Positions 1 to 64,000 of a stretch of 64,000 nt of DNA are shown in pieces. A program made the position numbers and the translations under genes. Numbering within the stretch: the stretch's first letter is position 1; each line of letters begins with the position of its first letter. Origin of the DNA: Cryobacterium gelidum (lineage in GTDB: Bacteria; Actinomycetota; Actinomycetes; Actinomycetales; Microbacteriaceae); NCBI RefSeq assembly GCF_004403985.1, contig NZ_SOHL01000027.1, forward strand, positions 373-64,372, in the 5' to 3' direction. Below the pieces are notes generated by a model. That model ran no database searches. It was not told the DNA's origin and was given only the letters and a program-made list of their open reading frames with translations.

Positions 1-428
1 TGCGGGTGCGGCCGACCTGGGGTCATTGCAAGCTAGCGCCCCCCAGGTCTCAATGTTTGAAACTGCCAACGACATCTGACTGAGCACTACGGCGGACACC
101 CGAGGTCATGTTCATGTTCTCGGGCGTGCGCTGTGTACGTTCCCGGTTAAGAGGTGCTGCATGTTTCCAGGATTGCTGAAACTGTCCCCGAATGTTCGGC
201 GAATCATCGTTGCCGAACGCCACCCGCCACAAACTCTTAGTGCCAGATATTTGACGACTTCATAAGTCCCCCAACCTCAGCGCCGGATATTCTGCGAATT
301 CACAAGCCACCCATATCCATCGCCGACAGCAACGGCCATTTCACTTTTGATTAGTCAAGCCCGGGTATCGCCAAAAAAACGCCGGTGCCGCCTCACTGAG
401 GCTGACGGCATAAGCGGCTGCCAGTTCG
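1..428. other. No gene recognised
   Basis: The first 428 bases hold only short overlapping reading frames without protein-like composition or convincing ribosome binding sites. They lie downstream of the leftward alcohol dehydrogenase gene. I see no RNA gene or repeat here. Confidence 0.5.
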
Positions 429-1430
429 TCAATCTGCGGTTAGGACCACGCGGAATCGGGCGTCACCGGACATCATGCGGTCATAGCCTTCAGCTGCCTT
501 TCCAAGCGGATAGGTCTCGATCATCGGACGAACGCCGGTCAGGGCGGCAAAACGGAGAGTGTCCTCTGAATCCTTCGCTGTTCCCGAGGCATGCCCGGCT
601 ACGGAACGACTACCGATCACCAAGTCCACAGCGCTCACAGCAAGGGGCTCCTGTGGGACGCCGACGACGATTAGTTGTCCCCTAGGTTCGAGGCCGGGGA
701 CAGTTACAGACATGGCGTGGGCATCGGTAACGGTGGCCAGGACGACGCGCGCGCCGCCAAGCTTCTTCAGTTCCGCCGCGACATCGTTGATGGTGCTGTC
801 GATGTAGTGGTGGGCACCAAGGTCGCGGGCGAATGCTTCCTTCTCGGCGCCGCGTGCGATCGCAACCGTCTCGAAGCCCATCTTGGCCGCGAACTGGACC
901 CCGAGGTGACCCAGACCGCCCAGTCCAAGGACAGCGACGACATCCCCGGCCCGAGCACCACTGTTACGCAGAGCATTGAACGTGGTCACTCCGGCGCACA
1001 TCAGCGGAGCCGCATCCGTGAATGCGAGAGCGTCAGGTATGGCCGCGAGGGCATCGGCGGGGGCGAGCAGATACTCAGCGTAGCCGCCGTCCGTGGTCAG
1101 CCCGGTGACCTTTCCCACCACACATGAAACAAAATCCCCGCGCCTGCATGGGGTGCATGTGAAGCAGGCTCCGCCAAACCATCCCACTCCCACACGCTGG
1201 CCCGCTGACCACTGCGAGACGCCCTCCCCAAGGGTCTCGACGGTCCCGGCAACCTCATGTCCGGGAACACGGGGATAAGAGGAGGCCATGCCTGTGGCGG
1301 GCATGACATCGCTGTGGCACACACCACTGGCCGCGACCTTCACGAGCACGTGTCCGGGCAGAACGTCGGGAAGATCGTACTCGGCGAACTCCAAGGCAGT
1401 ATTGGGTGCAGAAAATCGTACAACTTTCAT
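429..1430 (-). CDS. Zinc-dependent alcohol dehydrogenase (MDR family)
   Basis: This protein should oxidise an alcohol to an aldehyde or ketone with NAD(P) in the cytoplasm. At 333 residues it has the usual length of the medium-chain dehydrogenase family. Catalytic-zinc ligands are visible at Cys38 (GVCHSD) and His58-Glu59 (GHE), and the structural zinc site is Cys89, Cys92, Cys95 and Cys103. A Rossmann GLGGLG motif follows near residue 170. The second ATG (1430) is chosen because AAAGGA lies nine bases before it; the ATG at 1448 has no such site. The gene stands alone, left of an IS21 element and outside the 4.6-62.1 kb island. The substrate cannot be told from sequence. Confidence 0.9.
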   Translation of the reverse strand: MKVVRFSAPNTALEFAEYDLPDVLPGHVLVKVAASGVCHSDVMPATGMASSYPRVPGHEVAGTVETLGEGVSQWSAGQRVGVGWFGGACFTCTPCRRGDFVSCVVGKVTGLTTDGGYAEYLLAPADALAAIPDALAFTDAAPLMCAGVTTFNALRNSGARAGDVVAVLGLGGLGHLGVQFAAKMGFETVAIARGAEKEAFARDLGAHHYIDSTINDVAAELKKLGGARVVLATVTDAHAMSVTVPGLEPRGQLIVVGVPQEPLAVSAVDLVIGSRSVAGHASGTAKDSEDTLRFAALTGVRPMIETYPLGKAAEGYDRMMSGDARFRVVLTAD

Positions 1431-1448
1431 AATGACGAATCCTTTCAT

Positions 1449-1831
1449 GATTACCGTTGGGGCAAACGCCTTTGTTCAAACGCAGTCTGTCGGCCCTTCC
1501 TGACGAACGGATGCCATCGCCGGTATTCCGGGAGACCTTTCAAAGGACGGAGGGCGCTAGTCCAGAATGAAACATTGGAGTAGGTGACGTCCTCAAAAGC
1601 ACCTTACGCTTAACCCAGACAAGAGCAACTGCGCTGTCTGCGAACCGACATCAGTTCCTTACGCGCTAGTGAGGGTACTCTTGCGCAGACATCCCCGCTG
1701 AGGATTCCCCGGCGACCGTTGTTCAGGCCATCGTGGATCACCGGGCAGATAAGCCGGCAAACGGCTACTCCTGCTGAACGTGCCGGTCGGGATCGGCCCC
1801 ACACGACGTGACCGCTCAGCGGTGGCCTGCG
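1449..1831. other. Intergenic region, no gene recognised
   Basis: This 380 bp stretch lies between the alcohol dehydrogenase start and the left end of the IS21 element. It presumably carries the dehydrogenase promoter. I see no coding frame or structured RNA. No short direct repeat matching the other side of the IS was found. Confidence 0.4.
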
Positions 1832-1837
1832 TGTCAG

Positions 1838-1883
1838 CGACGGTTAGAAATTGAGCCAGAATCGACGGTGAAAACTGAGCCAC
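1838..1883 (+). repeat. Left terminal inverted repeat of the IS21 element
   Basis: These 46 bases contain two related blocks, GACGGTTAGAAATTGAGCC and GACGGTGAAAACTGAGCC. They match the right end in inverted orientation with five mismatches. They are the expected IstA binding sites. Confidence 0.85.
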
Positions 1884-1900
1884 CCGAGCACGATTGATGG

Positions 1901-3133
1901 GTGATTACGGTGGAAGAGTGGGCTTTGGTTCGTCGCCTTCATGTAAATGAGGGCGTGTCGCAGCGGGAGATCGCGAAGCGGTTGGGCATCGCGCGGAACA
2001 CGATCGCGAAGGCGATCAAGTCAGAGAAACCGCCCAAATATGAGGGCGTCGATCGGTCGTCGGGGATGCGGTCTCTGGAACCGCGGATTCGGGAATTGTT
2101 GTCGCAGAACGCGCGGATGCCAGCGACGGTGTTGGCCGAGCGGTTGGCGTGGACCGGGTCGATTACTTGGTTTCGTGAAACCGTTGCGCGGTTGCGGCCG
2201 GAGTACGCGCCGGCGGATCCGGCCGACCGGTTGAACTACGCGGCCGGGGATCAAACCCAGTGCGACTTGTGGTTTCCGCCGGTGAAGATCCCGTTGTGAG
2301 CCGGCCAGACGGGCTCACCGCCAGTGCTGGTGATGGTGTCTGGATTCTCCCGCTTCATCACGGCGGTGATGCTGCCCTCGCGAACGACGCCGGATTTGCT
2401 GGCCGGGATGTGGCAGCTGATCTCGACCCAGCTACTGGCAGTGCGGCGCCGCCTGATCTGGGACAACGAGGCCGGCATCGGCCGTGGCAACCATTTCGCC
2501 GCCGGGGTTAGCGCATTCACCGGAATGTTGGCGACCAGGATTGTGCAGCTCAAACCGTTCGATCCGGAATCCAAGGGAATCGTCGAACGCGCCAACCAGT
2601 ACTTGGAGACGTCGTTCTTGCCCGGGCGCAGCTTCACCAGCCCTGACGATTCCAACCGGCAGCTAGCCGACTGGCTCCCCACGGCCAACGCCAGGACTGT
2701 CCGCCGGTTGGGCGGCAAACCGATCGAGTTCATCGGTCAGGACCGGGCGGCGATGCTGCCCGTGCCGCCGCTGGCACCGCTGGTCGGCTTCACCGCCCGG
2801 GTGCGGCTGCCGCGGGACTACTGCGTGCGTGTCGCCAGCAACGATTACTCGGTGGACCCGACCGCGATCGGCCGGCTGGTCGACGTCACCGCGACTTTGT
2901 CTCAGGTGACGGTGCGGTTGGACGAGCGTGTGGTGGCCTGTCATGACCGGGTGTGGTCGACCGCAAAGACCATCACCGATCCCACCCATGTGGTTCAGGC
3001 CGGCCGGTTGCACCGCGCTTTTCAACATCCGCCCACGCCGACGGACACGGACTTGCTGCGGGATCTGGCCGACTACGACACCGGGTTCGGCGTCAACTTC
3101 GACGTCCAAGGTCTGGACGAGGAGGCCGTGTAA
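1901..3133 (+). pseudogene. istA: IS21-family transposase IstA, interrupted by in-frame TGA
   Basis: The DDE transposase of the element. Residues 1-132 carry the N-terminal helix-turn-helix (GVSQREIAKRLGIARNT) and the first catalytic Asp region (DQTQCDLWF). A TGA at 2297-2299 then stops translation. The same frame continues without shift from 2300 (AGQTGSPPVLVMVSGFSRF) through LIWDNEAG (second Asp) and PESKGIVERAN (Glu) to the stop at 3131-3133. The full frame would give about 410 residues, the normal IstA length. The break separates the catalytic residues, so without readthrough the element could not transpose alone. The istB start overlaps the stop (TAATG). Confidence 0.9.
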
Positions 3134-3915
3134 TGGGCGACACGACCAGCAGCGAGATCGAGTATCTCGCTCGAGCGCTCAAAGCACCGCGCATTCGCGA
3201 CGCCGCCACCCGGCTGGCCGAGCAAGCCCGGCAGGCCGCCTGGACTCACGAGGAATACCTCGCCGCGGTCCTCTCCCGGGAAGTATCCGCGCGAGAAGCC
3301 TCCGGGGCGGAGATCCGTATCCGAGCTGCCGGGTTCCCGGCCCGGAATTCTTTGGAAGACTTCAATTTCGACCATCAGCCCGCGTTGCGCCGCGACACCA
3401 TCGCCCACCTGGCGACCGGATCATTCCTGGCCGAAGCGCAAAACGTCGTGTTGCTCGGTCCTCCCGGCACCGGAAAAACGCATCTTGCGATCGGTCTCGG
3501 GCTCAAAGCCGCCCACGCCGGCCACCGGGTGCTGTTCGCGACCGCAGTCGAATGGGTGGCCCGGCTGCAAACCGCGCACCAACTCGGCCGGCTCCCGCAA
3601 GAGCTCGTGAAACTGCGTCGTTACGGGCTGATCATCGTGGACGAAGTCGGCTACATCCCCTTCGAACAAGACGCGGCGAATCTGTTCTTCCAACCCGTCT
3701 CGTCCCGTTACGAACACGCCTCACTGATTTTGACGTCGAATTTGGCCTTCGCCCGCTGGGGCGACGTGTTCGGCGATCAGATCGTCGCTGCAGCCATGAT
3801 CGGCCGCATCGTCCACCACGCCGACGTCATCACCCTCAAAGGCGCCAGCTACCGGCTGCACAACACCGGAATCGAATCTCTACCTTCAGTCCGCGCCGAG
3901 AACGCGGCACAATAG
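3133..3915 (+). CDS. istB: IS21-family helper ATPase IstB
   Basis: IstB is the AAA+ ATPase that helps IstA choose targets and insert. The 260-residue protein has normal length, with Walker A GPPGTGKTH at residues 109-117 and Walker B LIIVDEVGYI near 171-180. The ATG at 3133 overlaps the istA stop as TAATG, the usual translational coupling in this family, so the long in-frame extension upstream is not real. The reading frame is intact although istA is broken. Confidence 0.95.
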   Translation: MGDTTSSEIEYLARALKAPRIRDAATRLAEQARQAAWTHEEYLAAVLSREVSAREASGAEIRIRAAGFPARNSLEDFNFDHQPALRRDTIAHLATGSFLAEAQNVVLLGPPGTGKTHLAIGLGLKAAHAGHRVLFATAVEWVARLQTAHQLGRLPQELVKLRRYGLIIVDEVGYIPFEQDAANLFFQPVSSRYEHASLILTSNLAFARWGDVFGDQIVAAAMIGRIVHHADVITLKGASYRLHNTGIESLPSVRAENAAQ

Positions 3916-3933
3916 AACACACAACAAGTGGCT

Positions 3934-3979
3934 CAGCTTTCACCGTCGATAGTGGCTCAATTTTCAACCGTCGTCGACA
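3934..3979 (-). repeat. Right terminal inverted repeat of the IS21 element
   Basis: This is the inverted partner of 1838-1883. It carries the blocks GGCTCAGCTTTCACCGTCG and GGCTCAATTTTCAACCGTC and ends in ...GACA. Confidence 0.85.
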
Positions 3980-4211
3980 CGTCGCCACACCACGGTCAGC
4001 CGTGTGTCTTCCTGCTGCCCCGCCTGGGTCGCCTGACTTTCGAAGGAACTTCAATGATTTTCTCAACGGATATGTGCCTGTCGAATCTCGCGAACGTTCG
4101 TGACCGGGACGCCGAGGAGTTCTTTTGCTCCTTCAGCAGGGGACGGTCAACCGGTCCTTCCTCCTCTGGAACTCGGTGGCCGTGGCGGGCGGATTTACGT
4201 ACCAATCCTCC

Positions 4212-4460
4212 TCAGACCCTGGCACCTAGTAATTCAGTCAGTGAATCTTGTGGCGATACGTCCGAGAGGAGCCCGTCCAGCCACCGCACCACGTCGGAAA
4301 CGCGGTAGCGGATCTTCCGGCCGACTCGAATGCCGGAGGGCCCACGGCCGTCGGTGCGCATATCGTAGATCGCCTGAGCCTGCACGCCGAGATATTCGGC
4401 AAGCTCACTTGTCGTTAAGACTGGCTCCAGGTCGAGCCCACAATGTCGTTCGCTGTCCAT
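4212..4460 (-). CDS. Excisionase-like HTH protein (left copy)
   Basis: A small DNA-binding protein of the excisionase (MerR-like HTH_17) type, 82 residues. The motif LTTSELAEYLGVQAQAIYD is followed by the wing GIRVGRKIRYRVSDVVRWLD. It is about 85% alike to the gene at 61698-61934, and the upstream DNA up to the att repeat at 4630 is similarly conserved. Such proteins direct integrase toward excision. In the right-hand copy an integrase follows with overlapping codons; here the gene is followed only by about 230 bp and the end of an IS21 element. The start ATG at 4460 corresponds to that of the other copy. A conserved in-frame upstream extension with a TTG start (4604) also exists. Confidence 0.8.
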   Translation of the reverse strand: MDSERHCGLDLEPVLTTSELAEYLGVQAQAIYDMRTDGRGPSGIRVGRKIRYRVSDVVRWLDGLLSDVSPQDSLTELLGARV

Positions 4461-4629
4461 AACCCGTAGGTAATCGTGGTCACTCCAGACGACTCGAACT
4501 GGGTCGTGCACCTTCTCTACGAACACCCGGAGAAGGCGGAAATTTTTGAATAAACGGTTAATAAACGGATAATGTATCAAGTCTTGCCCTTTCGGTACAG
4601 ACAAGAAACCCTGATCAGATATAATTTAT

Positions 4630-4665
4630 AGTAGGGCGGCCGGGACTTGAACCCGGGACCGACGG
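4630..4665 (-). repeat. attL: Left att site (tRNA 3'-end-like direct repeat)
   Basis: The sequence is identical over 35-36 bp to 62104-62139. On the minus strand it reads as a tRNA T-arm (CCGGG-TTCAAGT-CCCGG) followed by an acceptor strand CCGCCCT. The upstream minus-strand DNA (4666 onward) does not form an anticodon or D arm, so this is an att copy and not a complete tRNA gene. A phage-type or ICE-type integrase probably recombined here. Confidence 0.85.
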
Positions 4666-5516
4666 TTTGCGCCAAGGGTTTTTCGGACCAGACCAAGTGC
4701 GAACTGATGCCTCGGTTGATCTCGACTTATCTCGATCTGATCAGGAGCTTCTTGTGTGGGATGTCGTGACTATCATCTCAACGTCTCGTCCCTTCTCGGT
4801 GGGCCTCGAGGCAATAAACATTGAATATACGTGCGCGCATCAAATGCCCACCACCCACCAACTCAACGCCCACACTGTCGCGAAGCCTTTCCCTCGCAGG
4901 AGCGTCGCGACGCCCCTGCAAGGAACCCGTTCCTCACCCCAAAACGAAAAAAAAAGCAGTTGGGTCATCAGAGACCAGAGTATTGTGCGATTCCCAACGT
5001 CTTCACGAGGCAACGTACACGGGGCTCGATGCGAATTCGAGGGGCCGTTCGGTGACGTCGATGCGGAGGATGGAGCAGGACGCACGGACCTGCGTGCTGA
5101 TCGCGATGCTGGCCGCGTTGGCGAGCTCGATCTGCTGAATTCCTCGTGCACGCGAGCACATCGTTGACCTCCGCGATTCGGCGGTGCCGCTGGTCGCCGA
5201 TCTCAAGCGGTCGTGGGATGGGTACGAGGCGTACCCGGCGTACGAGTACCGTTTCGTCGGGCTCACGCAATACCTCGCTGCGTGACCATTACGTCGACCG
5301 AGCCGAGGAACTGCTCTCGGTCACTGGAGCAGTGCCCGCGGACTCAGCCCGTGGCAAATGACGGAGCGACTTACCCGGCCACGCGGCTGCGAGAGCCTGG
5401 AGGGTCGCTCTGTCCGTGACAGCCGCCCATCTGGAACATCTCATCCCTTTGAAACGTGCAACCTGGCCTGCGACGGCCGATAGCGACTGCTCGCAATCAC
5501 TTGATGATTTGGAGCG
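4666..5516. other. Island left-end region, no intact gene
   Basis: About 850 bp without a convincing gene. At 5139-5284 (+) a stop-to-stop frame encodes a protein-like stretch (AREHIVDLRDSAVPLVADL, then YPAYEYRFVGLTQYLAA). It has no start codon and is probably the decayed 3' end of a gene I do not recognise. The bases next to the att site share TTGATCTCGAC with the corresponding flank at 62190, consistent with related element ends. Confidence 0.45.
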
Positions 5517-5533
5517 GCCGCGCTCGGCGCGGC
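5517..5533 (-). terminator. Hairpin downstream of the adh gene
   Basis: A perfect 7 bp stem, GCCGCGC-TCG-GCGCGGC, lies 11 bases past the stop of the leftward alcohol dehydrogenase gene. It has no T-run, as is common for actinobacterial terminators. Confidence 0.5.
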
Positions 5534-5543
5534 GCAGCCAGTT

Positions 5544-6587
5544 TCAAGGGATGAGGATGGCGCGACCGCGCACTCGGCCAGCTCCGAGATCGTCGACCGC
5601 TTGCTGAAAGTCATCGAGCGTGTAGGCCGTCGTATGCAGCGTGACCTGGCCTCGTGCGGCAAGCACCATCAGCTCGGTGAGATCGGTGTAGGTGCCCACG
5701 AGGTTGCCGATGAAATTGATCTCGCTCGAAATAATATCGATCGTTGGGACGTCGATGTTCTCGCCGTAGCCCACCACATAGTAGTTTCCGGCTTGGCGCA
5801 GCATCCGAATTCCCTCTGCCGTCGACCCGCCCTCGCCGACGAAGTCGATCACGGCCTCGGCCCCGACCCCATCAGTGAGTTCGAGAATGCGGTCGACGTG
5901 CGACCCATCGGCGATCACGCCGCGGTCGGCACCGAGCGACATCGCCAGTTCAAGTGCGGCCGGGTTGCGGTCGACGACGATCAGCTCCGACGCCGTGAGC
6001 GCCCGCAGCACCTGAATGCCGATGTGCCCGAGTCCGCCGGCTCCAATGATGACGCAGCGATCGGCAGGGCGCAGGTGTCGGGCAGCCTTGGCTGCGGCGT
6101 GGTAGGCGGTGAGCCCCGCGTCTGCGAGCGCCGCAACATCCGCCGGTTCGAGCGAATCTGCGATGCGCACGATACTGCGGGCCGAGGTCTTCAGGTACTC
6201 GGCGTAGCCGCCGTGGGTGTCGATCCCCGGAAAAGCGCTCGCGGTGCAATGTACGTCGTCACCGGATCGGCACGCACGGCAAAACCCGCAGGTGATGAGC
6301 GGATGCACGATCACTTTGTCGCCGATAGCCACATTCGTCACCGCGCTTCCGACCTCATCGACCCATCCCGCATTCTCGTGGCCGATCGTGTAGGGGAGCG
6401 TGATTCCTGACTTCTGCTCCCATTGTCCCTCGAGGATGTGCAGGTCCGTGCGGCACACCCCTGCGCCTCCGATCCTCACGATCACGTCGAACGGACCGGT
6501 GATCTGAGGTTTTGGGACCTCGGTCATGACAAGTTTCTGGTGGTAGTCGATGACCTGAACGGCTCTCATGGTGCTCATGGTGCTCAT
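5544..6587 (-). CDS. NAD(P)-dependent zinc alcohol dehydrogenase of a mim/prm-type locus
   Basis: A 347-residue medium-chain dehydrogenase. Zinc ligands are Cys45 (GAGVCRTD), His70-Glu71, and the structural set Cys100, Cys103, Cys106 and Cys114. The Rossmann motif is GAGGLGHIG. In propane/acetone monooxygenase clusters of actinobacteria an alcohol dehydrogenase of this type oxidises the alcohol product. The start at 6587 follows AGAAGGAAAATTGC and overlaps the upstream gene's stop (ATGA). Two further in-frame ATGs come from a tandem ATGAGCACC repeat. It is last of three coupled genes (amidohydrolase, DUF59 protein, this gene), and a hairpin follows. The monooxygenase expected in such loci is absent. 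Confidence 0.88.
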   Translation of the reverse strand: MSTMSTMRAVQVIDYHQKLVMTEVPKPQITGPFDVIVRIGGAGVCRTDLHILEGQWEQKSGITLPYTIGHENAGWVDEVGSAVTNVAIGDKVIVHPLITCGFCRACRSGDDVHCTASAFPGIDTHGGYAEYLKTSARSIVRIADSLEPADVAALADAGLTAYHAAAKAARHLRPADRCVIIGAGGLGHIGIQVLRALTASELIVVDRNPAALELAMSLGADRGVIADGSHVDRILELTDGVGAEAVIDFVGEGGSTAEGIRMLRQAGNYYVVGYGENIDVPTIDIISSEINFIGNLVGTYTDLTELMVLAARGQVTLHTTAYTLDDFQQAVDDLGAGRVRGRAILIP

Positions 6588-7408
6588 GCAATTTTCCTTC
6601 TGTGCGTGCGGATGACTGAAGACAGGGGCAAGAAATTCTCTTCTGTCCTGGGGAGTTGGTCGACCTCGGAGCCCGGATACCGCGTTGCGAGCAGACCCCG
6701 GCAGAAATGAGCGTTGCCGTCGATCGAGATACGAGTCGAGCGAGCCCGGCGAAGGGCGAGAGCAACGGATGCTGCAGGGTACGGTGATCCGCTGTCGTCA
6801 ACCAGCACCGATGCGGAGTCGACGGTACTCAGGCCGATCGTCGCCCGCCGCTTCAGCAAGGCGGCCTTCGCCGAGTCGTCGGGCAAATCGCCCAACACCA
6901 CGTTTGCGACCGCCGTTTCGGCGAGTTCTGGCCGAGCGCGCAGGAACGCGGTGAGCGAGCGTTCCATCGCCGCGGTGTGGGCCTTGCGCTGAAACGTGGC
7001 CCGCAATTCATCGAGATCGCTCTCTGCCTCGTGCAGGAACGTTCCTTTGTAGCCAGCATCCGCTGCCAGTCCGCTGTTGATGATGTCGGAGTCATGGTGG
7101 TCGTCGAGCTCGACCGTCACCACCCCGACATTGCGGAGTGCTGTGAGCACGTCCTTGGCGTCCGACGCCATCAAATAGGCGAAGTTCGGTGCGCAGAATG
7201 ACGTGGGCAGACGCAGATGAACCTCAACGCTCGCACCCGTCAGCGTCACCGAGCGCACGAATCCGAGGTCGGTGATGGGCTCGTCGAGCTCAGGGTCGAT
7301 GACCGAATCCAAAGCCCGCAGTACGTCGCCCTCCGTGAGCGGCTCTGGTGTTACTGCCTCCCAGTGCAGAGTGGCCGCCACTGCGGCTGGCATCGTCGTG
7401 GTACCCAT
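6584..7408 (-). CDS. DUF59 / iron-sulfur-assembly-type protein
   Basis: A 274-residue protein whose residues about 20-100 match the MIP18/DUF59 (PaaD/SufT-like) fold, with the signature ALDSVIDPELDEPITDLGFV and a conserved SFCAPNF cysteine segment. The C-terminal half is of unknown function. Proteins of this composition sit in propane/acetone monooxygenase (prm/mim) loci and are thought to help assemble or mature the di-iron or iron-sulfur components. The ATG at 7408 overlaps the amidohydrolase stop (TGATG), and the gene's own stop overlaps the dehydrogenase start, so the three genes are one operon. A GTG at 7411 is an alternative start. Confidence 0.78.
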   Translation of the reverse strand: MGTTTMPAAVAATLHWEAVTPEPLTEGDVLRALDSVIDPELDEPITDLGFVRSVTLTGASVEVHLRLPTSFCAPNFAYLMASDAKDVLTALRNVGVVTVELDDHHDSDIINSGLAADAGYKGTFLHEAESDLDELRATFQRKAHTAAMERSLTAFLRARPELAETAVANVVLGDLPDDSAKAALLKRRATIGLSTVDSASVLVDDSGSPYPAASVALALRRARSTRISIDGNAHFCRGLLATRYPGSEVDQLPRTEENFLPLSSVIRTHRRKIA

Positions 7409-8451
7409 CACACTGCAGCCAGATCGGCCCGTTCGGGCTGGCGCGGCCCCGTCGCCGTCTCATCTGCACTCGGCAACTGCAGTTCGACCGGCACCGGAAT
7501 GTCGTACATCTTCGCCGCGTTAAGCCCGAGGATCTTTCGCTTCTGCTCGATCGTGATGGGGGCGTACTCCGTCATGTCCTCCGGGATCTGAAAGTCCACG
7601 AAGGCTTCGATAAGCCAGCGCGGGGTCCACAGCGCGTAGTCGGAGGAGAACTGGATGCGGTCTTCGCCGATCCAATAGATCAACTCCCCCATGATCTGGG
7701 CGAAGTAGCGCGGGCGCGTGTGGATGAACGGCATCGCTACTGCAAGCCCACCGTGCACATTAGGCTCCTGCGTGGCTATCCAGCAGAAATCTTCGAGGCG
7801 GGGCAGGCCCACATGCTCGACGATGAAATTGAGGTCGGTGAAGTCGGTCGCTGCGTGGTCGACATCGGCCACGTCGAAGGCATCTCGATCGAGTGGCCGG
7901 ATTGTCGGCCCCTTGTGCACATGGATGTTACGGATGCCGAGCTCGCGGCACAACTCGAAGTAACGGTAGGTCCAGGGGTCGTTGAGCTTGTAGCCCCGGG
8001 AGTCGCCGTGCCACTCGGCGGTGTAAAGTTTCACACCCTTCAAGTTGAAGCGCTCGGCGTCGGCGCGCAGCTGGTCCAGGCCAGCCTCGCCGTTGCGTGG
8101 GTCGAAATTGTGATTGTAGGTGAGCCGTCCAGGGTTCTCCTGGGTGAGCGCGAACGCCTCTTCGGTCTGCCCGAAGCCAGTCTTGTAGAACTCGCCGAGA
8201 TGGGCAGGCTGAAAAATGGCGTGGTCGACGTAGCCGTCGGTGAAAATGTCCTTGATGAAACGTTCGCCGCCCTGATAGAGGTACTCCTCGTAGGGCCACT
8301 TCTCCGAAGCTGGGGACAGGTTGGCGTGGTAATCGTAGAAGCAGTCGATGAACTGCTTGCCGTGGATGTTGCGCTGATTCTCAGGGCGCGCGTCCCAGAG
8401 CGCCACATGGGCGTCGACAATAAAGTAGCTCTCGCCATCCTTTTGATACAT
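7408..8451 (-). CDS. Amidohydrolase-2 family protein of a mim/prm-type locus
   Basis: A TIM-barrel metal-dependent hydrolase of the amidohydrolase-2 (PF04909) type, 347 residues. Metal-site features include the N-terminal FIVDAHVALWD, in which the second His of the usual HxH is replaced by Ala, the inner HVHKGP, and a late SSDYALW aspartate. Homologues follow mimABCD/prmABCD genes in mycobacteria and rhodococci; their reaction is not established, and a role in activating the monooxygenase has been discussed. AAAGGAG precedes the ATG. It is the first gene of the leftward operon and is divergent from the MimR-like regulator, exactly where the monooxygenase genes would be expected. Confidence 0.85.
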   Translation of the reverse strand: MYQKDGESYFIVDAHVALWDARPENQRNIHGKQFIDCFYDYHANLSPASEKWPYEEYLYQGGERFIKDIFTDGYVDHAIFQPAHLGEFYKTGFGQTEEAFALTQENPGRLTYNHNFDPRNGEAGLDQLRADAERFNLKGVKLYTAEWHGDSRGYKLNDPWTYRYFELCRELGIRNIHVHKGPTIRPLDRDAFDVADVDHAATDFTDLNFIVEHVGLPRLEDFCWIATQEPNVHGGLAVAMPFIHTRPRYFAQIMGELIYWIGEDRIQFSSDYALWTPRWLIEAFVDFQIPEDMTEYAPITIEQKRKILGLNAAKMYDIPVPVELQLPSADETATGPRQPERADLAAV

Positions 8452-8533
8452 ACCTGCTCCTTTGCTGCATGCGGGAATCGTGATTACCTACGTCACGCTA
8501 ATGGACGCCTGCCGGAGCGGAGTGGCGGCGCCG

Positions 8534-8546
8534 TCTCATTCTGAGA
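8534..8546. promoter_or_regulatory. Inverted repeat in the mimR/amidohydrolase divergent promoter
   Basis: TCTCA-TTC-TGAGA is a perfect 5-3-5 palindrome in the 161 bp between two divergent starts. It is a candidate binding site for the adjacent MimR-like regulator. The assignment is inferred from position only. Confidence 0.4.
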
Positions 8547-8612
8547 TCGGTCGGGACACCTCAGTGGCGGGAACATCTAAGCTGTCTGTGACCGACTACC
8601 GCAAAGGTGCTG

Positions 8613-10082
8613 ATGGACGCTCACTATCTTCCTTCCCGTGTACACGTGCATAACGCACCGATGGCGGCGATCTCCCCTCGCCTTCTCGCTTCGTGGCGGC
8701 GCAGCGAAGACTACGGCGTCTCCCTTGACGACGTTCAGCCCATGTTCTCGGGCACCTACGTCGACGAGTCGCTGTTCGTCGAGTGTGGGCGTGAGGTCCT
8801 GACAGAACTGCACGACACCCTCTCGTCCGAACCGGTCGGACTCATGCTCACCGATGCCGACGGACTCGTGCTCAACCGACTCAGCGGAGACCGCCAGCTG
8901 CTGCACGCGCTCGACGATGTGCACCTGGCACCAGGGTTCTCGTACTCCGAGCGGCAAGCGGGCACTAACGGGCTCGGCCTCGCCCTCGCCGATCGAGTAC
9001 CCACCCTCGTGCGCGCGGAAGACCATTACTCGTTGAGCCTGCGCCTGTACAGCTGTGCCGCTGCCCCGGTTTTCGACCCGGTGAGCGGTCGCCTCGAGGG
9101 GGCGGTGAACCTGACGACCTGGTCGGAGAAAGGCTCTGACCTGCTGCTCGCGCTGGCGCAGACGGCTGCCAGGTCGACCGCGAACCTCATGCTCGCTCGA
9201 TCGCAGGGCCACCACCCGCGGCGGGTATCGCGCGGCCAGGTCTTTCGCATCGAGGGTCTGCGGGAGCAGTCGGGGAACGCTCCACTGCGCTACCTGTCGG
9301 ACGCCTGGAACGATGCCGTCACGCGCACCGTCGAAGCCCTCACCGCGGGCCGGATGGTTGCAGCCGTGGGCGAGCGAGGTTCGGGACGAGCTACGCTGTT
9401 GGCCCAGGCCGTTCGGCAGGTGCATCCCCACGACCGGTTGTTTGCCGTACGTGCCCCAGCGCCGCGCGACACAGATTCGTGGTTCTCGGTCTGGACGCCC
9501 GAGCTCAGCCGTCCCAACACCGGGTTCGTGCTGTGCGACGTCGATGATCTCTCCTCTCCCGCCGCCGAGCACCTGCGCACGATGCTGGTCGGCGAGCGCA
9601 CCTCCGACGCGACGGCCTGCCCAGTGTCCGCGGAGCATTTCGATGCCATCCCGATGCCACTTCGCACCCTTGTCGAAACGGTGGTGCAGGTGCCTCCGCT
9701 TCGTGAGCGGGCGGCCGACATCCTGCCCCTCGCCAACCATCTAGCCTGGCGGGCACGCCGCCGCGAGGTCGATTTCACCGCCGCCGCTTCACGCGCGCTC
9801 ACCGACTACGCCTGGCCGGGAAACGTCGAGGAACTCGCTCAGGCCGTCAGAGAGGCCGCGAGCCGCACCGACTTAGTCGACGTGCGCCACCTTCCGCCAC
9901 AAATACTGTCCCGCAGCCAGCACCTTTCGCGCATCAAGGCTTTTGAGCGGGACGAGATCGTGCGCGTGCTCAGTAGACCCGGCGCCACCTCAGAAGGTGC
10001 GGCGACCGAGTTAGGAATGAGCCGCGCCACGGTGTACCGCAAACTCGCGCAGTACGGAATCCAACTGCCCGGCCGCGACTGA
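8613..10082 (+). CDS. MimR/AcoR-like GAF-AAA-Fis transcriptional activator
   Basis: A 489-residue regulator. An N-terminal GAF-like sensor region (about 45-175, with SERQAGTNGLGLALADRVP) is followed by a degenerate AAA region. Walker A is altered to GERGSGRATL and no GAFTGA sigma-54 contact loop is present. A Fis-type helix-turn-helix (GAATELGMSRATVYRKLAQYG) lies at the C-terminus. Actinobacterial MimR proteins of this design activate propane/acetone monooxygenase genes with sigma-70-type polymerase. It is divergent from the three accessory genes of such a locus, but no monooxygenase genes are present. The ATG at 8613 is preceded by AAAGG. It may still control the downstream alcohol dehydrogenase operon. 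Confidence 0.85.
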   Translation: MDAHYLPSRVHVHNAPMAAISPRLLASWRRSEDYGVSLDDVQPMFSGTYVDESLFVECGREVLTELHDTLSSEPVGLMLTDADGLVLNRLSGDRQLLHALDDVHLAPGFSYSERQAGTNGLGLALADRVPTLVRAEDHYSLSLRLYSCAAAPVFDPVSGRLEGAVNLTTWSEKGSDLLLALAQTAARSTANLMLARSQGHHPRRVSRGQVFRIEGLREQSGNAPLRYLSDAWNDAVTRTVEALTAGRMVAAVGERGSGRATLLAQAVRQVHPHDRLFAVRAPAPRDTDSWFSVWTPELSRPNTGFVLCDVDDLSSPAAEHLRTMLVGERTSDATACPVSAEHFDAIPMPLRTLVETVVQVPPLRERAADILPLANHLAWRARRREVDFTAAASRALTDYAWPGNVEELAQAVREAASRTDLVDVRHLPPQILSRSQHLSRIKAFERDEIVRVLSRPGATSEGAATELGMSRATVYRKLAQYGIQLPGRD

Positions 10083-10518
10083 CTGACATTCCTCAAGATG
10101 AGGCAACGAAATCCTTAAACGCGCGCTGTTTCTCGCCGCATTCGCCGCGCTCAACGCACCAGTTTCACGCAATTGCTGCACCAGCAAGATCGCCCAAAGC
10201 AAACATCGCAGCCAGGCCTTCATTCCGTAGCCCGCCGCCGCTGCGACGTCTTCCTTACCATGATCCGAAACGGCACAATCGTCTGAATCAGGACCACACC
10301 CCCGACTTGACGAAACCGCGGGACTGCAACAATGCGCGGTACCCATATCAGGTTGAGATAGTCGCCATCACTCGGAACTCAATCGTCCTTATCCTCCCGT
10401 CATACCGGGGTTGAGAAAAATGGCTCCGGAACCGCCATTTGGCCGGCATCGACACGGACGTCGATGTCAAGCCCCGGGTTCAACGGAGGTTCTTGATCAC
10501 CCGGAAAGGTTGAGAATC
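10083..10518. other. Intergenic region, no gene recognised
   Basis: The region contains a small CCTCA-AGA-TGAGG hairpin at 10093-10105 just after the regulator stop, a possible weak terminator. Otherwise I see nothing except the probable left flank of an IS3-type fragment. Confidence 0.4.
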
Positions 10519-10812
10519 ATGCCAGCACTGAAGAAATATCCGCCGGAGTTGAAGGAACGAGCGGTGCGCCTCCTGCTTGCCGCTCGCGAGGATGCCGGCG
10601 GTGCCCGCGGAGCGTCTGCCCGCATCGCCCAGCAACTTGGAATTCCCGCGGACACCCTGAGAAAGTGGCTCCTGCGCGCGGACATCGACTACGTTTCTCT
10701 CACCGGGTCCGCGAGGAAGCCGCCCTTCCAATGCCAACGCCATACGTCGCCAATAACTGACTTGTTCTTGGGCTTCTCCGGTCCAACCGGGCTGAGGCCG
10801 CCGACGACCTGA
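10519..10812 (+). pseudogene. Truncated IS3-family OrfA fragment
   Basis: From the ATG at 10519, the first about 58 residues (MPALKKYPPELKERAVRLLL, then SARIAQQLGIPADTLRKWLL) are the helix-turn-helix of an IS3-type transposase subunit A. The homology ends near RADID (about 10692). The frame then runs into unrelated sequence to a stop at 10812. No OrfB follows. The fragment lies at the boundary between the mim-like module and the TetR-controlled catabolic module, so it may mark an old junction. Confidence 0.75.
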
Positions 10813-11141
10813 TTGTTCAGCGGTTTCGATATGTTGAAATCGTATACGGACGAATTTGAGACCTTGCTGGGAATTGGCTTCCTATCCGAAAGGCTTGCTC
10901 GGCGTTACATTCCACGATCGTGCCGGTCAAGCGGATGTATCGAGTGACATAGGCGATGTCGATATCCCGGCACGGACGGCGGGCACCTCGCCGATCCCAG
11001 CCGAGGTGCCCAGCATCGCCTCCGCGATCGCCGCTCAGATCACTATTACCTCGGGTACCGTGACCGGATCGGAGATGAGCGGCGCGCGTCGACTTTGCCT
11101 TGGGAAGTCCAGCCAGCAGGTCCCGTGGCTAACGAGCCAGA
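10813..11141. other. Intergenic region, no gene recognised
   Basis: This 330 bp stretch lies between the IS3 fragment and the 3' end of the leftward dehydrogenase gene. Open frames exist on both strands but none shows a recognisable motif or ribosome binding site. Confidence 0.4.
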
Positions 11142-11900
11142 TTAGACGACAACACGCGACAGCGGAATCAGGTTAGAAAGTCCCGCTGCTTCGCCGCCAT
11201 CGGCAAGGTACTCAGCTCCCGTACAGTACGAGGATTCATCGCTGGCAAGGAATAGAACGAGGTTCGACACTTCTTCAGGCTCACCCAGGCGGTGCATAGC
11301 CGTGTTGCTCGGGTTCACGCTCAGCCCTACCGTCATCGGGGTTCTCACACCACCGGGGTGCACCGAGTTCACTCGGATACCATCGGCCGCGAGGTCAAGG
11401 GCCACCGACTTGGTCAGCCCGCGCAGGGCGAACTTCGAAGCGTTATAGACGCCCAATCCCTCAAACCCGACGAATCCGGCGATCGAAGAGATGTTGATTA
11501 TGGATGCGTGCTCGGCTTGCTTCAGCGCGGGCAGGGCCGCTTGGATCCCTCGAAAAGCGCCGGTGAGGTTGATGGCGATCGTCCTGTCCCACAGCTCCAT
11601 CGTGGTGTCTTCCAGGCTCACGAATTCTGCGATTCCTGCGTTGTTCACCAGAATGTCCAGTCCCCCGAAGCTCTCAACCGCGACTGCAACGGCCCGGTCC
11701 CAGTCCTCAGAGTCAGTGACGTCCAAATGAACGTATCTGGCATTTTCTCCGAGCTCATCGGCGAGCGCTTCACCCTGGGCATCTCCGATGTCTCCGAGCA
11801 CGACACGGGCTCCTTCCCGAATCATGGTGCGCGCGTGCGCTGCGCCCATTCCCTGTGCGGCCCCACTGATCAGTGCAACTTTTCCAGCTAAACGTGCCAT
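11142..11900 (-). CDS. Short-chain dehydrogenase/reductase (SDR), copy 1
   Basis: A 252-residue classical SDR expected to interconvert a hydroxyl and a keto group with NAD(P). It shows the cofactor motif SGAAQGMG near residue 12, NNAG near 87, the catalytic Ser in INISSIAG, and YNASK. An Asp after the second strand (GDIGDAQ) favours NAD. It is about 65-70% alike to the next gene upstream (11967-12725), so the two probably arose by duplication. Both lie downstream of the LIV-type binding protein gene on the same strand, in the region whose promoter carries TetR-type operators at 14255 and 14364. Confidence 0.92.
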   Translation of the reverse strand: MARLAGKVALISGAAQGMGAAHARTMIREGARVVLGDIGDAQGEALADELGENARYVHLDVTDSEDWDRAVAVAVESFGGLDILVNNAGIAEFVSLEDTTMELWDRTIAINLTGAFRGIQAALPALKQAEHASIINISSIAGFVGFEGLGVYNASKFALRGLTKSVALDLAADGIRVNSVHPGGVRTPMTVGLSVNPSNTAMHRLGEPEEVSNLVLFLASDESSYCTGAEYLADGGEAAGLSNLIPLSRVVV

Positions 11901-11966
11901 GGTTCTGCTCCTTCAACATTCGTGTTTTTCGAATTTGTCTGGCTTGAGCGCACGCGCGTGCGGCCG

Positions 11967-12725
11967 TCAGACGGTGTGGCGCGACAAGATGGCGTTGTTG
12001 GCTAGGCCGGCGATTTCCCCACCGTCAGCAAGGTATTCAGCGCCCGTGCAAAACGAAGCCTCATCGCTGGCAAGAAAGAGCACCAGATAGGAGACCTCTC
12101 GTGGCTCGCCCATGCGGCGCATGGCCACATGGCTGGGGCTCTCACAGAGTCCCTCCGACAGCGGGGTCTTGATGACTCCAGGATGTACCGAGTTCACGCG
12201 GATGCCGTGCTTCGCCAGGTCCAGGGCCATGGATTTCGTCAGTCCACGGACTCCGAATTTGGAGGCGTTGTAGACGCTGAGCCCTTCGTAGCCGACAAAG
12301 CCTGCCGTCGAGGACAGGTTGATGATGGACGCACGTCCCGATTTCTTCAGTTCGGACAGGGCTGCCATGACTCCGCGGAACGGGCCCGTGAGGTTCACCG
12401 CGAGGGTTCGATCCCACAAGGCCATGGAGGTCTCCGCGATAGGCGCGAACTCTGCGATGCCCGCGTTGTTCACGAGGATGTCAAGGCCGCCGAATCGCTG
12501 GACGGCCGTGTCGACCGCGTGGATCCAGTCGTCCGGTTTCGTCACGTCCAGATGAACGTAGACAACGTTGTCTCCCAGTTCGGCAGAGAGGGCCTGCCCC
12601 TCAGCGTCAAGGATGTCGCCGATGACAATGCGTGCGCCTTCCTCGCTAAAGAGGCGTGCATGCTCCGCTCCCATGCCTCGAGCTGCCCCGGTAATGAGTG
12701 CGACTTTGCCTTGTAGACGATTCAT
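11967..12725 (-). CDS. Short-chain dehydrogenase/reductase (SDR), copy 2
   Basis: A 252-residue SDR with TGAARGMG, NNAG, catalytic Ser (INLSSTAG) and YNASK. GDILDAE after the second strand suggests NAD preference. The start at 12725 (MNRLQGK) is preferred over the longer frame because GGAAG lies seven bases upstream and the protein then aligns end-to-end with its paralogue at 11142-11900. Keeping two close paralogues suggests that two stereoisomers or two successive alcohol intermediates are oxidised. Confidence 0.92.
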   Translation of the reverse strand: MNRLQGKVALITGAARGMGAEHARLFSEEGARIVIGDILDAEGQALSAELGDNVVYVHLDVTKPDDWIHAVDTAVQRFGGLDILVNNAGIAEFAPIAETSMALWDRTLAVNLTGPFRGVMAALSELKKSGRASIINLSSTAGFVGYEGLSVYNASKFGVRGLTKSMALDLAKHGIRVNSVHPGVIKTPLSEGLCESPSHVAMRRMGEPREVSYLVLFLASDEASFCTGAEYLADGGEIAGLANNAILSRHTV

Positions 12726-12851
12726 TTCACTACTTCCTATCGTTGAGGGCTGATGCACGGAGGGCCCTCGCTGATTCGGAGAAGTAGTCATTTCTGACTA
12801 ATCGACTCCGAGCGAAGGCCCCGTGGCTATGTTTCGTTAAAACTTGTCGTT

Positions 12852-12881
12852 CGCCGGTTCATCGGCAAACGATGTCCGGCG
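12852..12881 (-). terminator. Hairpin after the substrate-binding protein gene
   Basis: A two-part stem pairs CGCCGG with CCGGCG and CATCG with CGATG around a five-base loop, three bases past the stop of the leftward binding-protein gene. It probably terminates or attenuates transcription before the SDR genes. Confidence 0.6.
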
Positions 12882-12883
12882 CG

Positions 12884-14134
12884 TTACGGTGCCAGTCCCT
12901 GCATGGGCGCGGAAAGGTCAATCCATCCGCCACCGTCAACAGGAGTGCCGTCGAGCTTCATGTAAGTAACCTGCCGGCTGAAGGCCCGTGCGTACTGGCC
13001 GTCGAAGGCATCCCAAGTCTTGGAGAAGTCGATGACAGGGGTCATGCCGCCGTTGTCTACAACGGTTGTCGAAGCGGCGGCGAGGAAGCTCTCCGGCGTG
13101 ATGTCCCCTGTGATCGACTCGGCGATCTGTGTGAAGGCGCTGTATCCAGACCAAGCTGACAAGGCTCCCAGCGAGCTGTAGTCGAACGTGTCGGGGGCGT
13201 CGTTGGCCTTGAGTGCTCCACGGAAGTCATCCCAGACGGCGTCGTTCAAAGGCATGTAAGCGCCGGTGACAACGCTGTTCTTGACGCCGGCAAGCTCTTC
13301 ATATCCTTTGGTCGAAACGGCGTTGAGGTTTCCCTGTGCTCCGTACAGAGTCTGCGTTCCGCCGGACTGAGCGAACGGCGCCATCATGCCCGAGATGTTG
13401 TTCTCTCCGAGGAACATACTGATGCAGTCAGTGCCGTCAGTGGCCTGGGCGACAACGGAACTGTAGTCCGTGGCGGTGAGGGGAACGCGAATGAATTTGA
13501 GTTCCTTCTCGTAGCCGTACGCCTTGGCGATATTGCTGAAAATGATGTTCGTGTCGTCGGTGACGCCCGGGATGTCTAGCTCAAGAACCGCGATGTCCTC
13601 GCACCCGTCCTGAACCGCACGAGCAACACCGGCGGGGTTCAGCACCGGGTTGTTGCCCATCTGAAATGTATTCGGACTCGTGTATTCAGCGGCGGCAAGG
13701 TTGCAGCACGCGCCTAGGATGGCCATGCTCGCGGCACTATAGATAGGGACGTTGACGTATGCGTTGTAGCTGAATGAACCCACATCAGCGATTGCACCCG
13801 CGGCGATTGCGTCACGCGCACAAGCGGCGGTGAGCGTAGGGTCACCCTTGTCATCGCACACAGTGACTTCGAGCGGGTGTCCGGCGATACCACCCTGGTC
13901 GTTGATCCATTTTTCGTATGCCTTCGCGGCCACGAAGATGTTCTCGTACGTCGGGCCGTTCCAGTCGGCGGCAGCCACCGTAACGGTCTTGATGGGGGTG
14001 CCGGCCGCTGCGCCAGCCACGGACGCGCTGCCATCGGCGGCGGAACCGGAGCTACAAGCGGACAGCATGAGGGCGGCAACGGCGACAGCAGCCACGACCC
14101 CCAGCTTCTGGGTGGATATACGGAAATTGATCAA
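12884..14134 (-). CDS. LIV-type ABC transporter substrate-binding lipoprotein
   Basis: A 416-residue type I periplasmic binding protein of the branched-chain amino acid (LivJ-like) family. The signal sequence runs LGVVAAVAVAALMLSACSSG with a lipobox LSAC, so it should be anchored outside the membrane. A TTG start at 14134 is chosen because AAGGAGG lies seven bases upstream and it gives a signal peptide of normal length. It should deliver substrate to the LivHMG/LivF proteins encoded at 24311-27702; this family also carries aromatic and other carboxylates. Two TetR-type operators lie between it and the divergent MBL gene. Confidence 0.92.
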   Translation of the reverse strand: MINFRISTQKLGVVAAVAVAALMLSACSSGSAADGSASVAGAAAGTPIKTVTVAAADWNGPTYENIFVAAKAYEKWINDQGGIAGHPLEVTVCDDKGDPTLTAACARDAIAAGAIADVGSFSYNAYVNVPIYSAASMAILGACCNLAAAEYTSPNTFQMGNNPVLNPAGVARAVQDGCEDIAVLELDIPGVTDDTNIIFSNIAKAYGYEKELKFIRVPLTATDYSSVVAQATDGTDCISMFLGENNISGMMAPFAQSGGTQTLYGAQGNLNAVSTKGYEELAGVKNSVVTGAYMPLNDAVWDDFRGALKANDAPDTFDYSSLGALSAWSGYSAFTQIAESITGDITPESFLAAASTTVVDNGGMTPVIDFSKTWDAFDGQYARAFSRQVTYMKLDGTPVDGGGWIDLSAPMQGLAP

Positions 14135-14254
14135 TTGAGCTCCTCCTTGAGCTGAAATGTGGTGCGGGCAGAACCGCGAGGCTTGAGTCACGTCGCTCAT
14201 TTCCCTACGGGTGGGGATGCTGTGGGTGAAGCGACAACCATCCATTCGCTCAAG

Positions 14255-14264
14255 CAAACGATTG
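14255..14264. promoter_or_regulatory. TetR-type operator 1 (CAAACGATTG)
   Basis: The first of ten near-palindromes of the type CAAWCGWTTG found at promoters between 14 and 46 kb. It lies in the divergent region between the binding-protein gene and the MBL gene, nearer the former. It is a probable site for the regulator encoded at 39791-40417. Confidence 0.7.
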
Positions 14265-14363
14265 GTCGATTAATTTTCTACCACCCCCTTCTATAGGAGT
14301 CAAGAAAATTCTTTTCCGGTAATCTCGGGCCAGGCGAACCGGCAGACTCAGCACTTAATCAAA

Positions 14364-14373
14364 CAAACGATTG
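14364..14373. promoter_or_regulatory. TetR-type operator 2 (CAAACGATTG)
   Basis: Identical to operator 1 and 58 bp upstream of the chosen MBL start. The paired sites probably control the two divergent transcripts. Confidence 0.7.
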
Positions 14374-14430
14374 ACGGATAGTGCATCGCTGGGTCAAGCT
14401 ATCTCTCACGCCATCACTTCAGGAGGATCC

Positions 14431-15519
14431 GTGCATGACACAGAATCTGCGCCCAACATCTTTGCTGTGCCCCGCGACGGCGAACTCACCCAGATCGCTC
14501 CCGGGATCTTTTGGGGGCGCCTTCCCCTTCACTACGCCCCTCACCACGTCAACATCTATGTTCTTGACGACGGTGACGCTTGGCTCGTTGTCGACACCGG
14601 AGTCGACAGCACGGCCAGCCGAGAGAGTTGGCTTTCCCTCATCTCCGGACCGCTGGCGTCCAAGCCGATCACTCGTATTCTTGTCACGCACTGGCACAAC
14701 GATCACCTCGGAATGGCCGGCTGGCTCGCTCGCCGCACCGGAGCAACTCTGCTAATCAGTGACGAGGAGCACCAGCGCGGAGCGAGTCAGGCGGATCAGC
14801 CACGGCAAGCTCGCGACGCCCGGGAGCGGAGTTACCTGCTGGCCCATGGCGCCGCCCTCCCGGTGCTTGACCGATGGCTTGCTGAAGGCTTTCAGAACAT
14901 GTCCCTGATCTCCCCCCTTCCCGAAACCTATATTCCGATCGGACCTCGTGATCCGGTGAAAGTGGGGAAACGGACGTTTCAAATCCTCCCGCTATCCGGG
15001 CACTCCCCTCTTGCATCTGGCCTGCACTGCTCCGAAGACCACATATTCATCTGTGGAGATCAACTGTCGGACCGGCTCGTGCCGCCCGTCGCCGTCATGT
15101 CCGACCAGCCCGACGCAAATCCCTACGCTGGGTTCATTGCATCCATGAACCTCATCCGACGGTCCATCCCCGAAGACACCCTCATCCTCCCCGGACACGA
15201 GGAGCCCTTCAGGGGCGTTGCCGCCGCGCTCGCCAGACAGGCGACGAAACACACCGAGGTCTGCAACCGATTACTGAAGGCGGCCCACGAACCTCAGTCC
15301 GCCGGGGAACTGGTTCCCCAGCTGAGCCGATCCGACCCCGGTTCGACTTGGTTCGGATTCGTTGTGTCGCGCGTCGTTGCCTACGCCCATCTCCTGCTGG
15401 CCTGGGGACACTTGAGTCGGGTTGTCACCGACGGAAGAATATATTTCACGACCACTCTCACCGAGGAAATCGAGATCTCTCGTTTCCTCCCTACTACCGA
15501 AACGGAGACCACCCCATGA
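14431..15519 (+). CDS. Metallo-beta-lactamase-fold hydrolase
   Basis: A 362-residue zinc hydrolase. The metal-binding motif THWHNDH puts ligands at His87, His89, Asp91 and His92. A later GHS histidine near 199, CGD aspartate near 214 and PGH histidine near 261 complete the site. Such proteins cleave thioesters, lactones or other esters. The GTG at 14431 is chosen because AGGAGG lies four bases before it; the longer TTG frame would place the operator inside the gene. The stop overlaps the start of the cyclase gene (ATGA), so the two are translated together. It may hydrolyse a lactone or CoA-ester intermediate. Confidence 0.85.
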   Translation: MHDTESAPNIFAVPRDGELTQIAPGIFWGRLPLHYAPHHVNIYVLDDGDAWLVVDTGVDSTASRESWLSLISGPLASKPITRILVTHWHNDHLGMAGWLARRTGATLLISDEEHQRGASQADQPRQARDARERSYLLAHGAALPVLDRWLAEGFQNMSLISPLPETYIPIGPRDPVKVGKRTFQILPLSGHSPLASGLHCSEDHIFICGDQLSDRLVPPVAVMSDQPDANPYAGFIASMNLIRRSIPEDTLILPGHEEPFRGVAAALARQATKHTEVCNRLLKAAHEPQSAGELVPQLSRSDPGSTWFGFVVSRVVAYAHLLLAWGHLSRVVTDGRIYFTTTLTEEIEISRFLPTTETETTP

Positions 15520-16346
15520 CCCACTGGTCCGGATCATTTCTCGATACCGAACTCGACATCACGCTGAAAGGACGAGTTCGCGTCTTCGACCTTGCGGTAC
15601 GTCTGGAAAACGGTATGGCTCGACACCCTCACCATCCGCCCTACTCTTTCGCCATGGCCAAAACGCATGGCGGGCACGGATATCGTGACGGCGTCTCTGC
15701 CGCGATGGAGATGATCGCCATGGGCGCACACGTCGGCACGCACATTGACGCCCTCGGTCATGTGTCGAAAGACGGCATGACCTTTGGGTGTCGCGACGTG
15801 CTCATGGGCGCCGAAGGGCTGGGCGGCCTCGACGCCGGCAGCATCGAGGAGATGCCACCAATCATTGGGCCGGGCTACCTTGTCAACGGCCCTGAGCTCT
15901 TTGGTCGCGACCTCACCCCGGCCGACAGCTTCGGCCCCAGGGAACTGGAGCAGTGGTTCACCGGTCGCACGATCCCCGCCCCCGGATCAATCGTGCTCAT
16001 CCGCACGGGTTGGATGAAGTACTGGGCGGATTCCGAACGCTACATCGGGCTTTCAACGGGACTGCCCGGAGTAACCCTCGAGGGCGCTCAATGGCTCAGT
16101 GCGAAAAGCATTCTCGCAACGGGATCCGACACCATGAACTACGAGCACAAGCCTTCTTCCGCCATCATCAACCTGCCCGTGCACGTTCACAACCTGGTTG
16201 AAATGGGAATTCCCATCATGGAGTCCATGGACCTCGAAGAACTGGGCAAGGCAGGCGTTTCTGAATTCACATTCATCGCAACACCACTGCGCATCGGCGG
16301 AGGAACCGGCTCCCCCATTCGGCCTCTCGCGATTGTTCCGCAATAA
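15516..16346 (+). CDS. Cyclase-family metal-dependent hydrolase (PF04199), HxGTHxD type
   Basis: A 276-residue protein of the family that includes kynurenine formamidase and isatin hydrolase. The signature AHVGTHIDALGH (His72, His76, Asp78) binds the metal. These enzymes open cyclic amides or hydrolyse amide or ester bonds. Translation is coupled to the MBL gene by a four-base overlap. The pair probably carries out hydrolytic, possibly ring-opening, steps. A second, divergent family member is at 32620-33543. Confidence 0.87.
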   Translation: MTHWSGSFLDTELDITLKGRVRVFDLAVRLENGMARHPHHPPYSFAMAKTHGGHGYRDGVSAAMEMIAMGAHVGTHIDALGHVSKDGMTFGCRDVLMGAEGLGGLDAGSIEEMPPIIGPGYLVNGPELFGRDLTPADSFGPRELEQWFTGRTIPAPGSIVLIRTGWMKYWADSERYIGLSTGLPGVTLEGAQWLSAKSILATGSDTMNYEHKPSSAIINLPVHVHNLVEMGIPIMESMDLEELGKAGVSEFTFIATPLRIGGGTGSPIRPLAIVPQ

Positions 16347-16427
16347 CCATAACCGTCAGGGCCGAACAATTTCCCAGGTTTCTCCGCAGCACTAGGCACG
16401 GGGGAAAATCCGGGTGTAATATTCAAA

Positions 16428-16437
16428 CAATCGTTTG
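16428..16437. promoter_or_regulatory. TetR-type operator 3 (CAATCGTTTG)
   Basis: It ends about 20 bp upstream of the acyl-CoA dehydrogenase ATG, just before the AAGGAG ribosome binding site. The extended form CAAACAATCGTTTGG is nearly symmetrical. Confidence 0.7.
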
Positions 16438-16458
16438 GCTGAATTAAAAGGAGTGCAA

Positions 16459-17586
16459 ATGCCCACCACACAAGAGCGCAATGCGAGGGAAGTGTTCACC
16501 AGCGCCGCCCGCGTGTGGCTCCAAGAGAACGTCCCCGCGCGTTGGAGGGAAAACAGAGGCAGCCTGAGCGAGAAGGAAACAGACGAAATCCGACACGAGT
16601 GGGACCGTCAGCTTCACCGCGGCGGGTTTGCCGGACTCTCCCTGCCTAAGGAATTCGGTGGCCAGGGGCTCTCCATGGTTGAAGAGGTCATCTTTCACGA
16701 TCTCGCCGCCCAGGCTCAGGCTCCCGACGGGCTGGCCCGCATCGGCCGCATCCTGACGGCACCCAGCCTGATCGGCCACGGAACGGATGAGCAACTTGCG
16801 CGCTTCCTGCCGAAGATCCTCAACGGGGATGAAATCTGGTGCCAGGGATTCTCCGAGCCCAATGCCGGATCAGACCTCGCCGGCGTATCTTGCCGAGCCG
16901 TCAAAGTCGACGGCGGATATCTCATCTCGGGCCGGAAGACCTGGACCAGCTTCGCCAAGATGGCCCATCGTTGCCTCCTTCTGGCCCAGACGGATCCGAG
17001 CGCGCCCCGCCACAAGAATCTCACCATGTTCCTGCTGGACATGAAGCAGCCCGGCGTGAACATCAGCCCGATCAAACAAGCCTCCGGACTGACACACTTT
17101 GCCGAGGTCCAGTTCGATGACGTCTTTGTCTCCGACGCCGACCGGGTCTCCACGGAAGGGTCAGGGTGGAAAGTCGCCATGACGACCCTGATGAATGAAC
17201 GCGGAGGCGTCGAAGCGACAAGCCGCTATGTCGAGATTCGCTCCGACATGGATCTCCTGCTCGCGACGCTCGGTGACCGGCCAGACCTGCGAAAGCAACT
17301 CGACGAGTTGGACATTCGGGTCGAACTGGTCCACTGGCAGGTCTCCAAAGCGGTTGACCTTGAGCTCGACTCACCGGATTTCTTCCGGGCGACATCCATT
17401 TTGAAGCTGCTGTGGAGCGAGCTGTGGCAAGAAACCTCCATTCTCGGACTCGAGAACATGACCCCCGAAACATCGGATCACTGGCGTCTGCAGTATCTCG
17501 AAACCCGCGCCTCCTCAATCTATTCGGGAAGCAATGAAATCCAGCGAAACATTATCAGCGAACGAGTATTGGGGTTGCCACGATGA
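16459..17586 (+). CDS. Acyl-CoA dehydrogenase, large (alpha-type) subunit
   Basis: A 375-residue flavoprotein expected to introduce a 2,3-double bond in an acyl-CoA and pass electrons to ETF. Typical motifs are FSEPNAGSDLAG (FAD/substrate region) and the C-terminal IYSGSNEIQRNIISER. The position that is Glu in medium-chain enzymes (YEGT) is Ser here, so the catalytic base must lie elsewhere or in the partner. The ATG at 16459 follows AAGGAG at seven bases. The next gene, a shorter dehydrogenase homologue, overlaps by four bases, which points to a two-gene heteromeric enzyme. The gene sits directly behind an operator. Confidence 0.9.
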   Translation: MPTTQERNAREVFTSAARVWLQENVPARWRENRGSLSEKETDEIRHEWDRQLHRGGFAGLSLPKEFGGQGLSMVEEVIFHDLAAQAQAPDGLARIGRILTAPSLIGHGTDEQLARFLPKILNGDEIWCQGFSEPNAGSDLAGVSCRAVKVDGGYLISGRKTWTSFAKMAHRCLLLAQTDPSAPRHKNLTMFLLDMKQPGVNISPIKQASGLTHFAEVQFDDVFVSDADRVSTEGSGWKVAMTTLMNERGGVEATSRYVEIRSDMDLLLATLGDRPDLRKQLDELDIRVELVHWQVSKAVDLELDSPDFFRATSILKLLWSELWQETSILGLENMTPETSDHWRLQYLETRASSIYSGSNEIQRNIISERVLGLPR

Positions 17587-18476
17587 CACTTCTCACCACG
17601 CGTCCGGGCGAGATCGGTCTGCTTGCCGCCGGGGCGATCCGTTCAGCCCTCGTCAAGGCCACGGACCAGGCGAACATCTCCTCTTATATCGAAGGGCAGT
17701 CTCCCCTCGCCTGGAGCGACATTTCTGATGCCGGCTGGGACCTTGTCGGCGTCACCGAGGACGACGAGTCCGCGACCCTTCGCGACCTTGTGGAAATCGC
17801 CAAGGCCTGGGGAGAAATCACCGTTCAGCTCCCTCTGCTGACCACGATCATGGCGAAGCGCCACTCCGCCCGCGCAGCCGAGCACGATGGTCCCGTCACC
17901 TTCAGCATCCCCACACAGGCTCTCGCGGCCGGCACCGGAATGGTGCCTTTCGGCCATATCGCGCACATGCACATGGTCGCCGATTTCACCTCCGACACGA
18001 GCTCCCTCGTTGCCGTGCAGAGCCTCACCAGTGACATTTTCGCTCCCAGTCTGCGAGCCGCCCACTCATCGCACATCACAACGTTCACTGCGGAAGCCGC
18101 CCGTGAAATATCTGTCGTGTGGGCTGCGGAGGGCAGCGGTATCGCCAAACGCGCCGTGGCCGATGCCGTGACGTACGCCAAGCAGCGCATGCAGTTCGGT
18201 AAGCCCATCGGCTCGTTCCAGGCCGTCAAACACCACCTGTCGAATGCCCACATGGACGCCGAACAGGCGGAAACCGCCGCCGTCTGGGGCAGCCTGGACC
18301 CCACCAACGCTCATCGCAGTGCTGTCTACTCGCTCGACCTCAGCATCCGCGCTGTCGAGCTGGCGATTCAAGTTCACGGAGGCATCGGATTCACCTGGGA
18401 GATGGGTCTTCACTTCTATTTGCGCCACCTCATCACCCTGCGAGAAATGGTCACGGGGCTCGGTGACCATGCCTGA
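17583..18476 (+). CDS. Acyl-CoA dehydrogenase-like small (beta-type) subunit
   Basis: A 297-residue acyl-CoA dehydrogenase homologue, shorter than the 380 residues of standalone enzymes and weakly conserved in its N-terminal half. The C-terminal part is typical: YAKQRMQFGKPIGSFQAVKH and IQVHGGIGFTWEMGLHFYLR. In actinobacterial steroid catabolism, adjacent long and short acyl-CoA dehydrogenase genes encode alpha2-beta2 enzymes for bulky substrates. The ATGA overlap with the upstream gene and an eight-base overlap with the downstream thiolase support the same design here. It may act on a branched or cyclic acyl-CoA. Confidence 0.85.
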   Translation: MTLLTTRPGEIGLLAAGAIRSALVKATDQANISSYIEGQSPLAWSDISDAGWDLVGVTEDDESATLRDLVEIAKAWGEITVQLPLLTTIMAKRHSARAAEHDGPVTFSIPTQALAAGTGMVPFGHIAHMHMVADFTSDTSSLVAVQSLTSDIFAPSLRAAHSSHITTFTAEAAREISVVWAAEGSGIAKRAVADAVTYAKQRMQFGKPIGSFQAVKHHLSNAHMDAEQAETAAVWGSLDPTNAHRSAVYSLDLSIRAVELAIQVHGGIGFTWEMGLHFYLRHLITLREMVTGLGDHA

Positions 18477-19662
18477 AGCCGTCATCGTCGCCACGGCTCG
18501 ATCGCCGATTGGTCGCGCCTTCAAGGGATCGCTGACCGAGATCCGCGGCGATGACCTCACCGCGCAGATCACGATCGCCGCTCTGGCCCAGATCCCCGAG
18601 CTCGACCCTGCCACCGTCGAGGATTTCCTCCTCGGCTGCGGCCTCCCCGGTGGGGAACAGGGCGCCAACCTCGGCCGAATTGTTCCGCTTTTGATGGGCT
18701 ACGATGACATCCCCGGCACGACGGTCAATAGGTTCTGCGCGTCCAGCCTGCAAACGACGCGCATGGCCATGCACGCCATCAAAGCGGGTGAAGCCAATGT
18801 GCTCATCTCCGCCGGCGTCGAGATGGTCTCCCGCATCCGCGACGGAAACCCAGACGACCCTCAGTACGGCAACAGTGCCTTCACCTCCGGAACACCGCAG
18901 TCCGGAGATTGGGTTGACCCCAGGATCACCGGGGACATGCCCAATGCATTTGTCGACATGGGAACGACAGCCGAGAACATCGCGGGCATTCGAGGCGTTT
19001 CGCGCCGGGAAATGGACGAGTACGCCTTTCGGAGCCAGGCGCTGACAGAGCAGGCGCGTCTATCTGGCTTCTGGGACCTCGACATCACACCCATCACGCT
19101 TCCGAACGGCACCGTCGTCAGCCGCGACGACGGACCGCGTCCCGGCACGACGATGGAGAAACTAGCCGGGTTGGAACCCGTCTTCCGCGAGGGTGGATCT
19201 GTCACGGCTGGTAATTGCTGCGGTCTGAACGACGGGGCGGCGGCCCTCGTCATCATGAGTGCTCAGCGGGCAAAAGAACTGAACCTGACGCCCCTCGCGC
19301 GGATAGTCTCAACGGCCGTCTCCGCGCTTTCCCCCGAGATCATGGGCCTCGGCCCCGTCGAGGCGAGCAAGAAAGCGTTGGCCCTCGCTGGACTCAGCGC
19401 CCAGGACCTGGATCTCGTAGAGATCAACGAAGCCTTCGCCGCGCAGGTCATCCCTTCCTACCGAGAGCTGGACATCCCGCTCGAAAAGGTGAACGTTAAC
19501 GGTGGGGCCATCGCCATCGGTCATCCCTACGGGATGACCGGCGCGCGGATCACGACCACGCTCATCCACTCATTGCAGTGGCATGACAAGCAATTCGGTC
19601 TGGAGACGATGTGCGTTGCGGGCGGCCAGGGCATGGCCATGGTCATCGAGCGGCTGTCCTGA
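18469..19662 (+). CDS. Acetyl-CoA C-acyltransferase (thiolase) 1
   Basis: A 397-residue thiolase. The nucleophilic cysteine is Cys90 in [30 protein letters not shown] (catalytic His) and the second cysteine in CVAGGQGMA complete the site. It should cleave a 3-oxoacyl-CoA to acetyl-CoA and a shortened acyl-CoA. The start ATG at 18469 lies inside the end of the upstream gene, so the dehydrogenase pair and thiolase form one translationally coupled unit. A second thiolase is at 22989-24173. Confidence 0.93.
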
Positions 19663-19689
19663 CAACTTTTCAAAAGCGTGAGAACAAAA

Positions 19690-19699
19690 CAAACGATTG
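19690..19699. promoter_or_regulatory. TetR-type operator 4 (CAAACGATTG)
   Basis: It lies 28 bases after the thiolase stop and 107 bases before the ETF beta start. This suggests a separate regulated promoter for the ETF operon. Confidence 0.65.
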
Positions 19700-19805
19700 A
19701 TTGATTTCTCGACATACGTGGTGTTCAATGGAGAACAAGCTTCTTGTCCCTGAACAACGAGCATCTCATCATCATCCGTCCTCCAAACAGCAGGAAGAGT
19801 GCCCC

Positions 19806-20585
19806 GTGAAGATCATTGTGCTCGTGAAGCAGGTTCCCGACACCTGGGGCGAACGATCCCTCGATTCGGCGACCGGGGCGCTGGATCGTTCCGCACCCGA
19901 CAACATCATCGACGAGATCAGTGATCGGTCCCTGGAGGTTGCCCTCCGCCACAAAGATGAGACCGGCGCAGAAGTCATCGTTCTCACCATGGGCCCCGCC
20001 TCCGCCGCGGTTGCGCTGCGCCACTGCCTTGCGATGGGCGCGGATTCGGCGGTTCACGTTTTGGACGACGCCCTCGCCGGTGCCGATGTGACATGGACGT
20101 CAAGCGTGCTTGCTGCTGCCATCACCCATGAGGGCTTCGACATGGTGATTGCAGGAAACGAGTCAACCGACGGCCGCGGGGGCGTAATCCCTGCCATGGT
20201 TGCAGAGCATTTATCGGTGCCTCACCTGACATCGCTGTCCGAGGTCCACATAGCCGTTGACGTCGTCAACGGCTCACGCGAAACCGATTACGGGACCCTC
20301 ACCGTGACAGCACGGCTTCCTGCCATCGTCTCGGTGACGGAACAATCCCCTGACGCTCGCTTTCCCAGTTTCAAGGGCCTCCTGAAGGCGAAGAAGAAGC
20401 CCTTGGCAACCCTCTCCCTCTCAGACTTGAGCATCAACCCGGAAACCTCATTCGGATCAACCGGCCGATCGACGATAACGACCGTCACGCGTCGCCCCGC
20501 ACGCACCGCTGGCATCAAGATTGTCGACTCGGGAAATGCCGGCGTCGAACTGGCAGAGTTCCTTGCCGCCGGGCGCTTCGTCTAA
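19806..20585 (+). CDS. Electron transfer flavoprotein, beta subunit (FixA-type)
   Basis: A 259-residue ETF beta subunit starting [13 protein letters not shown], with the AMP/nucleotide-binding domain and the typical loop [15 protein letters not shown]. With the alpha subunit it takes electrons from the acyl-CoA dehydrogenase. The GTG at 19806 is preferred over the long ATG frame because the family normally begins at this point and AGGAAG lies upstream. A cluster-specific ETF suggests that the dehydrogenases do not rely on the housekeeping ETF. Confidence 0.9.
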
Positions 20586-20622
20586 CCCCGCCAAACCTCG
20601 ATCAAACATAAGGAATGACACC

Positions 20623-21597
20623 GTGTCGACTGCACTGACCTTGATTGAAGTGTCCCCGTCGGGAGAGATTCGCGGAAGCGCGAAGATGCTGCTTGCCGCC
20701 GCGACGCGACTCGGAACTCCCGTCGCCGTCCTCAGCACCACGCCGGGCGACCACAGCGAACACGTGAAACAGCTTGGCGATCTCGGAGCTCACCATGTCT
20801 TCATCGCGGAGTCGACCCAGACCGATTCCCTGTTGGCGACTCCTGCAGTGGAGTCCCTCGCGGCAGCGTTCTCCCACTTCGAGACCTCAGCCGCTGTGCT
20901 CGTGACGAACTCCGTCGAAGGCCGTGAGATTGCGGGAAGACTCGCGGTCAGAATCGGTGGAGGCCTCACAATCGATGCCATAGACATCACGCTCGTCAAC
21001 GACAGAGTGGTCGCCCGCAACTCCGTTTTCGGAGGAGCCTTCGACGTCGAGTCGTCCATCCACGGCGGGCCGGCTGTCATAACGCTCCGACAGGGCTCGA
21101 TCGACGAGGAGGTCACGGCCCACACTCCCGATCTGATCACCATCACCTTGTCCCTCACAAGCGTTGCCGCCGCCACGATCACATCCCGAACGGAAGCACC
21201 CACCGACTCGGGCCGGCCCGACCTTCGTGGGGCCGCAACCGTGGTTTCCGGCGGACGCGGTGTCGGCTCGAAGGAAGACTTCCTCCTCGTTGAGCAACTC
21301 GCCGACGCTCTCGGAGCAGCCGTGGGCGCCTCACGCGCCGCAGTGGATGCCGGGTACATCACGCATTCTCTGCAGGTGGGCCAGACCGGAACCATCGTGT
21401 CACCCCAGCTCTACATCGCCCTGGGCATCTCCGGAGCAATTCAGCATCTGGCCGGAATGCAAACGGCCAAGGTCATCGTGGCCGTGAACAAAGATCCCGA
21501 CGCCCCCATTTTCGACTTCACCGACTTCGGCATCGTGGGTGATATCTTCACGGTCATTCCGCAGACCATTGAAGCCCTGCATCGGTTCCGGCATTGA
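20623..21597 (+). CDS. Electron transfer flavoprotein, alpha subunit (FixB-type)
   Basis: A 324-residue ETF alpha subunit. The C-terminal FAD domain carries [11 protein letters not shown], a GQTG segment and the signature [17 protein letters not shown], ending with DYGIVGD-like DFGIVGDIF. The GTG at 20623 follows AAGGAATG. Its stop overlaps the TTG start of a cytochrome b-like membrane protein, which may be the electron exit to the quinone pool. Confidence 0.92.
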
Positions 21598-22526
21598 GCT
21601 CCTCCCTGAAGGTGCGGGAGCCGGTACGCCGCCGATGGGTCAAGGTCGCCGGGTCAGCGCTGCTGGGCGTCCTCCTTCTACTCGCAGCAGTTCTCGGTGC
21701 CCAGGCCGTGCGCGACGTACCCGAGGTGCGTTCTTTCATGCAGACTTACCCCGGGCATTCCGCCTTACCCGCCAACGCTCCGGTGGGCCTGCCGGTCTGG
21801 TTGGGGTGGCAACATTTCTTCAATGCCTTCTTCATCCTGCTGATCATTCGATCGGGATGGCAGGTACGCACCGAGCGTCGACCCGCGGCCTATTGGACCA
21901 GACGCAATTCCGGTATCTTCCGCACGAAATCGGCACCGCAAAGAGTCAGCATCATGCTGTGGCTACACCTCAGCCTGGACTTCCTCTGGATTCTCAACGG
22001 TATTGTCTTCATTGTTTTGCTCGTCGTCACCGGCCAATGGATGAGAGTTGTCCCCCTGGGTTGGGACGTCTTTCCGAACGCTGTTTCCGTGGGCATTCAG
22101 TATTTATCGCTGAATTGGCCCACTGACAACGGCTGGGTCAATTACAACAGTCTTCAGCTTCTGAGCTACTCGGCGACAATCTTCGTCGCCGCGCCCCTGG
22201 CGATCGCAACCGGGCTCCGGATGTCTTCAGCCTGGCCACAACGTGCCCGAAGAATCAACGCCGCGTTCCCCCTGGCGATGGCCAGAGCAATTCATTTTCC
22301 CGTCATGCTCTGGTTCGCCGGGTTCACGATCCTTCACGTGACACTCGTGCTCGCAACAGGTGCGCTGCGCAACCTCAATCACATGTATGCCTCACAGGAC
22401 AACACAACGTGGTTGGGGTTCTGGATTTTCGCAGGATCACTGGTGGTCATGATTGCGGCTTGGTTCGCAGCGACACCTCTCGTGCTGCGCTCCGTTGCCG
22501 CATGGACCGGAACAGTTTCTCGCTAG
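21594..22526 (+). CDS. Cytochrome b561/formate dehydrogenase gamma-like membrane protein
   Basis: A 310-residue membrane protein with about five hydrophobic segments (near 18-38, 70-88, 118-145, 190-205, 230-255 and 275-300). Histidines at the right spacing for haem b ligation are seen in [27 protein letters not shown] and FTILHVTLV. It resembles the b-type cytochrome subunits of formate dehydrogenase or Ni-Fe hydrogenase. It is translationally coupled to etfA (TTGA overlap), so I infer that it links ETF to menaquinone. The usual ETF:quinone oxidoreductase is not encoded nearby. Function is inferred. Confidence 0.7.
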
Positions 22527-22988
22527 CAGCAATTTTCCGGGCTTGCCTGGGCGAAGTGACCGATCACGGCGAGCCCGACCTGCGAACGCAGTCGGTCAGC
22601 AGCGCGGTTATGTTCATCAATCCAACGACTTACTTATGGCGAACCGGTCGCGGAATGCGTCAGGAGTGCGACGGATTGGGAACGACAGAGGGACAGGCCG
22701 GCGACCACCTCATGAAGGCCGCCGAACCCTGCACAGTTCACGATGCGGCTACCCGCCTCGGGCGAACCGCCAGAACGCAGAATCCCACCATCGGAGGGAA
22801 GAAACCCAAAGATGCCAGTCAGTTAGCGTCTGAGGTGACGTGGGAGATGCTGTTGAGGCAATTCAGGCCGGCCTCGAAGACAGCCGGCCCTTGCGTCGGG
22901 CTTCCGCCTCAGAAGCGGAGTTACTGTAGCCAAACCTCTGGAGAACTGAAGGTTCTCGTCGCGGCGAGTCCGAGTCCGATTGTGGTCA
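22527..22988. other. Intergenic region, no gene recognised
   Basis: About 460 bp between the convergent cytochrome b and thiolase genes. Several frames are open, but none has a start with a ribosome binding site or protein-like sequence. I see no strong hairpin. Confidence 0.4.
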
Positions 22989-24173
22989 TCAGACACGCTC
23001 CAGGATCAAGGCCGAGCCCTGGCCGACGCCCACACACATCGTGGCGAGGCCATGCCGGGCGTTTTCACGTTCCATGCGTCCGAGGAGGGTAACGACGAGT
23101 CGCGCCCCACTCGATCCGAGCGGATGCCCGAGGGCTATCGCGCCGCCGTCGCGGTTCACGATCTCGTCGTCAAGGCCGAGGCGCCGGATGCACGCCAGCG
23201 ACTGGGTAGCGAAGGCCTCGTTCAGCTCGATCGCGCCCAGGTCCTCCACCCGCAGTCCCGTGCGAGCGAGCACCTTCTGGGTAGCCGCAACCGGACCCAG
23301 CCCCATGATCTCCGGCGCGAGACCCACGCTGGCGCCGAACACGATGCGGGCGCGAGGAATGAGGCCATAACGCTTCACCGCCTCGCCGCTCGCCACCACG
23401 ACCGCCGAAGCCCCGTCATTGAGCGAACTGGCATTCCCGGCCGTCACGACAGAACCGCCACGGACGATCGTGCGCAGCCCGGCGAGCCCCTCCAGGCTCG
23501 TATCCCGCCGCGGTCCCTCATCCACGAGCACCTCGCCGGCCTTCATCGGCACGCCGACGATCTCGTCCACGAAATGACCGGCATCAATCGCCGCCGCCGC
23601 GCGCTGCTGACTGCGCAGGGCGAAGGCATCCGCCTCATCACGGGTGATGCCGTCGATGCGAGCGACCTCCTCCGCCGTTTCCGACATCGAAAACGTGGCC
23701 TTATCCCGCGCCGCCAACTTCGGGTTGATGAAACGCCACCCGATGGACGTATCGAACTGCGCACCGGGCTTCGCCCACGCCCGGTCCGGCTTACCCTGAA
23801 CCCAGGGCGCCCGCGTCATCGACTCCACACCGCCGGCCACCATCAGGTCGGCATCGCCGGCGCGAATGGCCTGCGCCGCCATCGTGATCGCCGACAAACC
23901 CGACGCACACAGGCGATTGACCGTGATCCCCGGCACATGATCGGGCAGACCGGCCAGGAGAGCCGCCATCCGCGCCACATTACGGTTGTCCTCCCCGGCC
24001 TGCGTGGCAGCGCCGAAAATGATGTCGTCAATCAGGGCCGGATCGATCCCGGCACGACGCACCGCCTCCGCCACCACGATCGCCGCGAGGTCATCCGGAC
24101 GCACCCCCGCCAGCACCCCACCATAACGACCGACGGGCGTTCGTGCTCCTCCAACGAGGTAGGCCTCTGCCAT
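22989..24173 (-). CDS. Acetyl-CoA C-acyltransferase (thiolase) 2, 3-oxoadipyl-CoA-thiolase-like
   Basis: A 394-residue thiolase. The nucleophile is Cys89 (NRLCASG), with ELNEAFA, GGAIALGHPLGSSGAR and CVGVGQGSAL at the expected places. AGGAGAGAAC precedes the ATG. The sequence is closer to the general acetyl-CoA acetyltransferase/PcaF group than thiolase 1. No TetR-type operator was found at its promoter, so it may be expressed differently. It may handle the last thiolysis, for example of acetoacetyl-CoA. Confidence 0.92.
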   Translation of the reverse strand: MAEAYLVGGARTPVGRYGGVLAGVRPDDLAAIVVAEAVRRAGIDPALIDDIIFGAATQAGEDNRNVARMAALLAGLPDHVPGITVNRLCASGLSAITMAAQAIRAGDADLMVAGGVESMTRAPWVQGKPDRAWAKPGAQFDTSIGWRFINPKLAARDKATFSMSETAEEVARIDGITRDEADAFALRSQQRAAAAIDAGHFVDEIVGVPMKAGEVLVDEGPRRDTSLEGLAGLRTIVRGGSVVTAGNASSLNDGASAVVVASGEAVKRYGLIPRARIVFGASVGLAPEIMGLGPVAATQKVLARTGLRVEDLGAIELNEAFATQSLACIRRLGLDDEIVNRDGGAIALGHPLGSSGARLVVTLLGRMERENARHGLATMCVGVGQGSALILERV

Positions 24174-24310
24174 GTTCTCTCCTGACGACGATGTAATTAT
24201 GGGGTCTGTGCGGTGGCAGTCTGTTTGACCCGGCTGAGAATATCAGCGTGTGTCAGCAAGCTGACGGGATGGTTCTCGGTCCCCAGTCCAACGGCCGGGC
24301 CGGTCGCTCA

Positions 24311-24994
24311 TCAGGCCGAGAGATAGGCGTTCTCAATGTCTTCAATGCGGTTCTTCGCCTTGGCAATTGGCAGGTCTAGTTCGACTCGCCCGCGCCTCAT
24401 AACGTAGACGTGGTCGACGTAGTCGAGTGCCTTCCGAACGTGTTGTTCAACGAGGAGAACACCCAACCCTGTCTCCGACGCCGCAGTGCGCAACGCCTTG
24501 AAGAGGCGTGTCACGACGAGCGGGGCGAGACCGAGTGACAGTTCGTCGGCCAGAATCAGGTTGGGTCCTCGCACCATGGCCCGGCCGAGCGAGAGCATCT
24601 GCTGCTCGCCTCCCGAGATGAGTCCGGCCTTAATACGCAGACGTTTTTCAAGTTCTGGGAAGAGCGCGAGCACGGTGGGAATGTCTACACCGCCGACTCG
24701 GAGGTTTTCCTCAACGGTCAGACCCTTGAAAACGGACCGTTCTTCCGTGACATACGAGAGCCCATTGCGTGCACGCTGGTACAAAGGGGCTGTGGTTGCG
24801 CTGCCGTTAATCGCCACACTTCCCGCCAAGACGCCGATGGCCCCGCTGATGGCCTTCAGCGTGGTTGACTTTCCCGCACCATTTGCCCCGAAGAGAGCGG
24901 TGACGGTGCCCGATTCAACGGTCAGGTTGATGTTTTCCACAACGGGTTGGGTGCCGTATCCAGCGCTCATCCCGATAACGTCAAGTGCGCTCAT
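24311..24994 (-). CDS. livF: LIV-type ABC transporter ATP-binding protein LivF
   Basis: A 227-residue ATPase. Walker A is GANGAGKST, the ABC signature ISGGEQQML, and Walker B LILADELSLGL, followed by the H-loop LLVEQH. It is the second ATPase of a branched-chain-amino-acid-type importer. The ATG overlaps the stop of the fused LivHMG gene by four bases. The importer and the lipoprotein at 12884 presumably bring in the pathway substrate. Confidence 0.93.
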   Translation of the reverse strand: MSALDVIGMSAGYGTQPVVENINLTVESGTVTALFGANGAGKSTTLKAISGAIGVLAGSVAINGSATTAPLYQRARNGLSYVTEERSVFKGLTVEENLRVGGVDIPTVLALFPELEKRLRIKAGLISGGEQQMLSLGRAMVRGPNLILADELSLGLAPLVVTRLFKALRTAASETGLGVLLVEQHVRKALDYVDHVYVMRRGRVELDLPIAKAKNRIEDIENAYLSA

Positions 24995-27702
24995 CGATTC
25001 ATTCCTTCCGTGATTTCTTCCGACGAGGGAGCTCCGAGGTAGGCCTCGAGAACAAGGCTGTCCCCGCGAACTTCAGCGGGGCTTCCTTCGGCGATCTTCT
25101 TTCCGAAGTCGACAACAACGATCTCGTCGCACAGACCCATGACGAAGTTCATGTCATGCTCCACGAGCAGGACTCCTATGCCCCAGTTCTTTGCAAGTTT
25201 TCGAACCATTTCTGCGAGCTCCGCCGATTCGACATCGCCCAATCCGGCTGCGGGCTCGTCCAGCAGCAAAATGCTGGGTTCGATAGCAACAGCGCGGGCG
25301 AGAGCGACGAGTCGACGCTTGCCGTAGGGCAGATTCTCAACCACCGTGTCGAGTTCATCAGCGAGGTCGAACTCACGGATCGCTTCGATTGTGGCCGGGG
25401 AGAGTCGCGGTTTGCTCGGCCGAAAGATCTCCAGGAAGTATGAACCCGACTCGAATGGATCGGCAGCCGTAAGCAGGTTGTCGAGAACGGTACAGTCTTC
25501 GAAAAGCTCAAGAGACTGGAATGAACGGCTGACTCCTGCCCGTGCTCGCCGCATGGCCGAGAGATCATTCATCTTGACTCCATCGAGGATGACATCGCCC
25601 TCGGTCTGCGGGGCGAAACCGGTGATCGCATCGATGATGGAGGTCTTTCCGGCACCGTTGGGCCCGATCAAGCCGAGTACCTGGCCAGGGCGGACCGTCA
25701 GGGTCACGCCTTCCACGGCGACCGTTCCGCCGTATCGAACGGTCAGGTTCCTGACTTCCAATACCTTCTGGCTGACGCGCACCGGAGCTGCGTTGGGAAC
25801 CATCAGCTCCCTGGAGGAATGCGCCTTGGAATCACGGGCCAGCTTGGGCAGAAGTCCCTTGAACAGAGTCGACATTTCCTTGGCAACACCGTTCTGGTTC
25901 TGGATCACGAAGAAGATGATCAGCACACCGCTGACGAGAGGCAGGAACGTGCTGAACTCTCCCGGGATTGCGTTCAGGAGAGCGGCACCAATCGATCCGG
26001 GAGCCAGCGTTGCGCCAAAGAGCGGGCCGAGGAGGAAACCGATTCCGCCGATCATCGCCCAGCCCACAGCCGAAATCGAGTTGAAGCTCGTGAAGGTCGA
26101 ACCGAAGACGATCGATTCGCTACGGAACGCGAGGATGATACCGCCGCACGCCGCTATGCCGGCAGCGACACCGAAGGCGTACAGCTTGGCTGACGTGATG
26201 CTGATTCCAAGTGCGGCGGCGGCTCGTTCATTCGTTCGCACCGCAATGAGCTTGCGGCCGCTTCGTCCGCGACGGATGTTGCCCACGACCAGGGTCATCA
26301 GGAGCAGGAGTCCCAGAGCCACGAGTCCATATCGCTCGGGATGAACGATGGCACTTATGTTGAGGCCGAAAAGCAGGGGTTGCCCGATTTGGGTCCCGAA
26401 GAAGCCTCCCGTCAGGAAGTCGCTGTTGAAGACCATGAACTCGAGAGTCGTGCCCAACCCGAGAGTGACAACGGCCAAGGTGATCCCCCGGGTTCGCACC
26501 GCGGGAAGCGCGATGAGAATCCCGACCGGAATGGTAGCCAAGATGCCGGAGATGAGAGCAACTTCGAAGGAGACATGCCAAATGGAAACCATTCGACCGG
26601 CGATGAATGCGCCAAAACCTGCCATCGCAAATTGGGCCAGCGAAATCTGTCCGGCATAGCCGGTAAGAAGCACGATGGACAGCGTGATCATGGCCGCGGC
26701 AATGGTGATGGTCAAGGCATCCTGCCAGCGAGGCGGAACGGCGATGATCAGGATTGCGACAGCAACGAGAATAGGAACGACGATTCTCCAGCGGATGCGT
26801 CCCGAGCCAACCAGGGGAAGCTTCTGGAAGATGTAATCCCGGAGCGGAAGAGACTTGCCCCGCACCAGCAGGATGATGACGATGGCGACAAGGGGAAGCG
26901 AGTCCGCCAGCCCCGGGATGTCCGCTGAGAAGCGTCCCACAGCGGTCTGCATCATGCCGATGACGAGCCCCGCCACCAATGCGATCGGGAACGAACGGAA
27001 GCCGGCAATCAGCGCCGTCGCCATAGCCGCAAGTACGAGGTTCGTCATCACCGAGACCTGAAGGGTGATGATGGGCGAAACGAGGATTGCCGCAATACCG
27101 GCCAGTGCGGAACCAACGGCCCAATTGATCATGGCAATGCGATCAGACGACCAGCCCAGGGTCGAGGCCGCCAATTCATTTTCAGCCACCGCTGAGGTGC
27201 CGAGTCCGAATCGTGAGTACTTGTAGACAGCCCAGAGGACGACCGTCAAGACCACGGCGATGACGACCATGATGAGTCGGTCCCAAGGAAGGACTATCGA
27301 TCCGGATAGGGGAATGACGCCTTGAGGCAACTCGGGCGTCACGAATGTCGTTCGGCCGCCGTATTTCAAGACCGCGAGGGACTGCAGGGTGAGCAGGATC
27401 CCGAGGGTCGCCACGATTCGCGCCAGCGGCGAGGCGTTCTTGAGCCGGCGCATGATGATGACCTGCACGAGAACACCGACAATTCCTGAGGCGACGACGC
27501 CGATCAAGGCCGATACCAGGAAGGGAAGCTCGAACGTCGTGCGAGCCTCGTAATAGACGTAGGCCCCGAGCATTCCGACGGCACCCTGAGCAAAATTGAG
27601 AACACCCGAGCCTCGGTAGATGAGAACAAGACCTTGCGAGGCAAGTGAGTACATTGCACCCAGGCCAAGGCCGATCAGTGCAAACCGCAGAACTTCTTCC
27701 AT
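24991..27702 (-). CDS. LivH-LivM-LivG fusion: permease-permease-ATPase of LIV-type ABC importer
   Basis: One 903-residue protein combining three normally separate subunits. Residues about 1-290 are LivH-like (GSGVLNFAQGAVGMLGAY). Residues about 305-615 are LivM-like (LLTGYAGQISLAQFAMAGFG). Residues about 640-903 are a LivG-like ATPase with Walker A GPNGAGKTS, signature LPYGKRRLVAL and Walker B ILLLDEPAAGL. Such fusions are known but uncommon, and a triple fusion fixes subunit ratio. I see no frameshift or duplicated stop. The promoter region, shared with hyuA in divergent orientation, has two operators. Confidence 0.93.
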   Translation of the reverse strand: MEEVLRFALIGLGLGAMYSLASQGLVLIYRGSGVLNFAQGAVGMLGAYVYYEARTTFELPFLVSALIGVVASGIVGVLVQVIIMRRLKNASPLARIVATLGILLTLQSLAVLKYGGRTTFVTPELPQGVIPLSGSIVLPWDRLIMVVIAVVLTVVLWAVYKYSRFGLGTSAVAENELAASTLGWSSDRIAMINWAVGSALAGIAAILVSPIITLQVSVMTNLVLAAMATALIAGFRSFPIALVAGLVIGMMQTAVGRFSADIPGLADSLPLVAIVIILLVRGKSLPLRDYIFQKLPLVGSGRIRWRIVVPILVAVAILIIAVPPRWQDALTITIAAAMITLSIVLLTGYAGQISLAQFAMAGFGAFIAGRMVSIWHVSFEVALISGILATIPVGILIALPAVRTRGITLAVVTLGLGTTLEFMVFNSDFLTGGFFGTQIGQPLLFGLNISAIVHPERYGLVALGLLLLMTLVVGNIRRGRSGRKLIAVRTNERAAAALGISITSAKLYAFGVAAGIAACGGIILAFRSESIVFGSTFTSFNSISAVGWAMIGGIGFLLGPLFGATLAPGSIGAALLNAIPGEFSTFLPLVSGVLIIFFVIQNQNGVAKEMSTLFKGLLPKLARDSKAHSSRELMVPNAAPVRVSQKVLEVRNLTVRYGGTVAVEGVTLTVRPGQVLGLIGPNGAGKTSIIDAITGFAPQTEGDVILDGVKMNDLSAMRRARAGVSRSFQSLELFEDCTVLDNLLTAADPFESGSYFLEIFRPSKPRLSPATIEAIREFDLADELDTVVENLPYGKRRLVALARAVAIEPSILLLDEPAAGLGDVESAELAEMVRKLAKNWGIGVLLVEHDMNFVMGLCDEIVVVDFGKKIAEGSPAEVRGDSLVLEAYLGAPSSEEITEGMNR

Positions 27703-27841
27703 CAGGTTCTTCTTCCATCAAATTCGGATTCAACAAAGGTCCGGAAGGGCATGAAGCTCCTTTCGATCCTCATTGATCGGGGTTGGACAGGGGCAAATGC
27801 TCGACCTGCTGCGCCATCCCGCAGGTACCTGATATTTCTAC

Positions 27842-27851
27842 CAATCGTCTG
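27842..27851. promoter_or_regulatory. TetR-type operator 5 (CAATCGTCTG, one mismatch)
   Basis: It lies 140 bp upstream of the LivHMG start in the divergent promoter with hyuA. The extended site is CCAATCGTCTGG. Confidence 0.6.
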
Positions 27852-27934
27852 GTGGAAAGTCAACTATTGCTTTTTTGTCGATCACGCCCGAATTCTCTGG
27901 CCGGCAGCGCTCTAGAAACAAACACCAATTCAAA

Positions 27935-27944
27935 CAAACGCTTG
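27935..27944. promoter_or_regulatory. TetR-type operator 6 (CAAACGCTTG)
   Basis: It lies 138 bp upstream of the hyuA start. TTGACA is embedded at its right edge, so it may overlap a -35 element. Confidence 0.65.
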
Positions 27945-28081
27945 ACAGATTTATCTCGCCTTTGCGACACTTATCGAGAGCTCACGGATCCGTCGTTTCC
28001 GCGCAAGCGGTCAGAGCGCAACAGGGCAAATGTGATCATGACGCAACGGGGCGTTGCAATGAAATGGAGAACACAAGGACT

Positions 28082-30175
28082 ATGAAATCGCAGCTGGTTG
28101 AAAAAAACGACTATGCCGTTGGAGTCGACGTCGGGGGGACCCATACCGACCTCGTCCTCTCGGGGCCCAATGGTCTCGTACGCAGTAAGTCGTTCACGAC
28201 ACATGGTGATTACAGTGTTGGCATCTTCAATGCCCTTGAGCTTGCAGCGAACCAGCTCGGCCAGGAACGCGATGAAGTTCTTGCCCAATGCCATGCGTTC
28301 ATCAACGGTTCAACTATTGTCACCAACGCCATCACCGAGTTGCGTGGTGCCAAAGTAGGCGTGCTCATCACACGCGGATTCAAGGACACGTTTCGCCTGG
28401 CCAGCGGCGCCCGCCGCGTTGAATACGACGACCATCTCCAGACTCCCCCGCCGGACGTCGTTGCGCGGGACTGCATTGAGGAAATCAGTGAACGCGTGAT
28501 GAGCAATGGCGAGATCGCTGTTCCCCTCGATGAAGTCGAAGTCCGTGCCGCCGTCCGTCGGCTTCGCGACAATGGTGTTGAAGCTATTGCAATTTGCTAC
28601 CTGTGGTCGTTCAGCGACGGCACGAACGAGAAGCGAACCCGCGAGATTGTTCTCGAAGAGATCCCCGGCATTTTCATCACTCTCTCTTCTGAGGTTCACC
28701 CCGTCGTCGGCGAGTATCCGCGATTCATGACCGCCGTTTTCAACTGCCTGTCACACCGGGCTACGACACGATATGTCGAAGGCCTGCAGACGCAGCTCGG
28801 CAACGCGGGTTTCACCGGTACTCTCACGTTCTTTCAGGGAATCGGTGGATCCGTCGGCGCCGAGGCCGTTCAGGCCAAGCCTGTCACTCTGATGCAATCC
28901 GGCCCGGCGGGCGGCGTGATGGGTGCCCGGCACGCTGCCGCCCGACTCGGACTGACGAATATCTTCGTCGGTGACATGGGTGGAACGAGTTTCGACACGG
29001 CGGTTCTCCCCAACCTCGAGCCGTCCATCGCCAAGCAGGCGACATTCGGACCGTTCCACACCGGAATCAACATGTTGGACATCGTCTCAGTCGGCGCCGG
29101 CGGCGGCAGCGTGGCATGGCTCGACGGACGAGGCGTTCCCCAGGTGGGCCCGCACAGCGCGGGTTCCGAGCCCGGCCCCGCCTGCTACGGACGCGGCGGA
29201 ACAGAACCGACGGTTACCGATGCGAACGTCATCCTGGGGTTGATCGATCCAGGAAACTACCTCAATGGTCGCCACCAGCTCAGCGTCGCGGATGCGTCAG
29301 CAGCTGTGAAGAACCGAATTGGGGATCCGCTGGGCTGGGATGTCAAGCAGGCCGCAGCAGGCATATATGACCTTGCCGTCATCGAAATGGCCAACGCCTT
29401 ACGTGTTGTCAGCATCGAACGAGGACATCACCCTCGTGATTTCACGTTCTTCTCGTACGGCGGAGGGCTCGGCTTGTTTGCCGTGGAAATCTGCCGCCGA
29501 TTGGGCTGCCCGAGTATCGTCATCCCCGATAATTCCTCGGCGTTTTCCGCGTATGGCGTTCTGATCGCGGACTACGTGCGTCAGTACGAGCAAACAGTCA
29601 ACTGGGATCTCAGCGATCCGAGCCAGGCCGATCGGATCAACGAGGCCATGGCGGTCATGCTCAGCCAGGCCAAGCACGACGCTGGTCTCGAGGGGATTGC
29701 TCCAGGGGATCTCTCGGTTGAGCGAAGCGGTGATTTCCGTTTCCTCGGACAGACATATGAAGTGACCGTTCCTTTGCAAGACGTGGATTTCGTTCCAGCC
29801 GACGCTGCTCGCCTCGCGGACGATTTCCCCCGCGTCTACGAGCGCAACTACGGCGAAGGAACAGCATGGAAGGGCTCACCTGTTGTTCTCATGACCCTCT
29901 CGACCCGTGTCATCCACCACCGCCCGAAGCCGACTGAGCGTCAGCAGGCGGTTGTCGTCGGAGTCCCCACGCCGCAGCCTGTCGGCGAACGCTCCGTCTT
30001 CCTACCCAGCGAGCGACGCGACGCAGTGCTCCCCATCTACGCCGAAGCAGACCTCATCCCCGGCGCCGTGGTCAACGGCCCCTGCATCGTTGACGTCGGA
30101 GATACGACAATCTACGTACCCGAAGGCTCCGAATGTGGCCGTGACCAGTACTTCAATTTCACGCTCACCGCGTAA
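28082..30175 (+). CDS. HyuA-type subunit of an ATP-dependent ketone carboxylase or oxoprolinase-family enzyme
   Basis: A 697-residue hydantoinase A/oxoprolinase (N-methylhydantoinase A) family protein. The N-terminal phosphate-binding stretch is AVGVDVGGTHTDLVL, and the middle has QSGPAGGVMGARHAA and VGDMGGTSFDTA, typical of the ATP-binding ASKHA fold. With HyuB it either hydrolyses a cyclic amide with ATP or carboxylates a ketone (acetone and acetophenone carboxylases). The zinc-ribbon end of the neighbouring HyuB favours the carboxylase branch. The ATG at 28082 is preferred, with GGAGAA upstream; the in-frame ATG at 28064 is possible. It lies behind an operator and 21 bp before hyuB. Confidence 0.88.
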   Translation: MKSQLVEKNDYAVGVDVGGTHTDLVLSGPNGLVRSKSFTTHGDYSVGIFNALELAANQLGQERDEVLAQCHAFINGSTIVTNAITELRGAKVGVLITRGFKDTFRLASGARRVEYDDHLQTPPPDVVARDCIEEISERVMSNGEIAVPLDEVEVRAAVRRLRDNGVEAIAICYLWSFSDGTNEKRTREIVLEEIPGIFITLSSEVHPVVGEYPRFMTAVFNCLSHRATTRYVEGLQTQLGNAGFTGTLTFFQGIGGSVGAEAVQAKPVTLMQSGPAGGVMGARHAAARLGLTNIFVGDMGGTSFDTAVLPNLEPSIAKQATFGPFHTGINMLDIVSVGAGGGSVAWLDGRGVPQVGPHSAGSEPGPACYGRGGTEPTVTDANVILGLIDPGNYLNGRHQLSVADASAAVKNRIGDPLGWDVKQAAAGIYDLAVIEMANALRVVSIERGHHPRDFTFFSYGGGLGLFAVEICRRLGCPSIVIPDNSSAFSAYGVLIADYVRQYEQTVNWDLSDPSQADRINEAMAVMLSQAKHDAGLEGIAPGDLSVERSGDFRFLGQTYEVTVPLQDVDFVPADAARLADDFPRVYERNYGEGTAWKGSPVVLMTLSTRVIHHRPKPTERQQAVVVGVPTPQPVGERSVFLPSERRDAVLPIYAEADLIPGAVVNGPCIVDVGDTTIYVPEGSECGRDQYFNFTLTA

Positions 30176-30196
30176 AGAACCAGAGAGAAGACAGTC

Positions 30197-32401
30197 ATGA
30201 ATTCTGCAAAGACGCAGGGGACCCTCGAATACGATCTGATCGATGTCGAGGTTCACCAGAAGTCGATTCGCAACATTGCCAACGAAATGGCCATCACCCT
30301 GATGCGGACATCGGGTTCCCCGGTCGTCACCGACGCCAAAGACTTCAGCACCTGCATCCTGGATGCAAACGGTGAGCAGCTCGCGTTCTCGGGATTCGTC
30401 TCGTTCCACGTCAGCACCGCTCTCCTGGGCGTTCAGGCCGTGATGCGCCGAGTCGACCCCGCGAATCTTCGGCCCGGCGACGCCTTCGCCTGCAACGACC
30501 CGCACACGTCCGGCGCCGTGCACCAGGGCGACGTGGGTATCGTTATGCCTTTCTTCTTCGAGGACAAGCTCGTGGCCTGGGGCTATGTGAACGAACACGT
30601 CCTCGACATTGGCGGTTCTGCCATTTCCGGTTTCGCGCTGGGTGCCGTGGACTCCTTCTCAGAATCCCTCGCGTTCCCCGGAACGCGAATTGCTCGTGAT
30701 GGCGCCATCGATCCTGAGTGGGAAGGTTTCATCGCTAATAACGTACGCATGGCGGGAACAGTCCTCAACGACATTCGCAGCATGATCGCCGCCAACAATG
30801 CCGGCCAACGCCGTCTCGAAGCGACATTGGCTGAAATCGGCCTTGACCGCTTCACAACGTTGAACGAAGAGAGCAAGCGGCTCTCTGAGATCGGCCTGCG
30901 TGCCATCATCACGTCAATGCCGGATGGCACGTATGACAGCAGCGACTGGGTCGAATTCGACGCCCGCGGCATTGAAGAACTCCACGAGATTCACTGCCGC
31001 CTCATCGTGGAAGATGATGAGATAACACTGCAATTCCGCGGTGGACCTCAGACGGATTCATTCGTCAACGGTGTCGAACCGTCGGTTCTCGGCCAGTCGT
31101 GGACGACGATCTTGGCGCAGCTGGCCTATGACATCCCCATCAATGCCGGAATTTGGCGTCCGGTCCACTTCGATCTGGGACCCAAGGGTTCCATTGTCAA
31201 CGCGGTGGCCCCGGCTCCCGTCACGATGTCACACATCCAAACGGGAATGCGCGTCAACAAGTTGCTCATCGACGTGTTCTCCCAGGCCTGCTCCTTTAGC
31301 AAGAATCCCGTCATCGGCGCTCGTGTTGCCGGACAGCCTGCCCAGAATCAAACCTATTTCACCGCCTTCGGCGTTGATCGCCGGACGGGGAACCCCACTG
31401 TTTCGTTCTCGATGTCCGTGGGTATGTCCTCGGGCGGAGCGGGACAAAGCGTTGGCGACGGCATGGAAATCTATGCCGCGCAGGCGATGGCCGGGTGCGA
31501 TATGCCCGACGTTGAGGCTGAAGAGATGAGCCAGCCCGGAATGATCCTCTGGCGCCGCGTGGAACCTGACACCGGTGGCGCCGGAGTGTTCCGAGGCGGT
31601 AACGGTGTCAACACCTGTCTCGCCATTCTGCACTGCGACCGGATGAATGCCGGCGCCTACACGAACAGCGCCTATGTTCCTCCTCGTGGCGTTGCCGGCG
31701 GATTCGCCGGTTCGGCCGGCACGTGGAAGCTCCTTCGCGACACAAACATTCTTGACCTCCTGGAGACGGGAATATACCCCACCGAAGAATCGCTTCAGGG
31801 ACACTCCATCCCCGGTCCTACGCAATCCGCGTCACTCACGCTCAACCGAGGTGACGTCTACACCGTCATCCACGGCGGCGGCGGCGGCGCCGGTGACCCG
31901 CTCCTGCGGGAAACGCACCGTGTGAGTGCGGACGTCTCTGACGGCTACGTCTCCGCTGGAGTCGCTCACGATGTGTACGGTGTCGAGCTTGCCGAAAATG
32001 GCAGCGTTGATGAGGTCGGAACCATGGCTCTTCGTGAGTCGATCCGTGAAGCACGAATCGGGGGCAAAGTGAAGCGTCCGATCCTGAGCAACGCGCCGAC
32101 CTTCGCGCCTCTGGGTATCGTCAATGAGCGCTGGGCCTGCAACATGTGCGGCGAGGACCTAGGCGCCAGCACGGGCAACTGGCGCACACAGGCGGTGACG
32201 AAAGAACAAGAAATTTCCGGCCGTTTCGCGGAGCTCAAGTCGAACGTTCGCAAGCGCGTGCAGTTCGAAGAGGTTGTTCTTCGAGAAAACAGCTGCCCGG
32301 GCTGCGCAAGTTCGCTCGTGGTCGACGTCACCCTCGACGGACACCCCCTGGTTCAGTCCAGTCGTCCCGGTGTCTTCGAGCGGTTCCCCGCGGCAATTTA
32401 G
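30197..32401 (+). CDS. HyuB-type subunit with fused C-terminal zinc ribbon (acetone/acetophenone-carboxylase-like)
   Basis: A 734-residue hydantoinase B family protein, longer than plain HyuB (about 550-600). The HyuB core starts with DVEVHQKSIRNIANEMAITL and includes FACNDPHTSGAVHQGD and HIQTGMRVNK, with a glycine-rich HGGGGGAGDPLLR near 560. The extra C-terminal part holds CNMCG and CPGC pairs, flanked by FEEVVLRENSCPGC, like the small zinc-binding subunit of acetone carboxylase (AcxC) and acetophenone carboxylase. I infer that the gamma subunit has been fused. A long hairpin at 32411-32459 terminates the operon. Confidence 0.85.
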   Translation: MNSAKTQGTLEYDLIDVEVHQKSIRNIANEMAITLMRTSGSPVVTDAKDFSTCILDANGEQLAFSGFVSFHVSTALLGVQAVMRRVDPANLRPGDAFACNDPHTSGAVHQGDVGIVMPFFFEDKLVAWGYVNEHVLDIGGSAISGFALGAVDSFSESLAFPGTRIARDGAIDPEWEGFIANNVRMAGTVLNDIRSMIAANNAGQRRLEATLAEIGLDRFTTLNEESKRLSEIGLRAIITSMPDGTYDSSDWVEFDARGIEELHEIHCRLIVEDDEITLQFRGGPQTDSFVNGVEPSVLGQSWTTILAQLAYDIPINAGIWRPVHFDLGPKGSIVNAVAPAPVTMSHIQTGMRVNKLLIDVFSQACSFSKNPVIGARVAGQPAQNQTYFTAFGVDRRTGNPTVSFSMSVGMSSGGAGQSVGDGMEIYAAQAMAGCDMPDVEAEEMSQPGMILWRRVEPDTGGAGVFRGGNGVNTCLAILHCDRMNAGAYTNSAYVPPRGVAGGFAGSAGTWKLLRDTNILDLLETGIYPTEESLQGHSIPGPTQSASLTLNRGDVYTVIHGGGGGAGDPLLRETHRVSADVSDGYVSAGVAHDVYGVELAENGSVDEVGTMALRESIREARIGGKVKRPILSNAPTFAPLGIVNERWACNMCGEDLGASTGNWRTQAVTKEQEISGRFAELKSNVRKRVQFEEVVLRENSCPGCASSLVVDVTLDGHPLVQSSRPGVFERFPAAI

Positions 32402-32410
32402 CGAACGTAC

Positions 32411-32459
32411 ACCACGCACAACAGCCCCGGACCTGAAGGTCCGGGGCTGTTTGCGTGGT
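32411..32459. terminator. Strong bidirectional terminator hairpin
   Basis: A 13 bp perfect stem (32421-32433 with 32438-32450, loop TGAA) is extended by a further 8 bp pairing of ACCACGCA with TGCGTGGT. It lies ten bases after the hyuB stop and between convergent genes. Confidence 0.85.
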
Positions 32460-32619
32460 CGGCCTGCGAACGGTGTGTGCGGTTCACGAGCGGATGCCGG
32501 ATCAGAACCGGCTCGCGGCAACACCCCGATGGGCGGCCACGTTCGCGATCGAGGAGACGATCAGGCGCGCCAAACGACCGCGCCGAGCAGCCAGAGCAGC
32601 CATAGCAGCGGTCGTACGC

Positions 32620-33543
32620 CTAGAGAATGGCTAGCGCGTTTGCCGTTGAGCTCGCTCCCCCGGTCAGGGGAAGCGGTGCGGCGGAAAAGAGGAAGTCGTA
32701 GGCGTTGAGCTCGAAGCACCTGTCAGCGAGGGCATCCAGATCGAGTAGCTCTGCCAGGGCGAAGCCCAACCCGGGGATCAGCCGACGGTGAAGCGAACCA
32801 TTGCGAGGATCGCCAGGAGCGCTCTCCACAGCGGGGTTGTCCGACGCGACGGCAGCAACCTTATTGTCCCAAAGGAATCGAGCCATTGCCTCGGTAGAGG
32901 CTATTCCAGCAAACTGGTCCCCAACGCGGGAGACATCTCCGCCGGTGGAAGCTCGACGTCGATATTCGCCCATCCACCCGGTGCGAACACAGAGGATGTC
33001 TCCGGGCTGCAGGCGCTGTCCTTGGAATGCGATGATGTCGGCGATTTCAGACGCTTCGACGGCGTCCTCCACGAACGGGTCCCACGCGATGTTGTGCGCG
33101 GCTCGATACCGAACGATATCGACGAGCAATCCGCGACCGACGATGCCGCGCTGGGCCCAGTGGTGCATTCCCAGTGTTGCCCGGGCTTCGTCGCCGTCGG
33201 TGATTCCACCGTAGAATCCGAATTCGCGGGCCCGGATGTGCGTCAGGCCGTCCCATTGTGATGAGGACTGAGGATTGAAATCGTTCAAGGTGTCTTCGAA
33301 CGTGTTCTTCCCGGTCTCCGTCATGAGGTGCCCCAGGCTGGGGCGGTCGAAGAGGGGCGGCGCGAAGTCGTCGAAGGGAACGTTGAGAGAAATCGTCTCC
33401 CCCGTACGAACAGCATGGCTGGCCTCCAGCGTCGCCGCCGGGCTCAGAAACGCGAGCGTTCCCAACGACACCGGGAGCACGCCCCACGAGTGCTTGATGC
33501 CGATAGTGCCGATTTCAGGGAGGTCATCAAATGCGGGAATCAT
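32620..33543 (-). CDS. Cyclase-family hydrolase (PF04199), QWDGLTH type
   Basis: A 307-residue protein of the kynurenine-formamidase/cyclase family. In place of HxGTHxD it has SQWDGLTHIRAREFGFYGG, a variant found in one branch of the family, with an LCVRTGWM strand and a later DNPAVESAP segment. It differs strongly from the cyclase at 15516-16346, so the two probably hydrolyse different intermediates. It is last in the leftward operon BCCP, biotin carboxylase, carboxyltransferase, enoyl-CoA hydratase, cyclase, and starts 16 bases after the hydratase stop. Confidence 0.82.
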   Translation of the reverse strand: MIPAFDDLPEIGTIGIKHSWGVLPVSLGTLAFLSPAATLEASHAVRTGETISLNVPFDDFAPPLFDRPSLGHLMTETGKNTFEDTLNDFNPQSSSQWDGLTHIRAREFGFYGGITDGDEARATLGMHHWAQRGIVGRGLLVDIVRYRAAHNIAWDPFVEDAVEASEIADIIAFQGQRLQPGDILCVRTGWMGEYRRRASTGGDVSRVGDQFAGIASTEAMARFLWDNKVAAVASDNPAVESAPGDPRNGSLHRRLIPGLGFALAELLDLDALADRCFELNAYDFLFSAAPLPLTGGASSTANALAIL

Positions 33544-33559
33544 GGGGATCCATTCGTGG

Positions 33560-34387
33560 CTAAAATTTCATTTCGCCGGAGTTGAAGTGTGCAATGGCGC
33601 CCTTGAGCCCACGTTCCTTGATGAGGTTCTGCAGGAGTTGGACCTCAGGCGTGAGATGCAGGAGCGCATCTGTTTCGGCACCCATCCGCCCAATCGTGAC
33701 GAGGCCCTGAAGTTCGGAAACCCGATTAATGGCCTCCTTCTTTAGCTTCAGAATCGCCGTCGGCGTACGAGCGATGGAGAGCGCAAGCGCTCGAACGTGT
33801 TCATCCAGAGCATCTGCGGGGACAGCCTCTGTGGCCCAGCCCCATTCGACAGCGGTCACGCCGCTAATGCGATGGCCGGCGTCGAAGCTCATGAGCTTTG
33901 CGCGCTTGGGACCGACGATGGTTGCCCACAACGGGGAGATGAACCCACCCCCGATAGGAACAGCCGGGGACGCGGCAATGACGGCATCTTCAGCGACGAT
34001 GGTGATGTCGGAGAACACACAAAGCTGCGTCGCTCCGGCCATGCAGAAGCCGTGAACGGAGGTAATGACAGGAAGCGGGTGGCGCCACACTTTCAGAAAC
34101 AGGTCGATGTTGGCGAGCTGACGGTCACGGTCTTCAACCGGGCTTCGCTCGTGCGCGTAGCCAATTTCGTTAGAGTCCGAACCGACGTCATAGCCCGCCG
34201 AAAATGCTCGGCCGCTGCCCCTGATGACGATGACTCTGCTGTCTGACGTTGCCAGGAAATCCAACGCGTGGCCTAGTTCTTCCAAGAGCTGATCATTCAG
34301 GGCATTGAGCCGATCAGGCCGGTTGAACGTGATCCAGGCGACGTTGTCTTCCTCGAGGAGGGTGATGGCTTCGTAGTCTGCGGTCAT
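33560..34387 (-). CDS. Enoyl-CoA hydratase/isomerase family protein
   Basis: A 275-residue crotonase-fold protein. It shows ITFNRPDRLNALND at the N-terminus, the oxyanion segment RGSGRAFSAGYDVGSD and the second oxyanion segment VHGFCMAGATQLCVFSDI. The Glu pair typical of hydratases is not obvious (PIGGGFISPLWA), so the reaction could be isomerisation, C-C bond hydrolysis or hydration of an unusual acyl-CoA. It lies four bases after the carboxyltransferase stop and belongs to the biotin-carboxylase operon. Confidence 0.85.
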   Translation of the reverse strand: MTADYEAITLLEEDNVAWITFNRPDRLNALNDQLLEELGHALDFLATSDSRVIVIRGSGRAFSAGYDVGSDSNEIGYAHERSPVEDRDRQLANIDLFLKVWRHPLPVITSVHGFCMAGATQLCVFSDITIVAEDAVIAASPAVPIGGGFISPLWATIVGPKRAKLMSFDAGHRISGVTAVEWGWATEAVPADALDEHVRALALSIARTPTAILKLKKEAINRVSELQGLVTIGRMGAETDALLHLTPEVQLLQNLIKERGLKGAIAHFNSGEMKF

Positions 34388-34391
34388 GGCC

Positions 34392-35864
34392 TTACTTGCT
34401 TCCGGTCAATTTGCTGAGGTGAACGCTGAAGTCAGGAGATGACACCGAGAAGGCTGTGGCCGTGCTCTTCTCTCCAACCAAGTCGACGATGTTCTCGACG
34501 ATCCTGTTTGCACTCCGGCGAGGGTCCTTGCGCACAGGTCCCGCCGCGAGGGTCTTGTTCACCTCATCTTCGGAGTTCATGTAGCGAAGCAGCAGCTCCT
34601 CGTCCGAGATCCCGGCGGCAAAGCGCGAACGAATCTCCTTCAGGCTGGGCTCGGGGCGCTCCCACTGGGCAATTTGCTTGGCGCGCGCACTGGAGAGAAC
34701 GCGGTCGCGCACGTTCTGGTTCACGGTGCCGTGAATGGGCCCATAGTGACCGAGAAGGTAATGGATGACCTCGTCAGGAACCAGGCTGTAGGGGTCGCCC
34801 GTGACAATATTGAGCACCGCTTGTATTCCGACGAACTGGGAGAACGGAGTAGCCATGATCGGTTCGCCGAAATCCAAACGAACCTGAGGGATCGCGTTCA
34901 GGACCTCATTCAGCCGGTGAGCCATCCCATGCTTGCCGAGCTGGTTGATGAGCGTGCCCGTCATGCCACCGGGAAGCTGGTGATCGTAGATCCGGGGGTC
35001 GAACTCGGCAGGCACTCCAAGTAAGTGGTTTCCGGCCTTGGCTGCTCGAATGAAATTCTCGGCAACGGGCGCAAACATGTTCCGGTCGAGCGAATGGGTG
35101 TGGCCCATGTATTCGACGATGTCGACCATGCTCTCTGTCGACGGAAGAGATGCCCCATTGGCGAGAGGGCGTGACGCGGTGTGGATACGGTTAAAACCGC
35201 TCTCAATCCCCACCATGTAGTTGTGCTGGGCCATCCCGGCGTTGTTATGGCAGTGAAGCTCAAGAGGCATATCGCCGGCCGCCGCGCGGATTGCCGGCAA
35301 CAGGGTCTTTGCGCGTTCCGGTTTCAGAATGCCGGGCGCATCCTCTACATAGATGGAACGCACTCCTGCCCACGATGCCATTTCCTTTGCTTGGGCGGCG
35401 AAGAACGCGTCGTCGTGAATCGAGGTCAAGCCGTACATGATCGACGGGAGCGCCTCCCCGCCAGCCGCGGCAATCACATCGACCAAGCGCTTCATCACCG
35501 GGAGGTCGAAAGCACAGTCGTAAATCCAAAAATTCTCAACGCCGTGCTTGATCAGCGTTTGGACCCACAGGTCGATGATTGATTCAGGGGCGCGGGCGAA
35601 TCCCATCACGCTGTGGGTGCGCATTCCGCAGCGCGTTTTGTTGCCCGGCAGGCCCTTGACGAGGAAGTCCATCGTGTCCCATGGATCGTCGTTGAACTCC
35701 CGAACGAGGACGGTGAAGACACCTGGGCCCGTGAGATCAATGGTCTCGAATCCCGTCTTGGCCAGGTACGGCAGGGCATCTGCGGCATCGTAGGCGCGCA
35801 TCCGCAATCCCCAGAGGCTCTGAGTTCCATCGCGCAGGGTCTGGTCTACAAATTCGACATTCAT
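34392..35864 (-). CDS. Biotin-dependent carboxyltransferase (transcarboxylase 5S / pyruvate carboxylase CT-like)
   Basis: A 490-residue protein with an HMGL-like TIM barrel and a PYC/OADA domain. Metal and substrate residues are visible in FVDQTLRDGTQS at the N-terminus and ELHCHNNAGMA near residue 210, and PGGMTGTLINQLGKHGM is typical of 5S/OadA proteins. It should transfer CO2 from carboxybiotin to a keto acid, classically pyruvate. The ATG at 35864 follows GAAGGAAAAAGC. Biotin carboxylase and BCCP are separate genes upstream, giving a three-subunit carboxylase. It may provide oxaloacetate or carboxylate a pathway intermediate. Confidence 0.87.
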   Translation of the reverse strand: MNVEFVDQTLRDGTQSLWGLRMRAYDAADALPYLAKTGFETIDLTGPGVFTVLVREFNDDPWDTMDFLVKGLPGNKTRCGMRTHSVMGFARAPESIIDLWVQTLIKHGVENFWIYDCAFDLPVMKRLVDVIAAAGGEALPSIMYGLTSIHDDAFFAAQAKEMASWAGVRSIYVEDAPGILKPERAKTLLPAIRAAAGDMPLELHCHNNAGMAQHNYMVGIESGFNRIHTASRPLANGASLPSTESMVDIVEYMGHTHSLDRNMFAPVAENFIRAAKAGNHLLGVPAEFDPRIYDHQLPGGMTGTLINQLGKHGMAHRLNEVLNAIPQVRLDFGEPIMATPFSQFVGIQAVLNIVTGDPYSLVPDEVIHYLLGHYGPIHGTVNQNVRDRVLSSARAKQIAQWERPEPSLKEIRSRFAAGISDEELLLRYMNSEDEVNKTLAAGPVRKDPRRSANRIVENIVDLVGEKSTATAFSVSSPDFSVHLSKLTGSK

Positions 35865-35924
35865 GCTTTTTCCTTCGAAGCGTCGGGGCATGCACACATA
35901 GTGAGCGGTGACAAGGGAACGTGC

Positions 35925-37283
35925 TTAGGCAGCGGGCCGGGCCGGAAGAAATGATTCTTCGAGCCATTTGGTGGTGATGGGTTGGGTGCGGAAAGTCTCG
36001 TTACGCATAATGTCGAGCTGAAGGTCGATTGTCGTGTCGACGCCGCGAACGGTCGCTTTGGCCAGCGCGCGGGCCATCAGGTCAACTGCCTGCTGCCGGT
36101 CGGGCGCATGAACGATTATCTTCGCGATGAGCGAGTCATAGTAAGGGGGCACGTGAGCTCCGTTGTGTGCGTAGGTATCCACGCGAATGCCCGTGCCCTG
36201 AGGCATCGTCCACTCCTCGATCAGTCCGGGGTTGGGCAGAAAATTATTGCGAGAATTCTCGGCGTTAATCCGGCACTCGATGGCATGCCCGGTGATAGAA
36301 ACATCCTCTTGCGAAAACGACAGGGGCAAGCCTTGGGCGATACGAATCTGTTCGCGCACGATGTCGATTCCCGATACTGCCTCAGTGACGGGATGCTCAA
36401 CCTGAACTCGGGCATTCACCTCCAGAAAGACGAAGGCGTTTCTTTCTACGTCAACCAGGAACTCGGCTGTTGCTGCCCCGACATAGTTGAGGGCTGTCGC
36501 CAGGTCAACTGCAGCCTGCCTGATCCGGACGATGAGGTCGTCCGGAAGACCGACACTGGGTGCTTCCTCGATGATCTTCTGGTATCGACGCTGCGCTGAG
36601 CAGTCACGTTCGCCGAGGTGGCAGACGGTTCCCTGGGAGTCGGCGAGGATCTGAATCTCAATGTGTCGAGCCTTCTCGATGTAGGGCTCGAGATAGAGGG
36701 TTCCGTCACCGAAGGCACGCAGTGCCTCGGTGCTCGACCGGACAAAACCCTGGCTGAGGTCATCGGGATTCCTCACGACGGTCATTCCACGTCCACCACC
36801 GCCGGCCGACGCTTTGAGCAGGAGAGGGTATGCGTTCAAGTGCTCGGCCGTCCGGATCGCGTCTTCGACGCTGGTCAGCCCCGGAGATCCCTTGCCCGTG
36901 GGAATACCAATGGACTCCGCCACCGCGCGTGCCTGAAGCTTGTCGCCCGCGCGACGCATGACCTCAGCCGGAGGCCCGATGAACGTGATCCCGTTTTCTT
37001 CACAGGCGTCAACAAGAGTCGGCCGCTCGGAAAGAAACCCATAGCCGGGGTGGAGTGCATCGCAGTTCGCGTGACGCGCCGCTGCCACGACCCGTTCAAC
37101 GGAGAGGTAGCTTTCCCCCGCTGCTGCCGGCCCGATGACGACGATTCGATCTGCGAGTTTGGCCCCGAGCGAATCAACGTCGGCGGCCGAGACGGCGAGG
37201 ACACTCTCGATATTTTCGTCGAAGCAAGCCTTGATGATACGAACGGCGATTTCACCGCGATTGGCAATCAGAATGCTGCGCAC
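35925..37283 (-). CDS. Biotin carboxylase subunit (AccC-like)
   Basis: A 452-residue ATP-grasp enzyme that carboxylates biotin on its carrier. The start SILIANRGEIAVRI, the glycine-rich ASAGGGGRGM loop, ARHIEIQILAD and the catalytic EVNARVQVEHPVTE segment are all intact. The GTG at 37283 is chosen because it lies four bases after the BCCP stop and gives the family N-terminus. It works with the BCCP at 37288 and the 5S-type carboxyltransferase at 34392. No AccA/AccD or acyl-CoA carboxylase beta gene is present nearby. Confidence 0.92.
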   Translation of the reverse strand: MRSILIANRGEIAVRIIKACFDENIESVLAVSAADVDSLGAKLADRIVVIGPAAAGESYLSVERVVAAARHANCDALHPGYGFLSERPTLVDACEENGITFIGPPAEVMRRAGDKLQARAVAESIGIPTGKGSPGLTSVEDAIRTAEHLNAYPLLLKASAGGGGRGMTVVRNPDDLSQGFVRSSTEALRAFGDGTLYLEPYIEKARHIEIQILADSQGTVCHLGERDCSAQRRYQKIIEEAPSVGLPDDLIVRIRQAAVDLATALNYVGAATAEFLVDVERNAFVFLEVNARVQVEHPVTEAVSGIDIVREQIRIAQGLPLSFSQEDVSITGHAIECRINAENSRNNFLPNPGLIEEWTMPQGTGIRVDTYAHNGAHVPPYYDSLIAKIIVHAPDRQQAVDLMARALAKATVRGVDTTIDLQLDIMRNETFRTQPITTKWLEESFLPARPAA

Positions 37284-37287
37284 GGGG

Positions 37288-37797
37288 TCAGTTCGCGGTG
37301 ACGTCAACGCTGAACAGGGGTGTTCCATATTCAACGGTCGCCCCGTTTTCGGCATGCACAGCCGTCACGATCCCGGTGACCGTGGAGGCAACGTTGTTCA
37401 TCAGCTTCATGATTTCAACGATGCACACCGTGTCCCCGACCTCAACGCGCTGACCGACCTCAATGAAGGGAGTGGCGCCGGGTTCGGGGGAACGCCACAG
37501 AACCCCAATGCTGGGTGCCGTGATGGCGAAGTCCGTGGCATTGGCCGGAGCGTGTGCCGTTGCTGCCGGCGAGGACGGAATCGGAGCGGAAACCGCCACT
37601 GCGGGGGCCGCAACAGGGGCGACGACCGGCTCCGCGACCGGTGCAGGAGTCGTCATCGCGGTTGATCCGCCGGGAAGGTGGGCGCCGTTACGAGCAACGG
37701 AAATCTTTACGTCGCCGACGCTCACGACGGCCTCATCCCAGTCCGATTCGTGCAGGGCTGCGACAATGCTATTGATATCAGCGGACGAAAGACTCAC
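37288..37797 (-). CDS. Biotin carboxyl carrier protein (AccB-like)
   Basis: A 169-residue carrier. A short N-terminal helix region is followed by a Pro/Ala-rich linker (about 45-95) and a C-terminal biotinyl domain with the modification site EIMKLMN. Of the possible starts, the GTG at 37797 has AAAGGAG six bases upstream; the ATG at 37815 lacks a clear site. It is first in the five-gene leftward operon, divergent from the CoA-transferase genes, with operator 7 in between. Confidence 0.88.
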   Translation of the reverse strand: MSLSSADINSIVAALHESDWDEAVVSVGDVKISVARNGAHLPGGSTAMTTPAPVAEPVVAPVAAPAVAVSAPIPSSPAATAHAPANATDFAITAPSIGVLWRSPEPGATPFIEVGQRVEVGDTVCIVEIMKLMNNVASTVTGIVTAVHAENGATVEYGTPLFSVDVTAN

Positions 37798-37855
37798 TGT
37801 GGGCTCCTTTGCCATTCTCGGTCTGCCAGATTATGACCGACATGTTTAAATCAAA

Positions 37856-37865
37856 CAATCGGTTG
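37856..37865. promoter_or_regulatory. TetR-type operator 7 (CAATCGGTTG)
   Basis: It lies between the divergent BCCP and CoA-transferase operons, 59 bp from the BCCP start. The extended form is CAAACAATCGGTTGGCAG. Confidence 0.65.
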
Positions 37866-38008
37866 GCAGTTTTAGTATATGGTCACCACAACGAGGCGGT
37901 CAAGCTTTGTTGTCAATACGAAGTTCAACAAACTGATTCTGGTTTATCGAACAGACGTATGGTTGACTAGCTCAAGACCCAGCCAAGAACACGAAGTGAA
38001 GGTGTCCG

Positions 38009-38701
38009 GTGATTGACAAAGAAGTCCACGACGCGGGAGAAGCCGTTTCGGGAATCGAAAACGGCGCCACGATCATGATCGGCGGGTTCGGCCCTCCCGG
38101 CCAGCCCGTCGCGCTGATAGAGGCACTCCTGAACCGCGGGGTCAGCGACCTCGTGGTCATCAACAACAATGCCGGGGCGGGCGGGGACGCCATCTCCCGA
38201 CTTTTTGGAGCCGGCCGCGTTCGCAAAGTGATCTGTTCCTTCCCCAAAGCAATCGGCTCCACTGTTTTCGATGAACTTTTTCTCGCCGGCAAGATTGAGC
38301 TCGAGCTCGTCCCTCAAGGCAACCTCGCCGAACGCATCCGTGCTGCGGGTGCCGGAATCGGAGGTTTCTTCACCAAGACCGGTTACGGCACAGAGCTGGC
38401 CGCGGACAAGGAAGTGCGCCTCATCGACGGGGAACACTACGTGTTCGAGACACCCCTGCATGCAGATTTCGCCCTAATCCGGGCATCACGTGCAGATCGC
38501 TGGGGCAACCTCGTCTACCGCAAGACGGCGAGAAATTTCGGCCCCGTGATGGCTGCCGCAGCCAAGGTAACCATTGCCGAAGTCGATCACGTGGTGGCAC
38601 TCGGCGAACTGGATCCCGAGATCATCGTGACCCCCGGAATCTATGTGGACCGGTTCATAAGCACGGGCTACGCCCCGACCAACCCGAAAGTGACATCATG
38701 A
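38009..38701 (+). CDS. 3-oxoacid CoA-transferase, subunit A
   Basis: A 230-residue alpha subunit of a family I CoA-transferase (ScoA/PcaI-like). It has GATIMIGGFGPPGQP at the N-terminus and RIRAAGAGIGGFFTKTGYGT in the middle. It transfers CoA from succinyl-CoA or acetyl-CoA to a 3-oxo acid. The GTG at 38009 follows GAAGG. The stop overlaps the start of subunit B (ATGA). In the carboxylation model it activates the beta-keto acid made by HyuAB. Confidence 0.92.
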   Translation: MIDKEVHDAGEAVSGIENGATIMIGGFGPPGQPVALIEALLNRGVSDLVVINNNAGAGGDAISRLFGAGRVRKVICSFPKAIGSTVFDELFLAGKIELELVPQGNLAERIRAAGAGIGGFFTKTGYGTELAADKEVRLIDGEHYVFETPLHADFALIRASRADRWGNLVYRKTARNFGPVMAAAAKVTIAEVDHVVALGELDPEIIVTPGIYVDRFISTGYAPTNPKVTS

Positions 38702-39357
38702 GGCTTTCTCGCCACCAAATTGCGGCACGAGTGGCGAAAGACATCCCCGACGGCGCCTATGTGAACCTCGGTATCGGCGTACCGACACTCGTGGCGGATT
38801 ATCTACCCGAGGACAGGGAGATCATTCTCCACACAGAGAACGGGATGCTGGGAATGGGTGGCGCCGCGCTCCCGGGACAAGAAGATGCGGACCTGACCAA
38901 CGCGGGAAAGGTCTACGTCACCGAAGAGATCGGCGCGTCGTATTTCCATCATGCCGATTCCTTCGCGATGATGCGTGGAGGACACATCGACTTCTGCGTC
39001 ATGGGTGCCTACCAGGTTTCGGCGCGGGGCGACCTTGCCAACTGGCGCACGAACTCGACCACGTCCATTCCCGGCGTTGGCGGGGCGATGGACCTGGCAG
39101 CGGGAGCGAAACACGTCTACGTCGTGATGGACCTCTTTTCTAAGACCGGCGAGAGCAAACTCGTGCAGAACTGCAGCTACCCGCTCACCGGTGCCGAGTG
39201 CGTGGAACGGATATACACGGACGTGGCCGTGTTCGACGTCATTCCTGCCGGCGTTCGGATTCTCGAAATCTTCGATGATCTGGATGCGGGTCAGCTCTCG
39301 ACGCTGGTGGGATTCACCCTCATCGACGCGACAACGTCCGCAACCGTAAGGAACTGA
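38698..39357 (+). CDS. 3-oxoacid CoA-transferase, subunit B
   Basis: A 219-residue beta subunit. The catalytic glutamate is Glu47 in HTENGMLGMG. Other conserved parts are VNLGIGVPTLVADY and GGHIDFCVMGAYQVS. It is coupled to subunit A by a four-base overlap and is followed after one base by the SnoaL-like gene. Whether it is specific for acetoacetate, 3-oxoadipate or another acid cannot be read from the sequence. Confidence 0.93.
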   Translation: MRLSRHQIAARVAKDIPDGAYVNLGIGVPTLVADYLPEDREIILHTENGMLGMGGAALPGQEDADLTNAGKVYVTEEIGASYFHHADSFAMMRGGHIDFCVMGAYQVSARGDLANWRTNSTTSIPGVGGAMDLAAGAKHVYVVMDLFSKTGESKLVQNCSYPLTGAECVERIYTDVAVFDVIPAGVRILEIFDDLDAGQLSTLVGFTLIDATTSATVRN

Positions 39358-39358
39358 C

Positions 39359-39721
39359 ATGCCAACGAACTTCGACATAGCCCGTGCCTACTGGGATGCC
39401 GAAATCACGCGAGATCTCGATGCCATAATGGCCTCCTACCGAGACGATGCAACTTTTGTGGCACCGGGTTGGAACCTCCAAGGTCACGACGCCATTCGTG
39501 GCTTCTATGCAAACGCGAGCGACCTCTATCCGGGCCTTGAGGTCGCTATCGTGCACGAAACCACATCGGGTGCCGAGTCCGCATGTGAGTGGCAGTCCGT
39601 CCTCATCACGTCGGCAGGCATCAGATACCCGCTTCGGGGCATCAACTGCATGACGGTGATCGGCGGCAAGTTCGCCGCCGTCCGGTCGTTCTATGACACG
39701 GCGGAACTCACCTCCGCCTGA
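39359..39721 (+). CDS. SnoaL/NTF2-like small protein
   Basis: A 120-residue cone-shaped NTF2-fold protein (ARAYWDAEITRDLDAIMASY, DDATFVAPGWNLQGHDAIRG). Members include polyketide cyclases, ketosteroid isomerases and small hydratases or isomerases. It begins one base after the CoA-transferase B stop, so it is in that operon. It may isomerise a keto intermediate, but no catalytic assignment is possible. Confidence 0.8.
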   Translation: MPTNFDIARAYWDAEITRDLDAIMASYRDDATFVAPGWNLQGHDAIRGFYANASDLYPGLEVAIVHETTSGAESACEWQSVLITSAGIRYPLRGINCMTVIGGKFAAVRSFYDTAELTSA

Positions 39722-39790
39722 GCCGGGTTACGTCAGGCAAACGCGGCGCCCTGGCCAGAGTGAGGCAGCCCTTCCTCCGGCGGCCGATCC

Positions 39791-40417
39791 CTAATCGTGC
39801 GCGGCCGGTTGGGCTTCCAGCCCGTTGAACGTCAGCTCGACAAGGGCGGAAACGAGCTGTTCGTCCGAGAAGCTCCCCGCACTTCGCGATGGCCAGAAAC
39901 GAACGTTGTTCATCGCGCCGATCACAAAGCGTGTCAGGAGCCTGGCATCCAGCTGACTGCGAATCTGTCCGCTTTCCTGCGCCGCGGTGATCAGATCACG
40001 CACATGCCGTTCAAACTGCAGGCCGCGGTCTTTCGTCAGCGCCTTCCTCTCCCCCGTGAGGTTCCGTGACTCCGTGAAGAAGATGTTGGCGCGTTCAACG
40101 TTGGCCAGGTACCACAAGCTCTGTCGCGTCACGTATTCCAGCAACTCGTCGATCGGATCCAGGCCCAAGGCGGCAACCGCGTCGGCAATGACCATGGACT
40201 CCGAGTGCGATTCATCGAGGATGCGAAACAGGAGCTCTTCTTTGGAAGAGAAATAGTGGTAGAGGCTGCCCTTGAGCACACCCACGCGATCGGCGACCTC
40301 TTGAATTGAGGTGCCGGAGTAGCCTTTTTCCGACATGACGGAGATTGCTGCGGCGATGACGCTTCCGTCTCTGTTCCGGCCCTCCACCGAGGGGCGTTCA
40401 GATGATTTCGCTTTCAT
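39791..40417 (-). CDS. TetR-family regulator of the catabolic regulon
   Basis: A 208-residue repressor. The N-terminal helix-turn-helix (SGTSIQEVADRVGVLKGSLYHYF, residues about 30-52) is followed by a ligand domain like those of KstR2/FadR-type acyl-CoA sensors. The ATG at 40417 is chosen because the protein then has normal length; the longer frame would read through the operators. Two CAAWYGWTTG-type sites lie upstream of its start, and eight more lie at other promoters of the cluster. I infer that it represses all of them and is released by a pathway acyl-CoA. Confidence 0.88.
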   Translation of the reverse strand: MKAKSSERPSVEGRNRDGSVIAAAISVMSEKGYSGTSIQEVADRVGVLKGSLYHYFSSKEELLFRILDESHSESMVIADAVAALGLDPIDELLEYVTRQSLWYLANVERANIFFTESRNLTGERKALTKDRGLQFERHVRDLITAAQESGQIRSQLDARLLTRFVIGAMNNVRFWPSRSAGSFSDEQLVSALVELTFNGLEAQPAAHD

Positions 40418-40483
40418 GATTACCCATTTCTCAGCCAGGGTGGACTGCGCCGCGGTGCCTCTAATGTCTTTATAAAATACTAC

Positions 40484-40493
40484 CAATTGTTTG
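40484..40493. promoter_or_regulatory. TetR-type operator 8 (CAATTGTTTG)
   Basis: It lies 67 bp upstream of the tetR start, between tetR and the divergent FadB-like gene. The extended form ACCAATTGTTTGGT is nearly symmetrical, consistent with autoregulation. Confidence 0.65.
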
Positions 40494-40537
40494 GTATTTT
40501 GTCGGCATTTCCAACGGGTTTTTTTGGCTCTGACAAC

Positions 40538-40547
40538 CAAATGATTG
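40538..40547. promoter_or_regulatory. TetR-type operator 9 (CAAATGATTG)
   Basis: It lies 54 bp from operator 8 and 73 bp upstream of the FadB-like start. It is followed at once by TTTG, so several overlapping half-sites are possible. Confidence 0.6.
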
Positions 40548-40619
40548 TTTGATAGCATAGGTTGCATGCCGACGCAGATCGGGTGGTTTGAAAGCAGATC
40601 AAGGATGAGGCATCACGCT

Positions 40620-42674
40620 ATGGCAGTCGTCACAACGCTCGTACGCTCTGGCGTGGCGATCATCACTCTGGACAGTCCCCCCGTAAACATTGGCAACAGC
40701 ACCTTGCGGAGAGAGCTGCTCGCCGCTGTGGAAATCGTTGCGACCATGCCCGAGGTGCGCGCGGTCGTCCTCGCCAGTGGGCTCCCTGACTTCTATGCCG
40801 GATCCGACATCAAGGAATTCGATCACCCCGTCGAGGCGCCCCGACTCCCTGCCGTCATCGCAGCGTTGGAAGCCCTCCCCTGCCCCGTCGTTGCAGCCCT
40901 CACGGGTTTCGTTCTCGGTGGCGGCCTTGAGGTGACCCTCGGCTGCGACGCCAGAATCGCCGACTCCACAGCGATGATGGGTCTTCCGGAGGTAACTTTG
41001 GGAATCCTTCCCGGCGCCGGCGGTACCGTCCGGCTGCCTCGCCTCGTGGGGGTCGCTGCGGCGATCGACCTCATCTCGTCCGGGCGCCACATCACGGCGG
41101 AAGAGGCGCTCCGCCTGGGGCTTGTCGACAGCGTCGTTCCCCCGGATACTCTTCTCGATTCAGCCATTTCCGCTGCACGGGCCCTGGCGTCCAAGCGGCG
41201 GACACTCGATCTGATTCCCCCCGTTGACCCTCCCGCTCGAATTGAGCGCGCCATTGAAAAGGCCGCCGGCCGGGGTCGCGCCCGCCCCAATGTCACCCGC
41301 GCCGTCGGGCTCATCGTCGGCTCGGTCACCTGCGATCCGGCCGACGCTTTGGTACTCGAGCGCCAGGCGTTTGACGAGCTGCGGTCCAGCACCGAAGCGA
41401 TCAATCTCCGGTACCTGTTCTTCGCCACAAAAGCCGCCGCAAAAGGCCTCCGCACGGCTGCGACAGGTGCCCGGCTGTCACACATCGGGATCGCCGGCGC
41501 GGGAACAATGGGCTCCTCGATCGCTCAGGTGTGCCGAACGGCGGGCTTCGCGGTGACGCTCTTTGACTCCAATCCCGCAGTTCTTGAGCGCGCAACGATA
41601 TCTCTGGCACAAGCCCGCCCGGAGCAAGCAACCGACGGCGCCATGACCATGACGTTGAATGCTCAGGATCTGGCCACCGTAGACGTCATCATCGATGCCG
41701 TTTTTGAGGACATGCAGGTGAAGAAGGATCTTCTGGGGCTTCTTGAGTCCGTTGTTTCGTCCACCGTCGTTCTGGCCAGCAATACGTCCTACCTCAATCT
41801 GGATGAAATCTCCCAGGGCCTTCGCCGTCCGGAGCGCCTGGCCGGATTCCACTTCTTCAACCCTGCAGACAAGAATCCGCTCGTCGAAGTCATCCGCACG
41901 CGCTTCACCGATGACGCCACTGCCTCCACGCTGGCGGCTCTCGTTCGAACGCTGGGGAAAACCGGCGTCCCGGCGCGGGTCGGTGAAGGCTTCATCGGCA
42001 ACCGCATCTACACGGACTACCGAGCGCAGGCAGAATTCCTCGTCGAAGAGGGCGCCGCACCTCACGACGTCGACGCCGCCATGGTCGCCCTCGGCCTCCC
42101 CATCGGCGTTTTCGCCGTGTCCGACATGTCCGGTCTCGACATCGCGTGGGCGCGAAGGAAACGTCTGAGCGGCTCTCGAAACCCACTTGAACGTTACGTG
42201 ACCATCGCCGACACCCTCTGCGAGCAAGGCCACCTGGGCACCAAGACAGGCGAGGGGTGGTACGCCTATCCCGATGGAGCCAAACGGGGAATACCCAGCG
42301 AGAACACCGCGAAGATCATCGCGGAAAGCCGTGCCGCCCAGTCCATCACGCCTCGCCTTTTCACCTCGGCCGAGATCCAACAGCGCATCATCTGCTCCAT
42401 GCTGGTCGGAGCCGCAGAAGTTCTCGCGAGCGGCGTTGCCCAGCGCGCCAGCGACATCGACGTCGTGATGACGGCGGGTTTCGCATTTCCAAAGGCGTTG
42501 GGCGGCCCCATCCGTTTCGCAGCCGCGCAGTCCCCCACCTGGCTGATGGAGGGGCTGACAGCATCTCACCAGTCCTGCCCGTTGACCTTCGCCTTGGCTC
42601 GACCTGCGACCACGGGCGTCATGCCCGCAGAAGTTGTCGCCCTGCTAACCGCAGTGGGCTCGCCCCTCAGCTGA
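40620..42674 (+). CDS. FadB-like enoyl-CoA hydratase/3-hydroxyacyl-CoA dehydrogenase fusion
   Basis: A 684-residue bifunctional beta-oxidation protein. The N-terminal crotonase domain has SGLPDFYAGSDIKEF, LGGGLEVTLGCDARIA and GLPEVTLGILPGAGGT, with both hydratase glutamates present. The dehydrogenase domain starts near residue 300 (IGIAGAGTMGSSIAQ) and includes ASNTS and FHFFNPA. It hydrates an enoyl-CoA and oxidises the product with NAD. The ATG at 40620 has GATGAGG upstream; longer in-frame starts would overlap the operator. The 3' end overlaps the convergent ligase gene by eight bases. Confidence 0.92.
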   Translation: MAVVTTLVRSGVAIITLDSPPVNIGNSTLRRELLAAVEIVATMPEVRAVVLASGLPDFYAGSDIKEFDHPVEAPRLPAVIAALEALPCPVVAALTGFVLGGGLEVTLGCDARIADSTAMMGLPEVTLGILPGAGGTVRLPRLVGVAAAIDLISSGRHITAEEALRLGLVDSVVPPDTLLDSAISAARALASKRRTLDLIPPVDPPARIERAIEKAAGRGRARPNVTRAVGLIVGSVTCDPADALVLERQAFDELRSSTEAINLRYLFFATKAAAKGLRTAATGARLSHIGIAGAGTMGSSIAQVCRTAGFAVTLFDSNPAVLERATISLAQARPEQATDGAMTMTLNAQDLATVDVIIDAVFEDMQVKKDLLGLLESVVSSTVVLASNTSYLNLDEISQGLRRPERLAGFHFFNPADKNPLVEVIRTRFTDDATASTLAALVRTLGKTGVPARVGEGFIGNRIYTDYRAQAEFLVEEGAAPHDVDAAMVALGLPIGVFAVSDMSGLDIAWARRKRLSGSRNPLERYVTIADTLCEQGHLGTKTGEGWYAYPDGAKRGIPSENTAKIIAESRAAQSITPRLFTSAEIQQRIICSMLVGAAEVLASGVAQRASDIDVVMTAGFAFPKALGGPIRFAAAQSPTWLMEGLTASHQSCPLTFALARPATTGVMPAEVVALLTAVGSPLS

Positions 42675-44127
42675 GGGCGTTCTGCACTTCCAAGCCTCGG
42701 CGCAGATCCAATTTGCGAATCTTGCCGGTGGGAGTCTTCGGCATCACATCGATAACAAAGACATCCTGCGGGACCTTGAACCCTGCCAGCTGGGTCGCGG
42801 CCCACGTCAGGAGTTCAGCACCGGAGACGTTCTCCCCGCGTCGCAGCACGACAAACACAACAGGGACTTCGCCGAAGTCGGCATCGACGCGGGCGACTGC
42901 AGCGGCCTCACTCACGGCTGGATGTGATGACAGGACGCGCTCGATCTCCCCGGGGTAGATGTTCTGCCCACCGCGAATGATCAACTCCCGCTTTCGGTCG
43001 ACGATGTGCAAGCGTCTTTTCTTATCGAAAAGACCGATATCACCCGTGAGCAACCATCCATCTTCGACGGGGCGCGGCTCTGCAGTGCCCACGTAGTCGC
43101 TAAACACGGCTCCACCCCAAACCAGAACTTCGCCGCGGGCGTCTTCACCCGATGGGTCCCGGATCGTGACCCGCATGCCGGGAACGACTTCGCCCGCTGA
43201 GAGATAGTCCCCGGTGTTGTTCTCCTTCGTGCCTACGTGGTTCGTACTGACGATCGCGGTGGCCTCCGTCAGTCCATAGCCGAAGTAAATATGCGCTCTG
43301 GGAAACACCGCCCATGCATCGGCTGAGATTTGAGAGGGCGACGCCGCGGCGCCGATACCCACCCGCACCTCACCACCAAAGCGCACGCCGGCTTGGTGCA
43401 GGCGCGTCACCATGGTGGGGACGAGAGGGATGAATGTGGGCTGGAATTCATTCATTATTTCTTGCAGTCGCTCGGGTGAAAAACGACGAACCAAGCGCAA
43501 CGTGGCACCGGTCATCGCCATCATATTTATGCCCTGGTTCAGCGCATAGGTGTTGAAGACCGGAAGGGTGAGCAGAATGCGGTCTGCCTTGCCGATACCT
43601 ATCCAACGGTAGGTCGCGTCATAGTTAGAACTGAGGTTTCCCATGGATAGCAGCACACCCTTGGGATGCCCGGTCGACCCCGATGTCTGCAGAAGACAGG
43701 CGCCGGCCTCAGGGGAAAGTACGGCGGGGGCGGGGATCGCGGCCCCCGGCGGCGGCACATCGAACTCCCCCGTGACGACGATGTTCATTACGCCGTCAGG
43801 AAGCCCTAGCGACGTATCGCTGACGACGAGCGTCAGGCCGACGAGTGTCACGACTTCGACAACTTCTTGCTCTGTCAGCGCCCGGTTCAGAGGCATCACG
43901 ATTCCACCAAGGTAGAAAACGGCGTGTTGATAGACGATGAAGTTTGGCGTGCTGTCGATGAACAGGCCTACACGCGTTCCGATGCCGACAGCGCTCGTGA
44001 GGCTGGCCGCCACCTGTTGGATCGCCAAGCTGACTTCGCGGTAGCTGTAGGAACGTTCATCGGTGACCAGACACGCCTTCTCCGGTTGCGAGAAAGCCCA
44101 GTCAAGAATCGGTAGAGCCCGGTTCAT
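42667..44127 (-). CDS. AMP-forming acyl-CoA ligase
   Basis: A 486-residue ANL-superfamily enzyme. The P-loop is LLQTSGSTGHPKGV, followed by FGYGLTEAT, TGDIGLFD, DRKRELIIRGGQNIYPGEIE and the catalytic lysine motif PKTPTGKIRK. It activates a carboxylic acid with ATP and CoA. At 486 residues it is slightly short but complete. It lies 48 bp downstream of the flavin monooxygenase on the same strand, and probably shares its operator-controlled promoter. It may activate the acid produced after ring opening or oxygenation. Confidence 0.92.
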   Translation of the reverse strand: MNRALPILDWAFSQPEKACLVTDERSYSYREVSLAIQQVAASLTSAVGIGTRVGLFIDSTPNFIVYQHAVFYLGGIVMPLNRALTEQEVVEVVTLVGLTLVVSDTSLGLPDGVMNIVVTGEFDVPPPGAAIPAPAVLSPEAGACLLQTSGSTGHPKGVLLSMGNLSSNYDATYRWIGIGKADRILLTLPVFNTYALNQGINMMAMTGATLRLVRRFSPERLQEIMNEFQPTFIPLVPTMVTRLHQAGVRFGGEVRVGIGAAASPSQISADAWAVFPRAHIYFGYGLTEATAIVSTNHVGTKENNTGDYLSAGEVVPGMRVTIRDPSGEDARGEVLVWGGAVFSDYVGTAEPRPVEDGWLLTGDIGLFDKKRRLHIVDRKRELIIRGGQNIYPGEIERVLSSHPAVSEAAAVARVDADFGEVPVVFVVLRRGENVSGAELLTWAATQLAGFKVPQDVFVIDVMPKTPTGKIRKLDLRRGLEVQNALS

Positions 44128-44175
44128 GCGCGTGCCGCCTTCGAGAGGTCACGCTCGACGGGCCATCCGTTGAAC

Positions 44176-45543
44176 TCACACATAGAATTCAGGAGTGTTG
44201 AAGTACGGGACGGGAACCCCGAAGTCCTCTTCCAATTCCTTGAGATAGCCGTTCACCGCCGCGATGTCAACATGATTCGCGTTGCGCCGCACGTCCAGGA
44301 ACGTGCCGTTGTGTTTAAAGCTGGGCCGATACGACGCCCGTAATTCCTTGAGACGAGATCTATTCTCGCCAGAAACCAGTGCCTTCGCGTCTGCGGCCGC
44401 AAGCTGAACGAGTTGGTCGAAGACCGGGTACGTGTTGCCCGCGAAGTGCAGCACGCCAGCGCCGTACAGCCCCTCCACGTTGTCGACCAGTGCCCCAAGC
44501 AGAAACTTTGGCTGCCCCTCTTCATACTCGAGCGTCCCTTCGGGCAGCCAGGGAATGCTGTTGTCGTATCCGGTTGAAAGGACGATGACGTCGATCGCTT
44601 CGAAGCTGTCGTCCTCGAAGATCACCCCAGTTGGAGTGATCTCTCGAATATTGGGGCGATAGGAGAGCAAGCCGTGCGCCAGAGCGTGCAGCACTTGGAA
44701 GTTGGTGATGGGGTGCGTCGCGCCCAATGGGTGATCCGGCGCGGGCAGACCGTAGTTTGTGACGTCACCGACGACGGCGTCCAGCACTTTCTGGATGATT
44801 CCTGCGGAATCCAGCCCGACGAGTTCAGCAGGCAGTTTCTCATCGGGGATGTTTCCCTGCAAGAGGTCTCCCACCGGCACGCCGTAGGCGAGCTTAGGGA
44901 GGAACCAGTATCCCCGACGAGTGGAGAGAACAGCTTTCTCGGCCATGAACGCCGCGTCCGCTGCGATGTCAACGCCGCTATTGCCGGCACCGACGACCAG
45001 CACGTTCTTACCCCGGAAGACATCTATGTTGTCGTACTCCGAGCTGTGAATGATGATCCCGGTGAACCGTTCGGAACCGGCGAACTTGGGAATGACAGGA
45101 ACCCATTGACCTCCCGTTGCGCTGACAACGCCTCGGTAGTTGCGCGTCTCACCGGAGCCTAGCGCGACCGCCCAATATCGGCCGGCGTCGGTATCCACGG
45201 GCACAGCGCTGACAACGTCTGAATCGGTTCGGATGAACGCGGTCAGGCCGAATGCATCCGCAAAACTTCGAACATAGTCACGAATTTGGTGCCATTTGGG
45301 GTATAAAGGATATGTGGAGGGCATCGGATAGCCGATGAATCCTCCGTAGTCGCGACTAGAGATGAAATGACAGCTCTCATAGACAGGAGATCCGGGGTTG
45401 CTTTTGTCCCATATTCCACCGACAGCACTGTGACGCTCGAGGATTTCAACCTTGAGCCCATAGTTGAGGAATGCACGGGCGGTGACGAGGCCGGCAGGAC
45501 CCGCTCCGACGATCGCAAAGGTGTCAGGCAGCGCGAACGTCAT
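44176..45543 (-). CDS. Flavin-containing monooxygenase (class B, FMO/BVMO-like)
   Basis: A 455-residue two-dinucleotide-domain flavoprotein. The FAD motif is IVGAGPAG near residue 12, and the NADPH motif VVGAGNSGVDIA lies near 187. Between them is FTGIIIHSSEYDN, the FMO fingerprint FxGxxxHxxxY. Such enzymes oxygenate soft nucleophiles, or ketones as in Baeyer-Villiger chemistry. The ATG at 45543 follows GAGGAG. Operator 10 lies 69 bp upstream. It could start the pathway by turning a ketone into an ester or lactone, which the MBL or cyclase hydrolases could then open. Confidence 0.9.
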   Translation of the reverse strand: MTFALPDTFAIVGAGPAGLVTARAFLNYGLKVEILERHSAVGGIWDKSNPGSPVYESCHFISSRDYGGFIGYPMPSTYPLYPKWHQIRDYVRSFADAFGLTAFIRTDSDVVSAVPVDTDAGRYWAVALGSGETRNYRGVVSATGGQWVPVIPKFAGSERFTGIIIHSSEYDNIDVFRGKNVLVVGAGNSGVDIAADAAFMAEKAVLSTRRGYWFLPKLAYGVPVGDLLQGNIPDEKLPAELVGLDSAGIIQKVLDAVVGDVTNYGLPAPDHPLGATHPITNFQVLHALAHGLLSYRPNIREITPTGVIFEDDSFEAIDVIVLSTGYDNSIPWLPEGTLEYEEGQPKFLLGALVDNVEGLYGAGVLHFAGNTYPVFDQLVQLAAADAKALVSGENRSRLKELRASYRPSFKHNGTFLDVRRNANHVDIAAVNGYLKELEEDFGVPVPYFNTPEFYV

Positions 45544-45611
45544 GAGTTTCTCCTCGTATCTGGTGTCCCGGAACAAAGAGAAGGAAATATATTCTCGCCA
45601 TTGAGAGAAAC

Positions 45612-45621
45612 CAATCGTTTG
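45612..45621. promoter_or_regulatory. TetR-type operator 10 (CAATCGTTTG)
   Basis: The rightmost operator, identical to operator 3, upstream of the flavin monooxygenase. No further copy was seen to the right, so the regulon ends here. Confidence 0.68.
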
Positions 45622-45679
45622 TATGTTTCACATCCTCGTGCAGATATTTCAACCTGTCAATCTTCTCTCAGTTCTGGAA

Positions 45680-45838
45680 TCACTGTGCGAGCCGCTTGAG
45701 CTCGTCATCGGCTTCCACTGCCCGCCCGGCCAGTAGGGGAAAACGTGCACAATGCGCCTTCGTCGTTGACGTGGATGTATGCCCGAAGCCTGATTGTGCG
45801 CCCGCCGTCAGACGGGGAGGTCTGGCGTCCCTTTGGGA
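45680..45838 (-). pseudogene. Fossil C-terminus of a tyrosine integrase
   Basis: The frame encodes GFGHTSTSTTKAHCARFPLL and ends in LKRLAQ. The block GHTSTSTTKAH is identical to the C-terminal catalytic region of the integrase at 60554-61698, but Cys stands where the catalytic Tyr is expected (KAHC versus KAHY). Nothing upstream encodes the rest of an integrase. It lies exactly at the border between the TetR regulon and the radical SAM operon, suggesting that the island was assembled from two integrated elements. Confidence 0.78.
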
Positions 45839-45847
45839 TGCCCCCAC

Positions 45848-45883
45848 GTTGCGGTTCCAAGATCCGTTGCGGTTCCAAGATCC
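45848..45883 (+). repeat. Two perfect tandem copies of an 18 bp unit
   Basis: GTTGCGGTTCCAAGATCC occurs twice without a gap. It lies next to the integrase fossil and may be a scar of recombination or an end of a lost mobile element. Confidence 0.85.
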
Positions 45884-46120
45884 CAAAAACCGGTGGGTTC
45901 TTCTGTCCCCAAGAGCGAGTTCAGACAGGTTCCAACAAATTCGACTGCGGCGTTGACGTCATGGAAGGCCGCCGGGAGCGCCCCGAACCGGCGTACTGCC
46001 GCTCTGTATCCTGCAGCGAACGTCGGAGCTGGAAGTTGTATGGTGCGTGGCAGGTCGAGTTAACGGCGTCGAGCTTCCGCGACGAGACGTGAGCAGGGTG
46101 CGCAAGAGCGTGGGCCGGGG

Positions 46121-47143
46121 TCACGCGCAGGGAAACCATTCGGCGATTGCGTTGGCCGAACGGCGGTGCTCCATGAATTGTCGTGTGATTTCCGCGATCG
46201 CATCTGCGAGCGGGAAAATGTCACGCGTCACGAATTGGTCGTCGTGGTCAGCGGCTACTGGGTGCCAGTAAACACCGTCGGCGGTGATCGTCACCTCGGG
46301 AATGAGTGAATCAACGGTGAGTTCGATGCCGGTCTCAGCGACTCCGCGGTGGGCGAGTGCGCGGATAACCTGGTCGTGCCGCACGATGCCGAGAGTATCG
46401 AGAAAGCCGTGAAACGGCTCAAGCTCATGCATCTGGTCGGCGGGCAAAGTGGCCGCGACCTTAACCCTGAACCCCTCGTCGTGCGCGGTTCGGATGCCCG
46501 CGACGGCCTTGACCCAGGACCCCGCTCCGCGATGGCTGTCATGAATATCGGGGGTAGCGGAGTCGAGGCTGATTTGAAGTGTGAGACGGGAACGATCCAT
46601 TCGGCGGAGGCGCTCGAGCCGGCTACCGCGAAAAAGCATGCCGTTTGTGAGCAGCGTCGTGGGTAGTTTGTCGGTGCAGGTCTTGACCAACTCGTCGAGA
46701 TCATTGAGCAGGAATGGCTCCCCGCCGGTGAGAATGAGCTCCGTCACCTCGGCTGCTGCAGCCTCGGTCGCGATCTGCCGCAGTCGGTCGGCTCCGATTG
46801 CTCGCCGCTCGGCCTTCGGGGAAGACCGCACGCAGCAGTAGTCGCAAGCCAGGTTGCAATCGAAGTTGGTATATACCCACACTCGGGATCCTGGGAGCTG
46901 GTCAGGATCGAGGCCCGCAAGCGGGTCGGGCGAACGGCCGTGGAGCACAGTGACGGCCGACCCCTCAGTTTTGACGATCTCGTTCCCACTCGACAGGCAC
47001 CATGCGGAGATGAGTTCGAGTGCGGCGTCGCGGTCGCATGTCCCGAAATCGATGGAGACGCTACGTCCCGTGGGCACTCGCCTTACGCTATCGACGAGGT
47101 CAAGAAGTAGACCAGCGCTCACTGGCGGAATCGCGGCTACCAT
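46121..47143 (-). CDS. Radical SAM protein with TusA-like N-terminal domain
   Basis: A 340-residue protein. Residues about 1-75 (VPTGRSVSIDFGT, ALELISAWCLSSGNEIVKTE) resemble the beta-alpha-beta fold of TusA sulfur carriers but lack the CPxP cysteine. The radical SAM core follows, with the 4Fe-4S ligands Cys96, Cys100 and Cys103 (FDCNLACDYCC), the GGEP motif (LTGGEPFL) and QISLDS. No clear SPASM cluster is visible; a lone Cys ends the protein. The substrate is unknown. The start overlaps the upstream gene's stop, and it is the last of five coupled genes. Confidence 0.85.
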   Translation of the reverse strand: MVAAIPPVSAGLLLDLVDSVRRVPTGRSVSIDFGTCDRDAALELISAWCLSSGNEIVKTEGSAVTVLHGRSPDPLAGLDPDQLPGSRVWVYTNFDCNLACDYCCVRSSPKAERRAIGADRLRQIATEAAAAEVTELILTGGEPFLLNDLDELVKTCTDKLPTTLLTNGMLFRGSRLERLRRMDRSRLTLQISLDSATPDIHDSHRGAGSWVKAVAGIRTAHDEGFRVKVAATLPADQMHELEPFHGFLDTLGIVRHDQVIRALAHRGVAETGIELTVDSLIPEVTITADGVYWHPVAADHDDQFVTRDIFPLADAIAEITRQFMEHRRSANAIAEWFPCA

Positions 47144-47949
47144 CGGTCCGGTATTTTCTGCTCGCGCACAGCCTCAACCAGCCCGGCATAACCATCAAGC
47201 TTGGGCGGCACCCACGCTCGCAAACCCTCCATCTCAAGGATTGGCCTGTGTTGAGGGTTCTCCCAGTCCATCGCGAGCAGGTTTGCCGTCCACTCGTCCG
47301 ACCGATCGATCGACAGTGCTGGCATGGCGGTGAAGGTGCAGTGGCTGTATTCGGGGGAAGCCCAGAAGGATTCAAACGCGCCGGGCAGGAGCTCACCGCG
47401 CCCGATCGCCTGCCACGTATTGATGCCGATCGCCGCAGCATCCGCCCGATCATCGAGCACCGCACGAAGGGCGTCGAGTTCGCTCCTGCCGGTGTCACCG
47501 TGCTTCCCGACGTCGCTGTTGATGCGCGTGAGAGCGACATCGGTTTCGTTCAGTCCCGCCTCACGCAGAAAGTGCAGAGGAAGGATCGCCGCTTGCGCCG
47601 AATCGCGCGACCCAAGGACGAGGCGACGCCCGCGAAGACTCGCCAGCCCGGTGAAGCCGCTGCCTGTGCGAGCGACGAACACTGTCTGGAACACGAGATC
47701 CGTATCCCGCGAAGCGAGCGCGCGGCATGCCCCATCAGTCTGGGCAACGGTGCGAACCCAGGCCAAATTGGTATTCCACGCGAGATCGACCGTTCCCGCG
47801 ATGAGGGCGTCTACCAGGCTCGCATAATTGGAGAACAACAGAAAGTCGATCGGCGTTGAGGTCTCGGCGAAATAGTCTCGCATCCCTTCCCAGATGGGGA
47901 CGACATTCGGAGAGTACGCCACGGAGCCGATGGTGAGAGGCGCGTTCAT
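47137..47949 (-). CDS. Leaderless PhnD/SsuA-type substrate-binding-fold protein
   Basis: A 270-residue periplasmic-binding-protein type II fold (IGSVAYSPNVVPIWEGMRDY, SNYASLVDALIAGTVDLAWN, LASLRGRRLVLGSRDSAQAA). It has no signal peptide or lipobox and no transporter genes beside it, so it is probably cytoplasmic. Such leaderless proteins can be enzymes (for example MqnA/MqnD or THI5-type) or sensors. It overlaps the flavoprotein gene upstream (ATGA) and the radical SAM gene downstream. The pairing with a radical SAM enzyme recalls the futalosine menaquinone pathway, but the sequence is not MqnA/D. Confidence 0.8.
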   Translation of the reverse strand: MNAPLTIGSVAYSPNVVPIWEGMRDYFAETSTPIDFLLFSNYASLVDALIAGTVDLAWNTNLAWVRTVAQTDGACRALASRDTDLVFQTVFVARTGSGFTGLASLRGRRLVLGSRDSAQAAILPLHFLREAGLNETDVALTRINSDVGKHGDTGRSELDALRAVLDDRADAAAIGINTWQAIGRGELLPGAFESFWASPEYSHCTFTAMPALSIDRSDEWTANLLAMDWENPQHRPILEMEGLRAWVPPKLDGYAGLVEAVREQKIPDRW

Positions 47950-49118
47950 GCTGCAGCCCCCGTCGAAGCAGTCTCACGAGTTTCAACTGCGGCTTCCGGG
48001 GCGTCGAAAAGTGGGCGACCCGTTATCGCCCGACCATAGAACTCGTACAGCACATCGGATGTCGGAGCCATCACGTGGCCCGCGCGGGCATCGCGAAAGT
48101 ATCGATCTATCTGCAGGTGTTCCGAAAACGCCGCACCACCGCAGACGCGCATCGCGGCATCCGTAATTCGAAGCGCAGCATCGTTCGACGACGCTTTGCT
48201 TCCGAGCACGAAGAGAGGAGTATCGTCCTGCGGATCAGCCACGCGCGCCGCGGCCTGATCAAGATATGCGCTGGCATTCGCGAGATCGATCGACATCTTC
48301 GCCAGCTGCGCCCGAATCGTCGGCAGCGCGGACAGGCTCTGATCGAGATGCTCGAGCCGGGTTCCCACAGTGTGGCTCACTGCTGCGTCGACGGCCGCGC
48401 GGCTGAGCCCGATGGATACAGCTGAGTTGCCGAGATTGAACCACGGCAGTACAGAGCCCATCATGAGGTCGAATCCGCCACCGGCCGCACCAAGGCGGAA
48501 CTCCTCGGAAGTGTCCACATTTATGGTCATCGGGCTCGAGGAATTACCACGCAATCCCATGCCGCTCCATGGTCGGTCAACGCTGAGCCCTGACATCTTG
48601 GCCGGGATCGCAAAGAGGTCAACGGTCTCGGCATCCGCAGTCCCTGTGGAGATGATGTAGACATCTGCGTGGCCTGCGGAGGTCACCCAACTCTTTTTCG
48701 CATTGATATGGATTCCGTCCCGCGTCGTGGTCGCGCGTGACAGCGGAGCCCAGAAGTGCGAGCGCGAACCCGCCTCAGAGAAAGCGAGGGAGGCAAGACT
48801 GCGACCACTCGCGAGATCCTCGAGCAGTCTCGGCATGCCGGCCGGTGGTGCGGCAGCGACGGGCATCGAGGCGCTCACGTGCATCAAATAGATCATGGAG
48901 GTCGACCCGCACGCACCGGCAAGCAGACTGACGACCTCAACCAGCTCGCTCGGCCCTCCTCCGAGACCACCGACATCAGTGGGCAGAGTGAGTCCGAGTA
49001 AACCGGACGCACGCAGGGCCGACACGGCCTCCTGCGGAAAGCGTCCATCGGCATCTACTGCGTGGGCGTGTTCTCGGGCAACTTTGAGCACGGGCTGCAC
49101 GCGTGATTGAAGGTCCAT
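47946..49118 (-). CDS. Acyl-CoA dehydrogenase-fold flavoprotein, possibly a DszC/SfnC-like monooxygenase
   Basis: A 390-residue member of the acyl-CoA dehydrogenase superfamily (LGLTLPTDVGGLGG, SLAFSEAGSRSHFW, KKSWVTSAGHADVY). The C-terminal region reads FRDARAGHVMAPTSDVLYEF, the form seen in flavin monooxygenases of this fold; the YEGT/NEIQ segment of true dehydrogenases is missing. I therefore favour FMN-dependent oxygenation over acyl-CoA oxidation. It lies six bases after the small membrane protein gene and overlaps the PhnD-like gene. No flavin reductase is adjacent. Confidence 0.78.
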   Translation of the reverse strand: MDLQSRVQPVLKVAREHAHAVDADGRFPQEAVSALRASGLLGLTLPTDVGGLGGGPSELVEVVSLLAGACGSTSMIYLMHVSASMPVAAAPPAGMPRLLEDLASGRSLASLAFSEAGSRSHFWAPLSRATTTRDGIHINAKKSWVTSAGHADVYIISTGTADAETVDLFAIPAKMSGLSVDRPWSGMGLRGNSSSPMTINVDTSEEFRLGAAGGGFDLMMGSVLPWFNLGNSAVSIGLSRAAVDAAVSHTVGTRLEHLDQSLSALPTIRAQLAKMSIDLANASAYLDQAAARVADPQDDTPLFVLGSKASSNDAALRITDAAMRVCGGAAFSEHLQIDRYFRDARAGHVMAPTSDVLYEFYGRAITGRPLFDAPEAAVETRETASTGAAA

Positions 49119-49124
49119 TACGGC

Positions 49125-49520
49125 CTACCTCTCGTCGGAATTTTGGGTGCGGATAAGCGAACGGGCAGCGAGGCCGACCGTGAGAAGCCCGATGCCAAGT
49201 CCGCCCGTGACCGACATGGTCGAGGCGTCGCCCCCCAGAGGCCTGACCGACAATGCGAGCCCTATGAGTTGCACGAGAGCGGCCACGGTCAGTAGAGCGC
49301 CAGCGGCAGCATAGATCGCGGGGCGCCGCGTCAGGCCACCGGCGACGGCGAGTGCGCCGCTCACAACAAGCACGATGGCGCCCGCCACCCCGATGTGTAC
49401 AAAGTCGAATTCAGTGGGAAGCTGGGCGCCGAACACAAACATGGCAAACCCAATCGAGGCTATTCCGAGAAAGACCCCGGCGTGGTCGAAGGCGCTCGAA
49501 CTGACTGGAGTTTGCCTCAT
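49125..49520 (-). CDS. Small four-helix membrane protein
   Basis: A 131-residue protein with four predicted membrane segments (about 13-30, 40-60, 67-88 and 100-120) and a charged tail. I do not recognise a family. The ATG at 49520 (GATGAGG upstream) overlaps the stop of the DoxX gene by four bases. It is likely to work with DoxX in the membrane. Confidence 0.75.
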   Translation of the reverse strand: MRQTPVSSSAFDHAGVFLGIASIGFAMFVFGAQLPTEFDFVHIGVAGAIVLVVSGALAVAGGLTRRPAIYAAAGALLTVAALVQLIGLALSVRPLGGDASTMSVTGGLGIGLLTVGLAARSLIRTQNSDER

Positions 49521-50053
49521 GAGACCCTCATCATCAGTCGCGCTACACGCCCGGAGGACTGTGCCCAGCGCTGTCGCAACACACCGTCGACTCCATAGCT
49601 GCGCCCAGCCGCGGTAGCGAAGATCGCGAGGTGAGCAAGTGCCATGAGGTAGTAGGACCACTGCCATTCGTGCGGCGCGAAGAGCACTGAAAGCGTGATT
49701 GCTACGGTTTGGCCGATGCCGACAAGAGCCCAGAAACGCGTGGCGAGGCCGATGAGCAGAAAAGCCCCGAGTCCGCCTTCAACAAGGAGGGTGAACCATC
49801 CGAAGACTTCAAGATTCGGCAGCACGACGGCTTTGACGAATGCGGAGTACGGCGGCAGCACGGGATGAGCGACCGCCTGGCTCGCCCAGAAATAAAGACC
49901 ATTCTCCTGTGCCCGGCCGAAGTCAAGAGGGACCTTCCACGCGACATTCTGGATCCACATGAGCGCCACGCCGCAGCGAAGCACCGCGATCATGATCCGG
50001 TTCGCGCGGGCGACGGGAAGCGGAACAACCGGGGCAGCACTGGCTCGCGACAT
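49517..50053 (-). CDS. DoxX-family membrane protein
   Basis: A 178-residue protein with four membrane segments. The DoxX features are ALMWIQNVAWKVP near residue 30, EVFGWFTLLVEGGLGAFLLIG, and FAPHEWQWSYYLMALAHLAIF. DoxX proteins occur in thiosulfate:quinone oxidoreductase and other membrane redox assemblies. The ATG at 50053 follows AGGAAAGG. It is the first gene of the five-gene operon. With the TusA-like domain of the last gene, it hints at sulfur or redox chemistry. Confidence 0.85.
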   Translation of the reverse strand: MSRASAAPVVPLPVARANRIMIAVLRCGVALMWIQNVAWKVPLDFGRAQENGLYFWASQAVAHPVLPPYSAFVKAVVLPNLEVFGWFTLLVEGGLGAFLLIGLATRFWALVGIGQTVAITLSVLFAPHEWQWSYYLMALAHLAIFATAAGRSYGVDGVLRQRWAQSSGRVARLMMRVS

Positions 50054-50245
50054 GAGCGCCTTTCCTAATAGCATTCAATCGGTATGGGGACCAGACCGCA
50101 ATGACGGGAATATGAGAAACGAAGAAGTGCAACCTGATCGTCCGGGCAAAATCCGTCCCCGTCTCGCTCATCGAAAGTGCCGCACCCCGTGCCTAATCAC
50201 CAGCGGCGTGCGCCAGATGTCCAGGGCTACACCGCTTCGTCTCTT

Positions 50246-50255
50246 GGGGTACCCC
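50246..50255. promoter_or_regulatory. Palindrome GGGGTACCCC upstream of the DoxX operon
   Basis: A perfect 10 bp palindrome about 190 bp upstream of doxX and 50 bp from the 3' end of the glycosyltransferase gene. A regulatory role is possible but unsupported. Confidence 0.25.
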
Positions 50256-50306
50256 TACCGCAACAATCTGTGTGGACGGATCGCCCGTAGTGCTCGCGAC
50301 TTTCGG

Positions 50307-51095
50307 TCAGCGAGAGTCAGCGGTGAGTGAGTTCGCTTGGACTCGCGTTCGTCGTCGGGTGATACCCCAGTGTGTGACTCGGCCGATCGCTTCGATCACA
50401 ATGCGTGAGGACATCTTTGAGTTGCCGTGAGCGCGCTCAATGAATGTGATCGGGACTTCCACGATGAAAGCGCCCGAGCGTTCAACATTCCACGCCATCT
50501 CAATTTGAAAACTGTAGCCATGGGAAGAGATCTCACGGCGGAGGACCTCGTACAGCGTTGTGGCCCTGAACGCACGAAACCCGGAGGTGATATCGCGCAG
50601 CTTGCTACCGAGCAGGAGCCGCGCATACAGGGTGCCTGCGCGGGAGATGAGTTTGCTGCGACGGGGCCAGTTGAGCACACGACCTCCAGGCATCCATCGG
50701 GTTCCAACTGCCAATCCAGCCCCAGCTTCGACAGCGGTGAGAAGGAGGGGAAGTTCTTCCGGCTGATGGGACCCGTCAGCGTCCATCTCGACGATGACTT
50801 CATAGTCTCGTTGCAACGCCCATTCGAATCCGGCGATGTAGGCGGCACCCAAACCAGCCTTCCCGGGGCGTTCGAGGACGAAGAGTCTCGATTCTTTGGC
50901 TGCTACCGATTTTGCCAGTTCGCCGGTGCCGTCAGGGCTGTTGTCGTCGACGATGAGAACATGCAGTAGTGGGCCAGCGGCAAGCACCCGTTCGATGATG
51001 GCTTCCACCGTCTCGGCCTCGCAGTACGTAGGTACTACTACGAGTGTTCTCAAGTGATTTTCTGTGGCCCCCATCGGGACCACGTTAGCGTTCAT
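50307..51095 (-). CDS. Family 2 glycosyltransferase, polyprenol-phosphate mannose synthase-like
   Basis: A 262-residue GT2 enzyme. LVVVPTYCEAETVEAIIERV starts the nucleotide-binding fold. DDNSPDGTGELA and EMDADGSHQPEELP hold the metal-binding aspartates, and ERAHGNSKMSSRIVIEA closes the domain. Actinobacterial homologues transfer mannose from GDP-mannose to polyprenyl phosphate at the membrane. There is no acyltransferase domain or mannosyl pathway gene beside it, so in this island it may be cargo. The exact start is uncertain. Confidence 0.85.
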   Translation of the reverse strand: MNANVVPMGATENHLRTLVVVPTYCEAETVEAIIERVLAAGPLLHVLIVDDNSPDGTGELAKSVAAKESRLFVLERPGKAGLGAAYIAGFEWALQRDYEVIVEMDADGSHQPEELPLLLTAVEAGAGLAVGTRWMPGGRVLNWPRRSKLISRAGTLYARLLLGSKLRDITSGFRAFRATTLYEVLRREISSHGYSFQIEMAWNVERSGAFIVEVPITFIERAHGNSKMSSRIVIEAIGRVTHWGITRRRTRVQANSLTADSR

Positions 51096-51236
51096 ACAGG
51101 GCGATGACGGAACGATTCGTTTTGTGCGAGCTGGTGTCGAAGAACCCCATCGTGTGGAAGGCCGCGTTTATCTTCCGGGCAGCATCGGTACCTGTTGAGC
51201 CGGCAACTCGCCGAGCGACTTCCCAGCAATCGTGAA

Positions 51237-51698
51237 CTACTCAGTGACACCCTCGAATAGGATCGCGAGCTCGTCGAGTTCGACGTCCCAGCCCTCTCGG
51301 TTCTGCTCAAGACGTTCGCGACGGTAGCGGGTGGTGCCGGGGAGTGTGTCGAAGCCCGATTCGATCACCGTGACATCCGTCCCGGAACCAGCATCGGCGA
51401 TGGTGAAGCGCACGTGCGTCGAGTACTCGTCGAGCTGTTCGGCGGGAATTCCCGACCAACGAAAGCCGAACGACCCGTCGGGCACGACCTCGGTAATTTC
51501 GATCGGAAAGCTGCCGTAGTCATCCCAGTCGATGCTGCCAGTAGCACCGAGCTCGAGCGCGGCGAACCCCACACCGTCGCCAAACCACTTGACCATCACC
51601 GCAGGGTCGGTCAGCGCCTTCCAGACGCGCGCGCGCGAGGCTTCGATGTGCACGGTGCGGGTCACGGTGTGCCCCTTGATTCTTGCGTGATTAGACAC
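51237..51698 (-). CDS. SRPBCC/AHSA1-domain protein
   Basis: A 153-residue START/Bet v1-like protein (VTRTVHIEASRARVWKALTD, GATGSIDWDDYGSFPIEITE, GTDVTVIESGFDTLPG). Members bind hydrophobic ligands or act with ArsR-type regulators, but no ArsR gene is next to it. The GTG at 51698 follows GAAGGAAACACC. Downstream, a start-less frame at 51085-51240 could be a gene remnant. Confidence 0.82.
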   Translation of the reverse strand: MSNHARIKGHTVTRTVHIEASRARVWKALTDPAVMVKWFGDGVGFAALELGATGSIDWDDYGSFPIEITEVVPDGSFGFRWSGIPAEQLDEYSTHVRFTIADAGSGTDVTVIESGFDTLPGTTRYRRERLEQNREGWDVELDELAILFEGVTE

Positions 51699-51984
51699 GG
51701 TGTTTCCTTCACGTTCAAGCCGAGCGCGACGGGACATTGCCCGCCGAGCGGCACGTCAACAAGTTCTGCAAACGCGCCTCATCGAGCCTACCCATGATTG
51801 CGTATCTGCTCACAGCCGGGCGAGCGCCGTGAACGCGAGGGGCAACGCATCAGATGTCGGTCCTTGGGAGCCCAAAACGCATGGACGCCTCACGAACTCA
51901 ATAAGTCGCCTGGCGTGGTTCCCTCCTAGTCCAGCACCGGCATTCGAACGGGCGCAGTTTGCTCGGTCCTTTCGTCGCCATCGA

Positions 51985-53196
51985 CTACGAGAGCGCCCGT
52001 CGATGAACCGATTGGTCGACCACGTCGCGAGATTCGAGCGAGGTCGCGATGTGCAAGCCCGCGATGCGGACGGCGGTCCGAGCATCCGCTGTGGTCAACC
52101 TGCTCGTGGGCACGCGCTCGATGACGTCCTGCAACGCACGCTGCACCACCAAAGACTCGGCCGACACCCGCGGCATCCCCCGATGTGCCCGCGCCCGGTT
52201 CTCCATCTCCGCCTCGGCGCCCAACCGCCCACTGTCTTGGTGAAAATGCACCACAATGGCCTTCACAAGGCCGTTGAACTGCTGCTGCCGCTCTTCCCGA
52301 CGCACCTCAGCTTTCGTACTCCGCACTGCGGCCGCGACGTCGCGGCCGGTCAGCAGGTCGACCCGGCGCATCCGCTCTGCGACTATTTCAACAGCTCGCG
52401 CGTAGACGATGTTCTCCACCGGAACCGGCGGGAGACCCATGCGCGCCCTGGTCTCTGCGTAGGCCTCGGCGAACTCGCGCATGCGGGCGTCATTCTTGAG
52501 CATGTGCTCGGTCAGCGATTCGGCGAACACGGTGAACTGCCGCAGATGCTCGGGCCGCGATGGGTCGTTAAAATACGCGTCGGCCTCGCGCTCGTTGGCT
52601 CGACGCTCAGCCGCAGTCGTCGCGTGCAGAAGCTTCGGCGGGAGACCGGCCCGACTCAGGCTCCGCTTGAGGCGTCTTGCTGCGGCGTTGGCCTCCAGTT
52701 CGCCGCGGTAGACCTCGGTATCACGGCGCCGGTTGCGCTGCAGCTCGGCACGGCGTTCCTTGTTGCGCTCGGCCCACTGCCTGGTGATTTCCTTGGTGCG
52801 CGCCGGGTCAGCATCCCGCCTTGCGGCCGCCCGAGAATTGACTTCGTCACGATGGGCCTCGTAGTAGCGGTTGTAATACTCGCGCACCTTCTCGCGATTC
52901 TCCGCCACCCACCGCTGCTCATACTCGCGTTTGCGCTCGGGGTGCTCCTCTCGCCAGCGTTTCGCACGCTCCCTCCCCCGCGCACGCACCTCCGCCTCAC
53001 GACCCCGGCGAGCCTCGGCCCGGCGCATCGAATCCCGATTGAGCTCCCGGGCACGGTCGAGATGGTTCGCCCGCCAGAGACGATTCAGCTCGCGGATCCG
53101 GTCGCGGTTCGCGGCCACATACTGGCGCCGTTTCTCTGCCTCGCGGTCAGACGGTTGGTCCACCGGCACAGCGTTCTCGCCGGACGGGGCGTTCAT
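51985..53196 (-). CDS. Charged, arginine-rich coiled-coil protein of mobile-element type
   Basis: A 403-residue protein of unknown function. Residues about 20-190 are extremely rich in Arg, Glu and Ala with repeated patterns such as REYEQRW, REKVREYY and RDRIRELNRLWR, predicting long helices or coiled coils. Residues 200-400 form a more globular part (FTVFAESLTEHMLKND, VENIVYARAVEIVAERM). The composition explains the long open frame on the opposite strand, which I regard as a shadow. Neighbouring ssb and DUF4913-like genes place it in a plasmid- or ICE-derived block. Confidence 0.75.
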   Translation of the reverse strand: MNAPSGENAVPVDQPSDREAEKRRQYVAANRDRIRELNRLWRANHLDRARELNRDSMRRAEARRGREAEVRARGRERAKRWREEHPERKREYEQRWVAENREKVREYYNRYYEAHRDEVNSRAAARRDADPARTKEITRQWAERNKERRAELQRNRRRDTEVYRGELEANAAARRLKRSLSRAGLPPKLLHATTAAERRANEREADAYFNDPSRPEHLRQFTVFAESLTEHMLKNDARMREFAEAYAETRARMGLPPVPVENIVYARAVEIVAERMRRVDLLTGRDVAAAVRSTKAEVRREERQQQFNGLVKAIVVHFHQDSGRLGAEAEMENRARAHRGMPRVSAESLVVQRALQDVIERVPTSRLTTADARTAVRIAGLHIATSLESRDVVDQSVHRRALS

Positions 53197-53204
53197 GATC
53201 GCTG

Positions 53205-53471
53205 CTACGCAGCCGGCGGCGGGGCCAGCTCGATAACGAGAGCCAGAAGTTCAGAGCGATGCGCCGTCGGATTCGTGATCACACGCCCGACCGCGACGCG
53301 GAGCCGCTCGGCATCCTCGTCTCCGATTCCAGCGACGGGCTCCAAGCAATACGCGATGTCGTTCTGCAGGTTGCGGCCGTCATCGTCGACAGCGACCTCC
53401 GGATAGTAGAACAGCGCAGCGAGCGCGGTGCGGCTGAGCAGGTCGTCGAACTGCTCCTGCGGGATCGTCAT
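53205..53471 (-). CDS. Small hypothetical protein of the mobile-element block
   Basis: An 88-residue acidic protein (LAALFYYPEVAVDDDGRNLQ, LRVAVGRVITNPTAHRSELL). I recognise no family. The ATG at 53471 is chosen because the longer frame lacks a ribosome binding site. It lies eight bases upstream of the coiled-coil gene and probably shares its transcript. Confidence 0.65.
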   Translation of the reverse strand: MTIPQEQFDDLLSRTALAALFYYPEVAVDDDGRNLQNDIAYCLEPVAGIGDEDAERLRVAVGRVITNPTAHRSELLALVIELAPPPAA

Positions 53472-53547
53472 AGTGAAGCCTCCTCTGCGCGGGCGTGTGT
53501 GAGCCACTCATGCCGCTAACAGGAGGTGCGCAGGCTCTGACGTGGCG

Positions 53548-53823
53548 TCAGCAGTGTAGCGACACGAGCGCTGGCTCGTCGAAGCGCTCGACGCCGTCAG
53601 AGAGCAGCGCTCGCTTCATGCGACGGCGGGCCACGGCTTCACGAACGCGTGCCGCGATCAACTTCAGCAGGCTGATTGGCCCGATCAAAACAAACTTGAG
53701 TGTGTCCCAGACCAACAGCAGCACGAGGAGGTTCAGCCAATCGGAACCGCCGGCTTCGAGCAGGTCCGCGCAGTACGCCGCTGCGATCGCATACGGAGCG
53801 GCGAGGCCCGGCTCCTGCGCCAT
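53548..53823 (-). CDS. Small single-helix membrane protein
   Basis: A 91-residue protein with one strong hydrophobic segment (WLNLLVLLLVWDTLKFVLIG) followed by a basic stretch (RVREAVARRRMKRALL), so the C-terminus should face the cytoplasm. Family unknown. It lies upstream of the two preceding genes on the same strand. Confidence 0.6.
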   Translation of the reverse strand: MAQEPGLAAPYAIAAAYCADLLEAGGSDWLNLLVLLLVWDTLKFVLIGPISLLKLIAARVREAVARRRMKRALLSDGVERFDEPALVSLHC

Positions 53824-53988
53824 CGAAAGCGGATACTGTCAGCGGCGGTGACCTGCTGCATCCTGTCGAGGCCTCGGACGGTTAAAAATATTCACCTATC
53901 CGGCAGGCCTGCGGCATGGAGTGTTCTGCGCACCTCCTGGTGAGCGCTGACCACTATAGTCCGTCCCAATCACAGGAGGTCAAGTCCC

Positions 53989-54438
53989 ATGACATTTCAC
54001 ACCCAGCAATCGCTGTCCGGTTTCATCGCTTCCGACCCTCAGCAGTCGGTCACCGAGAACGGCGACACCCGCTTCTACGTGCGCGTCGGCCAGCCGCACT
54101 TCCGTCACGAATCCAGCGGCAGCTTCACCGCGCTCGAGCCGACGTTCCACGACCTCGTCGCCTACCGCGCCACCGCCGAACGCGCTCTTAACCGACTCGC
54201 CAAAGGTGACAGCTTTGTCGCCGAAGGATACGTTCGCACCTTCCACGTCGAGCGCGATGGGGAATTTATTCAACGCGAAGAGTTCGTTGCCAAGAAGATT
54301 GGCCATGATCTCGCGCGCACTAACTATCAGATCACGAGAACCAATCGCTCGGCTCCGGGCAGCGAACAGGACGCTGCGGCAACGCAGACGGGAATCGTCA
54401 GCGAGACGGAAGCTGCTCCCGCCGGCTCGGGGTGGTGA
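53989..54438 (+). CDS. Single-stranded DNA-binding-like protein
   Basis: A 149-residue OB-fold protein similar to plasmid or phage SSBs (LSGFIASDPQQSVTENGDTR, FYVRVG; FHDLVAYRATAERALNRL, AKGDSFVAEGYV). The C-terminus is acidic and Ala/Gly-rich but lacks the canonical DDIPF tail. AGGAGG lies nine bases before the ATG. It probably protects single-stranded DNA during transfer or replication of the ancestral element and is followed after seven bases by a DUF4913-like gene. Confidence 0.8.
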   Translation: MTFHTQQSLSGFIASDPQQSVTENGDTRFYVRVGQPHFRHESSGSFTALEPTFHDLVAYRATAERALNRLAKGDSFVAEGYVRTFHVERDGEFIQREEFVAKKIGHDLARTNYQITRTNRSAPGSEQDAAATQTGIVSETEAAPAGSGW

Positions 54439-54445
54439 AGCAGCG

Positions 54446-55024
54446 ATGGCAGAGTCCTTGATCGAGTGGGCATCCGGTGAACACGACGACGCGTTCGGAG
54501 CAAGCTCGTTGGACGATCTCGACGGGCCGCTCACTGCAGAGCCGCCGCATCCGATCAATTGGAACCTCCTCAGCGCAGACGACGCCGAGGCCGAATGGAT
54601 CGATCTCAACCGCTGGGTGAACTGGCTGCGACGCACCTACGGACTGCTAGCATCCGTCGTACCGCCGTTCTGGCATCGGCACCCCGAACTCGTCTGGGAA
54701 CTCTCCGCTCTACACCTGCACTGGCTTGGCGCCTACGACCCCGACCAGCACGGCTCCGCCCCGCTCGGCTGGCACCGTGACTTCGCGGATGCCCGCCAAC
54801 GGCTCCGCGACTGGGTCGCGATCTCCGGCACTCGGCCGGAGCGCGACCGATCGACGCGGCAGACGGCATGGCCAGGAGAACCGCCAGCCGACACCGTCGA
54901 AGACGTGACCATCGGCGATCGCGACGAGGACTTCGTACAGTTCGTCGTGGAGGACGTTGCGAGGCGGCGCGAGGCCAAGGCGGGGTTTTGCGACCTTACC
55001 CCGCGCACTGGTTCAGCAGCCTAG
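54446..55024 (+). CDS. DUF4913-like protein of actinobacterial mobile elements
   Basis: A 192-residue protein. The central part (FWHRHPELVWELSALHLHWL, then GWHRDFADARQRLRDW) matches the pattern of DUF4913, common on actinobacterial plasmids and integrative elements. No enzymatic motif is visible. It lies seven bases after ssb in the same direction and so supports a plasmid/ICE origin of this block. Confidence 0.68.
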   Translation: MAESLIEWASGEHDDAFGASSLDDLDGPLTAEPPHPINWNLLSADDAEAEWIDLNRWVNWLRRTYGLLASVVPPFWHRHPELVWELSALHLHWLGAYDPDQHGSAPLGWHRDFADARQRLRDWVAISGTRPERDRSTRQTAWPGEPPADTVEDVTIGDRDEDFVQFVVEDVARRREAKAGFCDLTPRTGSAA

Positions 55025-55037
55025 CGTCCGACCGCGC

Positions 55038-56540
55038 TCAGCCTTCCGACACTTTAGATAATGCGCTGGCACCTCCGTGGAATGCGACGGCAGATTCGCC
55101 GAATTCTGCACTCTCCCGTGCGGCAACTTCCCGCTCGCGCGCGAAATCAATACTGCGAGCCAAAACCACGTATACGATCGCCGACGCAGTAAGACCCACA
55201 AAGAGTGCGAGGTCGGCGCCCCCAAGTAAAAGAGCAACCGGGCCGGTGTACCACGTTGTTACTACAAACGGGATCATGGCGATAATTCCCACAAGGTATG
55301 CCACGAGCCCCCGCCAACCCCATGATCCGTAGATACCATTTGGAATGAATATGTCGCGTATTGCATAGTTGCCTCGTCGAACTAAGTAATAGTCGACAAG
55401 GTTCACAGCAGTCCACGGCACGAGGACGTAAAGCAGAATGACGAGGAAGCTTCCGAAATTCGCCAGGAATTCGCCAGTACTTAAAAGCGATCCAATGTAG
55501 GCGGCAGCGGCGATAACAAGACAGCCAAGAACGCGAAGCGCGCGGGTCGGCTTTATCGGCTTGATCGAATCGACGATCGTGATGAGTTCGAGAGATGCAG
55601 CGTAGATATTGACGGTGATAACGCTAATGAGCCCCGGCAAAGCTGCGAGCAGAAGCCAGAAACCGGCCCCCGGCAAAATCATGTCCGCCGCGTCTCTGAC
55701 GCCATCTAAGGGCGAAGCTCCCGCGAAGGCCGCAGCGACGAGTGCACCCAGTGCCATGAGCCATGCCGCCCCGACAAACACCCCTCCGTAGGTGTATGTG
55801 AGTGCTTTGGCGGGGCTAGTCTGCGGCGGTAGGTAGCGGGAGTAGTCCGATACGTAGGGAGCCCAGCCAAGTGCATAGGCCGCTGCTGCACTGAATTGAA
55901 CCAAAAATGCTGTCCAGTTGAAGTCTGCGAAGGTGAATTGAGCAGGGTCGATTGGCACAACCGCTACGGCGGCGATCGTGAACAGTCCGAAAGTGACCAA
56001 AAAGAGGAGCGTCAACCATTTCTGCGTTGCGTGGATCCAGTGGTAGCCGAAGATAGCAAGAATTACGGCAAGACCGCCGATGAGCAGGTACCACAAACCG
56101 CTCGCATCCACACCGGTCGTCATCCTGATGATGTCCGCGCCGAGCATCTGGTTGAACATGTTGAATCCAACGAGACTGAAAACGACAATCGCGCAGATCA
56201 AAATGACCCCCCGGTAGCCGAATTGAGCCCGGGACTGGATCATTTGCGGGAGGCCGAGCTGTGGGCCTTGGGCCGAGTGGAATGCGGTGAAAACGGTGCC
56301 GACCGCTACTCCCAACACAATTGCCAAGAGGGAGGTCGCTAACGAGGCGCCCAGCGCGGCACCGAGCATGCCCGTCGCGAGGGTTGTGATGTTCGCATTG
56401 GACATGAACCATAAAGGGAATAGCGTCCCTGGTTTGCCGCGGCGCTCGCTTAGCGGAACCCAATCGATCGATCGCGACTCAATGCGTTCCCCGCGGGATG
56501 AACCGACGTCCGACGGAATTGTGGTGCTCACAGCGTTCAT
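55038..56540 (-). CDS. NCS1-family purine/cytosine/hydantoin-type permease
   Basis: A 500-residue transporter with twelve hydrophobic segments. Family features include the N-terminal loop after a charged head (WVPLSERRGKPGTLFPLWFM), the GPQLGLPQMIQSRAQFGYRG loop, and DYYLVRRGNYAIRDIF late in the protein. NCS1 carriers import nucleobases, hydantoins, allantoin and related N-heterocycles with protons or sodium. The ATG at 56540 follows GAGGAGCACC. Its promoter carries LysR-type boxes (56664-56691). It probably imports the substrate handled by the HisD-like enzyme and nitrilase. Confidence 0.92.
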   Translation of the reverse strand: MNAVSTTIPSDVGSSRGERIESRSIDWVPLSERRGKPGTLFPLWFMSNANITTLATGMLGAALGASLATSLLAIVLGVAVGTVFTAFHSAQGPQLGLPQMIQSRAQFGYRGVILICAIVVFSLVGFNMFNQMLGADIIRMTTGVDASGLWYLLIGGLAVILAIFGYHWIHATQKWLTLLFLVTFGLFTIAAVAVVPIDPAQFTFADFNWTAFLVQFSAAAAYALGWAPYVSDYSRYLPPQTSPAKALTYTYGGVFVGAAWLMALGALVAAAFAGASPLDGVRDAADMILPGAGFWLLLAALPGLISVITVNIYAASLELITIVDSIKPIKPTRALRVLGCLVIAAAAYIGSLLSTGEFLANFGSFLVILLYVLVPWTAVNLVDYYLVRRGNYAIRDIFIPNGIYGSWGWRGLVAYLVGIIAMIPFVVTTWYTGPVALLLGGADLALFVGLTASAIVYVVLARSIDFAREREVAARESAEFGESAVAFHGGASALSKVSEG

Positions 56541-56663
56541 TTGGTGCTCCTCAGTCGCGAAATGCGCCATGGCTGGGATAGCCGCACGCGTCACATCCAC
56601 GATCTACCTCAACGGTTGACGTAAGAGTAGTGAGGCATTAGCTATCGGTACAAGCAGGGGAGA

Positions 56664-56691
56664 GCCTATAAAACGCATAGGCAAGGCCTAT
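56664..56691. promoter_or_regulatory. LysR-type boxes upstream of the permease
   Basis: ATAGGC-AAG-GCCTAT (56677-56691) is a perfect 6-3-6 palindrome of the T-N11-A type. A third half-site GCCTAT precedes it at 56664. The core is 13 of 15 identical to the box at 57640. Confidence 0.75.
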
Positions 56692-56738
56692 TGCGACCAA
56701 ATTCAGGTCCTCAGAGTCATGGGAAGCGCCCCGATCGA

Positions 56739-57641
56739 TCAGTTGGGCGGGGAAAGCATCATGGTCGTTGCCATGATGGCCAGCTTGGCAGTAACTGGTG
56801 AGAGCGTGGCATTCTGTCGGTTGATCAGGGCAATTGTGTCGAAAATGGGCTCGGCAAAGCCCACAGTTTGGACGTTCGCAGGAAAGATCGAATGGCGCGT
56901 CACGGCCTTGGAAACGATGGTGTCACCCACGCCGCGAGAAACGAGGCCGAGTGCCGAATCTATGTTTTCGACCTCAATCAGCGGCTCCAAACGCACTCCC
57001 GCCACTTGAGCTCGGGCAGCGAGTTGCCGCCTCGTCGGATCGTTCCACCCGTAATAGGCGTCATAAAGGATAAGAGGGGCCCCATTGATAGCCTCCATTG
57101 TCATCGGAATCGCCGTGCGGCTCGGATCGGCGCTCGCCCACAGCACTTCATCTCTCATCAATGGTTTTACATCCAGATCGTGATCCGGTATGGGTAGGAC
57201 GACGAGACCAGCCTCTAATTCGCCCGATCTGACTGCCTCGGCGACCTCAAAGGAGTTTTGACCGACGAGGCGCGTTCGAACCCCTGGGTGTTCGTGATGA
57301 AAGCGTTCGGCGAGGTCTGAGAGAAAATAAAATGGCGCATTTCTTAAAACCCCGAAGGATGCTACGCCGCCTTCGATTCCGCGAAGTGCTCGCAAGGCTT
57401 CATCGGCACCATCCGCGCTCTCCACAACGCGTCTGGCCCACGGAAACAATTCCTCTCCCGCGGCTGTCAACACCAGCTTCCGACCAGTGCGTACGAATAG
57501 TGCAAGTTCGTGCTCATCCTCGAGTTTCCGAACGAGTTCGGAAACTGTGGGTTGCGTCAACCCAAGCTCTTTTGCCGTTGCAGTGAATGAACCAACAGTG
57601 CCCGCCACAAGAAATGCCCGTAGCTGCGTGATAGTCGTCAT
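56739..57641 (-). CDS. LysR-family transcriptional regulator
   Basis: A 300-residue LysR-type regulator. The N-terminal winged helix (FTATAKELGLTQPTVSELVRKLE) is followed by an effector domain with no unusual features. The ATG at 57641 is used; a TTG at 57647 is also in frame. It is divergent from the HisD-like/nitrilase operon and upstream of, and co-oriented with, the NCS1 permease. Its own start codon lies within one of the two matching palindromes, so it probably controls itself, the permease and the catabolic genes. Confidence 0.92.
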   Translation of the reverse strand: MTTITQLRAFLVAGTVGSFTATAKELGLTQPTVSELVRKLEDEHELALFVRTGRKLVLTAAGEELFPWARRVVESADGADEALRALRGIEGGVASFGVLRNAPFYFLSDLAERFHHEHPGVRTRLVGQNSFEVAEAVRSGELEAGLVVLPIPDHDLDVKPLMRDEVLWASADPSRTAIPMTMEAINGAPLILYDAYYGWNDPTRRQLAARAQVAGVRLEPLIEVENIDSALGLVSRGVGDTIVSKAVTRHSIFPANVQTVGFAEPIFDTIALINRQNATLSPVTAKLAIMATTMMLSPPN

Positions 57642-57654
57642 AGCCAAAGCCTAT
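57640..57654. promoter_or_regulatory. LysR-type box overlapping the lysR start
   Basis: ATAGCCAAAGCCTAT is almost palindromic and nearly identical to the box at 56677. It covers the lysR start codon and lies 60 bp from the HisD-like gene. Confidence 0.72.
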
Positions 57655-57692
57655 GGGAAGACAAGGAAGGTGGGTTCTTGTCCTGTACTTCG

Positions 57693-57709
57693 AGATTCTT
57701 TTAGAATCT
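57693..57709. promoter_or_regulatory. Inverted repeat AGATTCT-TTT-AGAATCT before the hisD-like gene
   Basis: A perfect 7-3-7 inverted repeat ending five bases before the start codon. It could be an operator or an RNA hairpin masking the ribosome binding site, for which I see no clear sequence. Confidence 0.5.
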
Positions 57710-57713
57710 GAGC

Positions 57714-59078
57714 ATGATCTTTTCTAAAGGCGCGTTGGAGAAATTTAATGGAGCGTTTCATCGACTGAAAGTTCCGCTGGTTGATGCGCCCGCCGCACAA
57801 CGTGATCCGTCCGTTATCGCGACAGTATCCGCGATGCTGAGTGACATCGAGCTCCGGGGTATGGACGCTGTCCGCGACTACGCCACGAAACTCGACCGCT
57901 GGGACGGCCGCGAGATCGAACTGGATCGGGCGTCGATCGAAGCGGCAGGAAATCGCCTGACCCCACAACTGCGCACCGCTATCGAACTCGGAAGTTTGCG
58001 AACGCGCTCATTTGCACGGGAACAACGGTCTCGCCTGGTCGATTTCGAAACCCGACCCATCCCCGGACTGGTAACCGGAGTGCGCTACGTGCCGGTATCC
58101 CGGGTCGGGGCTTACCTGCCAGCGGGCCGCTTCCCGCTCACCGCGAGTGCATTCATGACTATCGGAGTAGCAAAAGAGGCGGGAGTTCCGACCGTGATTG
58201 CATGCACGCCACCGCAACAGGACGGAACCGCCAACGACGCCGTTGCCTACGCGGCCTATCTTTCAGGCGTCGACCAGATGTTCGTTCTCGGAGGCGTGCA
58301 AGCCCTAGCGGCGATGGCGTTCGGATTACTCGGCGAACTACCCGTCGACATGCTCGTCGGCGCGGGTAACGCGTACGTTGCCGAGGCGAAGCGTCAGCTT
58401 TTCGGTACCGTCGCGATCGATCTGCTCGCTGGACCGTCTGAAGTCGCGGTGCTCGCAGACGAATCCGCAGATCCCGAAATCGTTGCCGCCGATTTGCTCG
58501 GGCAAGCTGAGCATGGCCCCACGTCGCCCGCTGCGCTGATCACGACTTCGGAGGAACTCGGTTTGGCGGTCATGCAGGCAATCGACCGCCAGCTCGAAAC
58601 GCTTGCGACCGCGTCTATCGCAGGGCCAGCGTGGCACAATTATGGATCCGTTACGGTGGCCAATGATCGTGACGTAGCCATCGCGCTCATGGACGACCTA
58701 GCCCCAGAGCATCTCGAAATCATCACGACCGATGACGCCTACCACCACGATCACTTGCGAAACTATGGATCGCTATTCATCGGCGAGTGGAGCACGGTTG
58801 CCTACTCGGACAAAGGGATGGCGGGCACGAACCATGTTCTTCCAACCGCGGGAGGAGCCAAGCACAGCGCCGGCCTGTCTGCCGCACGATTCGTCAAACC
58901 TCTCACATATCAGCGCGTCGAACGCGAATGCACACCGCTACTCGCGGAGGCTGTTCAAATCATTTCCGACTCCGAAGGTATGGCCGCGCACAGCGCTACG
59001 GCGACTATGCGCCTAGAGCGCTTCGAAGCCGCGCAGCACGGAATTCGTGCGGCAGACGAAGCCGTTCAATCGGTCTAG
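57714..59078 (+). CDS. Histidinol-dehydrogenase-family enzyme, probably not histidine biosynthesis
   Basis: A 454-residue zinc/NAD dehydrogenase of the HisD superfamily. GPSEVAVLADESADPE and LLGQAEHGPTS provide the Gln/His metal ligands, and AYSDKGMAGTNHVLPTAGGA is closer to HpsN-like sulfopropanediol dehydrogenases than to classical HisD. No other his gene is near. It is followed after ten bases by a nitrilase and controlled by the adjacent LysR protein. It may oxidise an amino- or sulfo-alcohol taken up by the NCS1 permease; the real substrate is unknown. Confidence 0.85.
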   Translation: MIFSKGALEKFNGAFHRLKVPLVDAPAAQRDPSVIATVSAMLSDIELRGMDAVRDYATKLDRWDGREIELDRASIEAAGNRLTPQLRTAIELGSLRTRSFAREQRSRLVDFETRPIPGLVTGVRYVPVSRVGAYLPAGRFPLTASAFMTIGVAKEAGVPTVIACTPPQQDGTANDAVAYAAYLSGVDQMFVLGGVQALAAMAFGLLGELPVDMLVGAGNAYVAEAKRQLFGTVAIDLLAGPSEVAVLADESADPEIVAADLLGQAEHGPTSPAALITTSEELGLAVMQAIDRQLETLATASIAGPAWHNYGSVTVANDRDVAIALMDDLAPEHLEIITTDDAYHHDHLRNYGSLFIGEWSTVAYSDKGMAGTNHVLPTAGGAKHSAGLSAARFVKPLTYQRVERECTPLLAEAVQIISDSEGMAAHSATATMRLERFEAAQHGIRAADEAVQSV

Positions 59079-59088
59079 GGAGCCCGTC

Positions 59089-59916
59089 ATGGACGCTCCT
59101 AATACGCAGGTCGCAACCGACCGCACCACTCGGGTGCGGTGCCATGAACTCGCGCCAATAGCTGGGGACTTTCTTGCGAACGTGGCAATCATTGAGGCTG
59201 CCATCCTCGATGCGCAGCACTCGGGAGTGCAATTACTGGTCTTGCCTGAGCTAGCCACCAGTGGCTATTACCTCACAGCGGATGAAGCTAGAGCGTGTGC
59301 CATTTCAGCAGACGCGGCCCTGTTCAATTGCTGGGCCAGGATGCTGTCGCGCGACGCGGTCATAGTTGTCGGATTCGTAGAAAAGGACGGCACGGCCCTC
59401 TATAACAGTGTCGCCGTTCTTACGGAGGCCGGCCCCCTGGCCGTCTATCGAAAGACCCATCTCTGGGATTCGGAGGTCGATCTATTCGTTGCTGGAACTG
59501 ATCCTGCCCCGGTCGTGGATACCCCGCTGGGAAAACTGGGCATACTCATTTGTTACGATCTTGAGTTTCCCGAAATGCCGCGAAACCTCGCCCTACGGGG
59601 CGCAGAGATCATTGCGGTACCCACCAACTGGCCCTTAGTGCCGCGCCCTAGCGGAGAACATCCACCCGAAGTTCTACAAGCAATGGCCGCCGCGCGATCC
59701 TCGAGCGTAGCCATAGTCTGCTGCGACCGCAGCGGCGTGGAGCGCGGTAACGAGTGGACTCAGGGAACGGCGATCGTCGGACCCGATGGTTGGCGTCTCG
59801 GGTCTAAAAGCGAGAATGGCGTTCTGGAAGCGAGCCTCACGATTGGCGCCATGCGTACGCAGATTGGACCGCGCAATAACGTTATGACGGATCGACGTCC
59901 CGAACTCTACTTCTGA
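59089..59916 (+). CDS. Carbon-nitrogen hydrolase (nitrilase superfamily)
   Basis: A 275-residue amidase-type hydrolase. The catalytic triad is visible: Glu54 (LPELATSGY), Lys122 (YRKTHLW) and Cys155 (LICYDLEFPE). It hydrolyses an amide, N-carbamoyl or nitrile bond. The ATG at 59089 follows GGGAG. It lies ten bases downstream of the HisD-like gene, so the two probably act in sequence on a nitrogen compound. Confidence 0.9.
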   Translation: MDAPNTQVATDRTTRVRCHELAPIAGDFLANVAIIEAAILDAQHSGVQLLVLPELATSGYYLTADEARACAISADAALFNCWARMLSRDAVIVVGFVEKDGTALYNSVAVLTEAGPLAVYRKTHLWDSEVDLFVAGTDPAPVVDTPLGKLGILICYDLEFPEMPRNLALRGAEIIAVPTNWPLVPRPSGEHPPEVLQAMAAARSSSVAIVCCDRSGVERGNEWTQGTAIVGPDGWRLGSKSENGVLEASLTIGAMRTQIGPRNNVMTDRRPELYF

Positions 59917-60003
59917 CCCGACCGTAACACTAGGGTTACACCACTGGCGGTCGACCTAACACCTTCTGGTTTGGGCGGCTAACGGACGTGCCCCAGTGGT
60001 CTG

Positions 60004-60372
60004 CTAGGTGCCGGAGACTCCTGCGGGACTCTGCGTCGGCGTGTTCACGGAACGCGGCTGACAAAGCAAGACAATCAGAATGATTGCTCCGACAAAAGGG
60101 ATGAGAGCAAGAAAGAGAAAACGCCACGAGTACCCTGCATCACGCAGCCGGCGGACTCCGACGGCGAGGGACGGGAGCAATACGGCCAATCCCCAAAGTG
60201 TCTGCAGTACCCCGATATCTTGTCGACCACTGATCGCGATATCGATGCCACCGAGGACGACCGAGATGAGGACGTTGAACAAAGTCCACCACCAGTACTC
60301 GGAACGGCTAGCAACCCCACCAAACTTCGCGTATTTCCTGAACACCGATGAAATAGTTTGGCCGAAAGACAT
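60004..60372 (-). CDS. DUF805 membrane protein
   Basis: A 122-residue membrane protein with the DUF805 pattern: VFRKYAKFGGVASRSEYWWW, then a helix, LLPSLAVGVRRLRDAGYSW, and a last helix LFLALIPFVGAIILIVLL. The function of this family is unknown, although it is common in bacteria and in phage-derived regions. The ATG at 60372 follows AGGAACATGCG. It lies next to the integrase. Confidence 0.85.
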   Translation of the reverse strand: MSFGQTISSVFRKYAKFGGVASRSEYWWWTLFNVLISVVLGGIDIAISGRQDIGVLQTLWGLAVLLPSLAVGVRRLRDAGYSWRFLFLALIPFVGAIILIVLLCQPRSVNTPTQSPAGVSGT

Positions 60373-60553
60373 CGCATGTTCCTGACGTGAGGCTTTTGAG
60401 AGCCAATACAGACTCAAGGTCTGGTCAGAGCCTACCGATGATTGTGGGGCATCCATTCAGCGGTTTGGCCCGGGCAGAACCGCACCTCGATGGTTGTTCT
60501 TAGCGGTTAGGTGGGTGGCGCCAGCCGCTGCATCACCTCCGCCGGCTCCGACT

Positions 60554-61698
60554 TCACGGTACGGTACGGTCAGGCTCCGCATAGTGCGCCTTCGTCGTCG
60601 ACGTTGACGTGTGCCCGTGCATGTCGGCCGCAGCCTGCATTCCGAGCTCGTTGGCGAGCAGAGTCGCCCCGGTGCGTCGAAACGAGTGCGGAGTGATGTC
60701 CATCCCTCGAGGCCAGCATTTCGGAGTATCCTACGGAACGTGCGCCGAACGTTGTACGGCGTGAGCGGACTGCCGACCCTGGAGTAGAACAGCAGATGCT
60801 CCGCATCCTTCGGGTCGAGCAGCGCCAAGCGCTGACGAATCACGTCGGCCGCGAACGGCGGAATGCCAATGACCCGGTTCGATTCATGGGTCTTGGGGTG
60901 CTCCTGACGGTGAACCCCGGCTTTGTTGTGCACGACGAGGGTCCCGCCGATGTTCACCCGTGGCGGGTTGGCATTCAAATCGATGTCGCACTGCCGGAGT
61001 GCCAGCACCTCGCCAATGCGCGTCGCCGTGCCGAGCATCACCTCGATGACGTCTCGCACCTGGCCGTCTGACTGCGGCCCCATCCTGCCCACTTCAGTGC
61101 GCCACTCTCGGGCGGCGAGCCGGATGGCTGCGATCTGATCGCTCGTGAGCGCCTTCGGCGTGTGCGGGGGCCTCTTCACGCGCGACGTTTCCTCCATAGG
61201 ATTTCGCGGAATGATCTCCCGCCGCGTTGCGAACGCCAGAATCATGCCGAGGATTGTTCGAGAGTGCTTCGCTCGCGTAAACGACTGCGCGCGCTGCTGC
61301 CTGAGGAAGAGCTCGATACGACCGACGGTAACCCCGCGAATCGTGAAGTTCTCGAAGTAGGGCAAGACCAGCACGCGCACCTGGCGCTGGTACGTATCTT
61401 TCGTTCCTTGAGCGCGGTCGACATCGAGCATCACATCCTCCAGCCATGCCTCCGCGAGCAGCAGAAACGGTGAGCTCGCGGTGAGCGAGTCGCCACTGCC
61501 GCCGGCTCGCAGGCGGGCCGCTCGTTCTGCCTTGAGCGATGCCTGCGCCGCGTTGCGACTCGGGCCGGTCGCCGTCACCCTCCGCGTTTGACCATCCCAG
61601 TCGTGGAAGCGAGTAATCGCGCGGAAGATCCCCGGACCGACCTGTTGAGTCGTGATGGCACCGAACGTGCTGACTGGCAGTCGGGGTCGCCCGGCCAT
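60554..61698 (-). pseudogene. int: Tyrosine recombinase/integrase, frameshifted
   Basis: The integrase of the island. From the ATG at 61698 (overlapping the xis stop as TGATG) the frame encodes an Arm-binding N-terminus, a core-binding domain (LLAEAWLEDVMLDVDRAQGT) and the catalytic arginine (MLGTATRIGEVLALRQ). At the GGG run 60704-60706 the frame is lost. Adding one base restores DITPHSFRRTGATLLANE (HxxR) and MHGHTSTSTTKAHYAEPD (His and Tyr) to a stop at 60554. As read, the protein instead runs in the wrong frame to 60457 and lacks HxxR and Tyr. It would be inactive unless this is a sequencing error. Confidence 0.9.
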
Positions 61699-61934
61699 CA
61701 GCGTTTGGCCTCGTGGTCGACGACGGGTGTCTCTGGCTCGTGAAGCCCGTCGAGCCATCGCACCACGTCGGAAACGCGGAAGCGGATCTCCCGGCCGACT
61801 CGAATGCCCGAGGGACCACGTCCGTCTGTACGCAGGTCGTAGATCGCCTGCGTCTGCACGCCGAGGTACTCGGCGAGCTCGCTTGTCGTTAAAACCGGCT
61901 CGAGGCCGAGCCCGAATTGTCGTTCGCTGTCCAT
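61698..61934 (-). CDS. xis: Excisionase-like HTH protein (right copy)
   Basis: A 78-residue DNA-binding protein: LTTSELAEYLGVQTQAIYD, then GPSGIRVGREIRFRVSDVVR. It is closely related to the copy at 4212-4460. It is placed between the att repeat and the integrase and translationally coupled to the latter, the normal arrangement for a recombination directionality factor. The ATG at 61934 matches the start of the other copy; an in-frame upstream extension (TTG at 62078) is also conserved between the two. Confidence 0.85.
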   Translation of the reverse strand: MDSERQFGLGLEPVLTTSELAEYLGVQTQAIYDLRTDGRGPSGIRVGREIRFRVSDVVRWLDGLHEPETPVVDHEAKR

Positions 61935-62103
61935 AACTCGTAGGTAAGCGAGCTCATTCCAGATGACTCGAACCGGGTCGTGCACCTTCTTTACGAGCGG
62001 CCAGAGATGGCGCATAGTTTTGAATAAAAGACCAATAAACGGATAGTGCATCAAGTCTTGCCCTTTCGGTGCAGACAAGAAACCTTGATCAGATCCAAAT
62101 TAC

Positions 62104-62139
62104 AGTAGGGCGGCCGGGACTTGAACCCGGGACCGACGG
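62104..62139 (-). repeat. attR: Right att site (tRNA 3'-end-like direct repeat)
   Basis: The sequence is identical over 35-36 bp to 4630-4665. On the minus strand it forms a T-arm and acceptor strand; the DNA beyond it does not complete a tRNA. About 70 bp on the excisionase side is also roughly 85-90% alike between both copies. Confidence 0.85.
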
Positions 62140-62593
62140 ATTACACCAAGCGCTCCTGAGTCGCTCGCTCGGTGATAATGAAACATCGATTGATCTCGAC
62201 GAACTTCGGTCGGACCAGGTTTTCATCGTTGCAGATGCGCTGAAAGGTTGAATCTATCCTAGACCGAGTTCGTGCTACCTCGATGGAATAAACGGACAAT
62301 AAAATAGCGCGCATCAAGTCGAGGCCCAGCCGGTTCTCGCACCCGCCTTGAAACGCACCTTCGAAGTCGAGGGCTCTTTGCAAAACCCTCCAGGGCACGG
62401 AACTCAGGCATCTACGAAATGCGTATTCCTCCGCCTGTGGGCACTTTTTCCTCTACGTCGCTTTTTTGGCCCGGAAACAGCGACGAACATGGTTCCTGCC
62501 CTGCTTCAAATGCGCAGACACTAATTGGCATAATTGTTGGCCGCGGTGCCATTCGAACAGTCTCTGGGCAGCTTCAGACGTGCACCCCGCAGT
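62140..62593. other. Beginning of the neighbouring element, no gene recognised
   Basis: About 450 bp to the right of the att site. A short stretch (TTGATCTCGAC) resembles the corresponding flank at 4714. No gene, repeat or tRNA body was seen. Confidence 0.4.
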
Positions 62594-63388
62594 CTAGTTT
62601 TCGTCCTTTGCCGCGTAAATTTCGGCCGTAAGCCCGCGCATTCCGGCACGCATCTCCATCAACAATTCCTGCCGGTTTCGGTCTCCTACTTCGTCGAGAA
62701 GGTACCGAATTTTGTCGCCCTGGGCGCGCCGATCTTCATTGTCTTGCAGGGCGTCGCTTAGTCCAATCGCGTCGACCTCTCTTCCTAGGGCTTCGGACAG
62801 ATTTACGCGCACGATGTGCGCCGCTCCAGAACATTTGGTGCACCACGGCCGGTCGATGGCATCGAGGATTGTCAGCGGCTCGCCGTAGAGGTAGACGCCG
62901 ACCTCGACGTAGCTGTTCGGCCTGAAAATCGGGGTAGCGCGGACTGCATTGCAGGCAGACGATGCGCCCCAATGCTTCGTCCGCCCAGTACCTCCGGACG
63001 AATCGACGATGGCGGGGTTCGGGCGAAGGACGCAGGCGATCATCGGGTCACCATAAATATCGGGGAGAATCGCGTGGAGCGACAGCGCTCCCTGCCTACA
63101 GAATTGGCAATATCCAGTCCTCTTCAGAGTTTCGGCCAGTTCAACCGAAACGGCGAGGTCCTCGACCGATGGCGCGTCGACAGACGTCAAGATTGCCCAC
63201 TCGCCCGAACCGGTTTTGTGCGGTGGGTCCTGTGCAACGAAACCGGTGCCATACGGGCTGGACCGTAGCCAAGTGCGGTCGGCCGAGTTCCATCGCAAGC
63301 TCACCCCGGCCCCGTGGTCACCGTAAAGGACGACAGCGAACATTTCAGACAGTATGCCGGGCACCGCCGACGGGAGGATTTCTGACAT
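62594..63388 (-). CDS. Hypothetical protein with two CxxC motifs
   Basis: A 264-residue protein (from ATG 63388) of unknown family. It has two cysteine pairs, GYCQFCRQG near residue 105 and WCTKCSGAAH near 185, which could form one zinc site. The C-terminal 60 residues are charged and helical. The ATG at 63388 is chosen because the sequence before it is low in protein-like character. It is downstream of the JetD-like gene on the same strand and could belong to the same defence locus. Confidence 0.6.
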   Translation of the reverse strand: MSEILPSAVPGILSEMFAVVLYGDHGAGVSLRWNSADRTWLRSSPYGTGFVAQDPPHKTGSGEWAILTSVDAPSVEDLAVSVELAETLKRTGYCQFCRQGALSLHAILPDIYGDPMIACVLRPNPAIVDSSGGTGRTKHWGASSACNAVRATPIFRPNSYVEVGVYLYGEPLTILDAIDRPWCTKCSGAAHIVRVNLSEALGREVDAIGLSDALQDNEDRRAQGDKIRYLLDEVGDRNRQELLMEMRAGMRGLTAEIYAAKDEN

Positions 63389-63395
63389 GTTGCCA

Positions 63396-63590
63396 TCATG
63401 CCGTAAGGGCACCACGAAGACTGGCGCTTGGTGGGTTGCGCTCCGCATGTGTCTGCCAGCACGGCACCTTGAAGTACGCTCGCGATCGGCGCAGCCGGGC
63501 AGCACGATCGACCGACATCCCCGCACACACGAGATCAATGAACTCAGTCCGGGTATTCGGCGGAAACAACTGGACCATGAAACGCTCCAT
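63396..63590 (-). pseudogene. Possible transposase N-terminal (HTH) remnant
   Basis: The frame starts MERFMVQLFPPNTRTEFIDL and continues VCAGMSVDRAARLRRSRAYF, resembling the N-terminal helix-turn-helix of IS30-like transposases. It then loses similarity. No transposase body follows. The assignment is tentative. Confidence 0.35.
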
Positions 63591-63685
63591 TCACTAGAGC
63601 GTTGCCACGACCATATGACTTTGCCCCACATAGGATTCGTCAATCTGTTTGATAGGCGTTCCTTCCCGCGATGGAATCACTCGAT

Positions 63686-64000
63686 TCAGGCCAGCAGATC
63701 GCCGAGCAGGATGTTGACGACAGCTTCCTCGTGGACGGCGGCGTTCGTCCGCTCCATCATCCGGGACAGGTGCTCGTCCCACGGGGTCGGTCGTCGCGCA
63801 CCGTCCAACGGCTCGAACGGGCCGGTGATCGAAGCGGCCGTGTAATCGTCAGCACCCATCCGCCATGGCACCCCACCCGAGAAAAGCACCCGATTGACTA
63901 TCAGGACCCCCGGCCAATCAAAGTCACCGTGGTAGCGCACTGTCACTCCACCGCGGATCAGCGTACGCAGCACCTGCCAGGCGACGGCGGAACCTTGCCC
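63686..64000 (-). CDS. C-terminus of a DUF2399/JetD-like protein (Wadjet defence), cut by window edge
   Basis: The frame is open to the right end of the window and stops at 63686. About 105 residues are visible: a motif GQGSAVAWQVLRTLIRGG, then RYHGDFDWPGVLIVNRVL and GVPWRMGADDYTAA. This is the Toprim-like DxD region of DUF2399 (TIGR02679) proteins, which form the nuclease subunit JetD of one type of Wadjet plasmid-defence system. The other Wadjet subunits should lie to the right, outside the window. Confidence 0.75.
   Translation of the reverse strand, partial: GQGSAVAWQVLRTLIRGGVTVRYHGDFDWPGVLIVNRVLFSGGVPWRMGADDYTAASITGPFEPLDGARRPTPWDEHLSRMMERTNAAVHEEAVVNILLGDLLA

Follow-up and report, generated by a model that had tools for sequence, protein, structure and literature searches.

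A biotin-dependent carboxylase and a HyuAB pair with a fused gamma domain in a putative ketone-degrading regulon of Cryobacterium gelidum

A 64,000-nucleotide stretch of Cryobacterium gelidum DNA (hereafter the window) carries a set of genes under joint control whose products seem to import a perhaps ring-shaped compound and to degrade it by adding CO2 to a ketone. Our preferred reading, to which we give an even chance, is a single catabolic regulon, presumably under its own TetR, in which a biotin-dependent enzyme carboxylates the ketone and HyuAB is accessory. The biotin enzyme, rather than HyuAB, is the best-supported carboxylase of the regulon; it is the biotin module and not HyuAB that recurs in other genomes.

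Comparison of promoters yielded a palindromic operator present at ten places at promoters of the cluster (Table 1). These account for 10 of the 11 window sites scoring at least 16 (null mean 0.17), and they connect seven promoter regions whose genes span about 35 kb. Nine related loci contain 33 operator sites (null 0-2), and 17 control loci contain three. Related clusters in other families of actinobacteria carry the operator too; in Amycolatopsis (L170) it precedes HyuA as well, and in L169 it is not near HyuAB. The TetR protein, with relatives of 57-60% in three loci (L030, L032, and L033), is presumed to bind this operator; because its domain begins only with residue 71, translation probably starts downstream of 40567. 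No repeats were detected in 37800-38030, and promoter and terminator predictions were no more frequent than in shuffled sequence. With two putative operator sites before HyuA, HyuAB is assigned to the regulon. The shared operator at ten sites supports the claim of an earlier sequence-only reading that a CoA-transferase and thiolases belong to the same regulon as HyuAB; the two cyclases, two SDRs, FMO, and LIV importer listed there were also all found, mostly outside 28082-39357.

Table 1. Genes and putative operator sites of the window, with supporting models and scores
Feature	Position	Strand	Models and scores
Two SDR dehydrogenases	11142-11900, 11967-12791	-	nearest NCBIfam model ChcB1
LIV-type substrate-binding protein	12884-14257	-	PF13458
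Two putative operator sites, LivK-MBL interval	14252, 14361 (14252-14376)	+	19.8, 19.1
Metallo-beta-lactamase-fold (MBL) hydrolase	14371-15519	+	PF00753
Cyclase 1	15501-16346 (start used)	+	PF04199
Putative operator site before ACD1	16425-16440	+	24.7
Two-part acyl-CoA dehydrogenase ACD1/ACD2	16435-18476	+	
Thiolase 1	18244-19662 (start used 18481)	+	PRK07851, 649.4 bits (cut-off 580)
Putative operator site before EtfB	19687-19702	+	21.1; left out of matrix building
EtfB, EtfA, membrane protein	19701-22526	+	
Thiolase 2	22989-24173	-	nearest pcaF, 525.1 bits (below cut-off 597)
LivF of LIV-type importer	24311-24994	-	
Fused permease/permease/ATPase protein of LIV-type importer	24991-27702	-	
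Two putative operator sites, LivHMG-HyuA intergenic	27839, 27932 (27839-27947)	+	18.5, 19.5; leave-one-out 14.8, 15.8
HyuA, ASKHA-type ATP-binding subunit (HyuA/oxoprolinase family)	28082-30175	+	PF05378, PF01968, PF19278
HyuB, C-terminal gamma (zinc-ribbon) domain fused	30197-32401	+	PF02538, PF08882
Cyclase 2	32620-33543	-	PF04199
Crotonase-fold protein	33560-34387	-	PF00378
Carboxyltransferase (CT), PYC/OadA type	34392-35897	-	PF02436, PF00682
Biotin carboxylase (BC)	35925-37355	-	PF02786, PF02785, PF00289
Biotin carboxyl carrier protein (BCCP), EIMKLM motif	37288-37815	-	PF00364
Putative operator site, BCCP-ScoA interval	37853-37868	+	21.6
ScoA, 3-oxoacid CoA-transferase subunit A	38009-38701	+	TIGR02429, 335.9 bits (over cut-off)
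ScoB, 3-oxoacid CoA-transferase subunit B	38698-39357	+	TIGR02428, 272.4 bits (over cut-off)
SnoaL-like protein	39359-39721	+	PF12680
TetR-family regulator	39791-40567	-	PF00440, PF17932
Two putative operator sites, TetR-FadB interval	40481, 40535 (40481-40550)	+	20.8, 23.5
FadB-like hydratase/3-hydroxyacyl-CoA dehydrogenase	40545-42674	+	PF00378, PF02737, PF00725
AMP-forming acyl-CoA ligase	42667-44127	-	PF00501
FMO-like monooxygenase	44176-45576	-	PF00743
Putative operator site before FMO gene	45609-45624	+	21.6

BCCP, BC, and a PYC/OadA-type CT are encoded side by side; like the neighboring crotonase-fold protein, all on the minus strand, they were absent from the sequence-only reading despite lying inside 28082-39357. 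In a tree of 52 chosen CT rows, from which HpeB and XccC themselves were left out, the window CT falls among CTs from kinase-containing clusters of the Hpe/Acv type and separately from PYC-B and OadA (100/96). By this placement the biotin enzyme is related to the proven Hpe/Acv ketone carboxylases, without their kinases: searching this genome with the Amycolatopsis kinase subunit turned up nothing at 1e-10, and PF06792 (UPF0261) went undetected. The missing kinase match weakens our preferred reading, and HpeCBA, a proven phospho-ketone carboxylase, requires a phosphorylated ketone and does not use free ketones (PMC9618137). CT residue 185 also counts against it, being Glu where three kinase-cluster CTs (L184, L185, and L197) have Lys, as do the aligned solved homologues in the PDB. 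An identical CT (100%) is present in a contig of C. levicorallinum Hh34.

In related loci, the biotin module recurs together with ScoAB, ACD1/2, thiolase, Etf, TetR, and cyclases. HyuB is present in only 4 of 79 CT loci, and most related loci combine the biotin module and ScoAB with no HyuB within 10 kb. Among 25 other genomes, all picked for carrying the CT, five encode a HyuB with 55% identity or more. In L. weissii and R. yunnanensis the biotin module is present, no HyuB exceeds 31%, and the kinase subunit from Amycolatopsis has no match; Amycolatopsis itself carries kinase and HyuAB together. Among genomes searched around R. yunnanensis, a CT was found in 3 of 37, at 43-64% identity.

Both HyuA and HyuB reading frames are intact. 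As the sequence-only reading had noticed, HyuB ends in a double-CxxC domain akin to the small subunit of Acx and Apc: PF02538 covers residues 13-568, and residues 643-722 match PF08882 (Acetone_carb_G; E 1.2e-7, 32.4 bits vs. a cut-off of 21.0), with CxxC at 648 and 700 in the same cysteine spacing as acetophenone-carboxylase gamma; the L170 row was disregarded in this comparison. Under motif definitions from PMC8453981, features of the hydantoinase/ketone carboxylase superfamily are kept, namely the ATP motifs of HyuA (DVGGTHTD at 16, DMGGTSFD at 298, GSEPGP at 361) and the Asp-His-Asp-His metal site of HyuB (D49, H109, D112, and H134 by alignment with caprolactamase B).

The top-scoring models were those of caprolactamase: HyuA reached 503.6 bits on CapA vs. 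353.0 on ApcC, and HyuB 205.4 bits on CapB vs. 106.2 on ApcD, all below the curated NCBIfam cut-offs (1000 bits for CapA and CapB, 1500 for ApcC and ApcD). A HyuA phylogeny, the check proposed by the sequence-only reading for a kinship with ketone carboxylases, did not place HyuA within the Acx/Apc rows; nor did it show the grouping with hydantoinases or oxoprolinases that was to count against such a role, the HyuA clade being sister to the caprolactamase and hydantoinase clade (99/93) and not inside it. Judged from sequence, HyuAB is an accessory member of an uncharacterized fused-gamma branch, apart from both groups. Carboxylation is ranked a likelier activity than lactam hydrolysis, and the HMG-CoA genes and dicarboxylate-type CoA-transferase held by sister HyuAB clusters would fit with carboxylation. 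A housekeeping oxoprolinase role was discarded, since HyuB is the sole PF02538 match in this genome and bears the regulon operator.

A plausible route leads from ketone carboxylation through CoA transfer to thiolysis. The substrate, perhaps an alicyclic hydroxy acid, would be taken up and oxidized to a ketone by the SDRs; the biotin enzyme would carboxylate the ketone next to the carbonyl, ScoAB would form the beta-ketoacyl-CoA, a non-hydratase crotonase and/or a cyclase would cleave the ring or chain, and beta-oxidation would complete the breakdown of the product. HyuAB would serve as an ATP-driven accessory enzyme: HyuA would phosphorylate a carbonyl, perhaps bicarbonate too, and HyuB, through its metal site, would most likely carboxylate that carbonyl, widening the range of entering ketones or enoic acids; this step is the least certain. 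The sequence-only reading had likewise proposed a beta-keto acid passing to CoA-transferase and thiolase, a route that fits the regulon; its choice of HyuAB as the carboxylase is less supported than the biotin enzyme, which it did not mention.

Three nearest models, all below their curated cut-offs, point tentatively to hydroxy- or oxo-cyclohexanecarboxylate, or another alicyclic acid, as candidate substrate: the SDRs are nearest a hydroxycyclohexanecarboxylate model (ChcB1, 303.0 and 285.1 bits, cut-off 400), ACD1 a pimeloyl-CoA model, and thiolase 2 a 3-oxoadipyl-CoA model. Acetone or another simple methyl ketone may be the substrate, but would leave the SDRs, cyclases, and dehydrogenase pair unexplained. 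A P450-first route as in Rhodococcus plasmids, where a P450 adjoins a related SDR, was rejected for lack of any match to that P450 at E 1e-20 in this genome. By alignment, with the L032 row disregarded, the crotonase-fold protein lacks both glutamates that the hydratase domain of the window FadB retains; no BadI/MenB-like ring hydrolase signature was seen, and that identity is not claimed. Cyclase 2 has relatives at 44-57% in several CT loci. The Leucobacter relative (L033) of the membrane protein after EtfBA matches cytochrome b561, with PF01292 barely above its cut-off.

The caprolactamase scores and sister position of HyuA, together with caprolactamase being the best solved relative of HyuAB and a weak kinship of cyclase 1 to isatin hydrolases, argue for HyuAB as an ATP-driven hydrolase that opens a cyclic amide, imide, or comparable ring before the ketone steps, with gamma purely structural. 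We regard this as possible but rather unlikely: passages of PMC5214803 describe gamma in Acx and Apc, note its absence from Hyd complexes, and report no gamma domain for hydantoinase/oxoprolinase complexes, and Pfam scans of window proteins found no amidase or aminotransferase, although an amidase gene lies near HyuB in locus L167. The authors of the Apc structure, in that source, consider a direct part of gamma in carboxylation unlikely.

That HyuAB is instead the main ketone carboxylase, as the sequence-only reading held, with the biotin enzyme serving another step such as anaplerosis or a CoA ester, would accord with the gamma domain, the paired operator sites before HyuA, and ScoAB within the regulon. 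It is nonetheless improbable given the many related loci that pair the biotin module and ScoAB without a nearby HyuB, the lack of any HyuB above 31% in L. weissii and R. yunnanensis, and a CT that sides with ketone-carboxylase clusters and not with PYC/OadA. These two species, having the biotin module with neither a kinase match nor a close HyuB, also speak against HyuAB standing in for the Hpe/Acv kinase by phosphorylating the ketone for the biotin enzyme, as does the coexistence of kinase and HyuAB in Amycolatopsis. We consider such a substitution highly improbable, even though HpeCBA needs a phosphorylated ketone, both kinase markers are absent here, and HyuA-type subunits phosphorylate carbonyls according to PMC8453981.

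Few ketone carboxylases have been characterized so far. According to PMC13101465, Hpe-type kinase and carboxylase genes cluster together in just 52 of 836 cases. What the kinase-free relatives do could be tested on the present regulon, whose operator is readable and whose gene set is compact. The fused-gamma HyuAB branch offers a handle on the role of the gamma domain and on the divergence of carboxylases and lactam hydrolases.

Several known systems resemble parts of this regulon. The ChcB1 model presumably represents aerobic cyclohexanecarboxylate degradation, a pathway suggested by the two SDRs and by the P450 of the Rhodococcus plasmid loci, which has no match in this genome; carboxylation-driven ring opening is not known to be part of that pathway. 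CapAB and the ATP-dependent hydantoinases share the top HMM scores, metal tetrad, and ATP motifs, but are two-subunit enzymes without gamma, and the window HyuA lies outside their clade and below their curated cut-offs. A gamma domain alongside alpha and beta subunits is shared with Acx and Apc, and the gene order A-B-gamma is that of acxABC in PMC5214803; in contrast, the window gamma is fused to HyuB, HyuA falls outside the Acx/ApcC group, and no second HyuA (the alpha' of Apc) stands beside the operon, a single HyuA being found among the window proteins scanned. HpeCBA of Rhodococcus rhodochrous GD02, AcvCDE-type enzymes of Sphingobium SYK-6, and XccABC of Aromatoleum are, like the window enzyme, three-part biotin enzymes with a PYC/OadA-type CT, and the CTs of Hpe/Acv-like clusters group with the window CT. 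The window cluster differs in having no detected kinase and in CT Glu185, where the three kinase-cluster CTs and the aligned solved homologues have Lys; as in these systems, its product would pass to CoA activation and then C-C cleavage, with a CoA-transferase where the known systems use a ligase.

The strongest candidate for a ketone carboxylase in the cluster is a biotin enzyme, whose carboxyltransferase (CT), biotin carboxylase (BC) and biotin carboxyl carrier protein (BCCP) lie within the region described by the sequence-only reading but were absent from it. The interpretation given there is partly supported: the carboxylating ketone pathway is reasonable as an idea, but HyuAB gives way to the biotin enzyme as the best carboxylase. 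On the minus strand, CT is followed by a crotonase-fold protein and then cyclase 2. A CT search of named genomes returned 79 loci, the closest named relative found being Cryobacterium levicorallinum Hh34 (CT 100% identical, neighbouring proteins 86–100%); the best of the others came from Leucobacter, Subtercola, Georgenia, Amycolatopsis, Rhodococcus, Saccharopolyspora and Pseudonocardia, and CT relatives of 64–65% were found on two Rhodococcus plasmids. ACD1-ACD2 (a two-part acyl-CoA dehydrogenase), thiolase 1, EtfBA, the 3-oxoacid CoA-transferase ScoAB, TetR, cyclase 1, BCCP-BC-CT, the crotonase, cyclase 2 and FadB recur as a set in several CT loci, in varying order.

Features of the window and of compared loci in other genomes
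Feature	Sequence	Coordinates	Strand
HyuA	window	28082-30175	+
HyuB	window	30197-32401	+
CT, PYC/OadA-type carboxyltransferase	window	34392-35897	-
BC	window	35925-37355	-
BCCP	window	37288-37815	-
Membrane protein after EtfA	window	21594-22526	+
903-residue LIV importer protein, two permease domains and ATPase domain fused	window	24991-27702	-
Membrane protein, acyl-CoA dehydrogenase, SBP-like protein and radical SAM protein (four adjoining genes)	window	46121-49667	-
Putative 568-residue open frame	window	51700-53406	+
HyuAB of the fused-gamma kind, among genes for HMG-CoA reductase, HMG-CoA lyase, CaiB and a crotonase (three genera)	L023; also L175, L176	8240-19165 (L023)	
PPDK-type kinase parts and tyrosine phosphatase directly before window-type BCCP-BC-CT	Amycolatopsis echigonensis L034	2104-10104	
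Zinc-type oxidoreductase, acetoacetate-decarboxylase-family gene and crotonase after window-type HyuB	Solirubrobacterales L167; also L171	5791-9935 (L167)	

Contig C30 of the 3.47-Mb genome carries the window, in which both HyuA and HyuB genes are intact. HyuB matches the Pfam profile PF02538 at residues 13–568 and PF08882 (acetone carboxylase gamma) at residues 643–722 (E 1.2e-7, over cut-off), bearing out the C-terminal double-CxxC, gamma-like domain read from the sequence; the observation as a whole was confirmed. Its cysteines 648, 651, 700 and 703 are spaced like Cys22, 25, 75 and 78 of acetophenone carboxylase (Apc) gamma in an excerpt of PMC5214803, which gives gamma as present in acetone carboxylase (Acx) and Apc and absent from hydantoinase, and whose authors consider its direct part in carboxylation unlikely. 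In an alignment, the NW(K/R) and RE-x2-CP blocks of the HyuB domain recur in two stand-alone gamma subunits whose genes are annotated next to those for acetone carboxylase; one of the two, from Rhodobacter, itself lacks the CxxC pairs. HyuA retains its ATP motifs, and HyuB D49, H109, D112 and H134 align with the caprolactamase B metal tetrad Asp41, His99, Asp102 and His124 (excerpt of PMC8453981).

The HyuA tree comprised 55 rows, excluding duplicates and rows below 380 residues, and was drawn with a midpoint root. Window HyuA falls inside a 12-row clade (support 100/100), 11 of whose rows carry a fused gamma by a custom HMM. Its sister (99/93) is a 21-row clade (99/92) of caprolactamase, hydantoinase and 19 gamma-less rows, gamma-less meaning none within loci with ~1.5 kb flank, such that a distant separate gene could escape. 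Acx-type rows and ApcC lie across the drawn root, with six gamma-less Cryobacterium-genus rows, and a second HyuA group (12 rows, 84/84) holds eight further fused-gamma rows. Because of this placement, window HyuA is assigned neither to Acx/Apc nor to the hydantoinase/caprolactamase clade, so the phylogeny proposed as a check returned neither grouping. HyuAB is a regulon member from an uncharacterised branch.

Gene context alone favours carboxylation within this branch, its sister clusters suggesting a possible 3-methylglutaconate route. Fused-gamma HyuAB lies beside a crotonase in R. pseudokoreensis, Acrocarpospora and Saccharopolyspora, near genes for degradative HMG-CoA reductase (3/3), HMG-CoA lyase (2/3) and CaiB CoA-transferase (2/3). 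The Rhodococcus lyase and reductase exceed their model cut-offs; the CaiB is nearest succinyl-CoA:mesaconate and glutarate CoA-transferases, under their cut-offs. In these clusters a C5 enoic acid may be carboxylated by HyuAB to 3-methylglutaconate and passed to HMG-CoA. The Solirubrobacterales loci also carry an amidase gene on the opposite strand, near HyuB in L167. HyuB was matched in four of the 79 CT loci (L029, L034, L048 and L049; loci reach at most 10 kb each side) and, at ≥55% identity, in 6 of 26 genomes, namely 25 hand-picked from the CT loci plus our own. A phylum search (E 1e-60) matched 2/396, our genome and one at 28%, and 2 of 60 relatives had HyuB, our own included and the other at 99%. 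With thresholds differing between searches, Fisher tests gave p 5e-7 for 5/25 vs 0/396 (our genome still counted in the 396) and p 0.008 for 6/26 vs 2/60.

Promoter comparison revealed a palindrome with consensus AMCAAWCGNTTGG. Allowing one mismatch and counting palindromic sites on both strands, MCAAWCGNTTGR matched the window 19 times against 7.6 expected, a count reached in 0/100 shuffles. With a matrix built from nine window sites (leave-one-out scores 14.8–23.4), 11 window sites scored ≥16 (null mean 0.17, 12 Markov sequences), ten at this cluster's promoters and one at 54339; the 19687 site before EtfB did so though left out of matrix building. At a loose threshold of 8.5, window sites showed no excess over the null. 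Nine hand-chosen related loci (200 kb) held 33 sites against null counts of 0, 0, 0 and 2, and 17 control loci (335 kb) held 3 against 2, 0, 1 and 1. The site occurs in 18 of the 79 CT loci: 16 of 24 with CT identity ≥54% (L029–L052) vs 2 of 55 others. Exact AMCAAWCGNTTG occurs 10 times genome-wide, 7 of them in this cluster, and a reversed control pattern once. Two sites precede HyuA, and sharing across the ten promoter places supports the predicted common regulon. Amycolatopsis L170 has a site (score 20.8) 33 bases upstream of the called HyuA start, and in Frankiales L168 sites flank a HyuB-HyuA-LivF-LivHMG block on either side; as in the window, cyclase 1 and LivK adjoin this block. Sites lie further downstream in L167 and L171; none was found near HyuAB in locus L169.

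As to substrate, our best guess is an alicyclic hydroxy acid that would be oxidized to a cyclic ketone, carboxylated and opened. The two SDRs stay under the 400-bit cut-off of the trans-4-hydroxycyclohexanecarboxylate dehydrogenase model, at 303 and 285 bits against 222–225 for the models ranked next, ACD1 is nearest pimeloyl-CoA dehydrogenase (190.9 vs cut-off 623.85) and thiolase 2 nearest 3-oxoadipyl-CoA thiolase (525.1 vs 597). By alignment, the crotonase-fold protein lacks both glutamates kept by the window FadB hydratase domain. Two Rhodococcus plasmid loci carry a 58%-identical SDR next to a P450, 3–15 kb from CT; our genome has no match to this P450. Literature searches of open-licence PMC papers showed no described pathway with this combination, in keeping with the earlier statement that none is known with this exact set.

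The fused LIV importer protein has relatives of 51–64% identity in other actinobacterial CT loci. The membrane protein after EtfA, perhaps an electron outlet of ETF, is conserved at 51–56%, its Leucobacter relative scoring just over the cytochrome b561 cut-off. The four adjoining genes score over the NCBIfam cut-offs for families Rv1678-Rv1681 of Mycobacterium, and the 568-residue frame has no Pfam or NCBIfam match.

A CT tree built from 52 chosen rows groups window CT and its relatives with the CTs of three kinase-type clusters (Sphingomonas bisphenolicum, Pseudomonas putida YC-AE1 and Rhizobium leguminosarum) and separates them from PYC-B and OadA (100/96). Window CT aligns Glu185 with the lysine of solved homologues, a lysine that is carbamylated and binds metal. 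Glu occupies this position in 33/33 rows of ≥47% identity, Tyr or another residue in many lower rows, and Lys in the three kinase-cluster CTs. From clade to clade, the position of the active-site lysine known from pyruvate carboxylase-type CTs is taken by Lys, Glu, Tyr or Gly. A. echigonensis L034 is a possible new Hpe-like cluster, and R. oxybenzonivorans L027 has a similar kinase/phosphatase/BCCP-BC-CT set. At 1e-10, matches to the L034 kinase subunit, most of them of partial length, came from 13 of 26 genomes, our own not among them; UPF0261 was found in 5 of 19 genomes searched and not in ours. The Tm-1-like genes of the S. bisphenolicum and P. putida clusters are presumably the Acv kinase. 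In an excerpt of PMC13101465, clustering of kinase with carboxylase is given for only 52 of 836 cases. The clusters of the three CTs, comprising BCCP-BC-CT-HAD and a kinase-type gene, resemble in layout the kinase-dependent Hpe/Acv pathways, in which, according to an excerpt of PMC9618137, HpeCBA acts on phosphorylated hydroxyphenylethanones and not on free ketones.
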